A DNA stretch of 64,000 nt from Burkholderiales bacterium (GTDB taxonomy: Bacteria; Pseudomonadota; Gammaproteobacteria; Burkholderiales; Casimicrobiaceae): positions 168,284 through 232,283 of the forward strand of contig JADYZP010000039.1 of the NCBI GenBank assembly GCA_020853025.1. The letters run 5' to 3'. How positions within the stretch are numbered: position 1 is the first letter of the stretch; each line of letters starts with the position of its first letter. The position numbers and the translations under genes are program-made. Below, one piece after another: positions 1 through 64,000 of the stretch. The notes under the pieces are model-generated. The model had not been told where the DNA came from and made no database searches. It was given only the letters and a program-made list of their open reading frames with translations.

Positions 1-2
1 AC

Positions 3-1340
3 ACCGGAGCGATCTACGGCGGCGCCTATTCGGCGGTGCTGCTGAATACGCCGGGCACGCCGTCGGCAATCGCGACCACCTTCGACGGCTATCCAATGGC
101 CAAGCGCGGCGACGGCGACCTCGCCATCACGCTGGCGTGCCTGGCGTCGGTATTCGGCGGATTGGTGGGCGCGATATGTCTGTTGCTGGTCGCGCCGCCG
201 CTGGCGGAAGTCGCGCTGGCCTTTGGTCCGGTCGAGTATTTCTGGTTGGCGATCCTCGGCCTGACGCTGGTCGCCGCGCTGTCCGAGGGCGATGCGTGGA
301 AAGGCGTGGTCGGCGCCTGTCTCGGGCTCCTGCTGTCGATGATCGGCTCGGCGATCATCGGCGGCGACATCCGCTATACGCAGGACACGCAGTTCCTGCT
401 GGGCGGCATCGGCGTCGTGCCGGCGCTGATCGGGCTCTTCTGCATCCCCGTCCTCATCGACCTCGTCATCTCACGCGACGAGCATCTGCGCATCGAGGGC
501 AAGGTCGCCGGCTTTCGGCTGGGCGAGGCGGTGCGCATTGCGCTGGCGAACAAGGTCAACCTGGTGCGCAGCTCCGGGATCGGCACGCTGATCGGCATGC
601 TGCCCGGCGCCGGCGGCTCGATCGCCGCGCTGGTCGCCTACTCCGAAACCCGGCGTACTTCGGGCGATCCGGAGAGCTTCGGCAAGGGCAATCCGGCGGG
701 CATCATTGCCAGCGAGTCGTCGAACAACGCGACGGTCGGCGGCGGCTTCATTCCGACGCTGGTGCTGGGTATTCCCGGCACGCCGGCCGACGCCGTCGTG
801 CTGGGGGCGCTGCTCGTACAGGGCATCAAGATCGGCCCGGCGCTGTTCAACGAGCAGGGTGCGATCGCCTACACGTTCATCATCGGCTTGCTGGTCGCCA
901 CCGTGCTGATGCTGCCGGTCGGGCTGGTCCTCGGTCGCTACGCATACGGCTCGATCATCGCGGTACCCAAGGCGCTGCTGGTCCCCGCGATCGCGTTCCT
1001 CACCATCATCGGCAGCTACGCGATCCAGAACAACATCGACGACGTGATCGTGATGTTCGGCATCGGCGTCATCGGCTGGGTGCTCAACTGCTACGGCTTC
1101 GCGCCGGCGCCGATCGTGCTGGGACTGATCCTCGGGCCGCTCGCCGAACAGGGCTTCGTGCAGGCGTGGATGATCGGCTCGGCCACCGACAACCTGCTGG
1201 GCATGTACTTCGGCCGGCCGATTTCGCTGGCGATCATCGCGGTCGCCCTGCTGACGCTGCTCTATCCGACGATTTCACGCCGTCTCCACGAACGAAAGGC
1301 CAGACGTGCCGCCAGAAGGACAACCCGCGAAACGCACTGA
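3..1340 (+). CDS. tctA: Tripartite tricarboxylate transporter permease TctA family (5' partial, reading frame open at window edge)
   Basis: LNTPGTPSAIATTFDGYPMAKRGDG and GMLPGAGGSIAALVAY motifs typical of TctA; frame open upstream of position 36. Confidence 0.93.
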   Translation, partial: TGAIYGGAYSAVLLNTPGTPSAIATTFDGYPMAKRGDGDLAITLACLASVFGGLVGAICLLLVAPPLAEVALAFGPVEYFWLAILGLTLVAALSEGDAWKGVVGACLGLLLSMIGSAIIGGDIRYTQDTQFLLGGIGVVPALIGLFCIPVLIDLVISRDEHLRIEGKVAGFRLGEAVRIALANKVNLVRSSGIGTLIGMLPGAGGSIAALVAYSETRRTSGDPESFGKGNPAGIIASESSNNATVGGGFIPTLVLGIPGTPADAVVLGALLVQGIKIGPALFNEQGAIAYTFIIGLLVATVLMLPVGLVLGRYAYGSIIAVPKALLVPAIAFLTIIGSYAIQNNIDDVIVMFGIGVIGWVLNCYGFAPAPIVLGLILGPLAEQGFVQAWMIGSATDNLLGMYFGRPISLAIIAVALLTLLYPTISRRLHERKARRAARRTTRETH

Positions 1341-1794
1341 CCGCGGCACGCTGGTCGTCACGGCGCTGCTGTTCGCGCTGGCGGTGGCGGCGTTCTGGCA
1401 ATCGCGCGATTTCTCACCGCTGGGGGCAATCTTTCCGCGTGCGATCGCAGCCGTGCTGCTGCTCGCCTGCGTCATCACGCTATGGCGCGTGCTGCGTGGG
1501 CGCACGCGCCCCGCCCGGGGCATGCTGCAGGAGGGCGTTCTCCGCGGCGTGCTGCTGATCGCGATCATCGCGCTGTGGATCGCGCTCCTCGAGCCCGCCG
1601 GTTTCAGGGTCGCGGGCATCGTCGCCTACCTTGCGCTGGCGCTGGTCACCGTGCGCGAGCCGTTGACCATCGGGCGCATCGCACGCTACCTGCTGGTGGC
1701 GATCGCCTTCGTCGTCGTCTTCGAGCTGCTGTTCGTGCACGCGCTCAAGGTGCCGTTGCCGGCCGGCACGCTGTTCGCCGGCACGCTGAATTAG
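1306..1794 (+). CDS. tctB: TctB-like small membrane subunit of tripartite tricarboxylate transporter
   Basis: Small hydrophobic protein overlapping the 3' end of tctA. Confidence 0.8.
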   Translation: MPPEGQPAKRTDRGTLVVTALLFALAVAAFWQSRDFSPLGAIFPRAIAAVLLLACVITLWRVLRGRTRPARGMLQEGVLRGVLLIAIIALWIALLEPAGFRVAGIVAYLALALVTVREPLTIGRIARYLLVAIAFVVVFELLFVHALKVPLPAGTLFAGTLN

Positions 1795-1803
1795 GGCGAG
1801 CGC

Positions 1804-3057
1804 TCAGCGGTAGCGATCGATCGACAGCGCGCGGGTGTCGATCTGCGTTGCCCGGCCCGACAGCTGGTCGGCGACCACCCGCCCGGTGCCGGCCGCCATG
1901 GTCCAGCCCAGCGTGCCATGGCCGGTGGCCAGCGTCAGCCGGGCGACCGGTGTCGGCCCGATGATCGGCGTGCCGTCGGGCGTCATCGGCCGCAGCCCGC
2001 ACCAGAAGCTGGCCTTGTCCACGTCTCCCGCCTTCGGGAAAAGGTCGCTGACCACGTGGTTCAACGTGCCGCGACGCGCCTCCCGCAGCGTGGTGTTGTA
2101 GCCGGCGAGTTCAGCCGTGCCGCCGACGCGGATGCGATCGCCCAGGCGAGTCACCGCCACCTTGTGCGTCTCGTCCATGATCGTCGACTCCGGCGCAAAA
2201 CGGGCATCGACGATGGGCACGGTGATCGAATAGCCCTTGACCGGGTACACCGGAATGCGGATACCCAGGGGCTTGAGCAGGCGCGCCGAATAACTGCCCA
2301 GTGCCATCACATAGTGGTCGGCGCTCTTCATTCCGGCGCTGGTGTGCACGCCGATCAGCCTGCCGCCGTCTGCCTCCAGCCGCTGCACGGTCGTGTCGTT
2401 GCGGAACACCACGCCCAACGCCGTCGCCATTTGCGCGAGGCGTTCGGTGAACTTGTAGCAATCGCCGGTCTCGTCGCCCGGCAGCCGCAGCGCACCGACG
2501 AATTTTTCCTGCGTCAGCGCCAGCGCCGGTTCCACCTCGACAAAGCCCTTGCGGTCCAGCACTTCGTAGCGCACGTTGTACTGCTTCAGGATCTCGATGT
2601 CCTTGGCCGTACTGTCCAGCTGGGCCTGCGTGCGAAACAGCTGCAAGGTGCCCAGCGCGCGCTCGTCGTAGGTGATGCCCGTCTCGGCGCGCAACGCCTT
2701 CATGCAGTCGCGGCTGTATTCGGCGATCGGCACCATGCGGCTCTTGTTCAATGCATACGCGCGTTCGGTGCAGTTCGCCAGCATCGCCAGGCCCCAGCGC
2801 CACATCGCCGGATCGAGCAGCGGCCAGATGACCAGCGGGCTGTGGCGCATCAGCATCCACTTGATGGCCTTGATCGGCACCCCCGGACCGGCCCAGGGCG
2901 CCGAATAACCCGGCGACACTTCACCGGCATTGGCGAAACTGGTTTCGAGCGCCGGTCCGCTCTGCCGGTCGACCACCTCGACCTGGTGGCCCGCCTTGGC
3001 GAGGTAGTACGCCACCGTGGTACCGATCACTCCGTTGCCGAGCACGAGCACTTTCAA
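1804..3057 (-). CDS. dadA: D-amino acid dehydrogenase small subunit-like FAD oxidoreductase
   Basis: MKVLVLGNGVIGTTVAYYLAKAGHQVEVVDRQ FAD motif; GLRPMTPDGTPIIGPT C-terminal signature. Confidence 0.92.
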   Translation of the reverse strand: MKVLVLGNGVIGTTVAYYLAKAGHQVEVVDRQSGPALETSFANAGEVSPGYSAPWAGPGVPIKAIKWMLMRHSPLVIWPLLDPAMWRWGLAMLANCTERAYALNKSRMVPIAEYSRDCMKALRAETGITYDERALGTLQLFRTQAQLDSTAKDIEILKQYNVRYEVLDRKGFVEVEPALALTQEKFVGALRLPGDETGDCYKFTERLAQMATALGVVFRNDTTVQRLEADGGRLIGVHTSAGMKSADHYVMALGSYSARLLKPLGIRIPVYPVKGYSITVPIVDARFAPESTIMDETHKVAVTRLGDRIRVGGTAELAGYNTTLREARRGTLNHVVSDLFPKAGDVDKASFWCGLRPMTPDGTPIIGPTPVARLTLATGHGTLGWTMAAGTGRVVADQLSGRATQIDTRALSIDRYR

Positions 3058-3247
3058 CCTGGTTCTCCTGTTCCTGCTTCGCCTAAGGCCTCGTGGGGCC
3101 GCGGACGGTATGTGAAGGTTTCAGCGCGCCTGCGCCAATATCCCGGCTTCCACGCGTTGCGTCGCGATGGGTGATCACGAAAGGGGCTGCCGCGCAGCAC
3201 GCCGCGACCGTGAAAGGATAGCAATATTGATCGTGCGGCCCGCTAAG

Positions 3248-5128
3248 ATGGAGCCTATGCGCTTGAGAGCCTTCCTGCTGTGGGCCGCATCGGCCGGCGT
3301 GATTGTGGCCGGAATGCTGCTTTACCGAGGTGATTTCGACACTATCACGGTCGCTGCCGGGTTCTCCGAAGGCTGTGTCGTCTGCCACGGCAAGGTCGCG
3401 GGTCTCGAAGGTCCGCACGCGCCCTCGGCCATTGGCTGCGCTGCGTGCCACGCCGGCGACGCGCGCACGCTCGACCGCGCTATTGCCCACGCGGGGATGG
3501 TACTCATCCCCGGCAACTTGGCCGACGCGGCGCGCACTTGTGGAAAGTCGGATTGCCACGCGGCGATCGTTCCACGCGTGGAACGATCGATCATGGCGAC
3601 GATGGCAGGCGTGATCGCGGTCAACCGCGAAGTTCTGGGCGAGCCGGCGCGCGAAGGTGCGCCGATACCGCATGCGGCGCAGCTCGGCCACGGAGTCGCC
3701 GACAGCCATCTGCGCGAGCTGTGCGTGGGTTGCCACCTCGGACAGCCGAAGACCGAGTGGGGGCCGATCGGCGAGCAATCGCAGGGGGGCGGCTGCAACG
3801 CCTGCCACCTCGAGTACGGCAAGCGTGCGGCGACGGAGCTCGCGCGTTATGCGGCGACGCCGCACGTCCAGCGCACGGCGAGTCCAGCCACGCATCCGTC
3901 GCTCGACGTGAACCCGCGAAACCTCCATTGCTTCGGCTGCCACAGTCGTTCGGGACGCATCGCCTTGAGCTACGAGGGCTGGAACGAGATGCACTTCCCG
4001 GATGGAAAGGCGCCGCCGGACGCCGTGCCGCCGCGCGTGAGAAAACTCGACGATGGGCGCCATGTCGAGCAGATCGTGCCCGATATTCATCACCAGCGCG
4101 GCATGGAGTGCATCGACTGCCACACCGCCAACGAGCTGATGGGCCCGGGCACGACGGTAGAGAGAAAGCGCCAGCAATTGCGCGTGGGCTGCGAAGATTG
4201 CCATGCGCGGAAGACCCATTCGGTGGCCGCCGATGCCCTCGATCCCGAGTCGGCGAGGCTCCTGGCGCTGCGCGGTCGCCCGCTCTCGGGCACGCAGCGC
4301 ATGGGCACGACGCGCGACGGCGAGTCGCTGGTCAACGTGGTCATCGAGGAAGGAGGAAGTGCGCGGCTGCTGCGCAAGCGCACGGGAGAGCCGCTCGCGC
4401 TGGCCGCCCCGCTTGCGGCGTGCACCGACGGCAAGGGCCACGAGCGGCTCTCATGTGCGAGCTGCCACGCCGCATGGGCTCCGCGCTGCGTGTCCTGCCA
4501 CACGGCATTCGACCCGGCAGGCGAAGGCTTCGATCACGCGGCGCAAGCCTGGGTCAAAGGCACGTGGAACGAAACCGCGGGTCCATTCGAGGCGGTGCCG
4601 CCGACACTCGGCGTTTTGTCGGAGCAAAGCGTGCGCGGTGCGATCGATACCTTCGTGCCGGGGATGATCATGACCTTCGATCGCAATCGGGAGGTCGCCA
4701 AGCCGCCGGATGTGATCTTCCGCCGGCTCTACGCCAAGCTTTTCGCGCACACCATCCGCCGCGAAACGCGCTCCTGCACATCGTGCCACAGCGATCCCGT
4801 GACGCTGGGCTACGGGAAGGGAATCTTGAATTACGCCATTTCGGGAAGGGCCGGCCGCTGGATGTTCGAACCGCAAGCGAAGCCTTCTGCGCAAGACGGC
4901 CTGCCGGAGGATGCGTGGACAGGCTTTCTGCAGGAGAGAGGCGGAATGGTTTCGACGCGCGAGGGCGCGCGCCCCTTCTCGGTGGCGGAGCAGCGCCGCA
5001 TTCTCACGGTCGGCGCGTGCCTTGCCTGCCACGCCGCGGACTCGGCGGTGATGAAACGCTCGCTTGTCGATTTCGCGGGTGAACTCGAACGCCGCAGCGC
5101 CCGCTGCGTGCTGCCCGACTGGCCGTGA
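3248..5128 (+). CDS. Multiheme c-type cytochrome (11 CXXCH plus one CX4CH)
   Basis: Counted CXXCH: CVVCH, CAACH, CVGCH, CNACH, CFGCH, CIDCH, CEDCH, CASCH, CVSCH, CTSCH, CLACH; plus CGKSDCH; N-terminal membrane anchor. Confidence 0.9.
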   Translation: MEPMRLRAFLLWAASAGVIVAGMLLYRGDFDTITVAAGFSEGCVVCHGKVAGLEGPHAPSAIGCAACHAGDARTLDRAIAHAGMVLIPGNLADAARTCGKSDCHAAIVPRVERSIMATMAGVIAVNREVLGEPAREGAPIPHAAQLGHGVADSHLRELCVGCHLGQPKTEWGPIGEQSQGGGCNACHLEYGKRAATELARYAATPHVQRTASPATHPSLDVNPRNLHCFGCHSRSGRIALSYEGWNEMHFPDGKAPPDAVPPRVRKLDDGRHVEQIVPDIHHQRGMECIDCHTANELMGPGTTVERKRQQLRVGCEDCHARKTHSVAADALDPESARLLALRGRPLSGTQRMGTTRDGESLVNVVIEEGGSARLLRKRTGEPLALAAPLAACTDGKGHERLSCASCHAAWAPRCVSCHTAFDPAGEGFDHAAQAWVKGTWNETAGPFEAVPPTLGVLSEQSVRGAIDTFVPGMIMTFDRNREVAKPPDVIFRRLYAKLFAHTIRRETRSCTSCHSDPVTLGYGKGILNYAISGRAGRWMFEPQAKPSAQDGLPEDAWTGFLQERGGMVSTREGARPFSVAEQRRILTVGACLACHAADSAVMKRSLVDFAGELERRSARCVLPDWP

Positions 5129-5265
5129 CGCGGCCGGTTCCTCGTGCGATCTCGGCGTGTCGATTTGCCGTCGAACGACGCTTCGCATTATATTGTGTCA
5201 TTCGGGCTGCGGGCCGGCGGATGATTGCCACGTGGTCCTTCGGAACATGATTTCAAGGGGGAGCG

Positions 5266-5823
5266 ATGTTGCGTATCACGAAGTTGCGTGTCATGACGCT
5301 GTTGTTGCTGATGCCGCTGGCCGCAGGCGTTTCGGCACCCTTCGCACAGACCAAGAAAGCGGCGCCGCCGGTCAAGGCGGCGGCGGTCAAGCCGCCATCG
5401 GCGAAGGATCCGTCGATCGGCGTGCATGTGTTCATGCGCGACGCCTCCAAGAATGAAATCCTGGTCGGCACGCGCATCTGGCCGGAGCACCCTGAATACA
5501 ACATGATCGCGCTGCAGCGGTTCTTCGCGCTGATGAAAATGCTCGGTCCGACGTTTAGGCAGGATGACGACGTCGGTTACACGTGGGCGACGAAGGGAAA
5601 GGTCGCCAAGTGCAGCATTTATCTTGAGTCGGCGGAAGCCAACGCCAAGTCAGGAACCGGCGCGACGGTGGGCTGCGAGGCGAACGGCGTCAGCACGTTG
5701 TCGGTCACCTCGGACGATGCCGGCCACGTCGTCAGTTTGTCGCAGGAATCCGGCCACCTGGACGATGTGATGGCGCTTTTCAAGAAGCAGCTCGAAAGGG
5801 CGAAGAGCAACGCGCACAAATAA
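5266..5823 (+). CDS. Hypothetical secreted protein
   Basis: 185 aa ORF with signal-like N-terminus and upstream purine-rich RBS. Confidence 0.6.
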   Translation: MLRITKLRVMTLLLLMPLAAGVSAPFAQTKKAAPPVKAAAVKPPSAKDPSIGVHVFMRDASKNEILVGTRIWPEHPEYNMIALQRFFALMKMLGPTFRQDDDVGYTWATKGKVAKCSIYLESAEANAKSGTGATVGCEANGVSTLSVTSDDAGHVVSLSQESGHLDDVMALFKKQLERAKSNAHK

Positions 5824-5832
5824 GGATGCAGT

Positions 5833-6216
5833 GTGAACGCCGTTGGCAAACCCATTGATCACGCGCGCCTCGATCGCGTCGTGGCCGAGGCCCGGCGCGC
5901 GCAGGTCCTGCGCGATGACGGCTACCGCGAGCGCGCGCTCAAGCTCTATCCGTGGATCTGCGGGCGCTGCGCACGCGAGTTCGACCGTACGACCGTGCAC
6001 CAGCTGACCGTCCATCATCGCGACCACAACCACAACAACAACCCGGCGGACGGCAGCAACTGGGAGCTGCTGTGCGTCTACTGCCACGACAACGAGCACC
6101 AGCGTCAACTCGAGCACGCGCAAGGCACGGCGTCGACCGGCGACGGACGGTCCGCGACGTCCGCGACGCACCGGCCATTTGCAGCGCTCGAATCGCTTCT
6201 CAAGAGCAAGAGCTGA
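5833..6216 (+). CDS. HNH nuclease family protein (YajD-like)
   Basis: CGRCAREF...LTVHHRDHNHNNNPADGSNWELLCVYCHDNEH. Confidence 0.88.
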   Translation: MNAVGKPIDHARLDRVVAEARRAQVLRDDGYRERALKLYPWICGRCAREFDRTTVHQLTVHHRDHNHNNNPADGSNWELLCVYCHDNEHQRQLEHAQGTASTGDGRSATSATHRPFAALESLLKSKS

Positions 6217-6252
6217 GCGCAGTTCCGGTACGTGGCGTGCGACGCGGCGCAT

Positions 6253-8808
6253 TCAGGTTTGCGCGTGATCGACAGCAACGCGCCGGATGGCGAGTACGGC
6301 GTCGGGCGGCAGCAGGCGCTCGACGCTGCGCTGCCACGCACGAGAACGCTCGTCCACGTGCAGCAGACCCTCGCTGTCCTCATCGACGATGCCGGACTCG
6401 ATCAGGTTGTCGATGTACGACGCGAAGGTCGAGCGCTCGTAGAAGTCTGGTGGCGCGAATTCGAAGAGCAGCGACAGGCGTTGCGTGAGCAGGTGCATCA
6501 ATTCTTCGAGGCGCGTGCGCCGCATTCGTCCGGAGCCGACCTGCGCGAGCAGCGCGAGCGTCAGGTAGTTGCGGCGCAGCAGGTGCCGCAGCGATTGGGC
6601 GAGCAGGTCGAGGCCAGCATATTCGGGACTGAAGCGGGCCGGCGCACGGATCGTACCGAGCTCGTTCGCTCGCGCGAGGCCCATGTCGACGAAGAGCGCG
6701 ACGATGCGCTTCGCCTCGGCGCCCGCCTGCTCGCGCGAACGGTGCAGCATCAGCTCAGCGCGCAGGAACGGTTGCGCGTCTTCGCAGAATTCGGCCAGTC
6801 GCTCCGGTGTTGCCTCGCGCGTCCCGGCGATCAGGCTCGCCACCAGCGCGGGCAGCGCATACGCGTGCAGCACGTTGTTGCGCAGGTAGTTGAGCGTCGA
6901 AATCCGCGTGTCCGGGACTGTGATGACGTCACCCAGCGGGTGCGCGACGCGTACCGCGAAGCCGAGCCTGCGCGCGAGGGCGATGGCGGCATCCGGCAGG
7001 TCGGCGGCGATCACCGCGTCCTCCGAGTACGGCAGCCGAGTTCCGATCTCCTGCAGCCACGCGATCTGCTGCGCGAGCGCACGCTCGTCGAGCGCGTAGC
7101 GCGGACTGCCGACGATCGCCATCGCGAACAGGTTGATCGGATTTATCACGACAGCGGAATTGATCCGCTGTGTCATCTCGCGAGCGAGCGGCAACGTGAG
7201 TCGCCTGGCGGCATCGCGGCACTCCTCACCCTGCAACGCTTGCCAGCCGGGCGCCTGCGCGTCCAGGAACTGGTCGAGCGACAGCGGTCCGCCGAAATTC
7301 AACTGCACGCTTCCGTAGTCACGGCGCAGGCGGCGGGTGACGCTGGCGAGTTCGCGCAATGATTCGGCGTGTTTCGGCTGACCTTCGAGTTCGGCGACCA
7401 GCGTGTCGCCCTCGAGCAGCTTCTCGTAGCTGAAGTACACGGGTACCAGCAGCAACGGCCGCGGGTGGTCGCGCATGAAGCTCTCGAGCGTCATGCCGAG
7501 CAGTCCTCCCTTCGGCGACAGCGTTCGCCCGCTGCGGCTGCGCCCGCCCTCGATGAAGTACGCGATCGGAAAGCCCCGCTCGAGCATCGTGTGCAGATAC
7601 TCGCGGAATACCGAGGCGTAGAGAGGCTCACCTTTGAAGCTGCGGCGCAGGAAAAAGGCGCCACCGCGCCGCAGCACCGGTCCGACCAGCGGAAAGTTGA
7701 GGTTGGCGCCGGCCGCGATATGCGGGGGCGCCAATCCCTGCGCGGAGATGAAATAGGAAAGCAGCAGGTAGTCGACGTGACTGCGATGATTGGGCAGGTA
7801 GACCAATCCCTTGCCCGGGGCGAGCTTTACGAGTTCCTGGCCGTGATGGATCAGCACCTGGTCGTAGAGGCGGTCCCACAGCCGTGCCAGCAGCAATTCC
7901 ATTGCCCGCACGACCGGGTAGCTGAAATCCGACGCGATCTCCCAGGCGAACCGGCGCGCGTGTTCCTCGGCCTTCGCCGCCGAGATCCGGAGCCGCGCGG
8001 CCTCATCGCCGACGGCTTGCTGCAGCGAAGCGGACGCGAGCATTGCATCGATCAGGTTCCGCCGGTGCGACAGGTCCGGCCCGATCGCCGACTCGCGCAG
8101 CCGCCGGAAGTGAAAACGCAGGAAGCGGTTTGCCTTGCGCGCGGCGGTCGATACGTCGCCTTCCTCTCCGACCAGGCGCTTGAGCGAGATCGCCTCGCTG
8201 AAGTTGACGCGCGTCTGCCGGCCGTGCACGAGGAGGATCGCAAACTGGCGCAGTGGCCCGACGCTCGCCCAGGCATCGGCGAACAGCGCCTTGACCAGCG
8301 AATCCTGCGATCGCGGTGCGCGGCTCCAGAGGATCGACACGGGAACGAGCTGCACGTCGAGTTGCGGGTCGCGCATCAGCGCCGCAGTCATCCGTGCCAG
8401 CGTTTTCGACGGCTCGGCGGTGCGCGTGCTCAACGGATTGCGGTTGAGGATCACCGAAAACACCGCGCGTTTTAGCGCCGGGAACTCGGGGCCGACCGGA
8501 GCGAGCGCCGAAGGCAGGCCGAAGTGCAGCGTTTCCTCTTCGAGCGCCAGCAGGCTCGACAGGTGCCGATCCTCGAGTACGTAGCAGATGGGCTTGCCGA
8601 AGTCGACGCCGAGCGCAGTGGCGTCCTCCGGCGTGACGCGGGTACGAACGACGGTGTAGAGCAGCCGCTGCAACACGACGAGAAGCAGCGTTCCCGGCCG
8701 CAGACGGCGGCGCAGACGCGCCTTCGGTGGAGGCGGCGAGTCATTCAAGGTGGAAGATTCCGGGCTCGCCGCGTCGACGCGCGCGATCTCGCGGATGTGG
8801 TCGCGCAA
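6253..8808 (-). CDS. plsB: Glycerol-3-phosphate 1-O-acyltransferase
   Basis: YLPNHRSHVDYLLLSYF acyltransferase motif; FIEGGRSRSGRTLSPKGGLL. Confidence 0.92.
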   Translation of the reverse strand: MRDHIREIARVDAASPESSTLNDSPPPPKARLRRRLRPGTLLLVVLQRLLYTVVRTRVTPEDATALGVDFGKPICYVLEDRHLSSLLALEEETLHFGLPSALAPVGPEFPALKRAVFSVILNRNPLSTRTAEPSKTLARMTAALMRDPQLDVQLVPVSILWSRAPRSQDSLVKALFADAWASVGPLRQFAILLVHGRQTRVNFSEAISLKRLVGEEGDVSTAARKANRFLRFHFRRLRESAIGPDLSHRRNLIDAMLASASLQQAVGDEAARLRISAAKAEEHARRFAWEIASDFSYPVVRAMELLLARLWDRLYDQVLIHHGQELVKLAPGKGLVYLPNHRSHVDYLLLSYFISAQGLAPPHIAAGANLNFPLVGPVLRRGGAFFLRRSFKGEPLYASVFREYLHTMLERGFPIAYFIEGGRSRSGRTLSPKGGLLGMTLESFMRDHPRPLLLVPVYFSYEKLLEGDTLVAELEGQPKHAESLRELASVTRRLRRDYGSVQLNFGGPLSLDQFLDAQAPGWQALQGEECRDAARRLTLPLAREMTQRINSAVVINPINLFAMAIVGSPRYALDERALAQQIAWLQEIGTRLPYSEDAVIAADLPDAAIALARRLGFAVRVAHPLGDVITVPDTRISTLNYLRNNVLHAYALPALVASLIAGTREATPERLAEFCEDAQPFLRAELMLHRSREQAGAEAKRIVALFVDMGLARANELGTIRAPARFSPEYAGLDLLAQSLRHLLRRNYLTLALLAQVGSGRMRRTRLEELMHLLTQRLSLLFEFAPPDFYERSTFASYIDNLIESGIVDEDSEGLLHVDERSRAWQRSVERLLPPDAVLAIRRVAVDHAQT

Positions 8809-8847
8809 GGACGTCGGCCAAGCCTCCTGGCGTGTTGCGTGAATTTT

Positions 8848-10101
8848 CTAGCGTTTTCGGTGCGTCGCGGGTCGCGGCAGCACCTGCCTCAATATCTGCT
8901 CGCAGATGGCGGGCGACATGTAGCGTGGCACCGGGTAGCTGGTGTCGGCCTCCCAGCAGGCGGCGCGGGCGAGTGCGGGAATGTCGGCCGGCTGCAGCGC
9001 GTCGAGATGCCGCGGGATACCGAGGTCGCGGTTGAGCGCCACCACCGAGTCGATGAATTTCTTCGCCAGCGTGGCCGGCCGCTCACCTGCACGACCAAGC
9101 CCGGCGCGGACCGCGAGCAGCGCGAGGCGTCGAGTGACCGCGGGCGCCAGAAATGCCAATACGTGCGGCAGCATGATCGCGTTGGCGAGCCCGTGCGGTG
9201 TATGGTAGCGGCCGCCCAGCTGGTGCGCGATGGCGTGGACGTAGCCAACGTTGGCGCGCGTAAAGGCGAGTCCGGCGTAGGTCGCGGCCAGCGCCATCTG
9301 CTCGCGCGCGGCGAGGTTCCGGCCATTGCGGTACGCGGTGCGCAGGTTGCCGTAGATCAAGCCGACCGCGGCGAGCGCCATCCGATCCGATTGCTCGGTC
9401 GCCCAATGCCCGACAAAGGCCTCGACGGCGTGCGTCAGTGCGTCCATGCCGGTGGCTGCGGTCACGTGGCGCGGCAGGCCGATCATCAGCGTCGGATCGA
9501 GTGCCGCCATCGCCGGCACCAGGCGCGTGTCGGCAATCACCAGCTTGCGGTTCGTCTGCGGGTCCGACACCACCGCCGCGACCGTCACCTCGGAACCGGT
9601 TCCGGCGGTGGTCGGCACCGCGTAGATCGGTACCGGCGCACGCCGGCCCTTGAAATAGCCGACCAGCTTGCGCGGATGCTTGCTGTTGGCCACCGCCAGC
9701 GCAATCGTCTTCGCAGCGTCCATCGGAGAGCCACCGCCGAAGGCGACGATCGCGTCGCAGCCGTGCTTGTCGTAGAACGCGATGCCCTGCTCGATGATCG
9801 GAATCGGCGCATCCGCCGTGACCGCATCGAACGTCACGTGCGCGACGCCGCCTTCGTCCAACGCGCCGAGCAGCGCCTTCGGCAGATCCTTCTCGGCAAT
9901 AACACGGTCGGTCACGATGAGGATCTTCCGGTGGCCGAAGCCGGCGAGCGCCTGTCCCAGCCGCCGGCTCGACCCCGGACCGACCAGCAGTATCGGCTGC
10001 GGAATCGGCAGCAGCGCGGTCACCACGCCTGCTGCCCGCATTGCCGCCGACAGTCCGACCGAACGCACGACGTCGCTGACCACACCCGGCATCTCGATCA
10101 T
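8848..10101 (-). CDS. Iron-containing alcohol dehydrogenase
   Basis: GGGSPMDAAK; GTGSEVT; DALTHAVEAFVG; AIAHQLGGRYHTPHGLANAIMLPHV. Confidence 0.92.
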   Translation of the reverse strand: MIEMPGVVSDVVRSVGLSAAMRAAGVVTALLPIPQPILLVGPGSSRRLGQALAGFGHRKILIVTDRVIAEKDLPKALLGALDEGGVAHVTFDAVTADAPIPIIEQGIAFYDKHGCDAIVAFGGGSPMDAAKTIALAVANSKHPRKLVGYFKGRRAPVPIYAVPTTAGTGSEVTVAAVVSDPQTNRKLVIADTRLVPAMAALDPTLMIGLPRHVTAATGMDALTHAVEAFVGHWATEQSDRMALAAVGLIYGNLRTAYRNGRNLAAREQMALAATYAGLAFTRANVGYVHAIAHQLGGRYHTPHGLANAIMLPHVLAFLAPAVTRRLALLAVRAGLGRAGERPATLAKKFIDSVVALNRDLGIPRHLDALQPADIPALARAACWEADTSYPVPRYMSPAICEQILRQVLPRPATHRKR

Positions 10102-10262
10102 CTCTTTGCCCTTTTCATGTTGTCCGAAGCGCAAGCTTGCACCAAACGGCAGCGGCGGACGAGTGGCGCGAGCGTGTTTGTCGACCAGGGTCAAACTTCC
10201 GTGGCTCGGGCGACGACCACGTGGCCGTACAATTTGACTGACCGACGGGCGGCGCCGGTAGC

Positions 10263-12464
10263 TTGGGGGGTGGTATGAAAAAAGTGGTCGATGTCAGTCT
10301 TGGTGCAAGCGATCAGGATTTCGAGTTCAACGCTGACGTCCTCGGGCAGCGGTTCCGTATTCGGCGCATCGGTACCGACGGCAGCACCGAACGAGCGCTC
10401 GAGCTGCTGGCCGACTGGGAGCGCCGCGCGAACGCTATCGGCCTCGGCGTCGTGAAGGACAGCTATACGGTCGGATCGCGGCGCTATGTCGAAAAGGACA
10501 GCACGCGCCTGAAGAGCGCGGTGACGCGCGTGCCGGTGACCACCGGCGGCCGGATGGGCGACATCCTGCAGGAGTGGGCGCTGCGCGGCGTGCAGTCCAA
10601 GCTCGGCGACTACTTCAACAACGCCCGCGTCCTGTTCTTTTCCGGAACGACCAACTACAAGCTGGCGCTGGCGATGTCGGAGTACACGCAGAACCTGCAG
10701 TTCGCCGATCCGCTGCTGCAGCTCGGCGTACCGAAGCTGCTCTCCTCGCTCGACGTGCTGGAGCTCTACGCCAGCGGCGCGCACCACGTGCTGGACTGGA
10801 CGCCGGCGGAGCTGATGGCGTCGGCGCCGGTGCGCGAATGGACGCGGTTCGTGCTCCGCCGCGCGATGAAGGACGCGACGGTGATCGTGGCGCCGGTGCA
10901 CGAGTTGGACCGCTTCGGCACCGCCGAGCTCGCCGGCAAGACGATCCTCACGTCGACGGTCAACGACCGGCGCGCAGCACAGTTCGCGAAGAAGAAAGTC
11001 GCGATGGTCATCGACGGTGCGCCGCAGATGTTCGGTCACGTGCTGAGTCCGAGCCTGCTCGACGCGATGATCATCGCCGCCTCCGAAAAGGACCCCGACG
11101 ATCTGCTCGAAGACGACTACCTCGAGATCATCACCCGCCTTGGGCTCGAACCGCGCATCGTCTATCCGGGCGGGTTCAAGCGTGTCAACCGCTTCGCCTT
11201 CGTCATTCATCCGCTGTCGCAGGAGTACTTCAAGAACATCAAGCCCATCGAGCTCCTGTCGCACGTTTCGCCACCGGTGTTCATGAACACGCTGGAAAAG
11301 GCGATGGCGTATGCGCCTCCGTTCGTCTATTCGAAAGTGACGGGCATCCGCTCGCCCACCGGGGTGGAAACCGAGGGATGGCTGATTTCCGTCGGCGGCA
11401 CGCCTCGGGAGATCATGAACCACGCACCCGAGTTCACCTACCGCCGGCTGCTGGATGCCGCTCGGATCGCGAGGAGTCTGGGCGCGCAGATCATGGGTCT
11501 CGGCGCATTTACCAAGGTGGTCGGCGATGCGGGACTCACCGTCGCCCGGCGCGCGCCGCTGCCGATCACCACCGGCAACAGCTACAGCGCGTCGGGCGCG
11601 CTCTGGGCCGCGCACGATGCCGTGCTGCGGCTGGGCCTGGTGCCGGTGCCGAAGCGTGGACAGCGCGTGCAGTTCAAGGCGATGGTCGTGGGGGCAACCG
11701 GCGCCATCGGCTCGGTGTGCGCTCGGTTGCTGGCGATGGTCGCCGAAGAGACGTACCTGGTGTCGCCGGAAACGGCCAAGCTGCTGGCACTCAAGCAGTC
11801 GATCCTCAAGGAAACGCCGGACGCCAAGCTCTTCCTGTCGTCGCGCGCCAACCGCGACATCGCCGGCATGGACATGATCGTGACTGCGACTTCCGGTGCC
11901 GGCAAGAAGATCCTCGACATCATGAAAGTGAAGCCGGGGTGCGTGATCACCGACGTGGCGCGACCGCTCGACTTGCCGCCCGAAGAGGTGGCCAAGCGTC
12001 CCGACGTCCTGGTGATTGAATCCGGCGAGATCCAGCTGCCGGGCAACGTGGAGATGAAGAACATCGGCCTGCCCAAGGGTGTTGCCTATGCGTGCCTGGC
12101 TGAGACCATCGTGCTCGCGCTGGAAGGGCGTTTCGAGAACTACACGGTAGGCCGCAGCATCGAATGGGAGAAGGTGCGTGAGATCTACCGCCTCGGACGC
12201 AAGCACGGCATGAGGCTCGCTGCGATTTCCGGGGTCAACGGACCGTTTTCCGATGCGGACATAAGGCGCGTGCGCCGCCTGGCGCTCGCAGCACGCGCGA
12301 AGACGGATCGCGATGCCGCGAAGCCTGGTCGTCCCCCCGCGAAGCCTGGTCGTCCCTCGGCGAAGCCTGGGCGTCCCTCGGCGAAGCCTGGTCGTCCCAC
12401 CGCAAAGTCGAGCCGCACCGGAACCACGCCCCGACGCACGAAGGGAGGCGCCGCCGGGCGATGA
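10263..12464 (+). CDS. Acyl-ACP reductase (AAR)/COG5322-like dehydrogenase with ~300-aa N-terminal extension and AKPGRPx repeat tail
   Basis: VVGATGAIGSVCARLL Rossmann motif; ALGAQIMGLGAFTKVV and YACLAETIVLALEGRFENYTVGR resemble the AAR family. Confidence 0.75.
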   Translation: MGGGMKKVVDVSLGASDQDFEFNADVLGQRFRIRRIGTDGSTERALELLADWERRANAIGLGVVKDSYTVGSRRYVEKDSTRLKSAVTRVPVTTGGRMGDILQEWALRGVQSKLGDYFNNARVLFFSGTTNYKLALAMSEYTQNLQFADPLLQLGVPKLLSSLDVLELYASGAHHVLDWTPAELMASAPVREWTRFVLRRAMKDATVIVAPVHELDRFGTAELAGKTILTSTVNDRRAAQFAKKKVAMVIDGAPQMFGHVLSPSLLDAMIIAASEKDPDDLLEDDYLEIITRLGLEPRIVYPGGFKRVNRFAFVIHPLSQEYFKNIKPIELLSHVSPPVFMNTLEKAMAYAPPFVYSKVTGIRSPTGVETEGWLISVGGTPREIMNHAPEFTYRRLLDAARIARSLGAQIMGLGAFTKVVGDAGLTVARRAPLPITTGNSYSASGALWAAHDAVLRLGLVPVPKRGQRVQFKAMVVGATGAIGSVCARLLAMVAEETYLVSPETAKLLALKQSILKETPDAKLFLSSRANRDIAGMDMIVTATSGAGKKILDIMKVKPGCVITDVARPLDLPPEEVAKRPDVLVIESGEIQLPGNVEMKNIGLPKGVAYACLAETIVLALEGRFENYTVGRSIEWEKVREIYRLGRKHGMRLAAISGVNGPFSDADIRRVRRLALAARAKTDRDAAKPGRPPAKPGRPSAKPGRPSAKPGRPTAKSSRTGTTPRRTKGGAAGR
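12318..12401 (+). repeat. Four tandem copies of a 21-bp unit encoding AKPGRP[P/S/T]
   Basis: gcgaagcctggtcgtcccnnn at 12318, 12339, 12360, 12381 (third copy ctgggcg), in frame with the CDS. Confidence 0.95.
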
Positions 12465-12925
12465 TGCCGCCCGTGCATCGCCTGATCCCGCCGCCGGTGG
12501 CGCTGCTGATCGCCGCCGCCGCCATGTGGGCGAGCGATCGGCTTCTGGATTCGGGTCGCGTCAACTTCGATTTGCAGGCGTTGCTGGCATTCGCACTGCT
12601 GGTCGCGGGTCTGGCGTCGATGAGCGCGGCCGTCGCCGCGATGGCGGCGGCGAAGACGACGATCAACCCGCTGCTGCCCTCGCGCGCGTCCAGGCTCGTC
12701 ACCGGCGGCGTGTTCCGCTTGTCGCGCAATCCGATCTACATCGGCGACGTGCTGGTGCTCGCCGCGCTTTGCGTGTGGCTGGGCCAGCCGGCCAATGCCG
12801 TCTGGCTGGCGCTGTTCGTCGGCTTCATCGACCGCTTTCAGATCCGGCCGGAGGAGGAGGCGCTAAGAACGTTGTTCGGTGCGCAGTACGTCGCGTACTG
12901 CGCGCGCGTCCGGCGCTGGCTTTGA
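12461..12925 (+). CDS. Isoprenylcysteine carboxyl methyltransferase-like membrane protein
   Basis: RLVTGGVFRLSRNPIYIGDVLVLAAL; RPEEEALRTLFGAQYVAYCARVRRWL. Confidence 0.85.
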   Translation: MMPPVHRLIPPPVALLIAAAAMWASDRLLDSGRVNFDLQALLAFALLVAGLASMSAAVAAMAAAKTTINPLLPSRASRLVTGGVFRLSRNPIYIGDVLVLAALCVWLGQPANAVWLALFVGFIDRFQIRPEEEALRTLFGAQYVAYCARVRRWL

Positions 12926-12986
12926 GCGGGCCCTCGGCCCGAAGGGAGCGCATGGTCCGGCCGGGAACAGGGGTACCATTGCGGCG

Positions 12987-14882
12987 ATGACAGGCCAGGT
13001 TACTCGCCGCGATTTCCTGAACGGCATGGCGCTTGCCATCGCCGCGGGTGTTGCGCCGTCGCACCTCTTCGCAGCGCGGATGGGCGTCGCGCCGTACCCG
13101 CCGTCGCTGACGGGACTGCGCGGCAGCCAACCCGGTTCCTTCGAAGTCGCCCACGCGCTGCGCGACGGGCGCGGCTACGACATCGATCGCGTTGCCGCGC
13201 GAGAGAACGTCGACCTCGTCGTTGTCGGCGCAGGCATCTCCGGCCTTGCCGCGGCCTGGTTCTGGCGCCAGCGGCGTCCGAACGCGCGCATCCTGATCCT
13301 CGACAATCACGCCGACTTCGGTGGTCACGCGGTCCGCAACGAGTTCAACATCGGTGGCCGAATGCTGCTGGGCTACGGCGGCAGCGAGTCGCTGCAGTCG
13401 CCGGCCACGCTGTGGAGCGAAGAGGCGAAGGGATTGCTCGCCGCGCTCGCCGTCGACATCGCGCGCTTCGAAACGGCCTTCGACCAGAAGCTCTATCCGT
13501 CGCTCGGCCTGTCGCGCGGCGTTTTCTTCACGCGCGATGCCTTCGGCGTCGACCGGCTGGTCACCGGTGATCCGATGCGCATGGTCGCCGACGATATCCC
13601 GCCCGACCGGATGAACGCGCGCGCAGTCACCGACTTCATCGCCGATTTTCCGCTTTCGGCGGACGGCAAGGCGAAGCTCGTCTCGATCTACACGTCGACG
13701 CGTGATCCGCTGCCCGGATTGAGTGCCGACGACAAGCGCGCACTGCTGGAAAAAACCAGCTACCGCGACTGGCTGATCGGGCACTGGAGCCTGCCCGCTC
13801 CGGCGGCCGACGTCTTCTACGGCCGCACGCTCGACTTCTTCGCCGTTGGCACCGACGGCATCTCGGCCTCGGACGCCTTCGACTACGGCTATCCCGGCTT
13901 CGGCGGCATCGGGCTCGAGCGCGACGACGAGGCGAAGAAGGAGATGGAGGACCCGTACATCCACCATTTCCCCGACGGCAACGCGTCGATCGCGCGCCTG
14001 CTGGTGCGCAAGCTCGTACCCGGCGTCGCGCCCGGTTCGACGATGGACGACATCGTCACCGCGCGTTTCGATTACGGCAGGCTCGACGTCGAAGGTGCAG
14101 CGACGCGGCTGCGGACGGACAGCACGGTGGTCGCCGTTCGCAACCGCGACGGCGGCGTCGATCTTGGCTACGTGCGCGACGGCAAGCTCGAGCGCGTGCG
14201 TGCCGCGCACTGCGTGCTCGCCTGCTACAACATGATGATCCCGTACCTTACGAAGGAACTGGGAAAGGCGCAGCGCGAGGCGCTCGCGAGCAACGTCAAG
14301 GCGCCGCTGGTCTACGTCAAGGTCGCCGTTCGCAACTGGCGGCCGTGGGTCGAGCGCGGCGTCCACGAAATCGCCAACCCGATGGGTTTCTACTCGCGCC
14401 TGAAGCTCGACTATCCGGTAAGCCTGGGCGACTACCGCTTTCCGCGCTCACCCGACGAACCGATGGTGCTGCACCTGGTGCACGTGCCGACGCTGCGCCT
14501 GACCGGTGTCGACCTGCGCACGCGCCTGCGCGCCGCGCGTGCGCAACTCTACGCGATGCCCTTCGATACTTTCGAGGCCAGCGCGCGCGACGAACTGACG
14601 CGGATGCTGGGACCCGGTGGCTTCGACGCCGAGCGCGACATCGCCGCGATCACCGTCAACCGCTGGGGACACGGCTATTCGTACGCGGGATCGACACTCG
14701 ACGACGCGGAAGGCGACGACGAGCGGATTCCGGCGGCGGCACGCAAGCGCGTCGGCCGCATCGCGATCGCCAACGGCGACGCCGCGTGGGGTCCCTACGC
14801 GCACGCGGCGATCGACGAGGCGCACCGCGCGGTCGGGGAGCTCTCGGCAGCGCTCGCGAAGCCAGTCAAGGCGGCTCGCTGA
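12987..14882 (+). CDS. Tat-exported FAD-dependent amine oxidase/spermidine dehydrogenase-like protein
   Basis: TRRDFLNGMALAIAAGV Tat signal; DLVVVGAGISGLAAAWFWRQ FAD motif. Confidence 0.85.
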   Translation: MTGQVTRRDFLNGMALAIAAGVAPSHLFAARMGVAPYPPSLTGLRGSQPGSFEVAHALRDGRGYDIDRVAARENVDLVVVGAGISGLAAAWFWRQRRPNARILILDNHADFGGHAVRNEFNIGGRMLLGYGGSESLQSPATLWSEEAKGLLAALAVDIARFETAFDQKLYPSLGLSRGVFFTRDAFGVDRLVTGDPMRMVADDIPPDRMNARAVTDFIADFPLSADGKAKLVSIYTSTRDPLPGLSADDKRALLEKTSYRDWLIGHWSLPAPAADVFYGRTLDFFAVGTDGISASDAFDYGYPGFGGIGLERDDEAKKEMEDPYIHHFPDGNASIARLLVRKLVPGVAPGSTMDDIVTARFDYGRLDVEGAATRLRTDSTVVAVRNRDGGVDLGYVRDGKLERVRAAHCVLACYNMMIPYLTKELGKAQREALASNVKAPLVYVKVAVRNWRPWVERGVHEIANPMGFYSRLKLDYPVSLGDYRFPRSPDEPMVLHLVHVPTLRLTGVDLRTRLRAARAQLYAMPFDTFEASARDELTRMLGPGGFDAERDIAAITVNRWGHGYSYAGSTLDDAEGDDERIPAAARKRVGRIAIANGDAAWGPYAHAAIDEAHRAVGELSAALAKPVKAAR

Positions 14883-14901
14883 CGAATCGCCGGCGCCCTC
14901 A

Positions 14902-15336
14902 TCAATGCGTGATCGCGACCAGCACGCTGCAATGCGCGTGTTCGATCAGCGCGGGTCCGGGGGCTCCCCGCCACCAGCGCGCCGCCCATCCCTCCAGGTG
15001 CTTGTGGCCGACGACGATCAGGTCGGCGTCGATCTCGCGCGCACGCTGGGTGATTTCCCTGACCGACTCGCCGACGACCACTTCGCCGCTCGCCTGGTAG
15101 CCGCCCTGCGCGAGCCGGCGCAGTCCCTCGTCGAGGATGTCCTGGTACTCGTTGCGCTGCCGCACCTCTTGCGTGCTGTCGAAGACCGTACCCTCGCCGA
15201 TGTAGGTGGTGGGCAGCGGCATGACGGCGATCAGAAACAACTCAGACTGGCTCCACTGCGCGATGTCCTGGCAGTCGAGCAATGCCTTTTGTCCGGTTTC
15301 GGAACCGTCGTAGGCCAACAGAATGCGCTTGTACAT
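14902..15336 (-). CDS. Universal stress protein
   Basis: MYKRILLAYDGSETGQKAL...ADLIVVGHKHLEGW. Confidence 0.92.
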   Translation of the reverse strand: MYKRILLAYDGSETGQKALLDCQDIAQWSQSELFLIAVMPLPTTYIGEGTVFDSTQEVRQRNEYQDILDEGLRRLAQGGYQASGEVVVGESVREITQRAREIDADLIVVGHKHLEGWAARWWRGAPGPALIEHAHCSVLVAITH

Positions 15337-15615
15337 CGCGTCCTCCAGCAATGGTCGACCCGACTGTTCGTGACAGCCGAATGGGCGGGACCTCGGTCAA
15401 GGCGGTGCCCGTGCGTATGGTCCGTCACGACGCAGACCGCGTAAAGAGGGCAAATCGCCGGTCGAGGCTTTGCCGATGGCAAGCTAATTGCAATTACCTG
15501 CAGCATGGTGGTGCTGGCGCGCCGGCGCGGGCGTTTCGGCGGGGTTGCGTCAGAATGCGCCCAACTTCTGTGCGTGTACCTGCACTGCCGGCAACGCCAG
15601 GTGTTGTCCTCAACA

Positions 15616-16776
15616 ATGCGTATCCGTAATTCCTTCTCGATGATCGAACCGACTTACCCCGCCGACGATTCGCAGCACGCTTCGGCGTCACCCGAGGGCG
15701 ACCAGCGCGATTCCGAACTGCGCTTCGTCCGTCGCGTGCATCGGATGCGGACGCTTGGACTGGGCCTGGGGTTCCTGTGCGTCTCATCGGTCCTGTGGCT
15801 GCACGGCGCATCGCCGTGGTGGTGGGCGCTTGTGGTCGTCAACGCGTTTGCCTGGCCGCATCTGGCGCTGTTGCTGGCGGCGCGGTCCAAACATCCGCAC
15901 ACGGCGGAATTGCGCAATCTGATGGTTGATTCCGCGATGGGCGGCGTCTGGGTTGCCGTCATGCACTTCAACTTGCTGCCGAGCGTGCTGGTGGTCACGA
16001 TGCTGGCGGTCGACAAGGTCAGCGTTGGCGGGGTGCCGTTGCTGGCGCGCACCTTCATGCTGCTCGCCGTCACCTGCGCGCTGGTTTCCGCAGCACTCGG
16101 ATTCCCGCTGGAGTTGTACACGCCGATGTCGGTGATCGTGGCGTGCCTGCCGCTGCTCGCGATCTACCCGGTGGCGGTCAGTGCCGCGACCTACGCGCTG
16201 GCGCGGAAGGTCGGGCAGCAGAATCGGAGTCTCGCCGAGATGGGTCGCACCGACAGCCTCACCGGCCTCGCGAATCGCCGGAAATGCCTGGAAGTCGTGC
16301 AGGCGGAGTATGCGCGGCACTCGCGAGCGGGTCGCCCGGCCACGCTGCTGATGCTCGACGTCGACCGCTTCAAGGACATCAACGACCGTTTCGGTCATCC
16401 GGCCGGCGACGAGGTGCTTTGCGGCGTGGCCGCGTGTCTGCGCCGGTGCTGTCGCAGCACCGACACGGCCGGCCGCTATGGCGGCGACGAGTTCCTGCTG
16501 GTGCTGCCAGAGACCGATCTCGCCGGAGCGCAGGGCGTCGCGGCGCGGATTCGCGCCGAGCTGGAGACGCTGGCGTTCCGGCGCGCTCCGGACCTGCGCA
16601 GCACCGTCAGCATCGGTGCTGCGCAGGCGCAGATCGGCGCCGGCGGCGTCGACGCCTGGGTCGCGCGTGCCGACGCGGCGATGTACCGCGCCAAGGGCGA
16701 GGGCCGCGACCGCTTCGCGGCTGCGGAATCGGCGGCGTCGCCGCCATCCGCGCGCACCGCCGGCGGTGACGGCTAG
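15616..16776 (+). CDS. Diguanylate cyclase with membrane sensor (MASE-like) region
   Basis: MLDVDRFKDINDRFGHPAGDEVL and YGGDEFLLVLPET. Confidence 0.93.
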   Translation: MRIRNSFSMIEPTYPADDSQHASASPEGDQRDSELRFVRRVHRMRTLGLGLGFLCVSSVLWLHGASPWWWALVVVNAFAWPHLALLLAARSKHPHTAELRNLMVDSAMGGVWVAVMHFNLLPSVLVVTMLAVDKVSVGGVPLLARTFMLLAVTCALVSAALGFPLELYTPMSVIVACLPLLAIYPVAVSAATYALARKVGQQNRSLAEMGRTDSLTGLANRRKCLEVVQAEYARHSRAGRPATLLMLDVDRFKDINDRFGHPAGDEVLCGVAACLRRCCRSTDTAGRYGGDEFLLVLPETDLAGAQGVAARIRAELETLAFRRAPDLRSTVSIGAAQAQIGAGGVDAWVARADAAMYRAKGEGRDRFAAAESAASPPSARTAGGDG

Positions 16777-16947
16777 CGGGCGGGTCGGCCGTCAGTCCGG
16801 CGCGATACCTCGGCAAAGCCGGCGCGTCGCCCGCATCGCTAGCAATACAGCGACTGCAGCGTACGCAGCAGCGCATGCACCTTCGCATCGGCGAGGCGAG
16901 GTCGACTTTGATTCCGGTCATGGTCCGTGCATGCGATCCTTGCTTAT

Positions 16948-16967
16948 ATTATATCGAATGATATAAT
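16948..16967. promoter_or_regulatory. Perfect inverted repeat ATTATATC-GAAT-GATATAAT upstream of a DUF2892 gene
   Basis: 8-bp perfect arms, 4-nt spacer, AT-rich in a GC-rich context, 52 bp upstream of start codon. Confidence 0.6.
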
Positions 16968-17019
16968 GAACGGGTACGCACGTCATCTGTGCCGAATCGA
17001 TAGTCGAAGGGAGTAGTCG

Positions 17020-17214
17020 ATGAAAGCGAACGTCGGAAGTTTGGATCGGGGAATTCGCATCGTGCTGGGGCTGGCGCTGATCGCGGCCACGCTGACCGGA
17101 ACCATCGGCGCGTGGGGCTGGCTGGGCCTCATTCCGCTGGCCACCGGCGTGTTCCGCGTCTGTCCTGCGTACCTGCCGTTCGGGATCAAGACCTGCAAGA
17201 CGACCGGCCACTAA
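17020..17214 (+). CDS. DUF2892 (YgaP-type membrane) protein
   Basis: MKANVGSLDRGIRIVLGLALI...GWLGLIPLATGVFRVCPAYLPFGIKTC. Confidence 0.9.
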   Translation: MKANVGSLDRGIRIVLGLALIAATLTGTIGAWGWLGLIPLATGVFRVCPAYLPFGIKTCKTTGH

Positions 17215-17234
17215 AGCCGGTACCAAAGACATCC

Positions 17235-17633
17235 ATGGAGGCAGAAGCCGTGTCCGACACGCATCGACATTTTCACGACCTGACCCGGGCGGTCAACCAG
17301 AACCTCGGCTACCTGCGCTCGGAGTCGCCCGACCTCATGAAGGGTTTCGGCGACCTCGCCACGGTGGCGACGAAGGACGGCGTTCTCGACGCTAAGACCA
17401 AGGAGCTCATCGCCATGGCGCTCTCGGTTGCCGGCCGTTGCGATCCCTGCATCGGCTTCCACGCCAAGGCGCTGGTGCGACTGGGCGCGACCAAGCAGGA
17501 ACTCGCCGAAGCACTCGGCGTCGCCATCTACATGGGCGGCGGACCGTCGCTCATGTATTCGGCCAACGCGCTGGCGGCGATGGACGAGTTCACGGCGGCG
17601 ACCACTTCGTCCGCAACCATAGCCGCAGGCTGA
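17235..17633 (+). CDS. Carboxymuconolactone decarboxylase/AhpD-like protein
   Basis: KTKELIAMALSVAGRCDPCIGFHAKALVRLGATKQELAEAL. Confidence 0.92.
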   Translation: MEAEAVSDTHRHFHDLTRAVNQNLGYLRSESPDLMKGFGDLATVATKDGVLDAKTKELIAMALSVAGRCDPCIGFHAKALVRLGATKQELAEALGVAIYMGGGPSLMYSANALAAMDEFTAATTSSATIAAG

Positions 17634-17906
17634 CACCGCGGCGGTCGCGTTGCCCAGTCCGAAATGTGTGTACGGCACCTCGTGAGGTTGCGCTGCTGCG
17701 CGCCGGGGCGAGCCAGCGCTTCGAGCGGGTCCCGAAATGCGGCGTGAACGCCGTCGCCGGTCGTCTTCACCACGTCGCCGTTTTGCTCGGCCACGCATGC
17801 TCCGACGGGCCGATATGTTAGTATTTCGAGCTTGGTTCGGGGGCACGACGACGCGGTCGCCAGGAGCCGGAAGCTGCGCGCCGGATCCTCCGGTCCGACA
17901 GGTTTC

Positions 17907-17983
17907 GCGCCCGTAGCTCATTTGGATAGAGCACCGGCCTTCTAAGCCGGCGGTAACAGGTTCGAGTCCTGTCGGGCGCGCCA
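17907..17983 (+). tRNA. tRNA-Arg(TCT)
   Basis: GCGCCCG/CGGGCGC acceptor stem, anticodon loop cttctaa, GTTCGAGTC T-arm, encoded CCA. Confidence 0.97.
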
Positions 17984-18041
17984 GTGGCGTCCGCGCACGA
18001 ACGTGTCGTCATCCATTCGCGTCTTGTATTCGGTTGCAACG

Positions 18042-18116
18042 GTGGCTGTAGCTCAGGGGTAGAGTCCCGGATTGTGATTCCGGTTGTCGTGGGTTCGAAT
18101 CCCATCAGCCACCCCA
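18042..18116 (+). tRNA. tRNA-His(GTG)
   Basis: GTGGCTG/CAGCCAC acceptor plus G-1:C73, loop ttgtgat, encoded CCA. Confidence 0.97.
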
Positions 18117-18265
18117 ATTCCACTGTGTGTACGGCCTGAAGGCATGGGTGACAGGCCGTACCCAGGACAGCGGTGAGGCCCAGCTCCCATCAGCGAACCG
18201 TCTTTGCGCGCGTGCGCGACGCCGAGCTTCGGTCCGCCGCGCGGAACACGACCAAAGGACGTCGA

Positions 18266-19906
18266 ATGCTAGGCCTGATGCAGAACCGCCCGCTACTCAT
18301 CTCGTCGCTGATCGAGCACGCCAACGCGTGTCACCCGGGCACGGAGATCGTCTCCCGCACCGTCGAGGGACCGATCCACCGCTGCACCTATGGCGACATC
18401 CATCGCCGCAGCAAGCAGGTTGCGAACGCGCTGACGGCGCTTGGCGTCGAGCCTGGCGACCGCATCGCCACCCTGGCCTGGAACGGTTACCGACACATGG
18501 AGCTGTACTTCGGCGTGTCGGGCATGGGCGCGGTGCTGCACACGATCAATCCGCGGCTGTTTCCCGAGCAGATCGAGTACATCGTCAATCATGCCGAGGA
18601 CCAGTACCTGTTCTTCGACCTGAGTTTCGCACCGCTGGTGGCCAAGCTCGCGCCCGCGTTCCGCTCGGTCAAGGGCTTTGTGGCGATGACCGACCGCGCG
18701 CATATGCCGGCGATCGACGTGCCGAACCTCAACTGCTACGAGGAGCTGGTTGAAGCGCAGTCACCCGAATACGCGTGGCCGGCGCTCGACGAGAATACCG
18801 CGTCGTCGCTGTGCTATACGTCGGGCACGACAGGCCATCCGAAGGGCGTCCTCTATTCGCATCGCTCGACGGTGCTGCACTCGTTTGCGGTTTGCGCGGC
18901 CGACGGCATCGGTTTGGGTTCGGCCGAATGCGCGCTCCTGGTCGTGCCGATGTTCCATGTCAACGCCTGGGGCACGCCCTACGCAGGTGCGATGTGCGGT
19001 GCAAGGCTCGTCATGCCCGGTCCCGGGCTCGATGGCAAGAGCGTCTATGAACTGATGCGCGACGAGAAGGTGACGCTGGCGCTCGGCGTGCCCACCGTCT
19101 GGCTGATGCTGTTCAAGCATGTCGACGAGAATCGGCTGGCGCCGAAGCGCGAGCTCTCGCTCCAGCGCGTCGTTATTGGAGGCTCGGCTGCACCGCAGGC
19201 GATGTGCGAGAAATTCGATTCCGACTTCGGCGCGTTCGTGGTCCACGCGTGGGGCATGACCGAGATGTCGCCGCTGGGTACCATCTGCAATCTCCTGCCG
19301 AAGCACGCGTCGTTCACCGCGCGACAGCGCCTCGATGTGCAGAAAAAGCAGGGGCGCACGATCTTCGGCGTCGAGCTGAAGATCGTCGATGGCGAGGGCC
19401 GGCGCCTGCCGCACGACGGCGTGGCCTTCGGCCACCTGATGGCGCGCGGCCCCTGGGTCACCAGCGGCTACTTCGGCGACTCCGAGGCGCTGCTCGACAA
19501 CGAAGGCTACTTCGATACCGGCGACGTCGCGACCATCGATGCCGACGGCTACATGCAGATCACCGACCGCAGCAAGGATGTGATCAAGTCGGGTGGCGAA
19601 TGGATCAGCTCGATCGACCTCGAGAACGCCGCTGTCGGCCACCCGGCGGTCGCCGAGGCGGCCGTCATCGGTGTGCCGCACGAGAAATGGCAGGAACGGC
19701 CGCTGCTCATCGTCGTCCCGAAGCAGGGGCACGAGGTGTCGCACGACGAGCTTCTGGCCTTTCTCGAAGGAAAGGTCGCCAAGTGGTGGCTGCCCGACGA
19801 CGTCGTCTTCGTCGACGAATTGCCGCACACCGCCACGGGCAAGCTGCAGAAGCTGAAGCTGCGCGAGCAGTTTCGCGACTACCGGCTGCCCGAGCGCGCG
19901 GCCTGA
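18266..19906 (+). CDS. AMP-dependent fatty-acyl-CoA synthetase/ligase
   Basis: [28 protein letters not shown]-type motif; [31 protein letters not shown]. Confidence 0.93.
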
Positions 19907-20029
19907 ACCGTATGCGCGGCTCCGCAATTTCGAGCGCCTGCCGCACGCGCCACCTGCCGTGTACCCGATTTCCGGGACGCGCGCGTTAGCGCGATAATAG
20001 ACACTTACCCAACGTAACAGGAGGCCCGC

Positions 20030-20422
20030 ATGTTCGAGGTGCTCGCAGTTCCTTTCGGGACCAAGATGCTGTTCAACACCGTCAAGTTGAAGCCCGGCGT
20101 CAGCATGGACGACGTCGAACTCGCCATCGGCGAGATGTGCAACGTTGTGAAGGATACCTACGGCAACGACAAGGGCGGCTTCGTCGGCGGGCAGGTATTC
20201 AAATTCACGGGCTTCGCTTCGCCCGAAGGATCGCTGGGCGAGATTCGGCCCGCGGATGCGCACATCGCGATCGTCACCTACTGGAACTCGTACGAGCAGC
20301 ACGAGCGATCGCACGCGGACCACGTCTTCAAGGAGAAATTTTCTGCCCTGGGCGAGATGTGTACCGACAGCCAGGAACTGGGCTACGACATGCTCTGGCA
20401 GGGCGCGCCCGAATCGGCCTAG
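20030..20422 (+). CDS. Conserved hypothetical protein (130 aa)
   Basis: ORF with aggagg-like RBS. Confidence 0.6.
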   Translation: MFEVLAVPFGTKMLFNTVKLKPGVSMDDVELAIGEMCNVVKDTYGNDKGGFVGGQVFKFTGFASPEGSLGEIRPADAHIAIVTYWNSYEQHERSHADHVFKEKFSALGEMCTDSQELGYDMLWQGAPESA

Positions 20423-20751
20423 CTCGGGCGATAGTGCGACGCCCGGCATGGGCATCGTATTCCGGGCCTGAAGCAAGGCCAGGCGGCGGGGCCGAAGCGC
20501 CTGCGCAATTTTACTGAATGCGACGGCGCACTTTGCTGCTCTGCGGCTGTTCTTGCGCGCCGAAGCATCGTGTGCTGCGGATAGACCTGCGTGCACGGCG
20601 TTGGGAATGCCTGCGCGCGCTTGTGGCGATCCGCGCCATGTCACGGTCACGGTGGCCGCCCCGATAACCATTCCAGAACGGACCCGCGCCGGTTTTTCAT
20701 GACGGCGACGGTGCGGGTTCCGCTTAAACTCGGACCATGGAACCCTGGGTT

Positions 20752-20772
20752 GCTTCCATGCTGGATGGAAGC
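20752..20772. repeat. Perfect hairpin GCTTCCAT-GCTGG-ATGGAAGC upstream of ligB-like fragment
   Basis: 8-bp perfect arms with 5-nt loop. Confidence 0.6.
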
Positions 20773-20796
20773 GGTTCTCGCTGAAAGGATACGACC

Positions 20797-21365
20797 ATGG
20801 CAAGAATTCTCGGCGCCATCGCAAGCTCTCACACGCCGACCATCGGCTTCGCCTTCGACAAGCAGAAGCAGGATGACCCGGTGTGGGCGCCGATTTTCGC
20901 AGCCTATGTACCCATTCGCGCCTGGCTGGCGGACAAGAAGCCTGATGTCCTTGTCTTCATTTACAACGATCACGTCACGTCGTTCTTCTTTGACTACTAC
21001 TCCGCTTTCGTACTTGGCATGGGCGATTCCTACGACGTCGCCGACGAGGGCGGCGGGCGGCGCGCGCTTCCCCCCGTGCGCGGATCGCCGGCGCTTGCCG
21101 CCCATGTGGCCTCCGTGCTCATGTCGGAGGAGTTTGACTTGTCGGTGTTCCAGCACCGTGCACTCGACCATGGCTGCTTCTCTCCATTGTCGATGATGCT
21201 TCCGCACGAAGGTGGCTGGCCCTGCGCATTGATGCCGCTCCAGGTCGGGGTCCTGCAGTTCCCGATTCCCACCGCTCGCCGCTGCTACCGATTGGGGGGC
21301 GCATTGCGACGCGCCATCGAGAGCTTCGCCGACGATATCGGCGTGGTAATCGTCGCGACCGGCAT
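20797..21365 (+). pseudogene. Truncated LigB-type extradiol (protocatechuate 4,5-/gallate-like) dioxygenase beta subunit
   Basis: MARILGAIASSHTPTIGFAFDK...FIYNDHVTSFFFDYY...LDHGCFSPL; homology ends after VVIVATG. Confidence 0.75.
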
Positions 21366-22474
21366 GCTGCCCAACGATGACGACCGGCAGATCAAGGTCA
21401 GCATCGGTTCCACCAATACCTCGCCGCTGGTCAAGGGTGCGTGGAAGATCACGCCTGACGGATGTGTCGAGTTCGCGGCGCGTGATCGCCGTGGCGTCGT
21501 ACAACACCCGGACGTCATGGAACAGCCTCAACGGCGTCAGCAGCGACACATCCTCGGGCGTGGTCTCCGACATCTCCAACTTCAGCAGCCGCGGTCCGCG
21601 GCGCAATTGCAGCAACCTCGCCAAGTGCCCGCCGATCATGAAGCCCGAGGTGACCGCACCGGGATCCAAGATCATGTCCTCGCTGACGGCAGACAAGACG
21701 AAGCCGGCGGAGGCGTCCACCATCGAAGCCGATGGCGTCCACTACGGCTCGGACGGCACCAGCATGGCCACGCCGCACATCACCGGCGCCATTGCGCTGA
21801 TGCTGCAGCAGGACCCGGCGATGACGCCGGAGACGGTGAAGGCGCGGCTCTACTCCACCGTGCAGAGCAATCCATTCTCCACGAACCTGCCGGTGTTCAA
21901 TCCCGCCGCGCCCGACATGCCGCCCAATCCCAATTACGCGTGGGGTTACGGCATCCTCGATGCGGCCGCGGCGGTGAAGGCGTCGCAACCTGCGGCAGGC
22001 ACGCCGGTGACGGTAGTGGAGTTCTATAACGCCGCGCTCGACCACTACTTCATCACGTACGTACCGAGTGAAATCATCAAGCTCGACAACGGCACCTTCG
22101 TGGGCTGGACCCGCACCGGCCTGTCGTTCAAGGCCTACGCCACCACGCAGGCCGGCACCTCCGCGGTGTGCCGCATCTACATTCCGCCGGGCAAGGGCGA
22201 TGGCCACTTCTTCGGTCGCGACGCGAACGAGTGCGACGGCACGATGAGCAAGAATCCGACGTTCATCCTCGAATCGTCGACGTTCTTCTATCTGTATCCG
22301 CCCAACCTCGGCAACTGCGGCGCCGGACAGGTCAACGTCTATCGCGTGTTTTCCAACCGCGCCGATGCCAACCATCGCTATACGATCGACAAGGCCGTGC
22401 GCGACCAGATGGTGGCCAAGGGTTGGCTCGCCGAAGGCGACGGGGCGGACATCGTCGTGATGTGCGCCCCGTAG
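21366..22474 (+). pseudogene. C-terminal part of an S8 subtilisin-like protease with a C-terminal repeat-type domain; N-terminus missing and frame disrupted
   Basis: GTSMATPHITGAIALMLQ catalytic Ser motif in frame 2; no Asp/His catalytic segments upstream; VVEFYNAALDHYFIT C-terminal domain. Confidence 0.75.
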
Positions 22475-22520
22475 TAGTACCGCAACGACTCCGCATCTGA
22501 ACGGCGACGACCAGGCGCCG

Positions 22521-22567
22521 GTGGGGCGACGCGGTTGCGCACAACCGCGTGCTACGCGTCGCCCCAC
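22521..22567. repeat. Nested palindrome: outer 13-bp arms GTGGGGCGACGCG/CGCGTCGCCCCAC, inner stem GCGGTTG-CGCA-CAACCGC
   Basis: Read directly; lies between convergent genes. Confidence 0.85.
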
Positions 22568-22706
22568 GCGCGGCGGCAATTCGTATGTGCGTCGACCACT
22601 TCCACGCCGCTCGTCACGTCGGCAGCCTGACGCGCCTTCGGTGAGGCTGGGCTGCACGCTGATTGCAGTCTCGCGGCCGGGCGCCGCCAGGGTAGACCCG
22701 CGAGCG

Positions 22707-23780
22707 TCAATGCGGCGGCGAGTTGCGCTCGCTGACGTAGATGTCCCACACCGCGATGAACATGGCGGCAATCACCGGACCGATGATAAAGCCGTTGATG
22801 CCGAATACCGCTAGCCCACCGAGTGTGGAGATCAACACGATGTAGTCGGGCATGCGGGTGTCCTTGCCGACCAGGATCGGGCGCAGCACGTTGTCCACCA
22901 TGCCGATCACGAGCACGCCGAAGGCGATGAGCCCCGCACCCTGGATCACCGAGCCGGTGATCAGCAGGTACACGGCCACCGGCCCCCAGATCAGTCCCGC
23001 CCCCACCGCCGGCAGCAGCGACAGGAAGGCCATCAACACCGCCCACAGCAGCGCGCCGCGTACATCGAGCACCCACAGCGCGAGACCGCCCAGCGTGCCC
23101 TGGATGATCGCGATGACGATGTTGCCCTTGACGGTGGCGCGAATCACGGTTGCGAATTTTCGCGCCAGCGCCTGCTTGTGCAACTCGTCCAGCGGGATCG
23201 CCGCCTTCACATCCAGTGCAAGCGACGCTCCGTCGCGCAGCAGGAAGAAGGTCAGGTACAGCGCAATGAAGAAGCCAACGACGAACTGCAGCGTGTTCTG
23301 CCCGACGCCGAGCAGCTGCGTGGCGATCAACTGGCTTGCCTGCGTCACTGCGGAGGTCAGCCGCTGCTCGATGTCGGTGAAGTTGCTGATCCCGAACCGG
23401 TCCAGAACCTGGTTGAACCACGGCGGCAGCGCGCTGACGATCTCCTGGAAATAGCGGCCGAAGTTCAGCTCACCCGACCTTATGCGCGCATAGACACCGG
23501 AGCCCTCCTGCACCAGCGTGGCGACGATCAGGATCAGCGGCGGCGTCACAATCAGCAGGATGATGGCCAACGTGGTGATTGCAGCCCAGGTCCTGCTGCC
23601 CATTCGGCGCACGAGCACGCGCTGCAGCGGCGCAAACAGGATCGCGATGATCACACCCCAGAACACCGCTCCCCAGAACGGCAGCAGGATCATGCCGAAG
23701 GCCAGCGTGACGCCGACCATCAGCAGCATGAAGGAGCGCGTCTCGAGACCGGCGCGCTGTTCCAATGGTGGAAGGTTCAT
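22707..23780 (-). CDS. AI-2E family transporter (PerM-like)
   Basis: Multi-TM; DGVVIIAILFAPLQRVLVRR-type and GTLGGLALWVLDVRGALLWAVLMAFLSLLPAVGAGLIW. Confidence 0.9.
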   Translation of the reverse strand: MNLPPLEQRAGLETRSFMLLMVGVTLAFGMILLPFWGAVFWGVIIAILFAPLQRVLVRRMGSRTWAAITTLAIILLIVTPPLILIVATLVQEGSGVYARIRSGELNFGRYFQEIVSALPPWFNQVLDRFGISNFTDIEQRLTSAVTQASQLIATQLLGVGQNTLQFVVGFFIALYLTFFLLRDGASLALDVKAAIPLDELHKQALARKFATVIRATVKGNIVIAIIQGTLGGLALWVLDVRGALLWAVLMAFLSLLPAVGAGLIWGPVAVYLLITGSVIQGAGLIAFGVLVIGMVDNVLRPILVGKDTRMPDYIVLISTLGGLAVFGINGFIIGPVIAAMFIAVWDIYVSERNSPPH

Positions 23781-24300
23781 GGCGGTGGTCTTGGCATTGG
23801 CGAGGCATTGGCTGGTATCGGCCACCCGTCTGTGCGACAGGGGCTGACTTGCACAGATGCATGTCGCAAGATCATCGAGCAAATGGCTGTCGGAGCGTCC
23901 GCAAACGCTCTAACCGTTCTGCGTCGCGACAACGCCGCTTGCGATAGAGACATTTCACGCATGCTTATCCATCCATCCATTCAAGCAGGTCGTTCCAAGT
24001 CCTCAAATGCCGCGATCAATGCCATCCGCTGTGATCCGGATCGTGGGCTGCTGCGATTTTGGAACCAAGGGCTCCAGTGTTCCACAGGACGCCAACCAAG
24101 CTCAAGTTGACGGTACCATAGACATGACCTCCATCTACACGGGCTTTGCGCCGCTCGATAGGCGCATCCAATGCGCAGTCTTTTTGGATACGGCCTGGTT
24201 CCAGGACTACCTCTAAATCCAGCCTGAGTAGTATTTGAAGCCGTCCAGCCCATTCGCAGCGTGGGCGATCTGGCACTTGTTTTTGAAAGGAACAATTATC

Positions 24301-25272
24301 ATGGGACTCTTGGTCGATGGAACCTTGCATGACCAGTGGTACGACACCTCAAGCACCGAGGGACGCTTCGTGCGCAGCGACGCGCAGTTTCGCAATTGGA
24401 TCACGCCCGATGGCAATGCTGGTCCGACCGGCGGCGACGGATTCAAGGCCGAGACAAATCGGTATCACATGTACGTCTCGCTCGCGTGCCCGTGGGCCAA
24501 CCGCACCCTGATCCTGCGAGCCTTACGAGGTCTGGAAGACGTGATCAGCGTATCGGTGGTCAACCCCTATATGGCGGAAAACGGCTGGACCTTCGAGCCC
24601 GGCCCCGGCGTGATCGCCGACCCCGTCGAACAGGCCCGGTACATGTACGAAGTCTATCTGCGAGCCAAGCCAGATTACAGCGGTCGCGTGACGGTGCCGG
24701 TTCTTTGGGATTTGGAACGCAACACCATCGTCAACAATGAATCCGCGGAAATCATCCGGATGCTCAATTCAGCCTTCGATGGCATCGCGACCAAGGACGG
24801 AGACTATGTACCTGCGGACTTGCTGCCCGAGATCGATACCATCAACGCCTACACGTATGATGCCATCAACAATGGTGTCTACAAGGCCGGCTTTGCCACC
24901 GATCAGAGTGTCTATGAAAACGAGGTGCGTAAACTATTCGCGGCGCTGGACGAGATTGAAGTCAAGCTCGGCCATCAGCGTTATCTGGTGGGCGACCAAA
25001 TCACCGAAGCCGACTGGCGTTTATTCACGACGTTGATCCGCTTCGATTCCGTCTATCACGGTCATTTCAAGTGCAACCTGAAACGTCTGGTGGATTACGA
25101 AAACCTGTGGAGCTACACGCGCGAGCTCTACCAATGGCCGGGCGTTGCCGACACAGTGGATTTCGACCACATCAAGCAGCACTACTACCGCAGCCACGGC
25201 ACCATCAATCCCAACGGCATTGTTCCCGTTGGTCCAATTTTGGATTTGGATCGTCCGCCAAGGCCGCGATAG
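24301..25272 (+). CDS. Glutathionyl-hydroquinone reductase/GST omega-like (YqjG family)
   Basis: SLACPWANRTLILRALRGLED; NNESAEIIRML; YLVGDQITEADWRLFTTLIRFD. Confidence 0.93.
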   Translation: MGLLVDGTLHDQWYDTSSTEGRFVRSDAQFRNWITPDGNAGPTGGDGFKAETNRYHMYVSLACPWANRTLILRALRGLEDVISVSVVNPYMAENGWTFEPGPGVIADPVEQARYMYEVYLRAKPDYSGRVTVPVLWDLERNTIVNNESAEIIRMLNSAFDGIATKDGDYVPADLLPEIDTINAYTYDAINNGVYKAGFATDQSVYENEVRKLFAALDEIEVKLGHQRYLVGDQITEADWRLFTTLIRFDSVYHGHFKCNLKRLVDYENLWSYTRELYQWPGVADTVDFDHIKQHYYRSHGTINPNGIVPVGPILDLDRPPRPR

Positions 25273-25430
25273 CGTGGGAAGCGTTCCGGCAATACAACTG
25301 GGTGACTTCAACTGGACGACTAGCGGACGCTATGGCACTAAGGCGCTACGGCGAGTGAACATCACCGGCACGCTGACTCATCTCGTAGTGCGCCTGACAA
25401 GACGCGATCGACGCCAACGAAGGCCCATCC

Positions 25431-26441
25431 TCAGCCACGACTCCTTGCTGGCCGCGACGCTGTGCTGGCAGTTTTGGCGCCGCGTCCGCGCGCGAGCGGC
25501 GCGGCGGCGGACGGCAGCGCGGTGAGCGCGAGAAAGCGCCAGTCCGCCCGCGTGATGGCGTCGATCCACCACGCGAGCGCCTTGCCGGGGCGCTGCGCGC
25601 GCCACGCGAGGTGGACGCGGCCCGGCGGACGCGGCACTTCGACGCTGCGCACCACGAGCCGGCCGGATGCGACCGCATCGGCCGCGAGCGGATAGGGGAG
25701 AAAGCCGCAGCCGAGCCCGGCGACCTGCGCGGCGAGCTTCGCCTCGAGGTCGGGCACCGTGAGCGTCTCCTGGCCGGACAGTGTGCCGAGCGAGCGCGGC
25801 GCCAGTTGGCGGGAGGTGTCGGCGGCGACGACGCCGCGGTGCCGCGCGATTTTGCTTTCGGAAAGCGGCCCGACCGCGGCGGCGAGCGGATGTCCCGGCG
25901 CCACGGCGAATACGCTGGTCATCTCGGCCAGCATCCGCATGCGGTAGCCGCCACCGGGCGGCGCGTCACCGGGCGCGCCCAGCACCAGGTCGGCGCGCCC
26001 CTCCGCCAGCGCGTCCCAGGCGCCGCCCAGCACCTCGCGGGAAATCCTGAGCTGGGTGTGCATGGCGTCGCGTGCGACGCACTCGGCGTAGAACGCCGCC
26101 ACCAGCGGCCACACGCGCGACAGCGGGATCAGCGTATCGACGGCGATGCGCAACTGCGTCTCCCAGCCGGTGGCGACGCGATGCACGCGCCGCTCGATTT
26201 CGCCGGCCGCTACGAGCAGCCGGCGGCCCTCGTCCAGCAGCGTGCGTCCAGCGGGCGTGAATCGCGCCCGATGGCCGCGGCGGTCGAACAGCAGCACGTC
26301 GAGCTCGTCTTCCAGCCGGCGTACCGTGTAGGTGATCGCCGACGGCACGCGGTCGAGTTCCAGCGCGGCGGCGGCGAAACTGCCGCGCCGTTCGATGGCA
26401 TCGAGCACGGCCAGGGCGTCGAGCGAGAGTCCCATATTCAA
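25431..26441 (-). CDS. LysR-family transcriptional regulator
   Basis: LDALAVLDAIERRGSFAAAALELDRVPSAITYTVRRLEDELDVLLFDRRG. Confidence 0.93.
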   Translation of the reverse strand: MNMGLSLDALAVLDAIERRGSFAAAALELDRVPSAITYTVRRLEDELDVLLFDRRGHRARFTPAGRTLLDEGRRLLVAAGEIERRVHRVATGWETQLRIAVDTLIPLSRVWPLVAAFYAECVARDAMHTQLRISREVLGGAWDALAEGRADLVLGAPGDAPPGGGYRMRMLAEMTSVFAVAPGHPLAAAVGPLSESKIARHRGVVAADTSRQLAPRSLGTLSGQETLTVPDLEAKLAAQVAGLGCGFLPYPLAADAVASGRLVVRSVEVPRPPGRVHLAWRAQRPGKALAWWIDAITRADWRFLALTALPSAAAPLARGRGAKTASTASRPARSRG

Positions 26442-26561
26442 AATGTTTGAATGAAAGCGACATAATTGTCTGCTTCCGCGCCGAACTCCGCAACGCTATC
26501 ATGGGTCACGTGAGGCGCCGCTGCCCGACCAGGGTCACCGCCGCTTATCCAGGAGATTAGA

Positions 26562-27260
<699 letters not shown>

Positions 27261-27305
27261 TGCCGCTTGTCGATACTTTGCTTTCCACCCAAAGGAGAAA
27301 CTGCC

Positions 27306-27710
27306 ATGAATACGAATCGTGACGTCGCGGCGCTCGTCGCCCGCATCCTGCTGTCGGCGATGTTCATTTACGCGGGCTTCGGCAAGATCACCGGCTTCGA
27401 CGGCCTCGTCGGCTACATCGCGAGCAAGGGCATTCCGCTGCCGCAGTTGATGGCGATCGGCGCGATCCTGGTCGAACTCGGCGGCGGCCTGCTGCTACTC
27501 GTCGGCTTCAAGGCGCGCTGGGCCGCGCTCGCGTTCTTCCTGTTCCTGATTCCGGTCACGGTGATCTTCCACGATTTCTGGACGGCGCCGCCGGAGCAGG
27601 TAATGGCGCAGCAGACCAATTTCCTGAAAAACGTGACGATCATGGGCGGCATGCTGATGGTGTGGGCGTTCGGACCGGGACGGCTCGCACTCGATCGCGA
27701 CGGCGCCTGA
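27306..27710 (+). CDS. DoxX family membrane protein
   Basis: ARILLSAMFIYAGFGKITGFDGLVGYIASKGIPLPQL. Confidence 0.93.
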   Translation: MNTNRDVAALVARILLSAMFIYAGFGKITGFDGLVGYIASKGIPLPQLMAIGAILVELGGGLLLLVGFKARWAALAFFLFLIPVTVIFHDFWTAPPEQVMAQQTNFLKNVTIMGGMLMVWAFGPGRLALDRDGA

Positions 27711-27823
27711 CGCGAAGCTCGACGCCGGCGGCGGTGATCACGCAAAAGATCGCGCGGCGCCCCCGCGCCATCCGATCTCGGTTAAGTGTCGGCGCGATGC
27801 TCTTGCAGAATCGGGCAAGCGCG

Positions 27824-29164
27824 TCAATCGATCGGCTCGTGCGTGCGGACTCGGAAACGCAGGCGGTCCAGCACTGCAGCCGGTGGACGGTGTCGAGAGA
27901 CGAACTCGACCGTGATCCGATCGATCCCTTCGCCGGCGGCGCGCTCTTCGAGCATCGCCTTCACCGTGCCGCGGACGAATGCAGGGATGTGTAGCAGTCG
28001 CGCATCCGCATCGGGCTCCCACTCCACGCGCCGGCGCTGCCCGGATTCTGCCGGCGTTTCCGGTGCGCGCCCGGGCGGCGGCACGTAGGCGCACTTCGGA
28101 TCCTCGGCGAGCAGGTCTCCGTGCTGCGCCAGCGCCCGCGCGCGGCAGCCGCCGCAGCTGTAGCGGAAATCGCAGGTGCCGCACTTCCCGCCCGGCAACT
28201 CGTTGCGCAGGGCGTGCAACGTCGGGTGACCGGTCCAGATCTGCTGCAGCGATTGCGTTCTCAGATCGCCGATCGCCGCCGGAACGTAAGGGCAGGGCGT
28301 CACCTGCCCCTGCGGGGTGATACGGAAATAGCGCCGGCCTGCGAGACATGCGCTCGACCAGTCGGCGTAGCCGCCGCCACTCTCGCCCGCGTGCAGACCC
28401 TGCAGCCGGCGCATGTAGGGTGCGCATCGGGCACGGATCTTCAGGCCGGGGTGCCGGCCCTGCAGCCGGACGATCTCGCGCAGCGTCTCCTCGTAGCTCG
28501 CGGACGCGAGATCGGTCTGCGTCACGCCACGCCCGGTGCACACGAGGAAGAAGACGTTGAACGCCATGGCGCCGGCCTGCGCCGCGAGCTCTGCGAGCGC
28601 GCCGAGGTCGCCGCGGTTGTCCTCGAACACCGTAGCCTGCACCACGATCGCGAGCCCGGCCTCGCGCGCCACCGCGATCCCACGGCGTGCGCCGGCCCAC
28701 GCGCCCGGCGCTCCCCGCAACCGATCGTGGAACTCCGGCGCCGACGAGTCCAGGCTGATCCCCACGCCCGCAGCCCCCGCGTCCTTCAGGACCCGGGCGC
28801 GTGCCGCATCAAGCAGCGTGCCGTTGGTGCCGACGACAGGCATCAGGTCGCCGTCTGCGGCCGCCTTCACCAGTCGCGGGAGGTCCGATCGCAGCAGCGG
28901 TTCCCCGCCGGTCAACACCAGCATGGCGCCAGGCGCCATTTGCGAGAGCTGGCCGATCACGGTGAGCGCGTCCTCCGTATCCAGCTCGTCACCAGCCTGC
29001 GTCTTCCGCTGCACGGCGTCGAGATAGCAGTGCGCGCAGACGAGATTGCACCGGCGCGTCAGGTTCCAGGAGACGATGTAGGGGGGCTGAGGAAGGGACG
29101 TGGGCGCTGCGGCAGGCATCATCGTGGCCGCGTCCCGAGAGGCGCGCGTAATTCCGCGTTCCAT
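27824..29164 (-). CDS. Radical SAM/SPASM protein (NirJ/AhbD-like) with C-terminal PCP_red-like domain
   Basis: LTRRCNLVCAHCYLD; C-terminal SPASM cysteines CGTCDFRYSCGGCRA; tail WEPDADARLLHIPAFVRG...RIT. Confidence 0.85.
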   Translation of the reverse strand: MERGITRASRDAATMMPAAAPTSLPQPPYIVSWNLTRRCNLVCAHCYLDAVQRKTQAGDELDTEDALTVIGQLSQMAPGAMLVLTGGEPLLRSDLPRLVKAAADGDLMPVVGTNGTLLDAARARVLKDAGAAGVGISLDSSAPEFHDRLRGAPGAWAGARRGIAVAREAGLAIVVQATVFEDNRGDLGALAELAAQAGAMAFNVFFLVCTGRGVTQTDLASASYEETLREIVRLQGRHPGLKIRARCAPYMRRLQGLHAGESGGGYADWSSACLAGRRYFRITPQGQVTPCPYVPAAIGDLRTQSLQQIWTGHPTLHALRNELPGGKCGTCDFRYSCGGCRARALAQHGDLLAEDPKCAYVPPPGRAPETPAESGQRRRVEWEPDADARLLHIPAFVRGTVKAMLEERAAGEGIDRITVEFVSRHRPPAAVLDRLRFRVRTHEPID

Positions 29165-29169
29165 CCCCG

Positions 29170-30213
29170 TCAATCGGCGCCGGGCGGTTCGTCCGCCCCG
29201 TGCGACGTGCGACGCGCGCGCAGCCGCCGCAGTCCGACGAGCTCGATCGCAGCCACACCGGCCACGGCCAGCAGCGGCGCCGCATAGGTGAAGACGCCGA
29301 CCGGTTGCTCCAGGCTGAGGAAATACCAGGTCGAGACCGCCTTCTCCCCACCGCGCTCGCTCTTTGCGCCATCCCACGCGGCGAACGCGACCGGGACGGT
29401 CTGGCCGCGCGCAAAGGTGAACTGCTCCTGGGCGCGTGGAATGCTGACGACCGCCGTCCACACGCCGTCCTTCCACGCAGCCTTGGCTTCGCCGTCCTGT
29501 TGGTTGTCGGCGACCGGCGTAACGGTTCCGAACCCGCGCGCCTCCAGCTTCTCCACCGACCGCTGCGCCTGCAGCGCCGGATCGGCGAGCGTGTTGCCGG
29601 CCGCCCAGGAAGTGAGAAACGCCTTGTCGCCGTCCTTGCCACCGTAGTCCGACGGCTCGGCGATCTCACCGGGGCCGCGCCCGGAGAACGGATACCAGTC
29701 GACCGCCATGTTCGGGTATCTCTCATCCACATCGTTGTTCGGCGCCGGCTGCCAATCCGACTTCCATTGATAGATCGTGACCGGGCGGTTGGCTTCCCCC
29801 ATGCCGAAGAACGGGATGCCCGCTTTCGGATCTGAGGGGAACTCCAGGGCAAGCGCATCCCGGAACGCGCTCACGCCGCCCTTCATCGTCTCGCTTGCTG
29901 CATCCCGCCACTCGAGCCGCAGCGCGAGCCGGCTCTCGTCGTAGAGCGCGCGCACCGCCAAGCCGGTCGCGGACACCGCGTAGATCCGCGGCTTGACCAC
30001 CGCCTGCGGCGATAGCGGAACGTCGAGGGCGTCGGCGCTTGCCCACGCCGCGTCCTCAGGCGAAGTCGGAACCTGCGCCACCGCCCTCGCCAGGAGGGAC
30101 GCCTTCTGCTGCGCGTGGGCGCGGCGGGCCGGCAGCAACAGCCAGCCCGCCGTTGCGGCAAAGGGCGCGCCGAGCAGTAGCCGACGTTGCTTCTCGGGCT
30201 TGTTCGCGGTCAT
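29170..30213 (-). CDS. nxrC: EB_dh-domain heme-b-binding gamma subunit of type II DMSO reductase-family enzyme (NxrC-like)
   Basis: Exported N-terminus; ARALYDESRLALRLEWRD...PVTIYQWKSDWQ; C-terminal TM; operon position. Confidence 0.75.
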   Translation of the reverse strand: MTANKPEKQRRLLLGAPFAATAGWLLLPARRAHAQQKASLLARAVAQVPTSPEDAAWASADALDVPLSPQAVVKPRIYAVSATGLAVRALYDESRLALRLEWRDAASETMKGGVSAFRDALALEFPSDPKAGIPFFGMGEANRPVTIYQWKSDWQPAPNNDVDERYPNMAVDWYPFSGRGPGEIAEPSDYGGKDGDKAFLTSWAAGNTLADPALQAQRSVEKLEARGFGTVTPVADNQQDGEAKAAWKDGVWTAVVSIPRAQEQFTFARGQTVPVAFAAWDGAKSERGGEKAVSTWYFLSLEQPVGVFTYAAPLLAVAGVAAIELVGLRRLRARRTSHGADEPPGAD

Positions 30214-30974
30214 CGCATTCCCTCACGGTCAAAGCACGTTTCACAACTCGACCGCTCGCCCGTGCCCTGTTCGGGTAAGGCTTGAGACCCTTCCTCGACT
30301 ATGTCCGGGCCAGCGACCTGGGCGGGCTTCAATCCCAGCGCTCGCAATTCCGCCTCCAGGAAGACGGCAAGCAGTTGGCCCAGTTCTTGATACAGGGTAG
30401 CGCCCGCTTTGGCGCACAGGCGGCGCGCGAATCCAAATGCCCAGCGGCAAACATGGTCTCGCAGGAACTTGCTTTGCGCCTCGCGGCACAGGGCGAGTTG
30501 TTCGTCCGGATGATTGTTGGCCAACGCATAGGCCTCTTTCAGGCACAGGAAGTGCATGAACTCGAGCTCCACGCTAATGTGATCTACGCGCTCGTGCGAA
30601 TCGGCGGCCAGATCCAATCCGAAAGCCCCATAGAAGCCGGCGATATCGGCGAGCGTATGCGTTTTCTGGAAAATGTGCGCCTGGGCGTACTCGGCTTCGT
30701 AGGGCGGACAGTCCTTGGACATGGCATGACCGAAGCATCGCGTGTAGGCGTCTTCGAGCGAAGCGGCGGATAACGCTGCCATGGCCGGGCGCAGCGCACC
30801 CACTGCTTCGCTGACGGGCGGGTCGGCAAGCATTTCCAGACTGCCCGGCAGCAGGTCGTACTGCTGCTTGAGCGAGATCGGCTGCGCAGCGTCCGGATAC
30901 GATAGCGCGAGCGCCAGGAACGCGTACACCTGGCTGCGGGCTTGCGGTCTGGCCATGACCTCCATTGCGCTCAT
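30210..30974 (-). CDS. TorD/NarJ-like molybdoenzyme assembly chaperone
   Basis: RSQVYAFLALALSYPD; HISVELEFMHFLCLKEAYAL. Confidence 0.85.
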   Translation of the reverse strand: MSAMEVMARPQARSQVYAFLALALSYPDAAQPISLKQQYDLLPGSLEMLADPPVSEAVGALRPAMAALSAASLEDAYTRCFGHAMSKDCPPYEAEYAQAHIFQKTHTLADIAGFYGAFGLDLAADSHERVDHISVELEFMHFLCLKEAYALANNHPDEQLALCREAQSKFLRDHVCRWAFGFARRLCAKAGATLYQELGQLLAVFLEAELRALGLKPAQVAGPDIVEEGSQALPEQGTGERSSCETCFDREGMR

Positions 30975-30988
30975 CGCGAATCCGCTTC

Positions 30989-32255
<1,267 letters not shown>

Positions 32256-32263
<8 letters not shown>

Positions 32264-32531
32264 CGAGCGGCTCCCCACGGCTTGAATCGCGCGTCCATTT
32301 GACGCGGACCTCCTGGATCAGCGAGCGCACGTATGCCTCGCCCTTCTCCCGGTAGATGCGATGCGTGGCGCGGAAACACGGACGTGTGAACAGCAGCATC
32401 ACTTGCCGTTCGTCCCAGCCGAGGAGCAGATACTCCTCCACCAGGCATTCGGCCATCGCGTGCGAATCGCCGCCGGGAACCGGCACGCCCACCAGTTCCA
32501 TCGGATCCGTGAAATCCGCCGGCTTGGTCAT
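32256..32531 (-). CDS. Small conserved-looking protein (~91 aa) between alpha and beta subunit genes
   Basis: Overlaps nxrA-like stop and nxrB-like start; MTKPADFTDPMELVGVPVPGGDSHAMAECLVEEYLLLGWDERQVMLLF. Confidence 0.75.
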
Positions 32532-35500
32532 GCTTTCCCCCGCACCTTGGTCAAGGCGCCCGAAAGGTAGCGAGCCATCACGTCGCTCTCGTGCCCCGGG
32601 GTATACCCGGTGCTCACCGGTTCCCACGGCCCCTTGCCGTCGCGCCCGCCGGGCTCGGCCTTTTCGATGCGCACCAGCGTTTCCTTCGGCACGGTGTTGA
32701 CGGCGTGGTTGTCCACGTCGAAGCCGAAAACAAATGACATGCTGCCCGCCTTCTTGTGGAACAGGCTGTCGGTCTGGTGCATGGGTGGCGCCCAGCCGCG
32801 GGTCACGCTTTGGTGAGAGCCGTAGCGGAAGTTTGACTGGTAGCCGGTGTCCGCTGCCAGCGCCCGCCCGTCGGGCCGGGTTTCATGGGCGAGGACGGTG
32901 CGCTCGGTAGCGATCCAAGCGCTGTGCTTGGTCATGACCACATCGTAGGGATAGGCGGGGTTGTACTTCACCCGGGTGAGCAACCGGAATGCCTTGTAGC
33001 GCGCATCCGTCTGCTTCCAGCCGGCGTACGGGCGGTCCGCCGGGTTGGCGTCGATGTAGATGTAGTCGCCGTCCTCGATGCCGAGGTCCTTGGCTGCCTG
33101 CGGATTCATGTGCACCTGCCAGTCGCCGACGCCGGGCGAGCGCTTGTCCATGCGGTACGGATCACCGAAATTGGTGCTCCAGATCCAGTTCCAGTCCACC
33201 GTCGCCCATGACGAATGGGTGGTGTGCCGGCTCTTCGGGGTCATGCAGAAGAAGCGAAAGCCCTGCGTCCACAGCGGGTTCTTGGTCTTCTTGACCTCCG
33301 GCCACGACAGTTTGTTGTTGGCGACGGCGCGCAGGTCCGCGTCGAGCGATTTCTCCTGCAACATCTTCGGGGTGATCCCGTAGTTCTTTGCCCGGATAAA
33401 GGGGCTGGTCGAGACGATGACGCTCGGCAGGTAGGGCGTCGCTTCCGGGGCCTCGCGGTGCACCACGAGGTTCTCGCCATACTCGATTGCCTCGGGAATG
33501 TCGGTGTAGGCATTGAGCCGGCCGGTATCCGTGTAGAACGGAATGCTGTCGTGCACCTGCTCGTAGAAGGCCACCCGTGGATAGGTGCGGAACAGCATCA
33601 GGGCGGCGCCCGGCTCGCCGTACTTGCCGGCCATGATGTCGGCAACCGTGTAGCCCTGAGTGGTCGTGGAATTGTCGAGCACCCGCTGGATATAGACTTC
33701 CGGCTTGCCTTCGAGCATGAACTTCCAGTGATCGCGGAAGCGCTTGTCGCCGGTGAGCTTGGCGAGCTTCTCCGCGACCAGCGCGAAGATCATGCCGTCG
33801 TCCTTGGAGTCGTAGAGCGGCTTGATGCCGTCCCCGCCCCAGATCTGCAGGAACGGATTGGAGCACGAGACGCCGCATTCGAGGGTCTGGAATTCGAGCC
33901 AGGTATTGGCCGGCAGGACGACGTCGGAATACTCGGCTGAGCCGGTCCATTCCACCTGCTGGTCGATGATCAGGTCGATCTTCGGATTGACGTTCACCAG
34001 CAGGTGGTAGATCCACTTGGCCTGGTTCAGCAGGTTCGCGTTGTTGTACCACATCATCTTGGTGGGGCTCGGCATGTGGGTCTTGCCGGTGAACATCTTG
34101 CGTCCCGCTGCCGGCGTGTCGACGACGAATGGCTTCTCGCCGAATCCCCAGTAGCTCATCTCCTCGCCGTGCTCTAGCCCGCGGATGTTTTCCGGCCGGA
34201 TCTTGCCGTGAGGATCGAGCACCTGGTTGAATGGATCCTCCCGCACGTAGGCGCCGCCGACACCGGGGCCGGACCAGGCGGAGCCCTGGAACAGCGCGCC
34301 CTTGTAGTTGCCGGCCCAGGTGTGCGCACCCGAGCCCGGGATGCCGATGCTGCCGACCAGCATCAGCGGCAGGCACACCGCGCGATTGTGCAGCGTGGCG
34401 TGGAAGTAATGGTTGATGCCCTCGCCGTAGTGGATCGCAATCGGATAGGCCTCGCGCGGCTTGCCCTTGAAATCCGGATCCCAAAAGCGCCGCCCGAAAT
34501 CCTTCGCCAGGCGCTCGATCAGTTCCTTCGAGGCACCGCTGATATCGCTCGCCGTTTCCAGGTCATAGTCGCGCAAGTGCATCCGATACATCTGCCACAC
34601 GGTCATGGCCTCGATTTCGGCACCGCTCGCGAGCTTCACCTTCCCCTGCCACGCGAGCTCCGGCTCGACGCCGAGCGTCGTGAGCTTGCCGCCCACGTCG
34701 TCGCGCGTGATCGGTTTCGGGCCGCCCGACTTGCGGTCGAAGACCACGAAATCACCCACCCGCTCGCGCTGTTCGGCAGTCATGCCCTGGATCCTGAAGC
34801 TCGGCCCGGCCGAGATGTCACGGTTGCGGTAGCCCGCGGACAAGTCCTGGGGCTTCAGGCGCTTCAGCGTATCGGTGCGCACCAGCAGCGGAAAATCGGT
34901 GAACTGCCTGACGAAGGCCTCATCGTAATAGCCCTTGTCCATCAGGTATTTGGTGACGGCAAGGAAAATGGCGGTGTCGGAGAGGCCGGGACGAACCGAA
35001 ATCCAGTAGTCGGCCTTCGTCGCGGTCGGGTTGTATTCCGGTGCAATGACCGCGATGCGCCCGCCACGCTCCATGATTTCGGTGAGCCAGTGGGCCTCGG
35101 GCATCTTGTTTTCAATCAGGTTCTTGCCCACTTGCACCGTGAACTTGGTAAAGCGCAGGTCGTTCAGGTCGATGTCGGAGGTCTGCAGCCCGTGCACGAA
35201 GGGTTGCCCCGGCGCCTGGTCGCCGCGCCAGGTGTATTCCGACCACTCGCGCCCGCCCTTCGCCTTGTCGGGACCCACCTTGCGCACGTTCGCATCGAGT
35301 AGCCCCAGCAGGTTGGCCATGCGGAACGTACCGAACTTGCCGACCACCCCGTGCGGCGGCAACGAACTGCCGAGCTTCATGGTGCGCGTGCCGGCGCCTT
35401 CCCAGTGCTCCAGCATCTCCGCGGTATAGCGGTCTTTTTCGATCAGGCGCCGGCGGCCGTCGTCGCCACTATAGGTACGCGCGATGGCGATCAGCGCCTT

Positions 35501-36070
35501 GGCGACATAAGTGCTTGCCTCGTCCCACGACATGCGGACGAACTTGTCGGTGCCTCTGGAATCGAATTTGTACTTGGTGCGCAGCGAGGGCGTGTCTGAC
35601 AAGGACGGGAAGCCGGCGTCAGCCCACTCCTTCCACCCGGCTCGGATCATCGGGCCCTTGGCGCGATAGGGTCCGTACATGCGCCGATGCATGGTGAATC
35701 CCTTGAGACACCCGCGCGGGTTCCACGCGTAGGTGGCCTGGTTGCCGTACAGGTCCTTGTACTTGTGGACGTCGTAATTCTGCTCGATGCGCGTCACCAC
35801 GCCGTTGCGCACGAACGCGCGCATGCGACACATGTGGGTGTCGTTCGGCGCGCAGATGAAGGTGAAGGTACGATCGTAATGGTACTGGTCGTGATAGACC
35901 TTCTCCCAGTCACGGTCCGGGTAGTGCTCCAGTGGATTTCCGACGCCGGCCGCCGGTGCGAGGTTGCGCGCGGCGAACGCCGGCAGCACGTTGCCCGCAG
36001 CAGCCGCGCCGATCGCTGCGGCGCCGGCGCGTCCCAGAAACTGCCTGCGCGATAGCTTCTTTTCGTCCAT
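32528..36070 (-). CDS. nxrA: Tat-exported molybdopterin oxidoreductase alpha subunit, periplasmic nitrite oxidoreductase-like (NxrA-like)
   Basis: SRRQFLGRAG Tat signal; HYDRTFTFICAPNDTHMCRMRAFVRNGV...WNPRGCLKGF FS0 cluster; LRFTKFTVQVGKNLIENKMPEAHWLTEIMERGG. Confidence 0.82.
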   Translation of the reverse strand: MDEKKLSRRQFLGRAGAAAIGAAAAGNVLPAFAARNLAPAAGVGNPLEHYPDRDWEKVYHDQYHYDRTFTFICAPNDTHMCRMRAFVRNGVVTRIEQNYDVHKYKDLYGNQATYAWNPRGCLKGFTMHRRMYGPYRAKGPMIRAGWKEWADAGFPSLSDTPSLRTKYKFDSRGTDKFVRMSWDEASTYVAKALIAIARTYSGDDGRRRLIEKDRYTAEMLEHWEGAGTRTMKLGSSLPPHGVVGKFGTFRMANLLGLLDANVRKVGPDKAKGGREWSEYTWRGDQAPGQPFVHGLQTSDIDLNDLRFTKFTVQVGKNLIENKMPEAHWLTEIMERGGRIAVIAPEYNPTATKADYWISVRPGLSDTAIFLAVTKYLMDKGYYDEAFVRQFTDFPLLVRTDTLKRLKPQDLSAGYRNRDISAGPSFRIQGMTAEQRERVGDFVVFDRKSGGPKPITRDDVGGKLTTLGVEPELAWQGKVKLASGAEIEAMTVWQMYRMHLRDYDLETASDISGASKELIERLAKDFGRRFWDPDFKGKPREAYPIAIHYGEGINHYFHATLHNRAVCLPLMLVGSIGIPGSGAHTWAGNYKGALFQGSAWSGPGVGGAYVREDPFNQVLDPHGKIRPENIRGLEHGEEMSYWGFGEKPFVVDTPAAGRKMFTGKTHMPSPTKMMWYNNANLLNQAKWIYHLLVNVNPKIDLIIDQQVEWTGSAEYSDVVLPANTWLEFQTLECGVSCSNPFLQIWGGDGIKPLYDSKDDGMIFALVAEKLAKLTGDKRFRDHWKFMLEGKPEVYIQRVLDNSTTTQGYTVADIMAGKYGEPGAALMLFRTYPRVAFYEQVHDSIPFYTDTGRLNAYTDIPEAIEYGENLVVHREAPEATPYLPSVIVSTSPFIRAKNYGITPKMLQEKSLDADLRAVANNKLSWPEVKKTKNPLWTQGFRFFCMTPKSRHTTHSSWATVDWNWIWSTNFGDPYRMDKRSPGVGDWQVHMNPQAAKDLGIEDGDYIYIDANPADRPYAGWKQTDARYKAFRLLTRVKYNPAYPYDVVMTKHSAWIATERTVLAHETRPDGRALAADTGYQSNFRYGSHQSVTRGWAPPMHQTDSLFHKKAGSMSFVFGFDVDNHAVNTVPKETLVRIEKAEPGGRDGKGPWEPVSTGYTPGHESDVMARYLSGALTKVRGKA

Positions 36071-36107
36071 GGCTAGTGGCGTCCTCTTGGACTGCGCCTA
36101 TTCAGGG

Positions 36108-36869
36108 TCACCGCCGCGGTTCATAGCCGGTTGCGCGGTAGAGATACATGATCACCTTCCACGCTTCATCCGCGGTGAAGTCGTAGCTGTGAAGCGTGGA
36201 TGCCTCCGGGTCATCGGCCGGCGTGGTCCAGCGCGGCATCGCGCTGTTGAACTGGTTCTGGATGCCGCCCACGGTGAGTCGCCAATACACGTAGGGCAGG
36301 GTGAGCTGGGCGATCGTGCCGGCGTCCTGGAAATTGGCCGGGCGGATGGGGTAGCGGAAGCCTTCGGCCGCGGGTCCCTGGCCATCGAGTTTCTCGCCAT
36401 GGCAGACGGCGCAGTTCGCCTCGTAGAGCACCTTGCCCCGCGCGATGGCTTCCGGGTTCCATTTCGCGGGCTCGGCCGCCCAGTCCGGCACCTTGATGCT
36501 CCCCAGGATCTCTTCGCCGACGGTGGGATGGCGCTGGAAGATCTCCACCGGCGGCGCGTAGGTCGGGCGCAGCGCGTCGTACACCGACCATCCGATCACG
36601 AGCGGGATAACCGCCAGCAGGCCCCAGCGCTGGAACCGAATTGCGGCCGGTTCGCCTGCGGATTCGGCAATGAAGAAATCGGCGAACTCGCGCATGCGCT
36701 CGTCGCGCAAGGTGACGTGGATCACGATTCCGGCGATCACGAACCCCATGTACAGGACGATCACGCTGCCCGGAATCACGGGACGCAGCAGCTTCAAGAA
36801 CAGGAATAGCCCGGCCAGCACCAGGAAGGCGCGGGTCGGGAGCGGCAGATGGAAGGCGCCGAGCTTCAT
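36108..36869 (-). CDS. Membrane-anchored monoheme cytochrome c
   Basis: CAVCHGEKLDGQGPAAEGF; N-terminal TM segments. Confidence 0.9.
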   Translation of the reverse strand: MKLGAFHLPLPTRAFLVLAGLFLFLKLLRPVIPGSVIVLYMGFVIAGIVIHVTLRDERMREFADFFIAESAGEPAAIRFQRWGLLAVIPLVIGWSVYDALRPTYAPPVEIFQRHPTVGEEILGSIKVPDWAAEPAKWNPEAIARGKVLYEANCAVCHGEKLDGQGPAAEGFRYPIRPANFQDAGTIAQLTLPYVYWRLTVGGIQNQFNSAMPRWTTPADDPEASTLHSYDFTADEAWKVIMYLYRATGYEPRR

Positions 36870-37699
36870 GACCGCCTGCCTTGCGCGGCGAGATATCGCA
36901 CCAGCGCGTCGAGCTGCGCCGCGTTCAGTCGCGTCCCGTAATCCTGCGGCATCACGCCGCTCGGAAAGCCCTGCCGTTCATACGTCTTGGGATTCACGAT
37001 CGATTCCATGAGGAACGCCTCAAGACTGATGCCGCGCTCGGCGGCTGCCTGCTGCATGCCGGCTGCGTCCAACGCCGGCCCGATCTTCGTCTCGCCGGCC
37101 TTGAGACTGTGGCAGCCGTCGCAGGTGAGCGCAGTGAACATGGCAACCGGATCGTCGGTCGCCGCGCTGGCGGGCTGGGCGCTTGGCGCGCTCGTCGCGC
37201 TCGCCGTCGGCCTGGGGACATCGCCCACCTTCACCGTCGGCGTCTTCCCGAGCGACTGCAGATAGGCGATCACCGCCACCGCCTCTTCGTAGCCGAGATT
37301 GGTGGGGGCCGAGGTCGAGGGCGGCATGATGTTCGCGAAGCCTTCGACCAGGTAGGCGCCGGGTTCGTAGAGTGCCTGCGCCAAGTATCCGATCTGGGTG
37401 TCGGGACCGCCCGTCACCCCTTGCGCGCGGCGCACGGCAATCCCGGCGAGATTGGGCCCACGCCCGGCGCCTTTCACACCTGCACCGGGCTCGATCGTGT
37501 GGCAGGCGAGACAGCCGCGTTGCCGCACGATCGTCTGCCCGATCTGAGCCAATTCGACTGGTGTAAGCGCTGCGCTGATCTCCTGCGCCTTCGGCGGCTC
37601 CCAGCGCGTCTGCGGGATCCAATTCGCGAACCAGACGAAGAATCCGATGGCCAGGAATGCCGGAACGAATGGCGTCGCGTACGAAAGCGTCCGGCTCAT
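36866..37699 (-). CDS. Membrane-anchored diheme cytochrome c
   Basis: CLACH and CDGCH; ATGA overlaps with both neighbours. Confidence 0.92.
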   Translation of the reverse strand: MSRTLSYATPFVPAFLAIGFFVWFANWIPQTRWEPPKAQEISAALTPVELAQIGQTIVRQRGCLACHTIEPGAGVKGAGRGPNLAGIAVRRAQGVTGGPDTQIGYLAQALYEPGAYLVEGFANIMPPSTSAPTNLGYEEAVAVIAYLQSLGKTPTVKVGDVPRPTASATSAPSAQPASAATDDPVAMFTALTCDGCHSLKAGETKIGPALDAAGMQQAAAERGISLEAFLMESIVNPKTYERQGFPSGVMPQDYGTRLNAAQLDALVRYLAAQGRRS

Positions 37700-39477
37700 G
37701 CGCCCTCCCCGCTCGGAGCGAGCGCCGGCGCGCGTCCATCGCCGCCGGACGCCGCGTCAGGCGCTTTCGCCAGACCCGAGATGGCAAAGGCAGCCGCGAG
37801 CATGACGAAGAAGATGAAGGTGATCGCCGTGATGATCACCGCGACCTCGCCCAGGCTGGGCAGTCCGGCGCCGGGCGAGGTGTCCTGCAGGATGCCGTAG
37901 ACGTGCCAGTTCAGGCGCACGCCACTGCGCGCATAGCCCATCAGCGCCATCAGCCAGACGATGACGAAGGCGAGCATGATCAGCACGTAGTGGCCGCGCC
38001 GCGGCAGCGTGCCCCAGCGCACCTCCGCCACCGTCCGCGCGCCGCGCAGCAGCACGAGGTCGAGGGCGAACGTCGCCACGATCCCGATCATGAGGACGAT
38101 GATCTGCCAGATCGAGGTCTTGATCCGCACTTCCGCCGGAGCGAAGTACCCGTACACGCCGAGCGCCGTGATGGCGAGCGCGGTCAATCCCACCAGACTC
38201 CACTGGATCGTGGTGCCCTGCCGATGCCAAGCCACCGTCGTCTCGCGCCCGGCGCGGCGATAGAGCAGGTAGCTCGCGTAGAGCACCACCAGCACCAGCG
38301 TGACGGCGATCATCTTCGGCGCCATCACGCCGAGCGCGCCGAGAATCGGATGGAATCCCCCGGTGGACTCCTCGATCGACGCGGCCATGGTGTGCGGCGT
38401 CGCCCACACGACGAAGCCGCTGATCAGCGCCACATTGAACACCGGGCTCCAGCGCTGCTGCGCTTCGGAGCCGGGGATGCGCAGCAGTCCGAGCCAGGAG
38501 TAGTAGGCGGCGCCGATGAAGAGCACCGCGATCACGATCGCCTGGATGATGAACAACCACGACAGCACGCCGCCCATCAGGGTGACGCCGTAGGTGGCGG
38601 AGAAGGCGAACAGCTCGAAGCCGAAATAGTAGCCGGCGAAGGGCAGGAACAGCATCGTGAACAATGCGATGAGGTTGCCGGTGTAGCCCATCCAGTCGTA
38701 CAGCGCCCGGTCCTGCTCGCGGGTCGCGATCAGGAACCGGTAGGCTGCGTATGCCGAGCAGAGCAAGGCGCCGAACGTGATATTGGCGACCAGGCGATGG
38801 ATGTTGAGCGGCATCCAGCCGGGGTTCCAGACCGCGTCGTACAGGCTGATGAGCGCGCCCTGCTGGTCGACGCCGGCCGGCGTCATCATGAACGTCGCCC
38901 ACGCGTCGGCGATGAACATCACGATCGTGCCGAAGACGTTGAGCAGCAGCCCGAGCCACAGGTGCAGCCACTTGCGCTCGCCCTGCAACCGGTCCCAGGT
39001 GTAGTACCAGAGGTACAGGCACAGCGTCTCGGCTACGAAGAACAGCGGATACACGACGAACGTCGGCCCGAAGATCCCGGTCATGTAAGCCATGAACTTC
39101 GGATACGCGGTGAAGAGCAGGAACCCGAGCAAGGCCCCGGTGATCGCGGTGAGCGAATAGGCGGCGGGCAGCAGGCGCGCCATCTCGTGGGCGAGCCAGT
39201 CGTAGCGTTGCGCTTCGCGGGGGTTGGTCTTCGCGACGCGCCAGCCGAGATACTCGATGAACAGCGCGAACATCGGGACCGCCAGCACGAAGGCGGCAAA
39301 CATCAGATGCAGCTGAGCCGCGATCCATACCGCGAGGCGGCTGTCCATGCCCAGCACCGACCGGTATTCCGGCCCGGCCGGCAGCCCCTGCGCGTACACG
39401 CACTGGGCGACGACGAGCAGGCATCCGGCCACCAGCACTCCGACGATGCGATTGACCCACGCTGGCGTGCTTCCCAT
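37696..39477 (-). CDS. CydA-like cytochrome bd-type oxidase subunit I (593 aa), no CydB adjacent
   Basis: Multi-TM protein; AAQLHLMFAAFVLAVPMFALFIEYLGWR; TWDRLQGERKWLHLWLGLLLNVFGTIVMFIADAWATFMMTPAG. Confidence 0.82.
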   Translation of the reverse strand: MGSTPAWVNRIVGVLVAGCLLVVAQCVYAQGLPAGPEYRSVLGMDSRLAVWIAAQLHLMFAAFVLAVPMFALFIEYLGWRVAKTNPREAQRYDWLAHEMARLLPAAYSLTAITGALLGFLLFTAYPKFMAYMTGIFGPTFVVYPLFFVAETLCLYLWYYTWDRLQGERKWLHLWLGLLLNVFGTIVMFIADAWATFMMTPAGVDQQGALISLYDAVWNPGWMPLNIHRLVANITFGALLCSAYAAYRFLIATREQDRALYDWMGYTGNLIALFTMLFLPFAGYYFGFELFAFSATYGVTLMGGVLSWLFIIQAIVIAVLFIGAAYYSWLGLLRIPGSEAQQRWSPVFNVALISGFVVWATPHTMAASIEESTGGFHPILGALGVMAPKMIAVTLVLVVLYASYLLYRRAGRETTVAWHRQGTTIQWSLVGLTALAITALGVYGYFAPAEVRIKTSIWQIIVLMIGIVATFALDLVLLRGARTVAEVRWGTLPRRGHYVLIMLAFVIVWLMALMGYARSGVRLNWHVYGILQDTSPGAGLPSLGEVAVIITAITFIFFVMLAAAFAISGLAKAPDAASGGDGRAPALAPSGEGA

Positions 39478-39555
39478 TCCGGCGCCCCTCCTTTCTCTTG
39501 CGTTCGTTCGAGCGGCCCGCTGGAGAACTCCTCAGCAACAATCGCACCAGCGGCG

Positions 39556-39571
39556 CGCAGCTTCGCTGCCA
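39556..39571 (-). promoter_or_regulatory. Candidate sigma54 -24/-12 promoter TGGCAGCGAAGCTGCG for the oxidase/nxr operon
   Basis: GG and GC dinucleotides at consensus spacing, ~80 nt upstream of start codon; operon faces a sigma54 activator locus. Confidence 0.45.
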
Positions 39572-39648
39572 AGCGAAATTGCCCGGAAGAATCACGGACT
39601 AGCGCTAAATGCCGGTGCCCGTTGCGGTCACGCCGGCGCGCACGGGCC

Positions 39649-39664
39649 TGAACGTTTCGTCTCA
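39649..39664. promoter_or_regulatory. Degenerate copy of putative UAS: TGAACGTTTCGTCTCA
   Basis: Resembles TGAACGAATCGTTCA with one insertion; start 42 bp from the perfect copy. Confidence 0.35.
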
Positions 39665-39690
39665 TCCGATCGTGCGCGCGACATGAGCAT

Positions 39691-39705
39691 TGAACGAATC
39701 GTTCA
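39691..39705. promoter_or_regulatory. Perfect palindrome TGAACGA-A-TCGTTCA (candidate UAS)
   Basis: 7-bp perfect arms, centred in divergent intergenic region. Confidence 0.5.
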
Positions 39706-39793
39706 CAGCCGCCGCGCGCTTTCAATCAGCTGCCTTCGCGCAGGGATCGTCAATCCATTGATCTTGCGATTCATCCCGGACACCCGCGGGCAC

Positions 39794-39809
39794 TGGCATG
39801 GATTCTGCG
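39794..39809 (+). promoter_or_regulatory. Candidate sigma54 -24/-12 promoter TGGCATGGATTCTGCG for the Usp gene
   Basis: TGGC and TGC at consensus spacing, ~74 nt before ATG at 39883. Confidence 0.45.
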
Positions 39810-39882
39810 AGTCATACTCAAGCAAACGAGTGGGTGCGCCAAAAACGCGACTGCGCGGGCGCGGCGATCGAATCGAGGTGCT

Positions 39883-41223
39883 ATGGACGGCGGCAGCGCG
39901 GCGTACTCGGAACGGGAAGCGCTTGGCGCTCCGGACGCCGGCCCGGCGCGAGCCGACGCGGCGACCGCGGCGCCATCGCTCTATCGTGCGATCCTGGTGG
40001 CGGCGGATTGCTCCGATCACTCCAATCGTGGCGTGAGCGAAGCAGTGGCGCTGGCGGAGATTGCGCATGCGAAGGTCACTGGAATCCACGTCTATGCGGC
40101 GCGGCTGCACGATCTGCGCTTCCGCCAGATGGAAGGGGGGCTGCCGCAGCAATACCGCCAGGAGCAGGCGCTCGAGGAGCAGCGCCAGATCCACAACGAG
40201 CTCATCACCCGCGGACTCACCCTGATCTCCGACTCGTATCTGGATCAGGCGGCGCACGCCTGCCGCGCCGCGTCGATTCCCTTCACGCCGCAGTCCCTGG
40301 AAGGCAAGAACTACCGGGCGCTGCTCGAGGAAGCCAACAGCGGGCGCCATGACCTGCTCGTGATCGGCGCCCAGGGGCTCGGCGCGGTTCCGGAAGGCGG
40401 AGTGGGTACCGTCTGCGAACGCGTCGTGCGTCGAGCGGCAATCGACACGCTGGTGATCAAGGACCCGCAGCGGCGCCTCGCCGACGGCCCGATCGTCGCG
40501 GCGGTCGACGGCTCGGATCACGCATACGGCGGCTTGCTGAGCGCGCTCGCGCTGGCGCAGGCCTGGGGCGTCGGGCTGCAGGTGGTGGCCGTCTACGATC
40601 CGCACTTTCATTATGTGGCCTTCAACCGCATCAGCCGCGTGTTGTCGGAGGAGGCCGGTCGCACGTTCCGCTTCGCCGACCAGGAGCGCCTGCACGAGGA
40701 CATCATCGACGCCGGTCTTGCCAGGATCTACCGGGGCCACTTGAGCGTCGCGGAATCCATCGCCGCCGAGCACGGCGTGGCGATCGAGACCGCGCTTCTC
40801 GACGGCAAGCCGCACGCCGCAATCGAACGGCATCTGCGCGAGGTCGAGCCGGCGCTGCTGGTGATCGGCAGGCTCGGCATCCATGCCGACCCGGAACTCG
40901 ACATCGGAGGCAACGCCGAGCGACTGCTGCGCAACGTCGAATGCGCGGTTTTGCTGAGCCAGCGCGCGCACCGGCCGGGCACGCACACAGTCGCCGCAGT
41001 GACCACCAGCTGGACGTCCGAGGCCGAGCGGCGAATGGACCGAGTGCCGGAGTTCGCGCGCAGGATGGCGCGCATGGCGATCCTGCAGTACGCCCAGGAA
41101 CGGGGGCACACGGTGATCACCGAGCGCATCGTCGACGAAGCCACCGACGTTCTCTGCCCCGGCCACGCCCGCAACCGCGGCGGGCGAGACGCCGGGCACG
41201 GTCCGTCAGGACCGCATGAGTGA
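39883..41223 (+). CDS. Tandem universal stress protein with C-terminal PCP_red-like domain
   Basis: Two Usp modules (YRAILVAADCSDHSNRGV; PIVAAVDGSDHAYGG...LLVIGRLGIHADPE) followed by WTSEAERRMDRVPEFARRMARMAILQYAQERGHTVIT. Confidence 0.88.
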   Translation: MDGGSAAYSEREALGAPDAGPARADAATAAPSLYRAILVAADCSDHSNRGVSEAVALAEIAHAKVTGIHVYAARLHDLRFRQMEGGLPQQYRQEQALEEQRQIHNELITRGLTLISDSYLDQAAHACRAASIPFTPQSLEGKNYRALLEEANSGRHDLLVIGAQGLGAVPEGGVGTVCERVVRRAAIDTLVIKDPQRRLADGPIVAAVDGSDHAYGGLLSALALAQAWGVGLQVVAVYDPHFHYVAFNRISRVLSEEAGRTFRFADQERLHEDIIDAGLARIYRGHLSVAESIAAEHGVAIETALLDGKPHAAIERHLREVEPALLVIGRLGIHADPELDIGGNAERLLRNVECAVLLSQRAHRPGTHTVAAVTTSWTSEAERRMDRVPEFARRMARMAILQYAQERGHTVITERIVDEATDVLCPGHARNRGGRDAGHGPSGPHE

Positions 41224-42652
41224 CCCGGATGTCATCGTCGTAGGCGGAGGCATCTCCGGGCTTTCGGCGGCGTGGTGGCTGGCTCGGTCCGGCCGTTCGG
41301 TCGAGGTTTGGGAGCAGGACGCCCGGCTCGGTGGCAAGATCGCGTCCCGGCAGGCCGACGGCTACCTGACCGAGCGTGCGGCCTCGATGATGCTGAACTT
41401 CCGTCCCGAGGTGAGCCAGCTGCTCGCCGCCATCGGGCTCGACGACGCCAGGATCCCGTGCCCGAGCGCCCCGCAATGCCAGCGTTATCTGGTCCGGAAC
41501 CGTGGCTTGGTGTCGGTTCCGATGCGCCTGGGCGCGCTCGTACGCTCGCCGCTCTGGAGCCTGCGCGGCAAGCTGCGCCTGCTCGCCGAGCCGCTCGTTC
41601 CGCGCGGGGGCCATCCCGACGAGACCGTGAGCGAGTTCGTCGTCCGGCGCCTCGGCCGCGAGGTGCTGGAGACGGCAATGGAGCCGTTCGTCGCCGGTCC
41701 GCTCGCATCCGACCCCGACCAGGCGAGCGCCCACGCCGTGCTGCCGCGGCTGGTCGCGCTGGAGCAGCGCTACGGCAGCCTCGTGATCGGGGCGAGTGTC
41801 CGCAGGATTCTGCGGCGCGGCACCGCTCCGGTGCGCGAGCTGTTCTCCTTCGACGGAGGCATGGCGACGCTGATCCGGGCCCTGTCTGCGACCTCCGGCG
41901 TGCGCTTCCGCGCGCGGTGCACTGCGCGGCACCTCGAGCCCACTCGGTCGGGCTGGCGTCTCACGGGCCAAATGCCCGAACGCGAGCTGACGGTCCGGGC
42001 CCGGGAGCTCGTGCTGAGCGTGCCCGCTCCGGCCGCCGCGGCGCTGCTTCACCCACTCGATTCCGACCTGGGACGTTTGCTGGACGGCATCGAGTACGGC
42101 GCGCTGACGGTGGTGCACGTCGCTTTCGATCGATCGGCCATTCGCCATCCGCTCGACGGAATGGGGTTCCTGGTACCCCGCAGCGAGGGTCTGCCGCTCA
42201 CCGGCTGCCAGTGGATGAGCAGCACGTTTCCGGCGCGCGCGCCGCGCGGCAAGGCGTTGCTGACGTGCTATGTGGGCGGCGCACGCGCCCCGCAGACGCG
42301 CGACTGGACCGACAGCCGGAGCATCGACGCGGTGATGGCTTTGCTGGAACCTCTGCTGGGAATCGACGCGGCACCTGAACAGGTGTGGATCGACCGGCAC
42401 GAATCCGGCTTGCCGCTCTATCACGGCGCGTACTTCGGTCGCCTGCATGCGATGACCAAGCGCCTGCGGAACTGGTCCGGCCTGCACCTGGCGGCCAACT
42501 ACCGGGGCGGCGTATCGGTCCGTGACCGCATCACCTGCGCGCATGCGACGGCGCGCCGTATCCACACATCGCTCGCAGGATCGCGGTCGGCGGGATCGGC
42601 GACCGCGTTCGATTCGTCGACCACGCCGGCCGTGCTGCGGAGTTTGGGCTAG
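41216..42652 (+). CDS. Protoporphyrinogen oxidase (HemY/PPOX)-like FAD protein
   Basis: DVIVVGGGISGLSAAWWLARSGRSVEVWEQDARLGGKIAS; C-terminal LHLAANYRGGVSVRDRI. Confidence 0.85.
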   Translation: MSDPDVIVVGGGISGLSAAWWLARSGRSVEVWEQDARLGGKIASRQADGYLTERAASMMLNFRPEVSQLLAAIGLDDARIPCPSAPQCQRYLVRNRGLVSVPMRLGALVRSPLWSLRGKLRLLAEPLVPRGGHPDETVSEFVVRRLGREVLETAMEPFVAGPLASDPDQASAHAVLPRLVALEQRYGSLVIGASVRRILRRGTAPVRELFSFDGGMATLIRALSATSGVRFRARCTARHLEPTRSGWRLTGQMPERELTVRARELVLSVPAPAAAALLHPLDSDLGRLLDGIEYGALTVVHVAFDRSAIRHPLDGMGFLVPRSEGLPLTGCQWMSSTFPARAPRGKALLTCYVGGARAPQTRDWTDSRSIDAVMALLEPLLGIDAAPEQVWIDRHESGLPLYHGAYFGRLHAMTKRLRNWSGLHLAANYRGGVSVRDRITCAHATARRIHTSLAGSRSAGSATAFDSSTTPAVLRSLG

Positions 42653-42777
42653 GCTAGGGTTCGCCGCGAGCTCACAGCGCTGCATTTGACTGCGACCGGT
42701 TGCGGGGTGATTCATGCGGCATTAAGATCTCAAAGCCAGCCCGCCTCTGCGGCATCTGCGAGGATAAGGATGGCGTC

Positions 42778-44888
42778 ATGCCACCGGGAATCGAATCGGC
42801 GGCCGCCGAGCGGCCGAGCACACCCGCAACGGCCGCGCCGCCTGCAACGGCCGCGTCGCCCGCGGCGGGCAGCCCGAGGAAAGCGCGAACCGCCGCGTGG
42901 CCGGCCCTTGTCGTCGGGTTCGCTGTGGCCGCAGCGACGCTCGGCTTGTGGCAGGCGTTGTTGGCGCAGGAGCGGTCCCAAACGGAACGCACGGTTGCGC
43001 TCAGCCTGGAGACCGTCCGGAACGAAATCAGTTCGCGCATGGATTCGCGCATCCTGGCGCTGGTGCGCATGGCCCGCCGCTGGGAGATGCGCGGTCGGCC
43101 GCCACGGCCGGAATGGGAAGCCGACGCCAATTTCTATCTCAGTCACGACGCCGGCTACGTCGCCATCGCCCGAGTGGAACCCGATCTGCGGGTGAGCTTG
43201 ATCATGCCGCAGGATGCGGGGCGCGGGCTGCAGGGTGCGGAGCTCGTCGGCGGACGGCAGCGCGGTGCGCTCGAAACGGCGCGCGCGCGCGGCGACGTGA
43301 CGCTCACGCACCCGTTCAGCTTTTCCACGAGCGATCGGGCCATCATGGTCAACGTCCCGGTTTTCCAGGGCGAGGCGTTCGACGGATTCATCGTCGGCGT
43401 CTTTCGCGTGCAAGCGGCGCTCGCGACGATCCTGGGCCAATCCATCGCGCCGCACCACGGGATCGTCGTATTCGACGGCGGGGAGGAGCTCTACCGTCGC
43501 GACTGGGGCGCCGGACGGTCGACCGAGGATTGGAGCCAGGAAACCGGTGTCCAGCTGGGCGGCGTCACCTGGCGCGTGCGCGTTTCGCCGCAGGAGGAGC
43601 TCATCGAGCAGCGCTCGCCCCTCCCGCGAGCGGCCCTGACCGGAGGCCTCGCGCTCGCGCTGCTCCTTGCCCTTACCGTGCGCTTCGCGCAGGTGGCGCG
43701 CCTGCGCGCGCGCGAGACCGATTCCGCCAATCAAGCACTCACCCGCGTGATCGCCGAGCACCAGCATGCCCACGACCGGCTGCGCAAGCTCTCGCGCGCC
43801 GTCGAGCAGAGCCCGACGATGGTCATCATCTCCGACCTGCAAGGCGCGATCGAATACGTCAATCCTAAGTTCACCCAGGTTACGGGCTACGCGTTCGACG
43901 AGGTGATGGGAAAGAATCCGCGCCTGCTGAAGTCCGGCGAGACAGCGCCGGAGGAGTACCAGCGGCTCTGGCAGACGATCACCGCGGGTGGCGAATGGCG
44001 GGGCGTGCTTCGCAACAAGAAGAAGAACGGGGAGCTGTTCTGGGTGCGTTCGGCGATCTCCCCGATCCGCGACGCGCAGGAGACCGTCACCCACTTCCTT
44101 GCGGAGTCGGAAGACGTCACCGAGCACAAGCGGCTCGAGCAGCAGGTGACCGAGCACAACCGCGAGATGGCCGAGAGCGAAGCGCTCGCCGCCATGGGCC
44201 GGGCCGCCAGCATGATCGCGCACGACCTGCGCAATCCGCTGTCTTCCATCAAGATGGGGTTGCAGATCCTGAGTCGTAAGCCAGCGCAGGGCGGCACCGC
44301 GGCCGAGCAGGAGTTGCTCGAGATCTCCCAGGGACAGGTGCGCTACATGGAAGAGGTACTGTCCGACCTGCTCAGCTACTCGCTGCCCGACGCCCTGAAG
44401 CCGGAATGGCTGAGCATGGAGAAACTGCTCGACACTGCGTTGATGCTGTCGCAGAAGGAGGTCGTGGAGCACAAGGTGCGGGTCAAGACCCATTACCAGC
44501 CGGGCCTGCCCCTGCTCCACGGCGACGCCAACAAGCTGCGTCAGGCGCTGACCAACCTGATCGTCAATGGCGCCCAGGCGGCTGGCGCGAGGGAGAGCGC
44601 GAACCCCACGCTCGTCATCGATGCCCGACTTAGCCTGGGCGTGGCGGACCGGCCTTCCATCCAGGTCGAGATCTGCGACAATGGAAGCGGAATCGCCTCC
44701 GAGCACGCGGACCGCGTGTTCGAGCCGTTCTTCACTACCCGAGCCCAGGGGACGGGTTTGGGGCTGTCGATCGCGAAGCGGATCATCGACCAGCACCAGG
44801 GAAGCATTCGCCTGCAGCCGGAACATCCGGGAGGAACGCGCGTGACGGTGGTGTTGCCGCTCGAGGCGATCCGCAACCGGAATGGCGC

Positions 44889-44892
<4 letters not shown>
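42778..44892 (+). CDS. PAS-domain sensor histidine kinase with CHASE-like N-terminal sensor
   Basis: AEQSPTMVIISDLQGAIEYVNPKFTQVTGY PAS; MIAHDLRNPLSSIKMGL H-box; GTGLGLSIAKRIIDQHQG. Confidence 0.93.
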
Positions 44893-46292
<1,400 letters not shown>

Positions 46293-46405
46293 CTGCCCAC
46301 GGCGCGACGTTGCCGAGGATGCCGGCGAGCGCGCCGACTCCGAGGGGTTCTTGAGCCGGAACCGTGAAGTGGTGGCGCTGCGGGGCGTCCGCAATGAGCC
46401 GGATA

Positions 46406-46421
46406 TGGCTCCCGCCTTGCC
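46406..46421 (+). promoter_or_regulatory. Candidate sigma54 -24/-12 promoter TGGCTCCCGCCTTGCC
   Basis: TGGC-N8-TTGC at consensus spacing, 51 nt before ATG at 46472. Confidence 0.45.
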
Positions 46422-46471
46422 GCGGGGTCCGGACTGCCGTGGAACCCGTCAAACCGTCAAGGAGGTCCTGT

Positions 46472-46855
46472 ATGACAATGATTGAAGGCAACTGTCGCGA
46501 CGTGTGCGAGACGACCGAGTTTGTGGCGATCATCACTTCCGGAGACGACGGGCCCCACGTAGTCGGCAATTGGGGCGACTACATGCGCACTCTGGGCATC
46601 GAGGAAGATACGATCATTTTTCCTGCCGGTCGCTATCATCAAACGGAGCAGAATCTCCGCAAGAACAACCGCATTCAATTGTTGCTTGCCTCCAAGAAGG
46701 TGCAAGGCTCGCGTACTTCGGGCCAGGGCTACCTCATTGCGGGCACCGCCGAGATGGTCGGCTCGGGCGAAATCGTGGATGCGGTGAAGGCGAAATTCCC
46801 CTGGGCGCGGGGCGCGCTGGTGATCCGCGTCGATCAGGTCAAGGCGCAGTTGTAG
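46472..46855 (+). CDS. Pyridoxamine 5'-phosphate oxidase-like FMN-binding protein
   Basis: VVGNWGDYMRTLGIEEDTIIFPAGRYHQTEQNLRKNNRIQLLLASKKV; RBS aaggagg. Confidence 0.8.
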   Translation: MTMIEGNCRDVCETTEFVAIITSGDDGPHVVGNWGDYMRTLGIEEDTIIFPAGRYHQTEQNLRKNNRIQLLLASKKVQGSRTSGQGYLIAGTAEMVGSGEIVDAVKAKFPWARGALVIRVDQVKAQL

Positions 46856-47235
46856 CGGCCGGTGGATGAGGTCCGATGACAAGCTGCACGGACGCGTTCG
46901 CCCGTGCAGCAGGAGGCTGGCGATTTTCGAGGCGCCAACCACGCGCCAAGCTGAAGTTCCTGCCACCACCGAGCGAGTTTGTCCTTCTGCAACAAGTGCT
47001 TGAACGAAGTTCCGGGTTCGAGCCTCTGTCTACATTCGAATCCGCTGGACCAGTTCGAGCGCGCGCTGCTGTTGCGCGTTGGGTGTGGTGAGCACCGCGA
47101 AGGTCGGTGCATCATGTGCGGCTTGTGGCGTGCGCCAGGTATTGCGCACGCATTGCGGCGCCTCCATCTGCGCTGCCGGGGCGCTGACGACCGTCCTGTC
47201 CGCCAACGGGTACGGGCGGCCTCCCGCCCTGTCCG

Positions 47236-48018
47236 CTAACCGTCGCCCGGTACGCGCCCGATTCCAGGCAGCTTGAGCGCCGGATTGCGCAGGTCGACGC
47301 CCGTCACCAAGCCCAGCACATTCAGTTCGAGCCCCTCGTCCAGGCCCGCGATGACGCCGACCAGTCCATACAGCGAAAACTGCACGCCGGTGTGACTGGG
47401 GGACGAGCCGACGATATCGCCCAGCGAAACGTAATCCTTGCCGATCGCAGTCGACGGCATCGTAAGCCGCAGTTCCGGAATTGCGCGACCCAGGTGCGCG
47501 ATGAACGTGTTGCTGTTCGGCCCTGGCCAGGCGCGATACTCGGTGGCATAGGGATACGAGGCGACCGCCTGCGGCAATCGCGCGATGACGGCGGCGGCAT
47601 CCGCGCCGCGCAGTTCGCGAATGAGACGCGGTGGCGCGCCGTACCACTCGGCATCGGGTGCCCGCCGGTCGGAGACCGACAGCGCCGAACCGCCACCGCG
47701 TGCGTACCAGCCGATCACCTCGTAGCGCGTGTAGCGATCAGCGCCTTCCGGCTTGGCGGCCAGCCAGGTGTGATCGGCGAACGCCCCGCGCCACCCGAAC
47801 GTGCGGCTCGCAAAAACTTCGACGATCGGCTCGCGATGCAATGCCGGGTCGGGCGAGACCCCCGTCGCGCGATGACTGGCGGTGCGCCAATCGGCGCTCG
47901 CCATGGCGCGTCCGAAGGTCATCGCCAGCATGGGCCCGGCGAGGAGAAGGACCAGCGCCACAAGCATCCACATGCCAATACGGGCGAACTTCGGGGAGGG
48001 ATCGGGTTTCGTCGTCAC
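47236..48018 (-). CDS. DUF3750 family protein
   Basis: VFASRTFGWRGAFADHTWLAAKPEGADRYTRYEVIGW; YRAWPGPNSNTFIAHLGRAIPELRL. Confidence 0.85.
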   Translation of the reverse strand: MTTKPDPSPKFARIGMWMLVALVLLLAGPMLAMTFGRAMASADWRTASHRATGVSPDPALHREPIVEVFASRTFGWRGAFADHTWLAAKPEGADRYTRYEVIGWYARGGGSALSVSDRRAPDAEWYGAPPRLIRELRGADAAAVIARLPQAVASYPYATEYRAWPGPNSNTFIAHLGRAIPELRLTMPSTAIGKDYVSLGDIVGSSPSHTGVQFSLYGLVGVIAGLDEGLELNVLGLVTGVDLRNPALKLPGIGRVPGDG

Positions 48019-48265
48019 GGGACATCGTCCTCAGGTTGTCACGGGGTGACGGGGCCGGGCCGAGGGGGAGATGGGAGTGCTTGGGCTTCGCCAGGCAAAC
48101 TACATCGCGACCCACCGCCTGTACGCCGGCATGCTGATCATCGCGATTCTAATACGGCGATCGTGCTCCTCACACCGCGGCATTTCCTGGCCGCGCCCGA
48201 CGACAGCGGTCGAGGACGAATTCGCCGCGAATTCGCTCGGGCCAATAGCGGCTGCGATCGAAACG

Positions 48266-49156
48266 TCAGTCGTCCGCCGGACGGCGCAGGTGCGCCATGT
48301 TGGGCACGGGCAGCGCTCGCCGCAGCACCGTTTCCTCGAGCCATTCGGCGGCACGCCGCGCGCGGTTGACGACCACGTCCGGCGGCATTTGCTGATAGTC
48401 GTCGTTATAAACGTCGAAACTGTAAGTGCCGGCATAGCCAAGTGCGTCGACCTTGCCGACGAACGCCGCAAGCTCTTCGCCATGGGCGCCTTCGCCCGGA
48501 AAGACGCGATATCGCGTCTTGGTCGCTGCGTTGTCCGCGGTCGGGTGAAGTGTTTGCCATTGAAAGTCGGACAATTGGACTACAAACATCTGTTCCGGGC
48601 CGATCGCATCGAGATCGTCAAGTGGTATCTGCGCGGTAAGGATGTCGAAGGCATCGATCGCCAGTCCGAGATTGCGACAATCGGCTCGAAGCACAAGCTC
48701 GCCCGCCGAAGCAAAGTTACTCGCCGTCCGGCTCCACGAAACACCCTTGAACGCGATGCGCACACCCAACGGGATCGCCAGTGTCGCCAATGCGCGCAGG
48801 TCCCGGACTATTGCGTCGGCGTCCGTATTGGCGTGACTCGATGTCGATGCCTCCACGATGAGCAGGCGTCCACCGAGCGCCCGGCAGAGCCGCAGCATGG
48901 ACTTGGCGACATCCATCTTGTAGTCACGCAACTTACCGTCGAGTCCTTCGAAATCGCGCAGAGTTTCCAGTCCTGTCACGGCAATGCCGCTGTCGCGTAC
49001 GGCGCGGATGCCGCCATCGACTCCGTCGGGATGCCCGACGACTTCGCTGGCCGAGATCATCACCTGCGAGAAGCCGGCCCGCCGCACCGCGGCGAGCTTG
49101 GCCGCCAAGGGGCCCGCCAGCGAGGCGGTGTCCATTCCGAAGTCGCGGATGATCAT
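48266..49156 (-). CDS. Sugar-phosphate isomerase/epimerase-type TIM barrel (QuiC1 N-terminal-like)
   Basis: QMFVVQLSDFQWQTLHPTADN; RVFPGEGAHGEELAAFVGKVDALGYAGTYSFDVYNDDYQQ. Confidence 0.8.
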   Translation of the reverse strand: MIIRDFGMDTASLAGPLAAKLAAVRRAGFSQVMISASEVVGHPDGVDGGIRAVRDSGIAVTGLETLRDFEGLDGKLRDYKMDVAKSMLRLCRALGGRLLIVEASTSSHANTDADAIVRDLRALATLAIPLGVRIAFKGVSWSRTASNFASAGELVLRADCRNLGLAIDAFDILTAQIPLDDLDAIGPEQMFVVQLSDFQWQTLHPTADNAATKTRYRVFPGEGAHGEELAAFVGKVDALGYAGTYSFDVYNDDYQQMPPDVVVNRARRAAEWLEETVLRRALPVPNMAHLRRPADD

Positions 49157-50055
49157 CGCGGTTTTGAATGGATAGCCGCTTCGTCGTGCACGAATTCGAA
49201 TATGACGCCGCCGAGGCACGGTTTGGTGAGCGCGCCCCGGTCGTTCGCGTGGACCTTCTCCGAGGCGAGAAATTCGATACCACGCTTCTCCAGCAACGCT
49301 GCCGTCGCCATGACATCGGATGTTCCAAAGCCAATGCGCTGCAAGTGCTCTTCCATCGCCGCATAACGTGCGTTGTCTTCGGGCTCGATCAACTGGAGGA
49401 AAAAGCTGCGACAGGGACTCTGCAGCAGCGAACCTTTGGGCATGATGCCGAAACGCACGCGATCTGGAAGACGCGTGAAGCCGAAGAGCTGCGAATAGAA
49501 CCATACCCAGTCGGCGGTCCGGTCGGCGCCGATGTATTGAACGATGCCAAAAAAATGCAGGTCACCGATAGCGGCTGGCTTCTTCTCGACCGACGGGATG
49601 GCGCGGAAGTCGATGTCATAGATCGAAAACTCTTCATGGCGATCGACAAAATAGATGAGGCTCTCGCCCACGCCATGAATTGCCGGGATGTTGAGTTCCA
49701 TGGCTCGCGCACGTACGGGGATCTCCCAGGCTCCCATATCCCGAACCCGCTGAAAGGCGGCCTCCGCATCGCTTACACGAAGCGCGACGGCACTTAGAAC
49801 CGGGGTTTCCGCCGGTCGAACCGTGTGGGGAAGATCGGCGGGCTGCGAGTTGACGACGATGTTCATCGATCCCTGCCGATAGAGCTCCACTTCCCGCGAC
49901 CGGTGCCGCGCGATCGGGCGGAATCCCAGTTTCTCCAGCAGGCTGCCGAGCGCCTGCGGCTTCGACGTGGCGAACTCGATGAATTCGATGCCACTGATGC
50001 CAAGGGGATTGGTGCCCTCTTCGGCGACCGCTTCATACTCGAGCGCATTAGTCAT
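49153..50055 (-). CDS. 4-hydroxyphenylpyruvate dioxygenase-like VOC protein (QuiC1 C-terminal-like)
   Basis: GIEFIEFATSKPQALGSLLEKLGFRPIARHRSREVELYRQGSMNIVVNSQP. Confidence 0.8.
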   Translation of the reverse strand: MTNALEYEAVAEEGTNPLGISGIEFIEFATSKPQALGSLLEKLGFRPIARHRSREVELYRQGSMNIVVNSQPADLPHTVRPAETPVLSAVALRVSDAEAAFQRVRDMGAWEIPVRARAMELNIPAIHGVGESLIYFVDRHEEFSIYDIDFRAIPSVEKKPAAIGDLHFFGIVQYIGADRTADWVWFYSQLFGFTRLPDRVRFGIMPKGSLLQSPCRSFFLQLIEPEDNARYAAMEEHLQRIGFGTSDVMATAALLEKRGIEFLASEKVHANDRGALTKPCLGGVIFEFVHDEAAIHSKPR

Positions 50056-50319
50056 GGGGATCCTGTCTTCTGCCGTCGAAGTCGAAGATAGATCGAACCA
50101 TCGGCGACACGGCCAAAGAGCCGCTTGCATGATGATATCGCCGAATCCATTGCGCGGCGACTCTCGCCGGCGTCGGCGGCCTGGTGGACGTGGCGCGACG
50201 CCGCCGGTGTCCTGCGGCGGATCTGCTCGCGTCGATTTTGCGTTGCATCAATGCGCAGGTTGCACGAATTTGACGAACCTGTTAGATTTCCTTGCGAAGC
50301 TGCCAAATCACACGAATCC

Positions 50320-50997
50320 ATGGCGACACAGCTCAGATTGTCACATGCGACGGGCATGCGCAAGCGCAAGGCGCCCGAGGCCAACCGCTCCCGCATTCTC
50401 GCCGCCGCCATTGCCGAATTCGCTGCCTGCGGCTTCAAAGGCGCGAGCATGGACGCCATTGCAGCGCGCACGAGCACCACCCGCGCGCTTATCAACTACT
50501 ACTTCGCCAGCAAGGAGAGGCTGTACCTGGCGGTGCTCGTGCATGTCTACGCGGAAATCCGCGAAGCCGAACGCCTTCTCGATCTCGACCACCTGCTGCC
50601 GGAGGAAGCGATTCGGCGCATCGTCGAGTTCACCTACAGCTATTACGTGGAGCACGAATACTTCGTGCGACTCGTCGTCGCCGAGAATCAGGCGAAGGGC
50701 CGGCACATGAAGCGTTTCCCCGTGCTGCGCACCGTCAACCGTCCCATCGTCGACCTGCTCGGCACCGTCATCGCACGTGGCCAGGCCGACGGCACCTTTC
50801 GCGCGGACGTCGACCCGATCGACGTGCACATGTCGATCGCGGCGCTGGGAATGTTCAACGTCACCAATCAGTACACCTTCGGCGCCATCTTCCAGCGGGC
50901 CATGGGCGCGAAGGGAGATGCGCCCGGCCGACGCCGGCAAGTGGCCGACATCATTCTCAGTTGGCTGAAGTCGGAGTCCGTTTGCCAGTCCCAGTAG
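50320..50997 (+). CDS. TetR/AcrR family transcriptional regulator
   Basis: RSRILAAAIAEFAACGFKGASMDAIAARTSTTRALINYYFASKERLYLAVL. Confidence 0.93.
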   Translation: MATQLRLSHATGMRKRKAPEANRSRILAAAIAEFAACGFKGASMDAIAARTSTTRALINYYFASKERLYLAVLVHVYAEIREAERLLDLDHLLPEEAIRRIVEFTYSYYVEHEYFVRLVVAENQAKGRHMKRFPVLRTVNRPIVDLLGTVIARGQADGTFRADVDPIDVHMSIAALGMFNVTNQYTFGAIFQRAMGAKGDAPGRRRQVADIILSWLKSESVCQSQ

Positions 50998-51023
50998 TTG
51001 AGCACCTCATCAAGGAGAAAGTC

Positions 51024-52013
51024 ATGGAATTCAAGATTGATCGTCGTTGCGTACTGAAGGCCGGCGCCGCGCTTGCGGCCTCGGGCATCGTCCCCGCGTG
51101 GGCGCAGGACAAGCCGAAACTGCGCTTCGCCGCCGTGTTCTCGGACAAGGACATCCGCGCCGACATGATGAAACTCTTTGTCAAGGAAATCGAGGCCGAC
51201 TACACGGTCGAGACGTTCCTCGGCGGCACGCTGTTCAAGCAGGGCACCGAACTGGTCGCGCTGCAGCGGGACAACCTCGAGATCGGCAATGTCGCGCCGC
51301 AGGACATCTCGAAGCAGGTTCCCGCGTGGTCGGTCCTGACGTCGGCGTACCTTTTCCGCGACGCCCACCACCTGAATGCGTTCTTCGCGAGCGACCTCGG
51401 CGCGCAGATGAAAAAGCAGGTCGAGGACCAACTGAAGGTGAAGATCCTCGGCCCCACGTTCTTCGGTACCCGCCAGGTCGGGCTGAAGCCGAAGAAGCGG
51501 ATCAACAAGCCGGAGGACCTGGCAGGGATCAAGCTGCGGATGCCGCCTGGCGATGCGTGGCAGCTGCTGGGCCGCTCGCTGGGCGCGAACCCGACGCCGA
51601 TGGCCTATGCCGAGACCTATACCGGCTTGCAGACCGGTGCGATCGACGGCCAGGACAACCCGCTGCCGAACGTGCAGAACATGAAGTTTTTCGAAGTGAT
51701 GTCGCAGATCGTGCTGACGTCGCACCTGATCGGCTTCGACCTGCTCACCGTCAACCTGAAGACTTGGAACGGAATGAACGCCACGAAGCAGAAGTCCTTC
51801 CAGGCCGCTGCCGACAAGGCGATCGCGTGGAGTACCGCCGAGCACCTGAAGCGCGAAACGGAGCTCGCCGACGGCTTCAAGAAGCTGGGGCTCGACGTGT
51901 ACCCGCCGGATTTGAACGCATTCCGCGCCTATGCGCAGAAGGTGTACCTGGCGTCCGAAGAGGCGAAGTCCTGGGCGCCGGGGATTCTCGACAAGATCGC
52001 CGCCGTCAAGTAG
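51024..52013 (+). CDS. dctP: TRAP transporter substrate-binding protein DctP
   Basis: LAGIKLRMPPGDAWQLLGRSLGANPTPMAYAETYTGLQTGAIDGQDNPLPNV. Confidence 0.95.
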   Translation: MEFKIDRRCVLKAGAALAASGIVPAWAQDKPKLRFAAVFSDKDIRADMMKLFVKEIEADYTVETFLGGTLFKQGTELVALQRDNLEIGNVAPQDISKQVPAWSVLTSAYLFRDAHHLNAFFASDLGAQMKKQVEDQLKVKILGPTFFGTRQVGLKPKKRINKPEDLAGIKLRMPPGDAWQLLGRSLGANPTPMAYAETYTGLQTGAIDGQDNPLPNVQNMKFFEVMSQIVLTSHLIGFDLLTVNLKTWNGMNATKQKSFQAAADKAIAWSTAEHLKRETELADGFKKLGLDVYPPDLNAFRAYAQKVYLASEEAKSWAPGILDKIAAVK

Positions 52014-52058
52014 CGGTCGCCCGCCGGCGGAGACCGGCGTCATGGACGTTCGGGGACG

Positions 52059-52574
52059 ATGATCAGTTCAATTTTAGGCGCGGCCGCCTGGATTCAACGC
52101 CGGTCGGAGAACGTGATCGCAGCGCTGCTCGGCATCATGTTCGTCGCGTTCATCGTGCAGATCGTCTTTCGGTATTTCTTCAACCTCCCTACAGGCTGGA
52201 CCACCGAGCTCTCGCTGTTGTGCTGGCTGTGGTTGGTACTTTGGGGCACGGCCTTCGCGCTCAAGGAGGCGGACGAGATCCGCCTCGACCTTATCCTGAC
52301 GGCGGCCGGCCCGCGTGCGCGCCGCGCAATGGCGGTGATCATCTCGATTGCGATCGTCGTGCTGTACGGCATGTCGCTTCCGGCGGTCGTCAAGTACGTC
52401 GCTTTCATGAAGGTCGAGCGCTCGTCGTACCTCAACATCGGTCTCAATTGGCTGTACTCGATCTTTGTGATCTTCACCGTTGCGTCCATTGCCCGTTACG
52501 CCTGGCTGCTCTGGGCGGCGCTGCGCGGCGGCACGGATGAAGACGCGGCTCCGGACGCGGGGCGCGACCCTTGA
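52059..52574 (+). CDS. dctQ: TRAP transporter small permease DctQ
   Basis: Small 4-TM protein between DctP and DctM. Confidence 0.9.
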   Translation: MISSILGAAAWIQRRSENVIAALLGIMFVAFIVQIVFRYFFNLPTGWTTELSLLCWLWLVLWGTAFALKEADEIRLDLILTAAGPRARRAMAVIISIAIVVLYGMSLPAVVKYVAFMKVERSSYLNIGLNWLYSIFVIFTVASIARYAWLLWAALRGGTDEDAAPDAGRDP

Positions 52575-53872
52575 ACCTCGCCAGCCCTTTCTCGCTCGCG
52601 TTGCTGACGATCCTGGGCCTGAGTCTGTTCGGGTTGCCCGTCGGGCACGCGATGATCGGCGGCTCCATCCTTTACCTGTTCCTGGCCGGCCTCGACATGG
52701 GAACCGCGGCGGAACAGATACTGAACGGAATGTCGCAGAGCTTCCTGCTGCTCGCCATTCCGCTGTTCATCCTCGCTGCCGAGTTCATGAACGCCGGCAG
52801 CATCATGGACCGGCTGGTGCGCTTCTGCAACGCGCTGGTCGGGCGCTTCCGCGGCGGGCTGGCGCTCGTCAACGTGGCGCAGAGCATCGTCTTCGCCAGC
52901 ATGTCGGGCTCGGCGCTCGCGGACGCCGCCGGCGCCGGCAAGCTCATGCAGTCGATGATGACGCGCGACGGGAAGTACACGCGCGGGTTCGCCGCGGCGC
53001 TGACCGCCGTCTCGGCCACCATTGGCCCGATTCTTCCCCCCTCGATCCCCCTGGTGATCTATTCGCTGGTTTCCGACGCGTCCGTCGGCTACCTGTTCCT
53101 GGCCGGCGTGATTCCGGGCCTCCTGATCGGCGCCGCTCAGATGGCCTTGATCATAGCCATGGCCAAGCGCCGCAACTTTCCGCTGGAGGCGAAAGTACCG
53201 CTGCGCGAGATGCCGCGCATCACCAAACAGGCGTTCCCGGCGCTACTGATGCCGGTGATCCTGTTCAGCTGCCTGTACAGCGGCATCACGACACCTACCG
53301 AGGCGGCAGCGGTCGCCGCCGCGTACGCGCTGCTGATCGCGGGTGTGCTCTACCGCAGCGTCACCGCGCGTGGCGTCTATGCTTCGCTCCTCTCCAGCGC
53401 GCGTACATCGGTCTCCATAGGCATGCTGATCGCGGGAGCGATGGCCCTCAACTACGTGATCACCGTCGAGAACATCCCGAAGACGGTCAGCGCCATCCTC
53501 ACGGCGACCGACCTGTCGCGGGTCGGTTTCCTGCTGCTGGTCAACGTCATCCTGCTGGTCTTGGGCTGCCTGCTCGAGGGCACCACGATCATCCTGGTCA
53601 TCCTTCCCGTCCTGCTCCCCACGGCGATGGCGCTCGGCATCGACCCGGTTCATTTCGGCGTCCTGGCGGTCACCAACATCATGTTCGGCCTCGTCACTCC
53701 GCCTTACGGCCTGCTGCTGTTCATGATGACCAAGGTCGCGAACGTGCCGCTGCGCGAGATCATCCGCGAAGTGATGCCCTTTCTCGGTGTCATGATCCTG
53801 GCGCTGCTGGTGATCACCTACGTCCCGTCGGCCGTGCTGTTCCTGCCGAGACTCTTCGGCTACACGGGTTGA
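52571..53872 (+). CDS. dctM: TRAP transporter large permease DctM
   Basis: LLAIPLFILAAEFMNAGSIMDRLV; MFGLVTPPYGLLLFMM. Confidence 0.95.
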   Translation: MNLASPFSLALLTILGLSLFGLPVGHAMIGGSILYLFLAGLDMGTAAEQILNGMSQSFLLLAIPLFILAAEFMNAGSIMDRLVRFCNALVGRFRGGLALVNVAQSIVFASMSGSALADAAGAGKLMQSMMTRDGKYTRGFAAALTAVSATIGPILPPSIPLVIYSLVSDASVGYLFLAGVIPGLLIGAAQMALIIAMAKRRNFPLEAKVPLREMPRITKQAFPALLMPVILFSCLYSGITTPTEAAAVAAAYALLIAGVLYRSVTARGVYASLLSSARTSVSIGMLIAGAMALNYVITVENIPKTVSAILTATDLSRVGFLLLVNVILLVLGCLLEGTTIILVILPVLLPTAMALGIDPVHFGVLAVTNIMFGLVTPPYGLLLFMMTKVANVPLREIIREVMPFLGVMILALLVITYVPSAVLFLPRLFGYTG

Positions 53873-54025
53873 CGGCGACGCCCGACGAATGTGCGTCGCC
53901 TCGTGACGACCGTCCATGAACAGCATCCTTGCTCGTGACTGCACCGGCTTGACGGGCCGGCGGCGCATCGAGGTGATCCGCATTACTCTGCGCTTCGACA
54001 ACGACGCGACGCGCTGGAGCCGTCG

Positions 54026-54859
54026 ATGATAAGCGGCAAGACAACCCTGATTGCGCACATCGGCTACCCGACGGAGTCGTTCAAGGCACCCCTCATCTAC
54101 AACCCCTGGTTCGAGCAGCGCGGCATCGACGCGGTGGTCGTGACCATGGGTGTGATGGCCGATGACTACCCGGTCGTGATGAAGTCTCTGTTCAGGATGA
54201 CCAACATCCGCGGCGCACTGGTCACGATGCCGCACAAGGTCACGACCGTCGCGCTGCTCGACGAGGTATCGACGACGGTGAAGGTGGCGGGTTCCTGCAA
54301 TGCAATTCTCAAGCGGCCGGACGGCACGCTGTTCGGCGACATGTTCGACGGCACCGGGTTCACGCGTGGCCTGAAGCACAAGGGTTTTCGGTGCGACGGC
54401 GCGCGTTGCCTCGTCGTAGGCGCCGGCGGCGTGGGCTCGGCGGTCGCGGCGTCGTTGGCCGCCGAGGGTGTGGGTTCGATAACCGTTTACGATACGAACG
54501 AAGCAGCGGCGGAGGCCCTTGCGGTGCGGCTTTCGCGGCACTATCCCAATCTGTCGGTTCACGTGGGTTCGAACGACCCCGCCGGTTGCGACCTGGTGGT
54601 GAATGGAACTCCGCTCGGAATGCGGCCGGGTGACCCGCTTCCGATCGACGTCACGCGTCTTGCGGCGACGACCTTTGTCGGCGAAGTGGTCATGAAGACC
54701 GAGATCACGCCGCTGCTCAAGGCCGCGCGCGACCGCGGATGCCGCATCCAGGTCGGCACCGACATGCTGTTCGAAATGATTCCTGCGTATCTCGAGTTCT
54801 TCGGATTTGGTTCTGCCACGAGCGAGGAACTGCGCGTGGTGGCCCAGGTCGTATATTGA
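54026..54859 (+). CDS. Shikimate dehydrogenase family protein
   Basis: AHIGYPTESFKAPLIYNPWF; GALVTMPHKVTTVALLDE; LVVGAGGVGSAVAASLAAEG; NGTPLGM. Confidence 0.92.
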   Translation: MISGKTTLIAHIGYPTESFKAPLIYNPWFEQRGIDAVVVTMGVMADDYPVVMKSLFRMTNIRGALVTMPHKVTTVALLDEVSTTVKVAGSCNAILKRPDGTLFGDMFDGTGFTRGLKHKGFRCDGARCLVVGAGGVGSAVAASLAAEGVGSITVYDTNEAAAEALAVRLSRHYPNLSVHVGSNDPAGCDLVVNGTPLGMRPGDPLPIDVTRLAATTFVGEVVMKTEITPLLKAARDRGCRIQVGTDMLFEMIPAYLEFFGFGSATSEELRVVAQVVY

Positions 54860-54915
54860 GTCGATGACCGCCGCGCCGCCGCCCACCGATCGAAACGACG
54901 AAGGAGATTCTTGAG

Positions 54916-56364
54916 ATGGCCACCGCCCCCGAAGTCAGGAAAGGCATCACCGAGGAGCAACAGCAGGAACTGGACGAGGTCTTCGCGCGCGCGCGCCGTG
55001 CCCTCGCGATCATCGAGACGTACGACCAGGCGCGGATCGACCGGCTGTGCCAGGCGGTGGCCTGGGCGGTGGCGAACAAGCAGACGTTCACCTGCCTGGT
55101 CGACATGGGGATCAAGGAGAGCGGGCTGGGCGACGCCGTGAGCCGGATGGGCAAGCGGATGAAGATTCGCGGCGTGCTGCGCGACGCGTTGCGCCAGAAG
55201 AGCGTCGGCATCATCGAGGAGCTGCCGGAAAAGGGCATTGTCAAGTACGGCAAGCCCGTCGGCATCATCGCGTGCATCGTGCCGACCACCAACCCGGACC
55301 TGACACCTGCCGGCAACGCGATCTACGGCATCAAGGCGCGCGACTGCGTGATCTTCTCGCCGCACCCGCGCTCGAAGAAGACGTCGTTCGAGACGGTGCG
55401 TTTGATGCGCGAGGCGCTGGAGCGGGAAGGCGCGCCGGCCGACATCCTGCAGTGCCTGACCAGAGTGAACATCCCGATGTCGCAGGCGCTGATGGCGCGT
55501 GCCGACCTCATCATCGCCACCGGCGGCCAGCCGATGGTTCGCGCCGCGTACAGCTCGGGCACGCCGGCCTACGGCGTCGGCGCGGGCAACTCGACGATGA
55601 TCATCGACGAGACCGCCAACATCGAGGAGGCGGCACGCAACACGAGGCTGTCCAAGACGTCGGATTTCGGCTCGGGCTGTTCGGCCGACGGCAACCTGAT
55701 CATCGAGGCCTCGATCTTCGACAAGCTGCTCGCGCAACTGCAGGCCGAGGGCGGCCATCTCGCGTCGCCGCAGGAGAAGGAGCTGCTCCGTCGCGTCATG
55801 TGGGACGACGAGCAGCATCGGACGGCGGACACGGTGGCCATCTCGCCGCAGCAACTCGCGAAGGCGGCCGGCTTCACGATCCAGCCTGACCGCAAATTCG
55901 TCATCGTCCACGGGGACGGCATCGGCAAGGAACACCACTTCTCCAGCGAGAAGCTGACCACGCTGCTGGCCGTCTACAAGTACAGCGGCTTCGACCAGGC
56001 GCTGGCGATGATGCGCGGCATCTACGAAGTGGGCGGCAAGGGGCATTCCTGCGGAATCTACTCGTTCGACCAGGAGCACATCCACCGCCTGGCGATGGCG
56101 GCGCCGGTGTCGCGGATCATGGTCCGCCAGCCGCAATCGAAGGCCAACGCCGGGGCGTTCAACAACGGGATGCCGATGACGTCCAGTCTCGGCTGCGGCA
56201 CGTGGGGCGGCAATATCGTGTCGGAGAACGTGCACCTGAAGCATTACATGAACACCACCTGGGTCTCGGTGCCGATCAAGGAGGACAAGCCTTCGGACCA
56301 GGAATTGTTCGGCACGTTCTATGACCCGTCGATGGAAGCCGAAGTCGAATCCATCACCACCTGA
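54916..56364 (+). CDS. Acylating aldehyde dehydrogenase (sulfoacetaldehyde/acetaldehyde DH-like)
   Basis: GIIACIVPTTNP; FSPHPRSKKTS; TSDFGSGCSADGN. Confidence 0.88.
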   Translation: MATAPEVRKGITEEQQQELDEVFARARRALAIIETYDQARIDRLCQAVAWAVANKQTFTCLVDMGIKESGLGDAVSRMGKRMKIRGVLRDALRQKSVGIIEELPEKGIVKYGKPVGIIACIVPTTNPDLTPAGNAIYGIKARDCVIFSPHPRSKKTSFETVRLMREALEREGAPADILQCLTRVNIPMSQALMARADLIIATGGQPMVRAAYSSGTPAYGVGAGNSTMIIDETANIEEAARNTRLSKTSDFGSGCSADGNLIIEASIFDKLLAQLQAEGGHLASPQEKELLRRVMWDDEQHRTADTVAISPQQLAKAAGFTIQPDRKFVIVHGDGIGKEHHFSSEKLTTLLAVYKYSGFDQALAMMRGIYEVGGKGHSCGIYSFDQEHIHRLAMAAPVSRIMVRQPQSKANAGAFNNGMPMTSSLGCGTWGGNIVSENVHLKHYMNTTWVSVPIKEDKPSDQELFGTFYDPSMEAEVESITT

Positions 56365-56415
56365 ATCATGGCGACACCACGCGTGACTCGAGCCTCGACG
56401 AGACTGAAATGAACA

Positions 56416-56480
56416 TCCCCCCACGCTCGCCCCGCTTGCTGCCCCCCCAGGGGGTGGCGTCAGATCTTCGGGGCGGCCCT
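56416..56480. repeat. Burkholderiales-type intergenic GC repeat (CCCCCCACGCTCGCCCCGCTTGCTGCCCCCCCAGGGGGTGGCG...CGGGGCGGCCC)
   Basis: Recognised composition and order; hairpin CCCCC-A-GGGGG. Confidence 0.55.
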
Positions 56481-56491
56481 TCGGAACTGAC

Positions 56492-57358
56492 ATGACGACG
56501 AAGACACCCGAAGAATTGATTGCCGAATGCGGCGCCTGGTGGGACACGGCCATCATCGACATTCATCCGGGCCAGATCGCGATCCGCGGCTACCCGATCG
56601 AGGAGCTGATCGGGCGCGTGCGCTTTCCGGACATGATCTGGCTGATGCTGCGCGGCGAACTGCCGACGCGAGGCCAGTCGGACCTCTTGGAGGCCGCGCT
56701 GGTACCGGGGGTCGACCACGGGCCGCACGCACCGTCCATCGCGATTTCGCGGATGGCGGTGACCTGCGGACTGCCGCTCAATGGCGCGATGGCCTCGGCG
56801 ATCAATGTGCTCGACGACGTGCACGGCGGCGCCGGCCAGCAGTGCATGGAGCTCTACCGCGTGATCGACGCCGCGGCTGGCGCCGCCGGCGATCCGGTCG
56901 CGGCGGCCACGACCGTCATCCGGCGCCAGCGCGACGGCGGCGACAAGATCGTGCCCGGCTTCGGTCACCGTTTCCATCCGATCGATCCGCGCACGGCGCC
57001 GCTGTTCGCCCTCGTCGCCAAGGCGGTCGCCGCCGGGACGGTGTCGGGCCGCTGGGCGGCGATCGGCCACGCGGTCGAGGATGCTCTGAAGGCGATCACC
57101 GGCCGCCACATTCCGATGAACATCGACGGCATCACGGCCGTCATCTTCTGCGAACTGGGCTTCGAGCCGGAGCTCGGCCGCGGCCTGTTCGTGCTGTCGC
57201 GCTCGGTCGGCATTCTCGCCCACGCGTGGGAGCAGAAGCAGCGCGGCCGCAGGATCATGGGTCCGATGCCGAAGGAAATTCCGTATCGCTACAGCGGACC
57301 GGCGCGGCGCGCCGTGCCCGCACCCGCCGACGCATCGGCAACGCCTGGCAACGACTAA
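56492..57358 (+). CDS. Short citrate synthase/citryl-CoA lyase-like protein
   Basis: IEELIGRVRFPDMIWLMLRGELPT; KIVPGFGHRFHPIDPR. Confidence 0.85.
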   Translation: MTTKTPEELIAECGAWWDTAIIDIHPGQIAIRGYPIEELIGRVRFPDMIWLMLRGELPTRGQSDLLEAALVPGVDHGPHAPSIAISRMAVTCGLPLNGAMASAINVLDDVHGGAGQQCMELYRVIDAAAGAAGDPVAAATTVIRRQRDGGDKIVPGFGHRFHPIDPRTAPLFALVAKAVAAGTVSGRWAAIGHAVEDALKAITGRHIPMNIDGITAVIFCELGFEPELGRGLFVLSRSVGILAHAWEQKQRGRRIMGPMPKEIPYRYSGPARRAVPAPADASATPGND

Positions 57359-57415
57359 AACGACCGCTCACCGCGGACCAAGCCGCGAGCTCAATGCACC
57401 TTAAGGAACTACTCC

Positions 57416-59182
57416 ATGAAAAACCAGATTGCGAACCAGCTGGTGAAGTACCTCGAGGCGCGTGGCGTCAAGCACATCTTTGGCCTCTGTGGCCACACGA
57501 ACATCGCCGTGCTCGCCGCGTTGTCGAAGAGCAGGAAGATCAAGTTCATCAACACGCGCCACGAACAGATCGCAGCGCACGCGGCCGACGGGTACGCACG
57601 GGCGACGAAAAAGACGTCGGTCCTGCTGACGCATCTGTCGCCCGGGCTCACCAACGCCGCGACCGGCGTGGCCAATGCGGCGCTCGACTCGATCCCGATG
57701 GTGGTGATTGCCGGCGATGTGCCGACGCACTATTTTGGCAAGCATCCGCACCAGGAAGTGAACCTGCATGCCGACGCGTCGCAGTACGAGATCTACCGGC
57801 CGTTCGTGAAGCGAGCGTGGCGCGTGGATTCGGCGCATCTGTTCCCCGAGACCATCGAGAAGGCGTTCACGCTGGCTGAGAGCGGGCGGCCCGGCCCGGT
57901 GCTGGTCGACGTGCCGATGGACATCTTCTCCAAGGAGGTCGACGTCAGCCTGTTCAAGCGCGTGCTGGCGAACGCGAAGTCGCTGCACAAGCCCTCGCTG
58001 GACGATGGGGCAGCCGAAGCAATGATCCGTGCGCTGCTCGCAGCGAAGACGCCGCTGCTGTACGGCGGCGGCGGCATCCTGCTGGCCGACGCGGCCGACG
58101 AGATGCGCAAACTGGCCGAACACCTGTCGCTGCCGGTCGCGCACACGCTGATGGGCAAGGGCGCGTTGCCCGATGATCATCCGCTGATCCTCGGCATGAG
58201 CGGTTTCTGGGGGACCAAGTTCATCAACGACAAGTGCAAGGGTGCCGACTGGATCTTGGGCCTCGGCACGCGCTTCTCCGAGGCCGACTGCAGCTCGTGG
58301 GAGAGCGAGTACACGTTCAGCATGCCGCCGACGAAACTGATCCATATCGACATCGATCCGGCCGAGATAGGCCGCAACTATCCGGTGGCGATCGGCGCGG
58401 TGGCGGACCTCAAGGAAGCGCTGAAGGTACTGAACCGCGTCGCGCGCAAGCTGGCGCCCAAGGGTGTGCAGCGCCCGAAGTTGGTCGCCGAGATGGCCGC
58501 CAACCGCAAGCAGTTCGTCACCGACAACAGGAAGGCGATGGAGAGCGACGCCTGGCCGATGCGGCCCGAGCGCATCCTCGCCGACCTGCGAGCCGTGGCG
58601 CCCCGCGATTCGATCCTGTGCACCGACGTGGGCTGGAACAAGAACGGCATGGCCCAGCAGTACCCGATCTGCACGCCGGGCACCGTGTTCACGCCGGGCG
58701 GTTACGCGACGATGGGCTTTGGCGCACCGGCGGCATTGGGCGCCAAGCTAGCCCTGCCGGACAAGGTCGTGGTGGCACTGGTCGGCGATGGCGGCTTCGG
58801 GCAGAACCCGGCGATGCTCGCCACCGCGTTCGAGGAAGACATCGCGGTCGTCTGGGTGATCATGAATAACCACGCGTTCGGGACGATCGCCGGCCTCGAG
58901 TCAGCGCACTACGGGACGACGTTCGGCACGGTGTTCGAAAAGAACGGCGCGACGTGGTCGCCGGATTTCGCGGCAATCGCGCGCGCGTATGGCGTGGACG
59001 GCGTCAAGGTCGAGTCGGCCGCCGCATTCAGGCCGGCGCTGCAGAAGGCGATCAAGTCGAAGCGCCCGGTGGTGCTCGACGTGTACATGAAGAACGAGCC
59101 GGTGCCCACGGCGGGCCACTGGAACATCATGGACATCTACTCACCCGGCAAGAAGGTCCACCACGTCTCGACCGGTGACTGA
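57416..59182 (+). CDS. Thiamine-pyrophosphate enzyme (acetolactate synthase-like)
   Basis: HIFGLCGHTNIAVLAAL...RHEQIAAHAADGYARAT; GDGGFGQNPAMLATAFEEDIAVVWVIMNN TPP motif. Confidence 0.92.
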   Translation: MKNQIANQLVKYLEARGVKHIFGLCGHTNIAVLAALSKSRKIKFINTRHEQIAAHAADGYARATKKTSVLLTHLSPGLTNAATGVANAALDSIPMVVIAGDVPTHYFGKHPHQEVNLHADASQYEIYRPFVKRAWRVDSAHLFPETIEKAFTLAESGRPGPVLVDVPMDIFSKEVDVSLFKRVLANAKSLHKPSLDDGAAEAMIRALLAAKTPLLYGGGGILLADAADEMRKLAEHLSLPVAHTLMGKGALPDDHPLILGMSGFWGTKFINDKCKGADWILGLGTRFSEADCSSWESEYTFSMPPTKLIHIDIDPAEIGRNYPVAIGAVADLKEALKVLNRVARKLAPKGVQRPKLVAEMAANRKQFVTDNRKAMESDAWPMRPERILADLRAVAPRDSILCTDVGWNKNGMAQQYPICTPGTVFTPGGYATMGFGAPAALGAKLALPDKVVVALVGDGGFGQNPAMLATAFEEDIAVVWVIMNNHAFGTIAGLESAHYGTTFGTVFEKNGATWSPDFAAIARAYGVDGVKVESAAAFRPALQKAIKSKRPVVLDVYMKNEPVPTAGHWNIMDIYSPGKKVHHVSTGD

Positions 59183-59198
59183 AAAAGGGGCGACCACC

Positions 59199-60086
59199 AT
59201 GGCGCAAGAGTTCTCACTGGCCCATCTGACCGTGCTCGGCTGCGCGCCGCCGGAAATGACGTACATCGCGGCGAGGGCCGGTTACGATTACGTGAGCATT
59301 CGCTCCATCTTCATGGGGCTGCCCGACGAGCCCGACTATGCGCTGGCCGATAACCCGCAGTTGCTGAAGCAGACGAAGCGAGCGCTGGCGGAGACGGGCG
59401 TGCGCGTACACGACATCGAGCTTGCGCGCGTGTACGAGGGCCTGCACCCGTCGAAATACCTGCCGGCGATGGAAGTGGCGGCCGAACTCGGCGCGAAGGC
59501 AGTCCTGTCGAGCATCTGGGGCGGCAACCGCGAGTTCTACGTCGAGAAGTTCGGCGAGATCTGCGACCTCGCCAGGACGTTCGGGCTGACCGTCGATCTC
59601 GAGCCCGTTCCCATCGCAGTTGTCGCCAACCTCGCGCAGGCGGTCGACGTGCTGCACGCGGTCAACCGGAGCAACGCAGGGCTGATGATCGACATGCACC
59701 ACTTCCACCGTGCCGGCGACAATCCGGCCGACCTCGACGCAGTGCCGCGCGAATGGTTCCACTTCGCCCAGCTGTGCGACGCACCGGTCGAAATCCCGAC
59801 CGAACGAGCCGAGATGATCCGCATCATGCGCGACGCCCGCCTTTACGTCGGCGAGGGCGGCATCGACGTCGCGAGCATCCTGGCGCACATTCCGCACTGC
59901 GTTTACTCGATCGAGCTGCCCAACAAGGAGCGGCACGAGGAGATTGGCTATGCCGAGCACGCGACGCGCTGCCTGGAAACGCTGAAGGCGTATCTCGCAA
60001 AGCCTTCGGGAGCAATCGGAGCGTTCGACAACCGCCGCTCCGAACGTGCGACTGCCGGGGCTCGGCGCGCCGTTGCGCCCCGATGA
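59199..60086 (+). CDS. Sugar-phosphate isomerase/epimerase (TIM barrel)
   Basis: LTVDLEPVPIAVVANLAQAVDVLHAVNRSNAGLMIDMHHFHRAGDNPADL. Confidence 0.9.
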   Translation: MAQEFSLAHLTVLGCAPPEMTYIAARAGYDYVSIRSIFMGLPDEPDYALADNPQLLKQTKRALAETGVRVHDIELARVYEGLHPSKYLPAMEVAAELGAKAVLSSIWGGNREFYVEKFGEICDLARTFGLTVDLEPVPIAVVANLAQAVDVLHAVNRSNAGLMIDMHHFHRAGDNPADLDAVPREWFHFAQLCDAPVEIPTERAEMIRIMRDARLYVGEGGIDVASILAHIPHCVYSIELPNKERHEEIGYAEHATRCLETLKAYLAKPSGAIGAFDNRRSERATAGARRAVAPR

Positions 60087-60147
60087 TCGCCGGCAGCGAT
60101 CAGGTTCCGATCCGCGACCTCCCAACCTTTTGGCATCTCCCACCGCA

Positions 60148-61056
60148 CTACGGCGATGTCATTCCGTCGTAGGCCAGTTTGATACCAAGAGCCAGCAACG
60201 CCCAATAACTGATCTGGTAGAAGACGTGCTCGTCGAGCTTGCCTTGGATGAGCACACCCAGCTTGACGCCGATGGGAACCAGTGGCAGGAGCACCAGGGA
60301 CGTTGCCAAATTGGTCGTGTCCAGCTGTCCGAGAAAAGCGTAGGGGATAATCTTCGCGTAATTGGAAGCAAAGAAAAACCATACGGTCGTTCCGACATAG
60401 ATGCGCTTGTCGAGTCGCAGCGGCAGAAGATAAGCCATCAGCGGCGCCGAGCCGGCATGCGCGAGAAAGCTGGTGAGTCCCGACACTGCCGACCAGACTA
60501 CGCCGCGGGGCCACGAAGCCTTGGCCGGAGGACGATTCTTCGCCCATCCGAACAAGTTGTTGAGTGCGAATGCGATTGCGATCGCGCCGATCAGCAAGCG
60601 CAGCATGTCCTGATTCACCAGGCGGAATATCAAGCTGCCCACGACAATGCCGATGGCAAGGCCGGTAAGGAGGATCGGCATGTTGCGCCGGTCGAAGGCG
60701 CCTCGGAATGCGCCGAGTCCGAACAGATCGATGCAGCAGAGTATCGGGAGCATTATCGCGACGGCTTGAAGCGGCGGGATAACGAGTGCGAGCAGCGGCA
60801 CGGCCATGCCGCCGAAAAGTCCGGGGATCCCGGTCTTGGAAACGCCGCTCAGGAGGACTACGGGGATCGCGACGAGGTAGAAATTCGGATCGGTGATCAG
60901 CATCCTGGGGGCGAACGGGGTGCGAACCCGTTGTGATTTCTCGAGTACCGGATCATTCAGCATTCTGCCCGTCGCGCGCGATATCGTCATGGGGGGACCA
61001 TCGCCGAATGCAGTCGCCGATCGCTTCGCCGCCTTGACGACGATTGATCCATCCAC
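60148..61056 (-). CDS. Sulfite exporter TauE/SafE family protein
   Basis: GVSKTGIPGLFGGMAVPLLALVIPPLQAVAIMLPILCCID; GLTSFLAHAGSAPLMAYLLPLRLDKRIYVGTT. Confidence 0.9.
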   Translation of the reverse strand: MDGSIVVKAAKRSATAFGDGPPMTISRATGRMLNDPVLEKSQRVRTPFAPRMLITDPNFYLVAIPVVLLSGVSKTGIPGLFGGMAVPLLALVIPPLQAVAIMLPILCCIDLFGLGAFRGAFDRRNMPILLTGLAIGIVVGSLIFRLVNQDMLRLLIGAIAIAFALNNLFGWAKNRPPAKASWPRGVVWSAVSGLTSFLAHAGSAPLMAYLLPLRLDKRIYVGTTVWFFFASNYAKIIPYAFLGQLDTTNLATSLVLLPLVPIGVKLGVLIQGKLDEHVFYQISYWALLALGIKLAYDGMTSP

Positions 61057-61279
61057 GCACGGCGGGCGGCGAGGTGACCGGAGGACCGTGTAGCCCGGGA
61101 AACAACTTGTTACAGTCGAATTGCTGGGCGTTTTTTCGGATGGTCGGGCGGCAGTCGAGGGTCCGGCAGCCGCAAAGCGCCGCTAGCCGTTGGGCAAGAC
61201 CGATTCAGTCGGCGAGCGCAAACTTCAAATTCGGGGGGGTCGTGTTCGAAGGACCTGCCGCGGCGCTGCAGGAGTCGCC

Positions 61280-61511
61280 CCGCGCGCGCGATTCGTGCAT
61301 GCGCACCGCGGCCACGAAATCGTCATCATTGCCGGAACACGATCGGAGTGCATCAAGCTCGCACCCGTCGTGCACGAATTGATGGAGCGCCGACTTCGCA
61401 AAGCGCAAACCTCTGCCGTTCGACCGCACCGTACCGTTCGGCGACGATACCGCTGCGGCACGCATCGTCGATGTGCTGGTGACAGCGCTCGCCGACGCTA
61501 TGGCCGCCTGA
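61280..61511 (+). pseudogene. Internally deleted UDP-GlcNAc 2-epimerase (WecB-like) relic
   Basis: GHEIVIIAGTRSECIKLAPVVHELMERR (N-terminus) followed, in another frame, by PFGDDTAAARIVDVLVTALADAMAA stop (C-terminus). Confidence 0.6.
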
Positions 61512-61519
61512 GGTCGTGA

Positions 61520-62480
61520 TGCCGTCCTCGTCTTCGCTCGCCGCAATCCCCGATTCACGCGCTACACCGGCCCCTTCCGCTCTGGCGACTTGGCTCTTCA
61601 ACGTGGCGCAGTGCAGCAACGAATCTCGCGCCGGCGCCGTCGCGGATGGCGGTTGCGACCCAGGTAACGCGCTGGTCGAACTCGAAGGCGGGCTGGGGCA
61701 GCGCATCGGTGGAGGGATCGTGCTCGGCGCCGGTGGCCTCCCACCATAGCGGGCTGCGGGTGGGCGCGATGCGGGGTGGTGCCGTGGCCTCGCCGAGTTG
61801 AACGAGAATGTCGCGCACGGTCGGGCGGTCGGTGATGAAGACGATGATGCGCGTCGCGCCGCCACAGCGAGAGCACACCAGCGCGTAGCGGGTCGCCAAG
61901 TTCCGTGAGATAGTTGGCAAGCCAGTACAGCGGATGAAATGGGTGGAAGTCCGGATGCTTGCCGTCGCGCGTCGCGAACAACACGCCGGCCGCCGTGCGC
62001 ACGGTGAATGGAAGCATCTCGAGCGGGCGCGAGAACGCTTCGGCGATCACCGATCCGACGAACAGTCCCTGGTTGACGACGCCGTCGGCCAGCAGTTCGG
62101 GAAACGTGACGGCGTCGGGATCGACGTAGGGCGGATCGATGATCTCGAGCACGAGGTGCGCCTCGCGCAGCACGTCCCGGATCTCGTCCTCGGTGTGGGG
62201 CGTCGCCCGCGGGGGCAGGTCGCGCGCGAGAGCACTAACGCGATCTCCGGCTCGATCCTGGCGGTGCACCGCTGCCGATCACCCGGTACGGCGATGCCGT
62301 CCGGATCGTTGGTGCGAAGATCGGCGCGGCGAGCACCGAGCGTGGCTCCGACAGCACCGAGCACTTTCAGCCGCCCACAGGTGCCGCGACCAGCGCGGTT
62401 ACTCGCCGCTGGATCGCCAGCGCGTCAGCGACGTCGGTCGGACGGAACGCGTGAGGGATGCGCGGAACCGGTCGTGCGGC
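61520..62480 (-). pseudogene. 2-keto-4-pentenoate hydratase-like gene with at least two frameshifts
   Basis: Consecutive pieces in three minus frames: LRTNDPDGIAVPGDRQRCTARIEPEIALVLSR / LVLEIIDPPYVDPDAVTFPELLADGVVNQGLFVGSVIAEAFSRPLEMLPFTVRTAAGVLFATRDGKHPDFHPFHPLYWLANYLTELGDPLRAG / RIIVFITDRPTVRDILVQLGEATAPPRIAPTRSPLWW. Confidence 0.65.
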
Positions 62481-62662
62481 GATTATGCGCGGCGTACAGG
62501 AACTGCGCGGCGGATTCCTGGGCGGGCGTGATCACGATCGTGGTGTCGCAGCCGGAAGAGGGACGAAGGGAGAAAGGCGCGTACATTCTGGCATAGCTTC
62601 GCGCGGCCTCGGTCGGTTATCCTGCGCATTGTCCGTTCCACTCCTTCGTCGGCCGTACCGCC

Positions 62663-63841
62663 ATGCAAGAGCACCTGACCCCCGCAGCCTGCCTTCCCTC
62701 CGACCGTGAGCGCGCGGTGCTGATCGGCCGCGCCTGGGTGCCCGCCGAAGCCGGCGCGGTGCTGGTCGGTGTGCGCGGCGACGAACTCGTCGACCTGTCC
62801 GCGGTGGCGCCTACGGCGAGCGCGCTGACCAACCTGCCGGATGCGGTCACGGCGATTCGCGCTGCGGGTGCGCTGCCGCGAGTCGGCGATCTCGCAGCGG
62901 TTCTCGCCAATTCGGCGGAGGACGCGCGCGACCCGGCGCTGCCGTGGCTTTTCGCGCCCTGCGACCTGCAGGCGATCAAGGCGGCCGGCGTCACCTTCGT
63001 TGCCAGCATGCTGGAACGCGTGATCGAAGAGCAGGCGCGCGGCGACCCGGCAAAGGCGCTAAACGTGCGGCAGACGATTGTCGCCGTCATCGGCGACGAC
63101 CTGGCTAGCGTGCGTCCCGGATCGGCGGAGGCGGCGCGGCTCAAGGACGCGCTGATCGCGCAGCACGCGTGGTCGCAGTACCTAGAGGTCGGCATCGGCC
63201 CCGACGCCGAGATCTTCACCAAGTCGCAACCGATGTCGGCCGTGGGGACGGGTGCCGAGATCGGCATTCATCCCAAGTCGGAGTGGAACAATCCCGAGCC
63301 GGAAATCGTGCTGGTCGTGGCGAGCGACGGCCGCACCAAGGGCGCCACGCTGGGCAACGACGTCAACCTGCGCGACTTCGAGGGCCGCAGCGCGCTCTTG
63401 CTCGGCAAGGCCAAGGACAACAACGCGTCGTGCGCGATCGGCCCGTTCATCCGGCTCTTCGACGAACACTTCACGCTCGATGACGTGCGTCGCTGCGATC
63501 TCGAAATGCGCATCGAGGGTCCCGACGGCTTCACGCTCGACGGCGCGAGCTCGATCGCCATGATCAGCCGCGATCCACTCGACCTGGTCGCGCAGGCAAT
63601 CGGCGCCAATCACCAGTACCCCGATGGCCTGGTACTGTTCCTGGGTACGATGTTCGCCCCGACCAAGGACCGACACGGTCCGGGACAGGGCTTCACGCAC
63701 GTGGTCGGCGACATCGTGACCATCGCGACACCCGCGTTGGGCGCGCTCGTCAATCGCGTGAACACGTCGGACCGGATCGCGCCCTGGACCTACGGTGCGG
63801 GCGCGCTGATGGCCACACTCGCCCGCCGCGGCATCCTCTGA
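62663..63841 (+). CDS. Fumarylacetoacetate hydrolase family protein
   Basis: GTGAEIGIHPKSEWNNPEPEIVLVVASDGRTKGATLGNDVNLRDFEGRSALLLGKAKDNNASCAIGP. Confidence 0.93.
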   Translation: MQEHLTPAACLPSDRERAVLIGRAWVPAEAGAVLVGVRGDELVDLSAVAPTASALTNLPDAVTAIRAAGALPRVGDLAAVLANSAEDARDPALPWLFAPCDLQAIKAAGVTFVASMLERVIEEQARGDPAKALNVRQTIVAVIGDDLASVRPGSAEAARLKDALIAQHAWSQYLEVGIGPDAEIFTKSQPMSAVGTGAEIGIHPKSEWNNPEPEIVLVVASDGRTKGATLGNDVNLRDFEGRSALLLGKAKDNNASCAIGPFIRLFDEHFTLDDVRRCDLEMRIEGPDGFTLDGASSIAMISRDPLDLVAQAIGANHQYPDGLVLFLGTMFAPTKDRHGPGQGFTHVVGDIVTIATPALGALVNRVNTSDRIAPWTYGAGALMATLARRGIL

Positions 63842-63916
63842 ACCATGATCCCAAAAACCGCAGTTATTGAACCCTGCGTAAATAATGTCCTATTTTAGGC
63901 GCAACGAAAGAGGACC

Positions 63917-64000
63917 ATGGCGGAGCATCGACCGCAGCAGCGACTGGTCCTGACCGATCATCTGCGTGGCCGACTTGGTTCGCGCGATCAGCGCGTCGAG
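63917..64000 (+). CDS. Start of an unidentified CDS, 3' partial (possibly a transcriptional regulator)
   Basis: ATG with RBS-like gaaagagga; frame open to window end. Confidence 0.35.
   Translation, partial: MAEHRPQQRLVLTDHLRGRLGSRDQRVE

Follow-up and report, generated by a model that had tools for sequence, protein, structure and literature searches.

A cytochrome bd-like protein lacking the quinol site heads an nxr operon in a Burkholderiales genome

We found that the first gene of an nxr operon in a Burkholderiales bacterium encodes a 593-aa protein of the cytochrome bd superfamily, belonging to its quinol-site-less (OR-N-like) branch. The operon lies in a 64,000-nucleotide stretch of contig JADYZP010000039.1 (the window), to which all coordinates refer. 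Together with the diheme and monoheme cytochromes c encoded behind it, the bd-like protein has about an even chance of forming a module that carries electrons from NXR to the membrane, and there to quinone by reverse transport.

The operon occupies the minus strand from ~27824 to 39477 and reads CydA-like, diheme c, monoheme c, nxrA, a 91-aa ORF, nxrB, chaperone, nxrC and radical SAM. These genes and the divergent genes beside them are as follows.

37696–39477, minus strand: bd-like protein of the CydA superfamily (593 aa), heading the operon, with ~13 transmembrane helices after an N-terminal hydrophobic helix (Pfam, AlphaFold2 model and ligand mapping)
36866–37699, minus strand: membrane-anchored diheme cytochrome c, 277 aa, motifs CLACH and CDGCH; ATGA overlap with the CydA-like gene
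36108–36869, minus strand: monoheme cytochrome c with N-terminal membrane helices, 253 aa, motif CAVCH; ATGA overlap with the diheme c gene
32528–36070, minus strand: NxrA, 1180 aa, with a Tat-type N-terminus and the motif Y-4x-D-11x-QT; best PDB match Kuenenia NXR (7b04)
32256–32531, minus strand: 91-aa ORF between nxrA and nxrB; ATGA overlap with nxrA, no Pfam match
30989–32278, minus strand: NxrB, 4Fe-4S subunit, 429 aa
30210–31106, minus strand: NxrD/TorD-type (NarJ/TorD-type) chaperone, Nitrate_red_del; the listed reading frame probably begins too far upstream
29170–30213, minus strand: NxrC, EB_dh haem-b subunit with a C-terminal hydrophobic helix; ATGA overlap with the chaperone gene
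27824–29476, minus strand: radical SAM/SPASM protein with a C-terminal PCP_red domain; 5' start uncertain
39883–41223, plus strand: universal stress protein (USP) pair with a PCP_red domain, divergent from the operon and conserved beside related modules
41216–42652, plus strand: FAD amino-oxidase/protoporphyrinogen-oxidase-like (HemY-like) protein, conserved beside related modules
42700–46292, plus strand: sensor kinase and sigma-54-type response regulator, adjoining the operon in 11–13 of 24 close relatives

That a 593-aa CydA-like polytopic protein is the first gene had been proposed in an earlier note on this DNA; its reading frame is exact, and Pfam and the AlphaFold2/PDB comparison agree with the assignment. 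The note had also described overlapping mono- and diheme membrane cytochromes c. Their ATGA overlaps are present, but the order is the reverse, with the diheme cytochrome first. NxrA belongs to the true periplasmic NXRs of the Kuenenia (Nitrospira/anammox) type: its full-length match to Kuenenia NXR (7b04) scored 1647 bits, ten times as much as its match to any other enzyme of solved structure, and it is 51–53% identical to Nitrospira NxrA and 64–65% identical to Sulfuricaulis NxrA. For the radical SAM/SPASM protein, the top NCBIfam matches were NirJ2 and AhbD, both under their cut-offs. The 91-aa ORF is kept in the relatives whose contigs extend that far. Upstream of the operon, matches to a sigma-54 promoter pattern were no more than expected by chance, and no GC anomaly indicating an island was found at the operon, though its distribution in the genus is patchy. 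At 3167–5128 on the plus strand, the window also encodes a 653-aa multihaem cytochrome c with many CxxCH motifs, ~23 kb past the 3' end of the operon.

The bd-like protein passed the Pfam Cyt_bd_oxida_I cut-off over residues 46–284 only (64.8 bits; 67.5 bits in the search of the genome). Its AlphaFold2 model (52 sequences) reached a mean pLDDT of 79 and a pTM of 0.80, residues 361–386, including M385, being the low-confidence part. When this model was searched against the PDB, the significant matches were bd-oxidase subunits only (11 at E ≤ 0.001, best 8e-10). Residues were compared using the numbering and ligand roles of E. coli CydA, which we take to be established from bd structures; for the E99 and E445 columns the raw MAFFT alignment of canonical CydA was unreliable, and HHalign mapping was used instead. 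In the profile alignment, H57, Y143, E150 and H227 correspond to H19, E99, E107 and H186 of canonical E. coli CydA, and M385 to M393 if a gap is allowed, an assignment less certain than the others. The E445 position falls at S518/G519, with no D/E in residues 505–524. The equivalent of GRQPW is VRLNW, and the preceding helix carries no carboxylate; E445 has therefore been lost. Y143, E150, H227, M385, K388, M513, R517, S518, H525 and D532 were invariant in the 52-sequence alignment, and H57, E150, H227 and M385 were essentially invariant among sequences of the bd-like family. The Q-loop signature (GD..G...Q..K.A) was present in all four canonical CydA controls and in 0 of 81 bd-like family members. 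Thus, the structure prediction and mapping of haem ligands and Q-loop proposed in the earlier note returned a CydA fold with H57, E150 and H227 kept and the Q-loop absent. Judged by its residues, the bd-like protein is no quinol bd oxidase, its quinol site being lost and part of its O2 site altered. It shows the features of the OR-N-like branch, namely the CydA fold, the absent quinol site and a place in the tree with Nitrospira bd-like proteins and away from canonical CydA.

We then considered the rest of the genome. Pfam CydA matched at two sites, the bd-like gene of the operon and a canonical cydA on contig C28 (532 bits), and the single real Pfam CydB match lies directly after the latter. 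Within the nxr operon, Pfam CydB found no CydB-like protein, in line with what the earlier note had seen. An ordinary CydA whose CydB is encoded elsewhere is scarcely credible and was rejected. A cydB does exist in the genome, but it is paired with its own canonical cydA, the bd-like protein has neither Q-loop nor GRQPW, and the tree splits it from canonical CydA at 100/100. A second genomic bd-like paralogue as a CydA' partner was likewise rejected: the bd-like family profile, run over the 94%-complete genome, gave one match, the operon gene, and found no second paralogue, including none like OR-N2/NIDE0901 (bd-like_2). CcoN (cbb3) and CtaD (aa3) oxidase genes are encoded elsewhere in the genome, as is RuBisCO, a gene content that suggests an autotroph equipped with ordinary haem-copper oxidases.

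The arrangement of the operon is shared by close relatives. Across 24 loci at 75–96% identity, which belong to Burkholderiales, other beta/gamma MAGs and a few MAGs labelled alpha, delta or Chloroflexi, the diheme cytochrome c gene is next in 24/24, and nxrA lies two genes further on in 22, the other two reaching a contig edge first. This conservation excludes chance. In the genus of the window organism, the same operon was found in one of 20 other genomes searched (G119, L154), and another of the 20 (G109) had a divergent bd-like copy only. The latter gene (L155), at 47% identity, stands with a cytochrome c after a kinase/regulator pair and BisC/TorA-like molybdoenzymes, a neighbourhood that is possibly a third context.

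In the phylogenetic tree, the NXR-linked bd-like proteins formed one clade (100/100 support) beside the Nitrospirota bd-like paralogues, bearing out the relation to Nitrospira bd-like proteins that had been suggested. Canonical CydA was apart from all bd-like proteins at 100/100, and the Nitrospira copies fell into separate clades. A grouping with bd-like_2 (95/94) was not trusted because of its long branch. The Burkholderiales clade within the nxr operon is a new lineage of the already described NXR electron-transfer family. Distances of CydA and NxrA were modestly correlated (r = 0.56), and those of CydA and NxrB gave 0.85. At two loci (L025:13312–16857 and L028:2861–6403), NxrA is 67–69% identical to that of the window, with NxrB at 77–81% and the CydA-like protein at 75–85%. 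These identities suggest that nxrA was replaced within the operon there, and the divergent NxrA of the two loci is the likely cause of the modest correlation.

Related modules also occur in a second context. At 56 further loci of ~40–47% identity, mostly from gammaproteobacterial MAGs, among them sulphur-oxidiser genera, with some from alphaproteobacteria and Nitrospirota, the CydA-like gene is followed by a diheme c and a cytochrome c gene, in many fused to EB_dh. A same-strand CCP1-CCP2-Rieske-AioA-like operon comes next in 15 of the 56, and CCP1 is reached in four more before the DNA examined ends. Modules of 42% identity before CCP1-CCP2-Rieske-AioA/IdrA-like operons were seen at L084:9755–21626 and in L034, L041, L046, L049, L052–L054, L057 and L073–L078, the hosts of idr-linked modules being sulphur-oxidiser gammaproteobacteria and alphaproteobacteria. 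The genes of this operon make up the idrABP1P2 set, which is diagnostic of iodate reducers according to Reyes-Umana et al. (PMC8692401). NCBIfam calls the large subunit an arsenite oxidase; the iodate (idr) assignment was made by synteny, and we refer to these operons as idr-like. Their association with related modules means that the partner of the bd-like module need not be NXR. Radical SAM-PCP_red, USP-PCP_red and HemY-like genes are common to both contexts, which suggests a role for them in haem modification or maturation. More tentatively, the bd-like protein, its cytochromes c and the haem-related accessory genes might constitute a general, horizontally exchanged module that joins high-potential periplasmic molybdenum oxyanion enzymes (NXR, IdrAB-like) to the quinone pool, the bd-like proteins being reversible quinone:cytochrome c couplers and not oxidases.

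The Burkholderiales genome FR_12 (G005, L157) has the NXR-linked operon and, elsewhere, two more bd-like copies beside a Rieske/AioA-like pair. In Sulfuricaulis (L060 and G004), one contig carries an nxr operon and, a few kb away in opposite orientation, a bd-like module of the second type; the NxrB and NxrA of the nxr operon show 67% and 64–65% identity.

The earlier note had interpreted the protein as a cytochrome-c-linked bd-like terminal oxidase physically coupled to NXR. The tight operonic linkage to a real NXR stands, but the oxidase role is one reading only. In that reading, which we regard as possible but doubtful, the two cytochromes c would hand the electrons from nitrite to a dihaem site where O2 is reduced. 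The CydA fold and the N-terminal haem helices with conserved H57, E150 and H227 are consistent with such an enzyme, loss of the Q-loop is expected with a cytochrome c donor, and OR-N proteins have been proposed as putative c-oxidising O2 reductases (PMC10839748, PMC12342949). In bd-like_2, the Nitrospira paralogue favoured as an oxidase, E445 is replaced too, and its loss alone therefore does not exclude O2 reduction. However, the E99 and E445 positions are both replaced in the window protein, the genome has no bd-like_2, which is distinct from it and very divergent, and the proposed OR-N oxidases are CydAA' heterodimers with OR-N2, for which the genome holds no second paralogue. The presence of cbb3 and aa3 oxidases and the conservation of a homologous module in anaerobic anammox bacteria (PMC3578206) also argue against terminal O2 reduction. 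Alternatively, the protein could be a haem-containing membrane anchor or docking subunit for an otherwise soluble NXR, whose electrons would enter the periplasmic cytochrome c pool and bypass both quinone and O2. Anchoring has been proposed for the Nitrospira module (PMC6606698), and the co-operonic linkage of NXR with two membrane cytochromes c fits it, but NxrC has a C-terminal hydrophobic helix of its own, and 13 helices with near-invariant H/M/E/Y residues seem excessive for this purpose, making such a role improbable.

Coupling of NXR to the membrane and quinone is the reading that we prefer, with moderate confidence. It is supported by the operon overlaps, the gene order of the 24 relatives, the 100/100 clade, the loss of the Q-loop and the kept haem positions, and also by CcoN, CtaD, RuBisCO, the single bd-like paralogue and the occurrence of the module in anaerobic anammox bacteria and Nitrospina (PMC3578206). 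Against it, a quinone site was not identified in the bd-like protein, bc1 alone could perform reverse transport, OR-N proteins are generally proposed as c-linked O2 reductases (PMC10839748), and the M385 region is modelled at low confidence. Under quinone coupling, electrons from nitrite would travel from NxrA through NxrB and NxrC to the cytochromes c and on to the haems of the bd-like protein, whose most likely task would be to couple NXR to the membrane. Part of them would probably be pushed uphill to quinone, for NADH and CO2 fixation, and bulk respiration would proceed via the cbb3/aa3 oxidases encoded elsewhere.

The enigmatic bd-like proteins are central to the question of how electrons in nitrite-oxidising and anammox bacteria get from nitrite (+0.43 V) both to O2 and uphill to quinone. 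Earlier papers describe the module itself in Nitrospira, Nitrospina and anammox bacteria and raise the same puzzle (PMC3578206, PMC6606698). New are the Burkholderiales clade fused into the nxr operon and a sister module, 42% identical, that stands next to idr-like operons in sulphur-oxidiser relatives. No paper on the Burkholderiales operon or the idr linkage was found in the open-access literature, which is weak evidence of novelty. Having the whole machinery in one compact Burkholderiales operon could allow this question to be tested against a proteobacterial background. With this operon, periplasmic NXR of the Nitrospira/anammox type also reaches a clade of Burkholderiales; the clade is separate from Nitrotoga, which has another type of NXR (PMC6050957). 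The idr-like operons reveal a second use of the bd-like module.

Among known systems, the closest are Nitrospira bd-like_3/_4 and the bd-like proteins of the Nitrospina and Kuenenia NXR clusters, which share ~14 transmembrane helices, the absent Q-loop, the conserved haem positions and the succession of diheme c, monoheme c and an EB_dh (NxrC-type) protein. The Nitrospira bd-like_3 module comprises two cytochromes c and alt_NxrC_2 (PMC3578206, PMC6606698), and in N. moscoviensis the module is found alongside a putative oxidase that is separate from it, and has been proposed to serve in anchoring or reverse electron transport (PMC6606698). The same gene group of bd-like, diheme c, monoheme c and EB_dh/NxrC is present here, with nxrAB inserted before nxrC. 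Unlike Nitrospira bd-like_3/_4, to which it is ~40–45% identical, the window protein belongs to a separate 100/100 clade and its module heads an nxrABDC operon, with true nxrA–nxrC genes in place of alt_NxrC. The ligand columns are identical in Nitrospira bd-like_1/_3/_4-type copies, the Nitrospirota copies having been tentatively matched to these published names by gene neighbourhood. By contrast, the NIDE0901-like copy (bd-like_2, OR-N2) lacks the M385 column and has a very long branch. The OR-N CydAA' proteins of Nitrospirota and Nitrospinota (OR-N1 with OR-N2/NIDE0901) share with the window protein the quinol-site-less branch, Tyr at E99 and the R517/S518/H525/D532 pattern, but the OR-N2-like partner is absent here. 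Canonical CydAB (5doq, 6rko) has in common with it the CydA fold and equivalents of H19, H186, E107 and probably M393, and differs in CydB, the Q-loop and GRQPW, all absent here, in the replaced E99 and E445, and in the extra helices of the window protein. The idr-linked module resembles the NXR-linked one in its order of CydA-like, diheme c and cytochrome c-EB_dh genes and in its radical SAM-PCP_red, USP-PCP_red and HemY-like neighbours, and is set apart by its CCP1-CCP2-Rieske-AioA/IdrA-like partner and its ~42% identity.

Follow-up and report, generated by a model that had tools for sequence, protein, structure and literature searches.

Divergent sigma54 promoters with shared enhancers and IHF are known from E. 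coli hyp/hyc under control of FhlA and from nif operons under NifA. The switching-on of nitrite-oxidoreductase (NXR) operons is poorly known. For Nitrospira moscoviensis, sigma54-dependent and NifA-like regulators were reported beside nxrAB and, in the passages of that paper cited here, suggested to control nxr expression (PMC6606698). In Nitrospina, Nitrospira and Kuenenia, bd-like oxidases belong to the NXR clusters (PMC3578206). A literature search, with most subscription journals outside its scope, yielded no published definition of an NXR UAS.

The locus investigated here is situated in a stretch of 64,000 nucleotides (the window) on contig C39 of a genome with 3.65 Mb and 71 contigs. At this locus, the nearest relatives with a name are metagenome-assembled genomes of Burkholderiales. 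Between an oxidase/nxr operon on the minus strand and a usp series on the plus strand lies an intergenic region of 405 bp (39478-39882). We assign a probability of about 0.84 to the reading of this gap as a sigma54 enhancer module that acts in both directions and would be run by the NtrC-type response regulator of the usp series through predicted binding to two inverted repeats. Very probably, one regulator turns on the NXR-type respiratory operon along with the genes of its own operon.

Genes of the two operons

The features of the locus are listed in Table 1. The alpha subunit matched nitrite oxidoreductase subunit A (7b04) over the whole length with 1647 bits; the second-best match reached 164 bits. 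An NxrA-type alpha subunit and a beta subunit occur together, and the operon is, as judged from its sequence, of the NXR type, which fits nitrite oxidation or nitrate reduction alike. NxrA-type alpha subunit, chaperone, cytochromes c and cytochrome bd-like oxidase stand together as in the clusters of PMC3578206. Unlike in those clusters, the host is of Burkholderiales type, the bd-like oxidase leads the operon, and Usp-PCP_red and a dedicated two-component system are encoded divergently.

The gene junctions on the plus strand are overlapping or tight (41216/41223, 42652/42700 and 44889/44892). Thus, one usp-hemG-kinase-regulator transcript is likely. A PCP_red domain, a type described for protochlorophyllide reductase, forms a fusion with the universal stress protein on this side of the cluster and with a radical SAM/SPASM protein on the other (27824-29476, minus strand).

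Table 1 Features of the locus, with positions in the window; identities are those of 15-bp blocks, RR+ loci are defined in the text
Feature	Position	Strand	Evidence and remarks
EB_dh-type gamma subunit	29170-30213	-	Pfam
Delta-type chaperone (Nitrate_red_del)	30210-31106	-	Pfam
Iron-sulfur beta subunit	30989-32278	-	Pfam
NxrA-type molybdopterin alpha subunit	32528-36070	-	full-length match, PDB 7b04 chain B
c-type cytochrome	36108-36869	-	Pfam
c-type cytochrome	36866-37699	-	Pfam
Cytochrome bd-like oxidase	37696-39477	-	first gene of nxr-type operon; Pfam
Conserved sigma54 promoter of oxidase/nxr operon, TGGTGCGATTGTTGC	39535-39549	-	15/15 RR+ loci; identity 0.89
Oxidase-side sigma54 site of the sequence-only reading, TGGCAGCGAAGCTGC	39557-39571	-	not conserved
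UAS2, degenerate inverted-repeat copy	39649-39664		second copy in 15/15 RR+ loci; identity about 0.72-0.73
UAS1, perfect inverted repeat TGAACGA-A-TCGTTCA, TGAACGAATCGTTCA	39691-39705		conserved in RR+ loci; identity 0.83 (background 0.42)
IHF-like site GATCAATGGATTG, between UAS1 and usp promoter	39751-39763	-	8/10 long-spacer loci; identity of block 39750-39764 0.73-0.75
Sigma54 promoter of usp operon, TGGCATGGATTCTGC	39794-39808	+	13/15 RR+ loci; identity 0.83
Universal stress protein with PCP_red domain	39883-41223	+	first gene of divergent operon; Pfam
Protoporphyrinogen-oxidase-like flavoprotein ("hemG")	41216-42652	+	Pfam, NCBIfam
CHASE-PAS histidine kinase	42700-44892	+	Pfam
NtrC-type response regulator	44889-46292	+	receiver, AAA+ with GAFTGA, Fis-type HTH; proposed binder of UAS1 and UAS2

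The paired inverted repeats and the linked regulator

For phylogenetic footprinting of the region, oxidase relatives were available from 80 named loci; among 61 genomes, six, counting that of the window, contained one. Where the oxidase reached an identity of about 75%, the loci were divided into two groups. Fifteen loci with the window were counted as RR+, where the usp/hemG/kinase/regulator series, or the contig's part of it, is divergent from the oxidase; L032 and L033 were included but lack usp. The regulator gene itself was seen in 12 of them (in L012 a few kb off on the same contig), and in L019, L021 and L037 the sequence stops inside the kinase gene. The series is absent from the eight RR- loci, among which L028 is covered for only 2.7 kb upstream; L030, whose contig holds only about 450 bp of upstream sequence, was excluded from this count. 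In the alignment of ten long-spacer regions from which the block identities were taken, the background identity was 0.42. Among its 15-bp blocks, both promoters, both UAS copies and the IHF-like site ranked as the five best conserved.

A perfect palindrome and a degenerate copy of it 42 bp away had been described in an earlier reading of the sequence only. Both were found in place. The distance of 42 bp, from start to start, corresponds to four helical turns, and UAS2 of the window has two core mismatches compared to the motif. Conservation in related loci, which had been proposed as a check, was borne out: two copies of GAACGnnnCGTTC with 0-3 mismatches in total were present in all 15 RR+ loci, with a spacing of 42 bp in 13 loci, 41 bp in L037 and 43 bp in L012, and none of the eight RR- loci searched has a pair at such spacing; the RR+ loci are related, not independent, and usp, hemG and kinase co-occur with the UAS as the regulator does. 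In shuffled sequences a GAACGnnnCGTTC pair was found in 6.7% of cases under a looser definition. Relative to the predicted transcription starts (about 39523 on the minus and 39820 on the plus strand), the UAS centres are located at -133/-175 on the oxidase side and at -122/-164 on the usp side. The enhancer of a sigma54 activator is expected to consist of two inverted-repeat copies that are separated by whole helical turns and precede the start by about 80-200 bp, and the pair has this arrangement. A LexA-type box has the form GAAC-N4-GTTC; such a box at the palindrome was excluded by the spacing, which is N5 here.

The GAFTGA-containing sigma54 activator noted in the earlier reading was confirmed. 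GAFTGA is found at residue 217, the receiver region is intact (ILDVRMPG) and a Fis-type helix-turn-helix is located at the C-terminus, so that receiver, sigma54-interaction AAA+ domain and helix-turn-helix of the NtrC family are all present. The recognition stretch SRPRLRR occurs in every RR+ orthologue and is absent from the other activators of the genome, in which the sigma54-activator domain was matched strongly five times. Only three of the 61 genomes (G009, G014 and that of the window) yielded regulator orthologues (69-100%), and each of them has an oxidase at 79% or more; the next-best regulator matches, among those listed, were at 44% or less. Control of both transcripts by the local activator, as had been claimed, is supported by the footprinting and by the co-occurrence of regulator and UAS; binding is predicted.

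Alternatively, the inverted repeats could be bound by a different regulator, e.g. a dimeric repressor or an FNR-like protein, which modulates both operons while the sigma54 activator uses other sites. The assignment of the repeats to the regulator at 44889-46292 is indeed inferred, and the RR+ contigs of L019, L021 and L037 stop before its gene. However, the pair, spaced by four turns, precedes both sigma54 starts by about 120-175 bp and is present only alongside the two-component operon, whose regulator is the sole linked activator gene, and the recognition helix is conserved together with the site. We therefore regard a different regulator as unlikely.

A genome-wide motif scan had also been proposed and was run. 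Further GAACGnnnCGTTC matches and half-site pairs at the right spacing in the own genome revealed no other convincing promoter. The matches examined were mostly located inside long open frames, and none combined a good second copy with strong sigma54 sites on its flanks. In the 15 module-carrying genomes, the motif matches elsewhere (25 loci examined) were likewise without second copy and flanking sigma54 sites. Since the motif pair with flanking sigma54 sites was found nowhere else searched, the regulon appears to be this single promoter pair, within exact-motif searching and the 25 loci examined. The genome of L037 (G072: C9:913 and C12:470379) showed UAS pair and promoter twice, each time accompanied by a second motif at nearly the same distance; so this would be a duplicated stretch or an assembly duplicate.

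For the distant relatives L051, L059 and L064 the UAS motif was unconvincing, though a sigma54-like promoter is present. In these alphaproteobacterial genomes the oxidase operon directly follows a regulator of about 50% identity, with a TGGCCCG..TTGC promoter between them. This arrangement may represent an earlier version of such control.

Sigma54 promoters and spacer architectures

Conserved GG-N10-GC elements (-24/-12) were detected on both sides of the UAS pair. The usp-side promoter was located where the sequence-only reading had placed it. It is of the TGGCAYG type in 13 of 15 RR+ loci, degenerate in L021 and absent in L037. For the oxidase side, the letters of the site proposed earlier are correct, but it is not conserved (mean pairwise identity 0.52, a value reached by 28 of 199 background windows). 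Hence, it is probably a chance match. The real oxidase-side promoter is most likely the element at 39549-39535 on the minus strand, 22 bp nearer to the gene. The corresponding promoter TGGYNYRRWTGTTGC was present in all 15 RR+ loci and in none of nine other loci upstream of the oxidase. Its end is 34-59 bp away from the start of the oxidase gene, or 133 bp in L012, where the start position is estimated. The claim of divergent sigma54 promoters sharing a two-site UAS was supported by the footprinting, except for the misplaced oxidase-side element. The genome has a single rpoN gene. The best match to the sigma54 consensus in the window is TGGCAAGCTAATTGC (15477-15491, plus strand), just before a gene for a MASE2-GGDEF diguanylate cyclase (15505-16776).

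Sigma54 dependence could be restricted to one side, with the other operon mainly of sigma70 type and its -24/-12 match secondary. The degenerate usp-side promoter of L021 and its absence in L037 agree with this explanation; against it, both promoters are among the best-conserved blocks, and their presence in 15 of 15 (oxidase side) and 13 of 15 RR+ loci (usp side) makes it somewhat less likely still than a different regulator. Non-functional, degenerate GC-rich chance matches are practically excluded: single-sequence statistics are unremarkable, with two matches of TGGCAnnnAnnnTGC compared to 0.41 expected (6 of 100 shuffles equally good) and 40 sigma54-like sites of similar score within the window, but sequence, order and spacing were kept while the other intergenic sequence diverged to 42% identity.

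Two spacer architectures were observed among the RR+ loci. In long-spacer loci, which are the majority, the UAS is separated from the usp promoter by about 88 bp and from the oxidase promoter by about 80-120 bp. In the short-spacer loci (L012, L032, L033, L037 and L039) the gap amounts to about 43 bp on the oxidase side; on the usp side it is 43-52 bp in those with a recognisable promoter. The IHF-like motif WATCAANNNNTTR with at most one mismatch (one in the window) was detected between UAS1 and usp promoter in eight of ten long-spacer loci, and in none of the five short-spacer loci; L021 and L029 are without it despite a long spacer. This distribution, in a small and related sample, would be expected if bending by IHF is needed only in long spacers. 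Three genes of the HU/IHF family are present in the genome. Furthermore, a partly conserved block TAGTCCGTGATT (39586-39603, minus strand) between UAS2 and oxidase promoter, whose identity of 0.60 is close to the highest background value, may be a site for another protein.

For the bidirectional enhancer module, the following mechanism is proposed. In response to a putative signal, the CHASE-PAS kinase would phosphorylate the adjoining NtrC-type regulator, which would then occupy both GAACGnnnCGTTC inverted repeats, 42 bp apart. The bound regulator would contact sigma54-RNA polymerase at TGGTGCGATTGTTGC for transcription of the oxidase/cytochrome c/nxr operon and at TGGCATGGATTCTGC for transcription of usp-hemG-kinase-regulator, and IHF probably bends the usp-side spacer of about 90 bp. 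Since the regulator gene belongs to one of the two target operons, the module would be a positive-feedback switch. IHF-like site, positive feedback and the replacement of the regulator in related loci are additions to the earlier reading.

Regulator exchange and comparison with known systems

In all eight RR- loci (L025-L028, L031 and L034-L036) a match to a BTAD-domain (SARP-like) activator was detected just upstream of the oxidase operon. Two of these copies were scanned and showed PAS or GAF sensing domains; the regulators of L035 and L036 are encoded at 6338-7540 and 5030-7312, respectively, both on the plus strand. No BTAD-type regulator was found in the RR+ loci among L017-L039, a search that covered neither L012 nor the window. 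Thus, the sigma54 module and the PAS/GAF-BTAD regulator are mutually exclusive among the loci examined. The oxidase tree requires at least two changes of the regulator type, and it groups L029 (sigma54 type) with L025 and L027 (BTAD type) with strong support. We consider it rather probable that the NXR-type operons of this clade are governed by one of two interchangeable dedicated regulators, never by both, and that the promoter region is rebuilt at the exchange. One of the two would be the sigma54 two-component enhancer switch with its autoregulation, the other a SARP-like activator of PAS/GAF-BTAD type encoded next to the operon. The RR- loci provide a natural contrast set with an exchanged regulatory system, and the locus supplies a precise, testable set of regulator, site and promoter for an NXR-type operon in Burkholderiales-type bacteria.

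The adjacency of sigma54-type regulators and nxr genes is shared with N. moscoviensis (PMC6606698), which belongs to another phylum and has another gene arrangement; a predicted binding site and promoter are given here, whereas the cited passages of that report contain none. With hyp/hyc (FhlA) and nif (NifA), the locus has in common two -24/-12 promoters, inverted-repeat enhancer sites about 120-175 bp upstream, an IHF-like site between enhancer and promoter, and an activator of the NtrC family. In contrast to these systems, an NXR-type operon would be controlled, the UAS is GAACGnnnCGTTC, and the activator gene ends one of the target operons.
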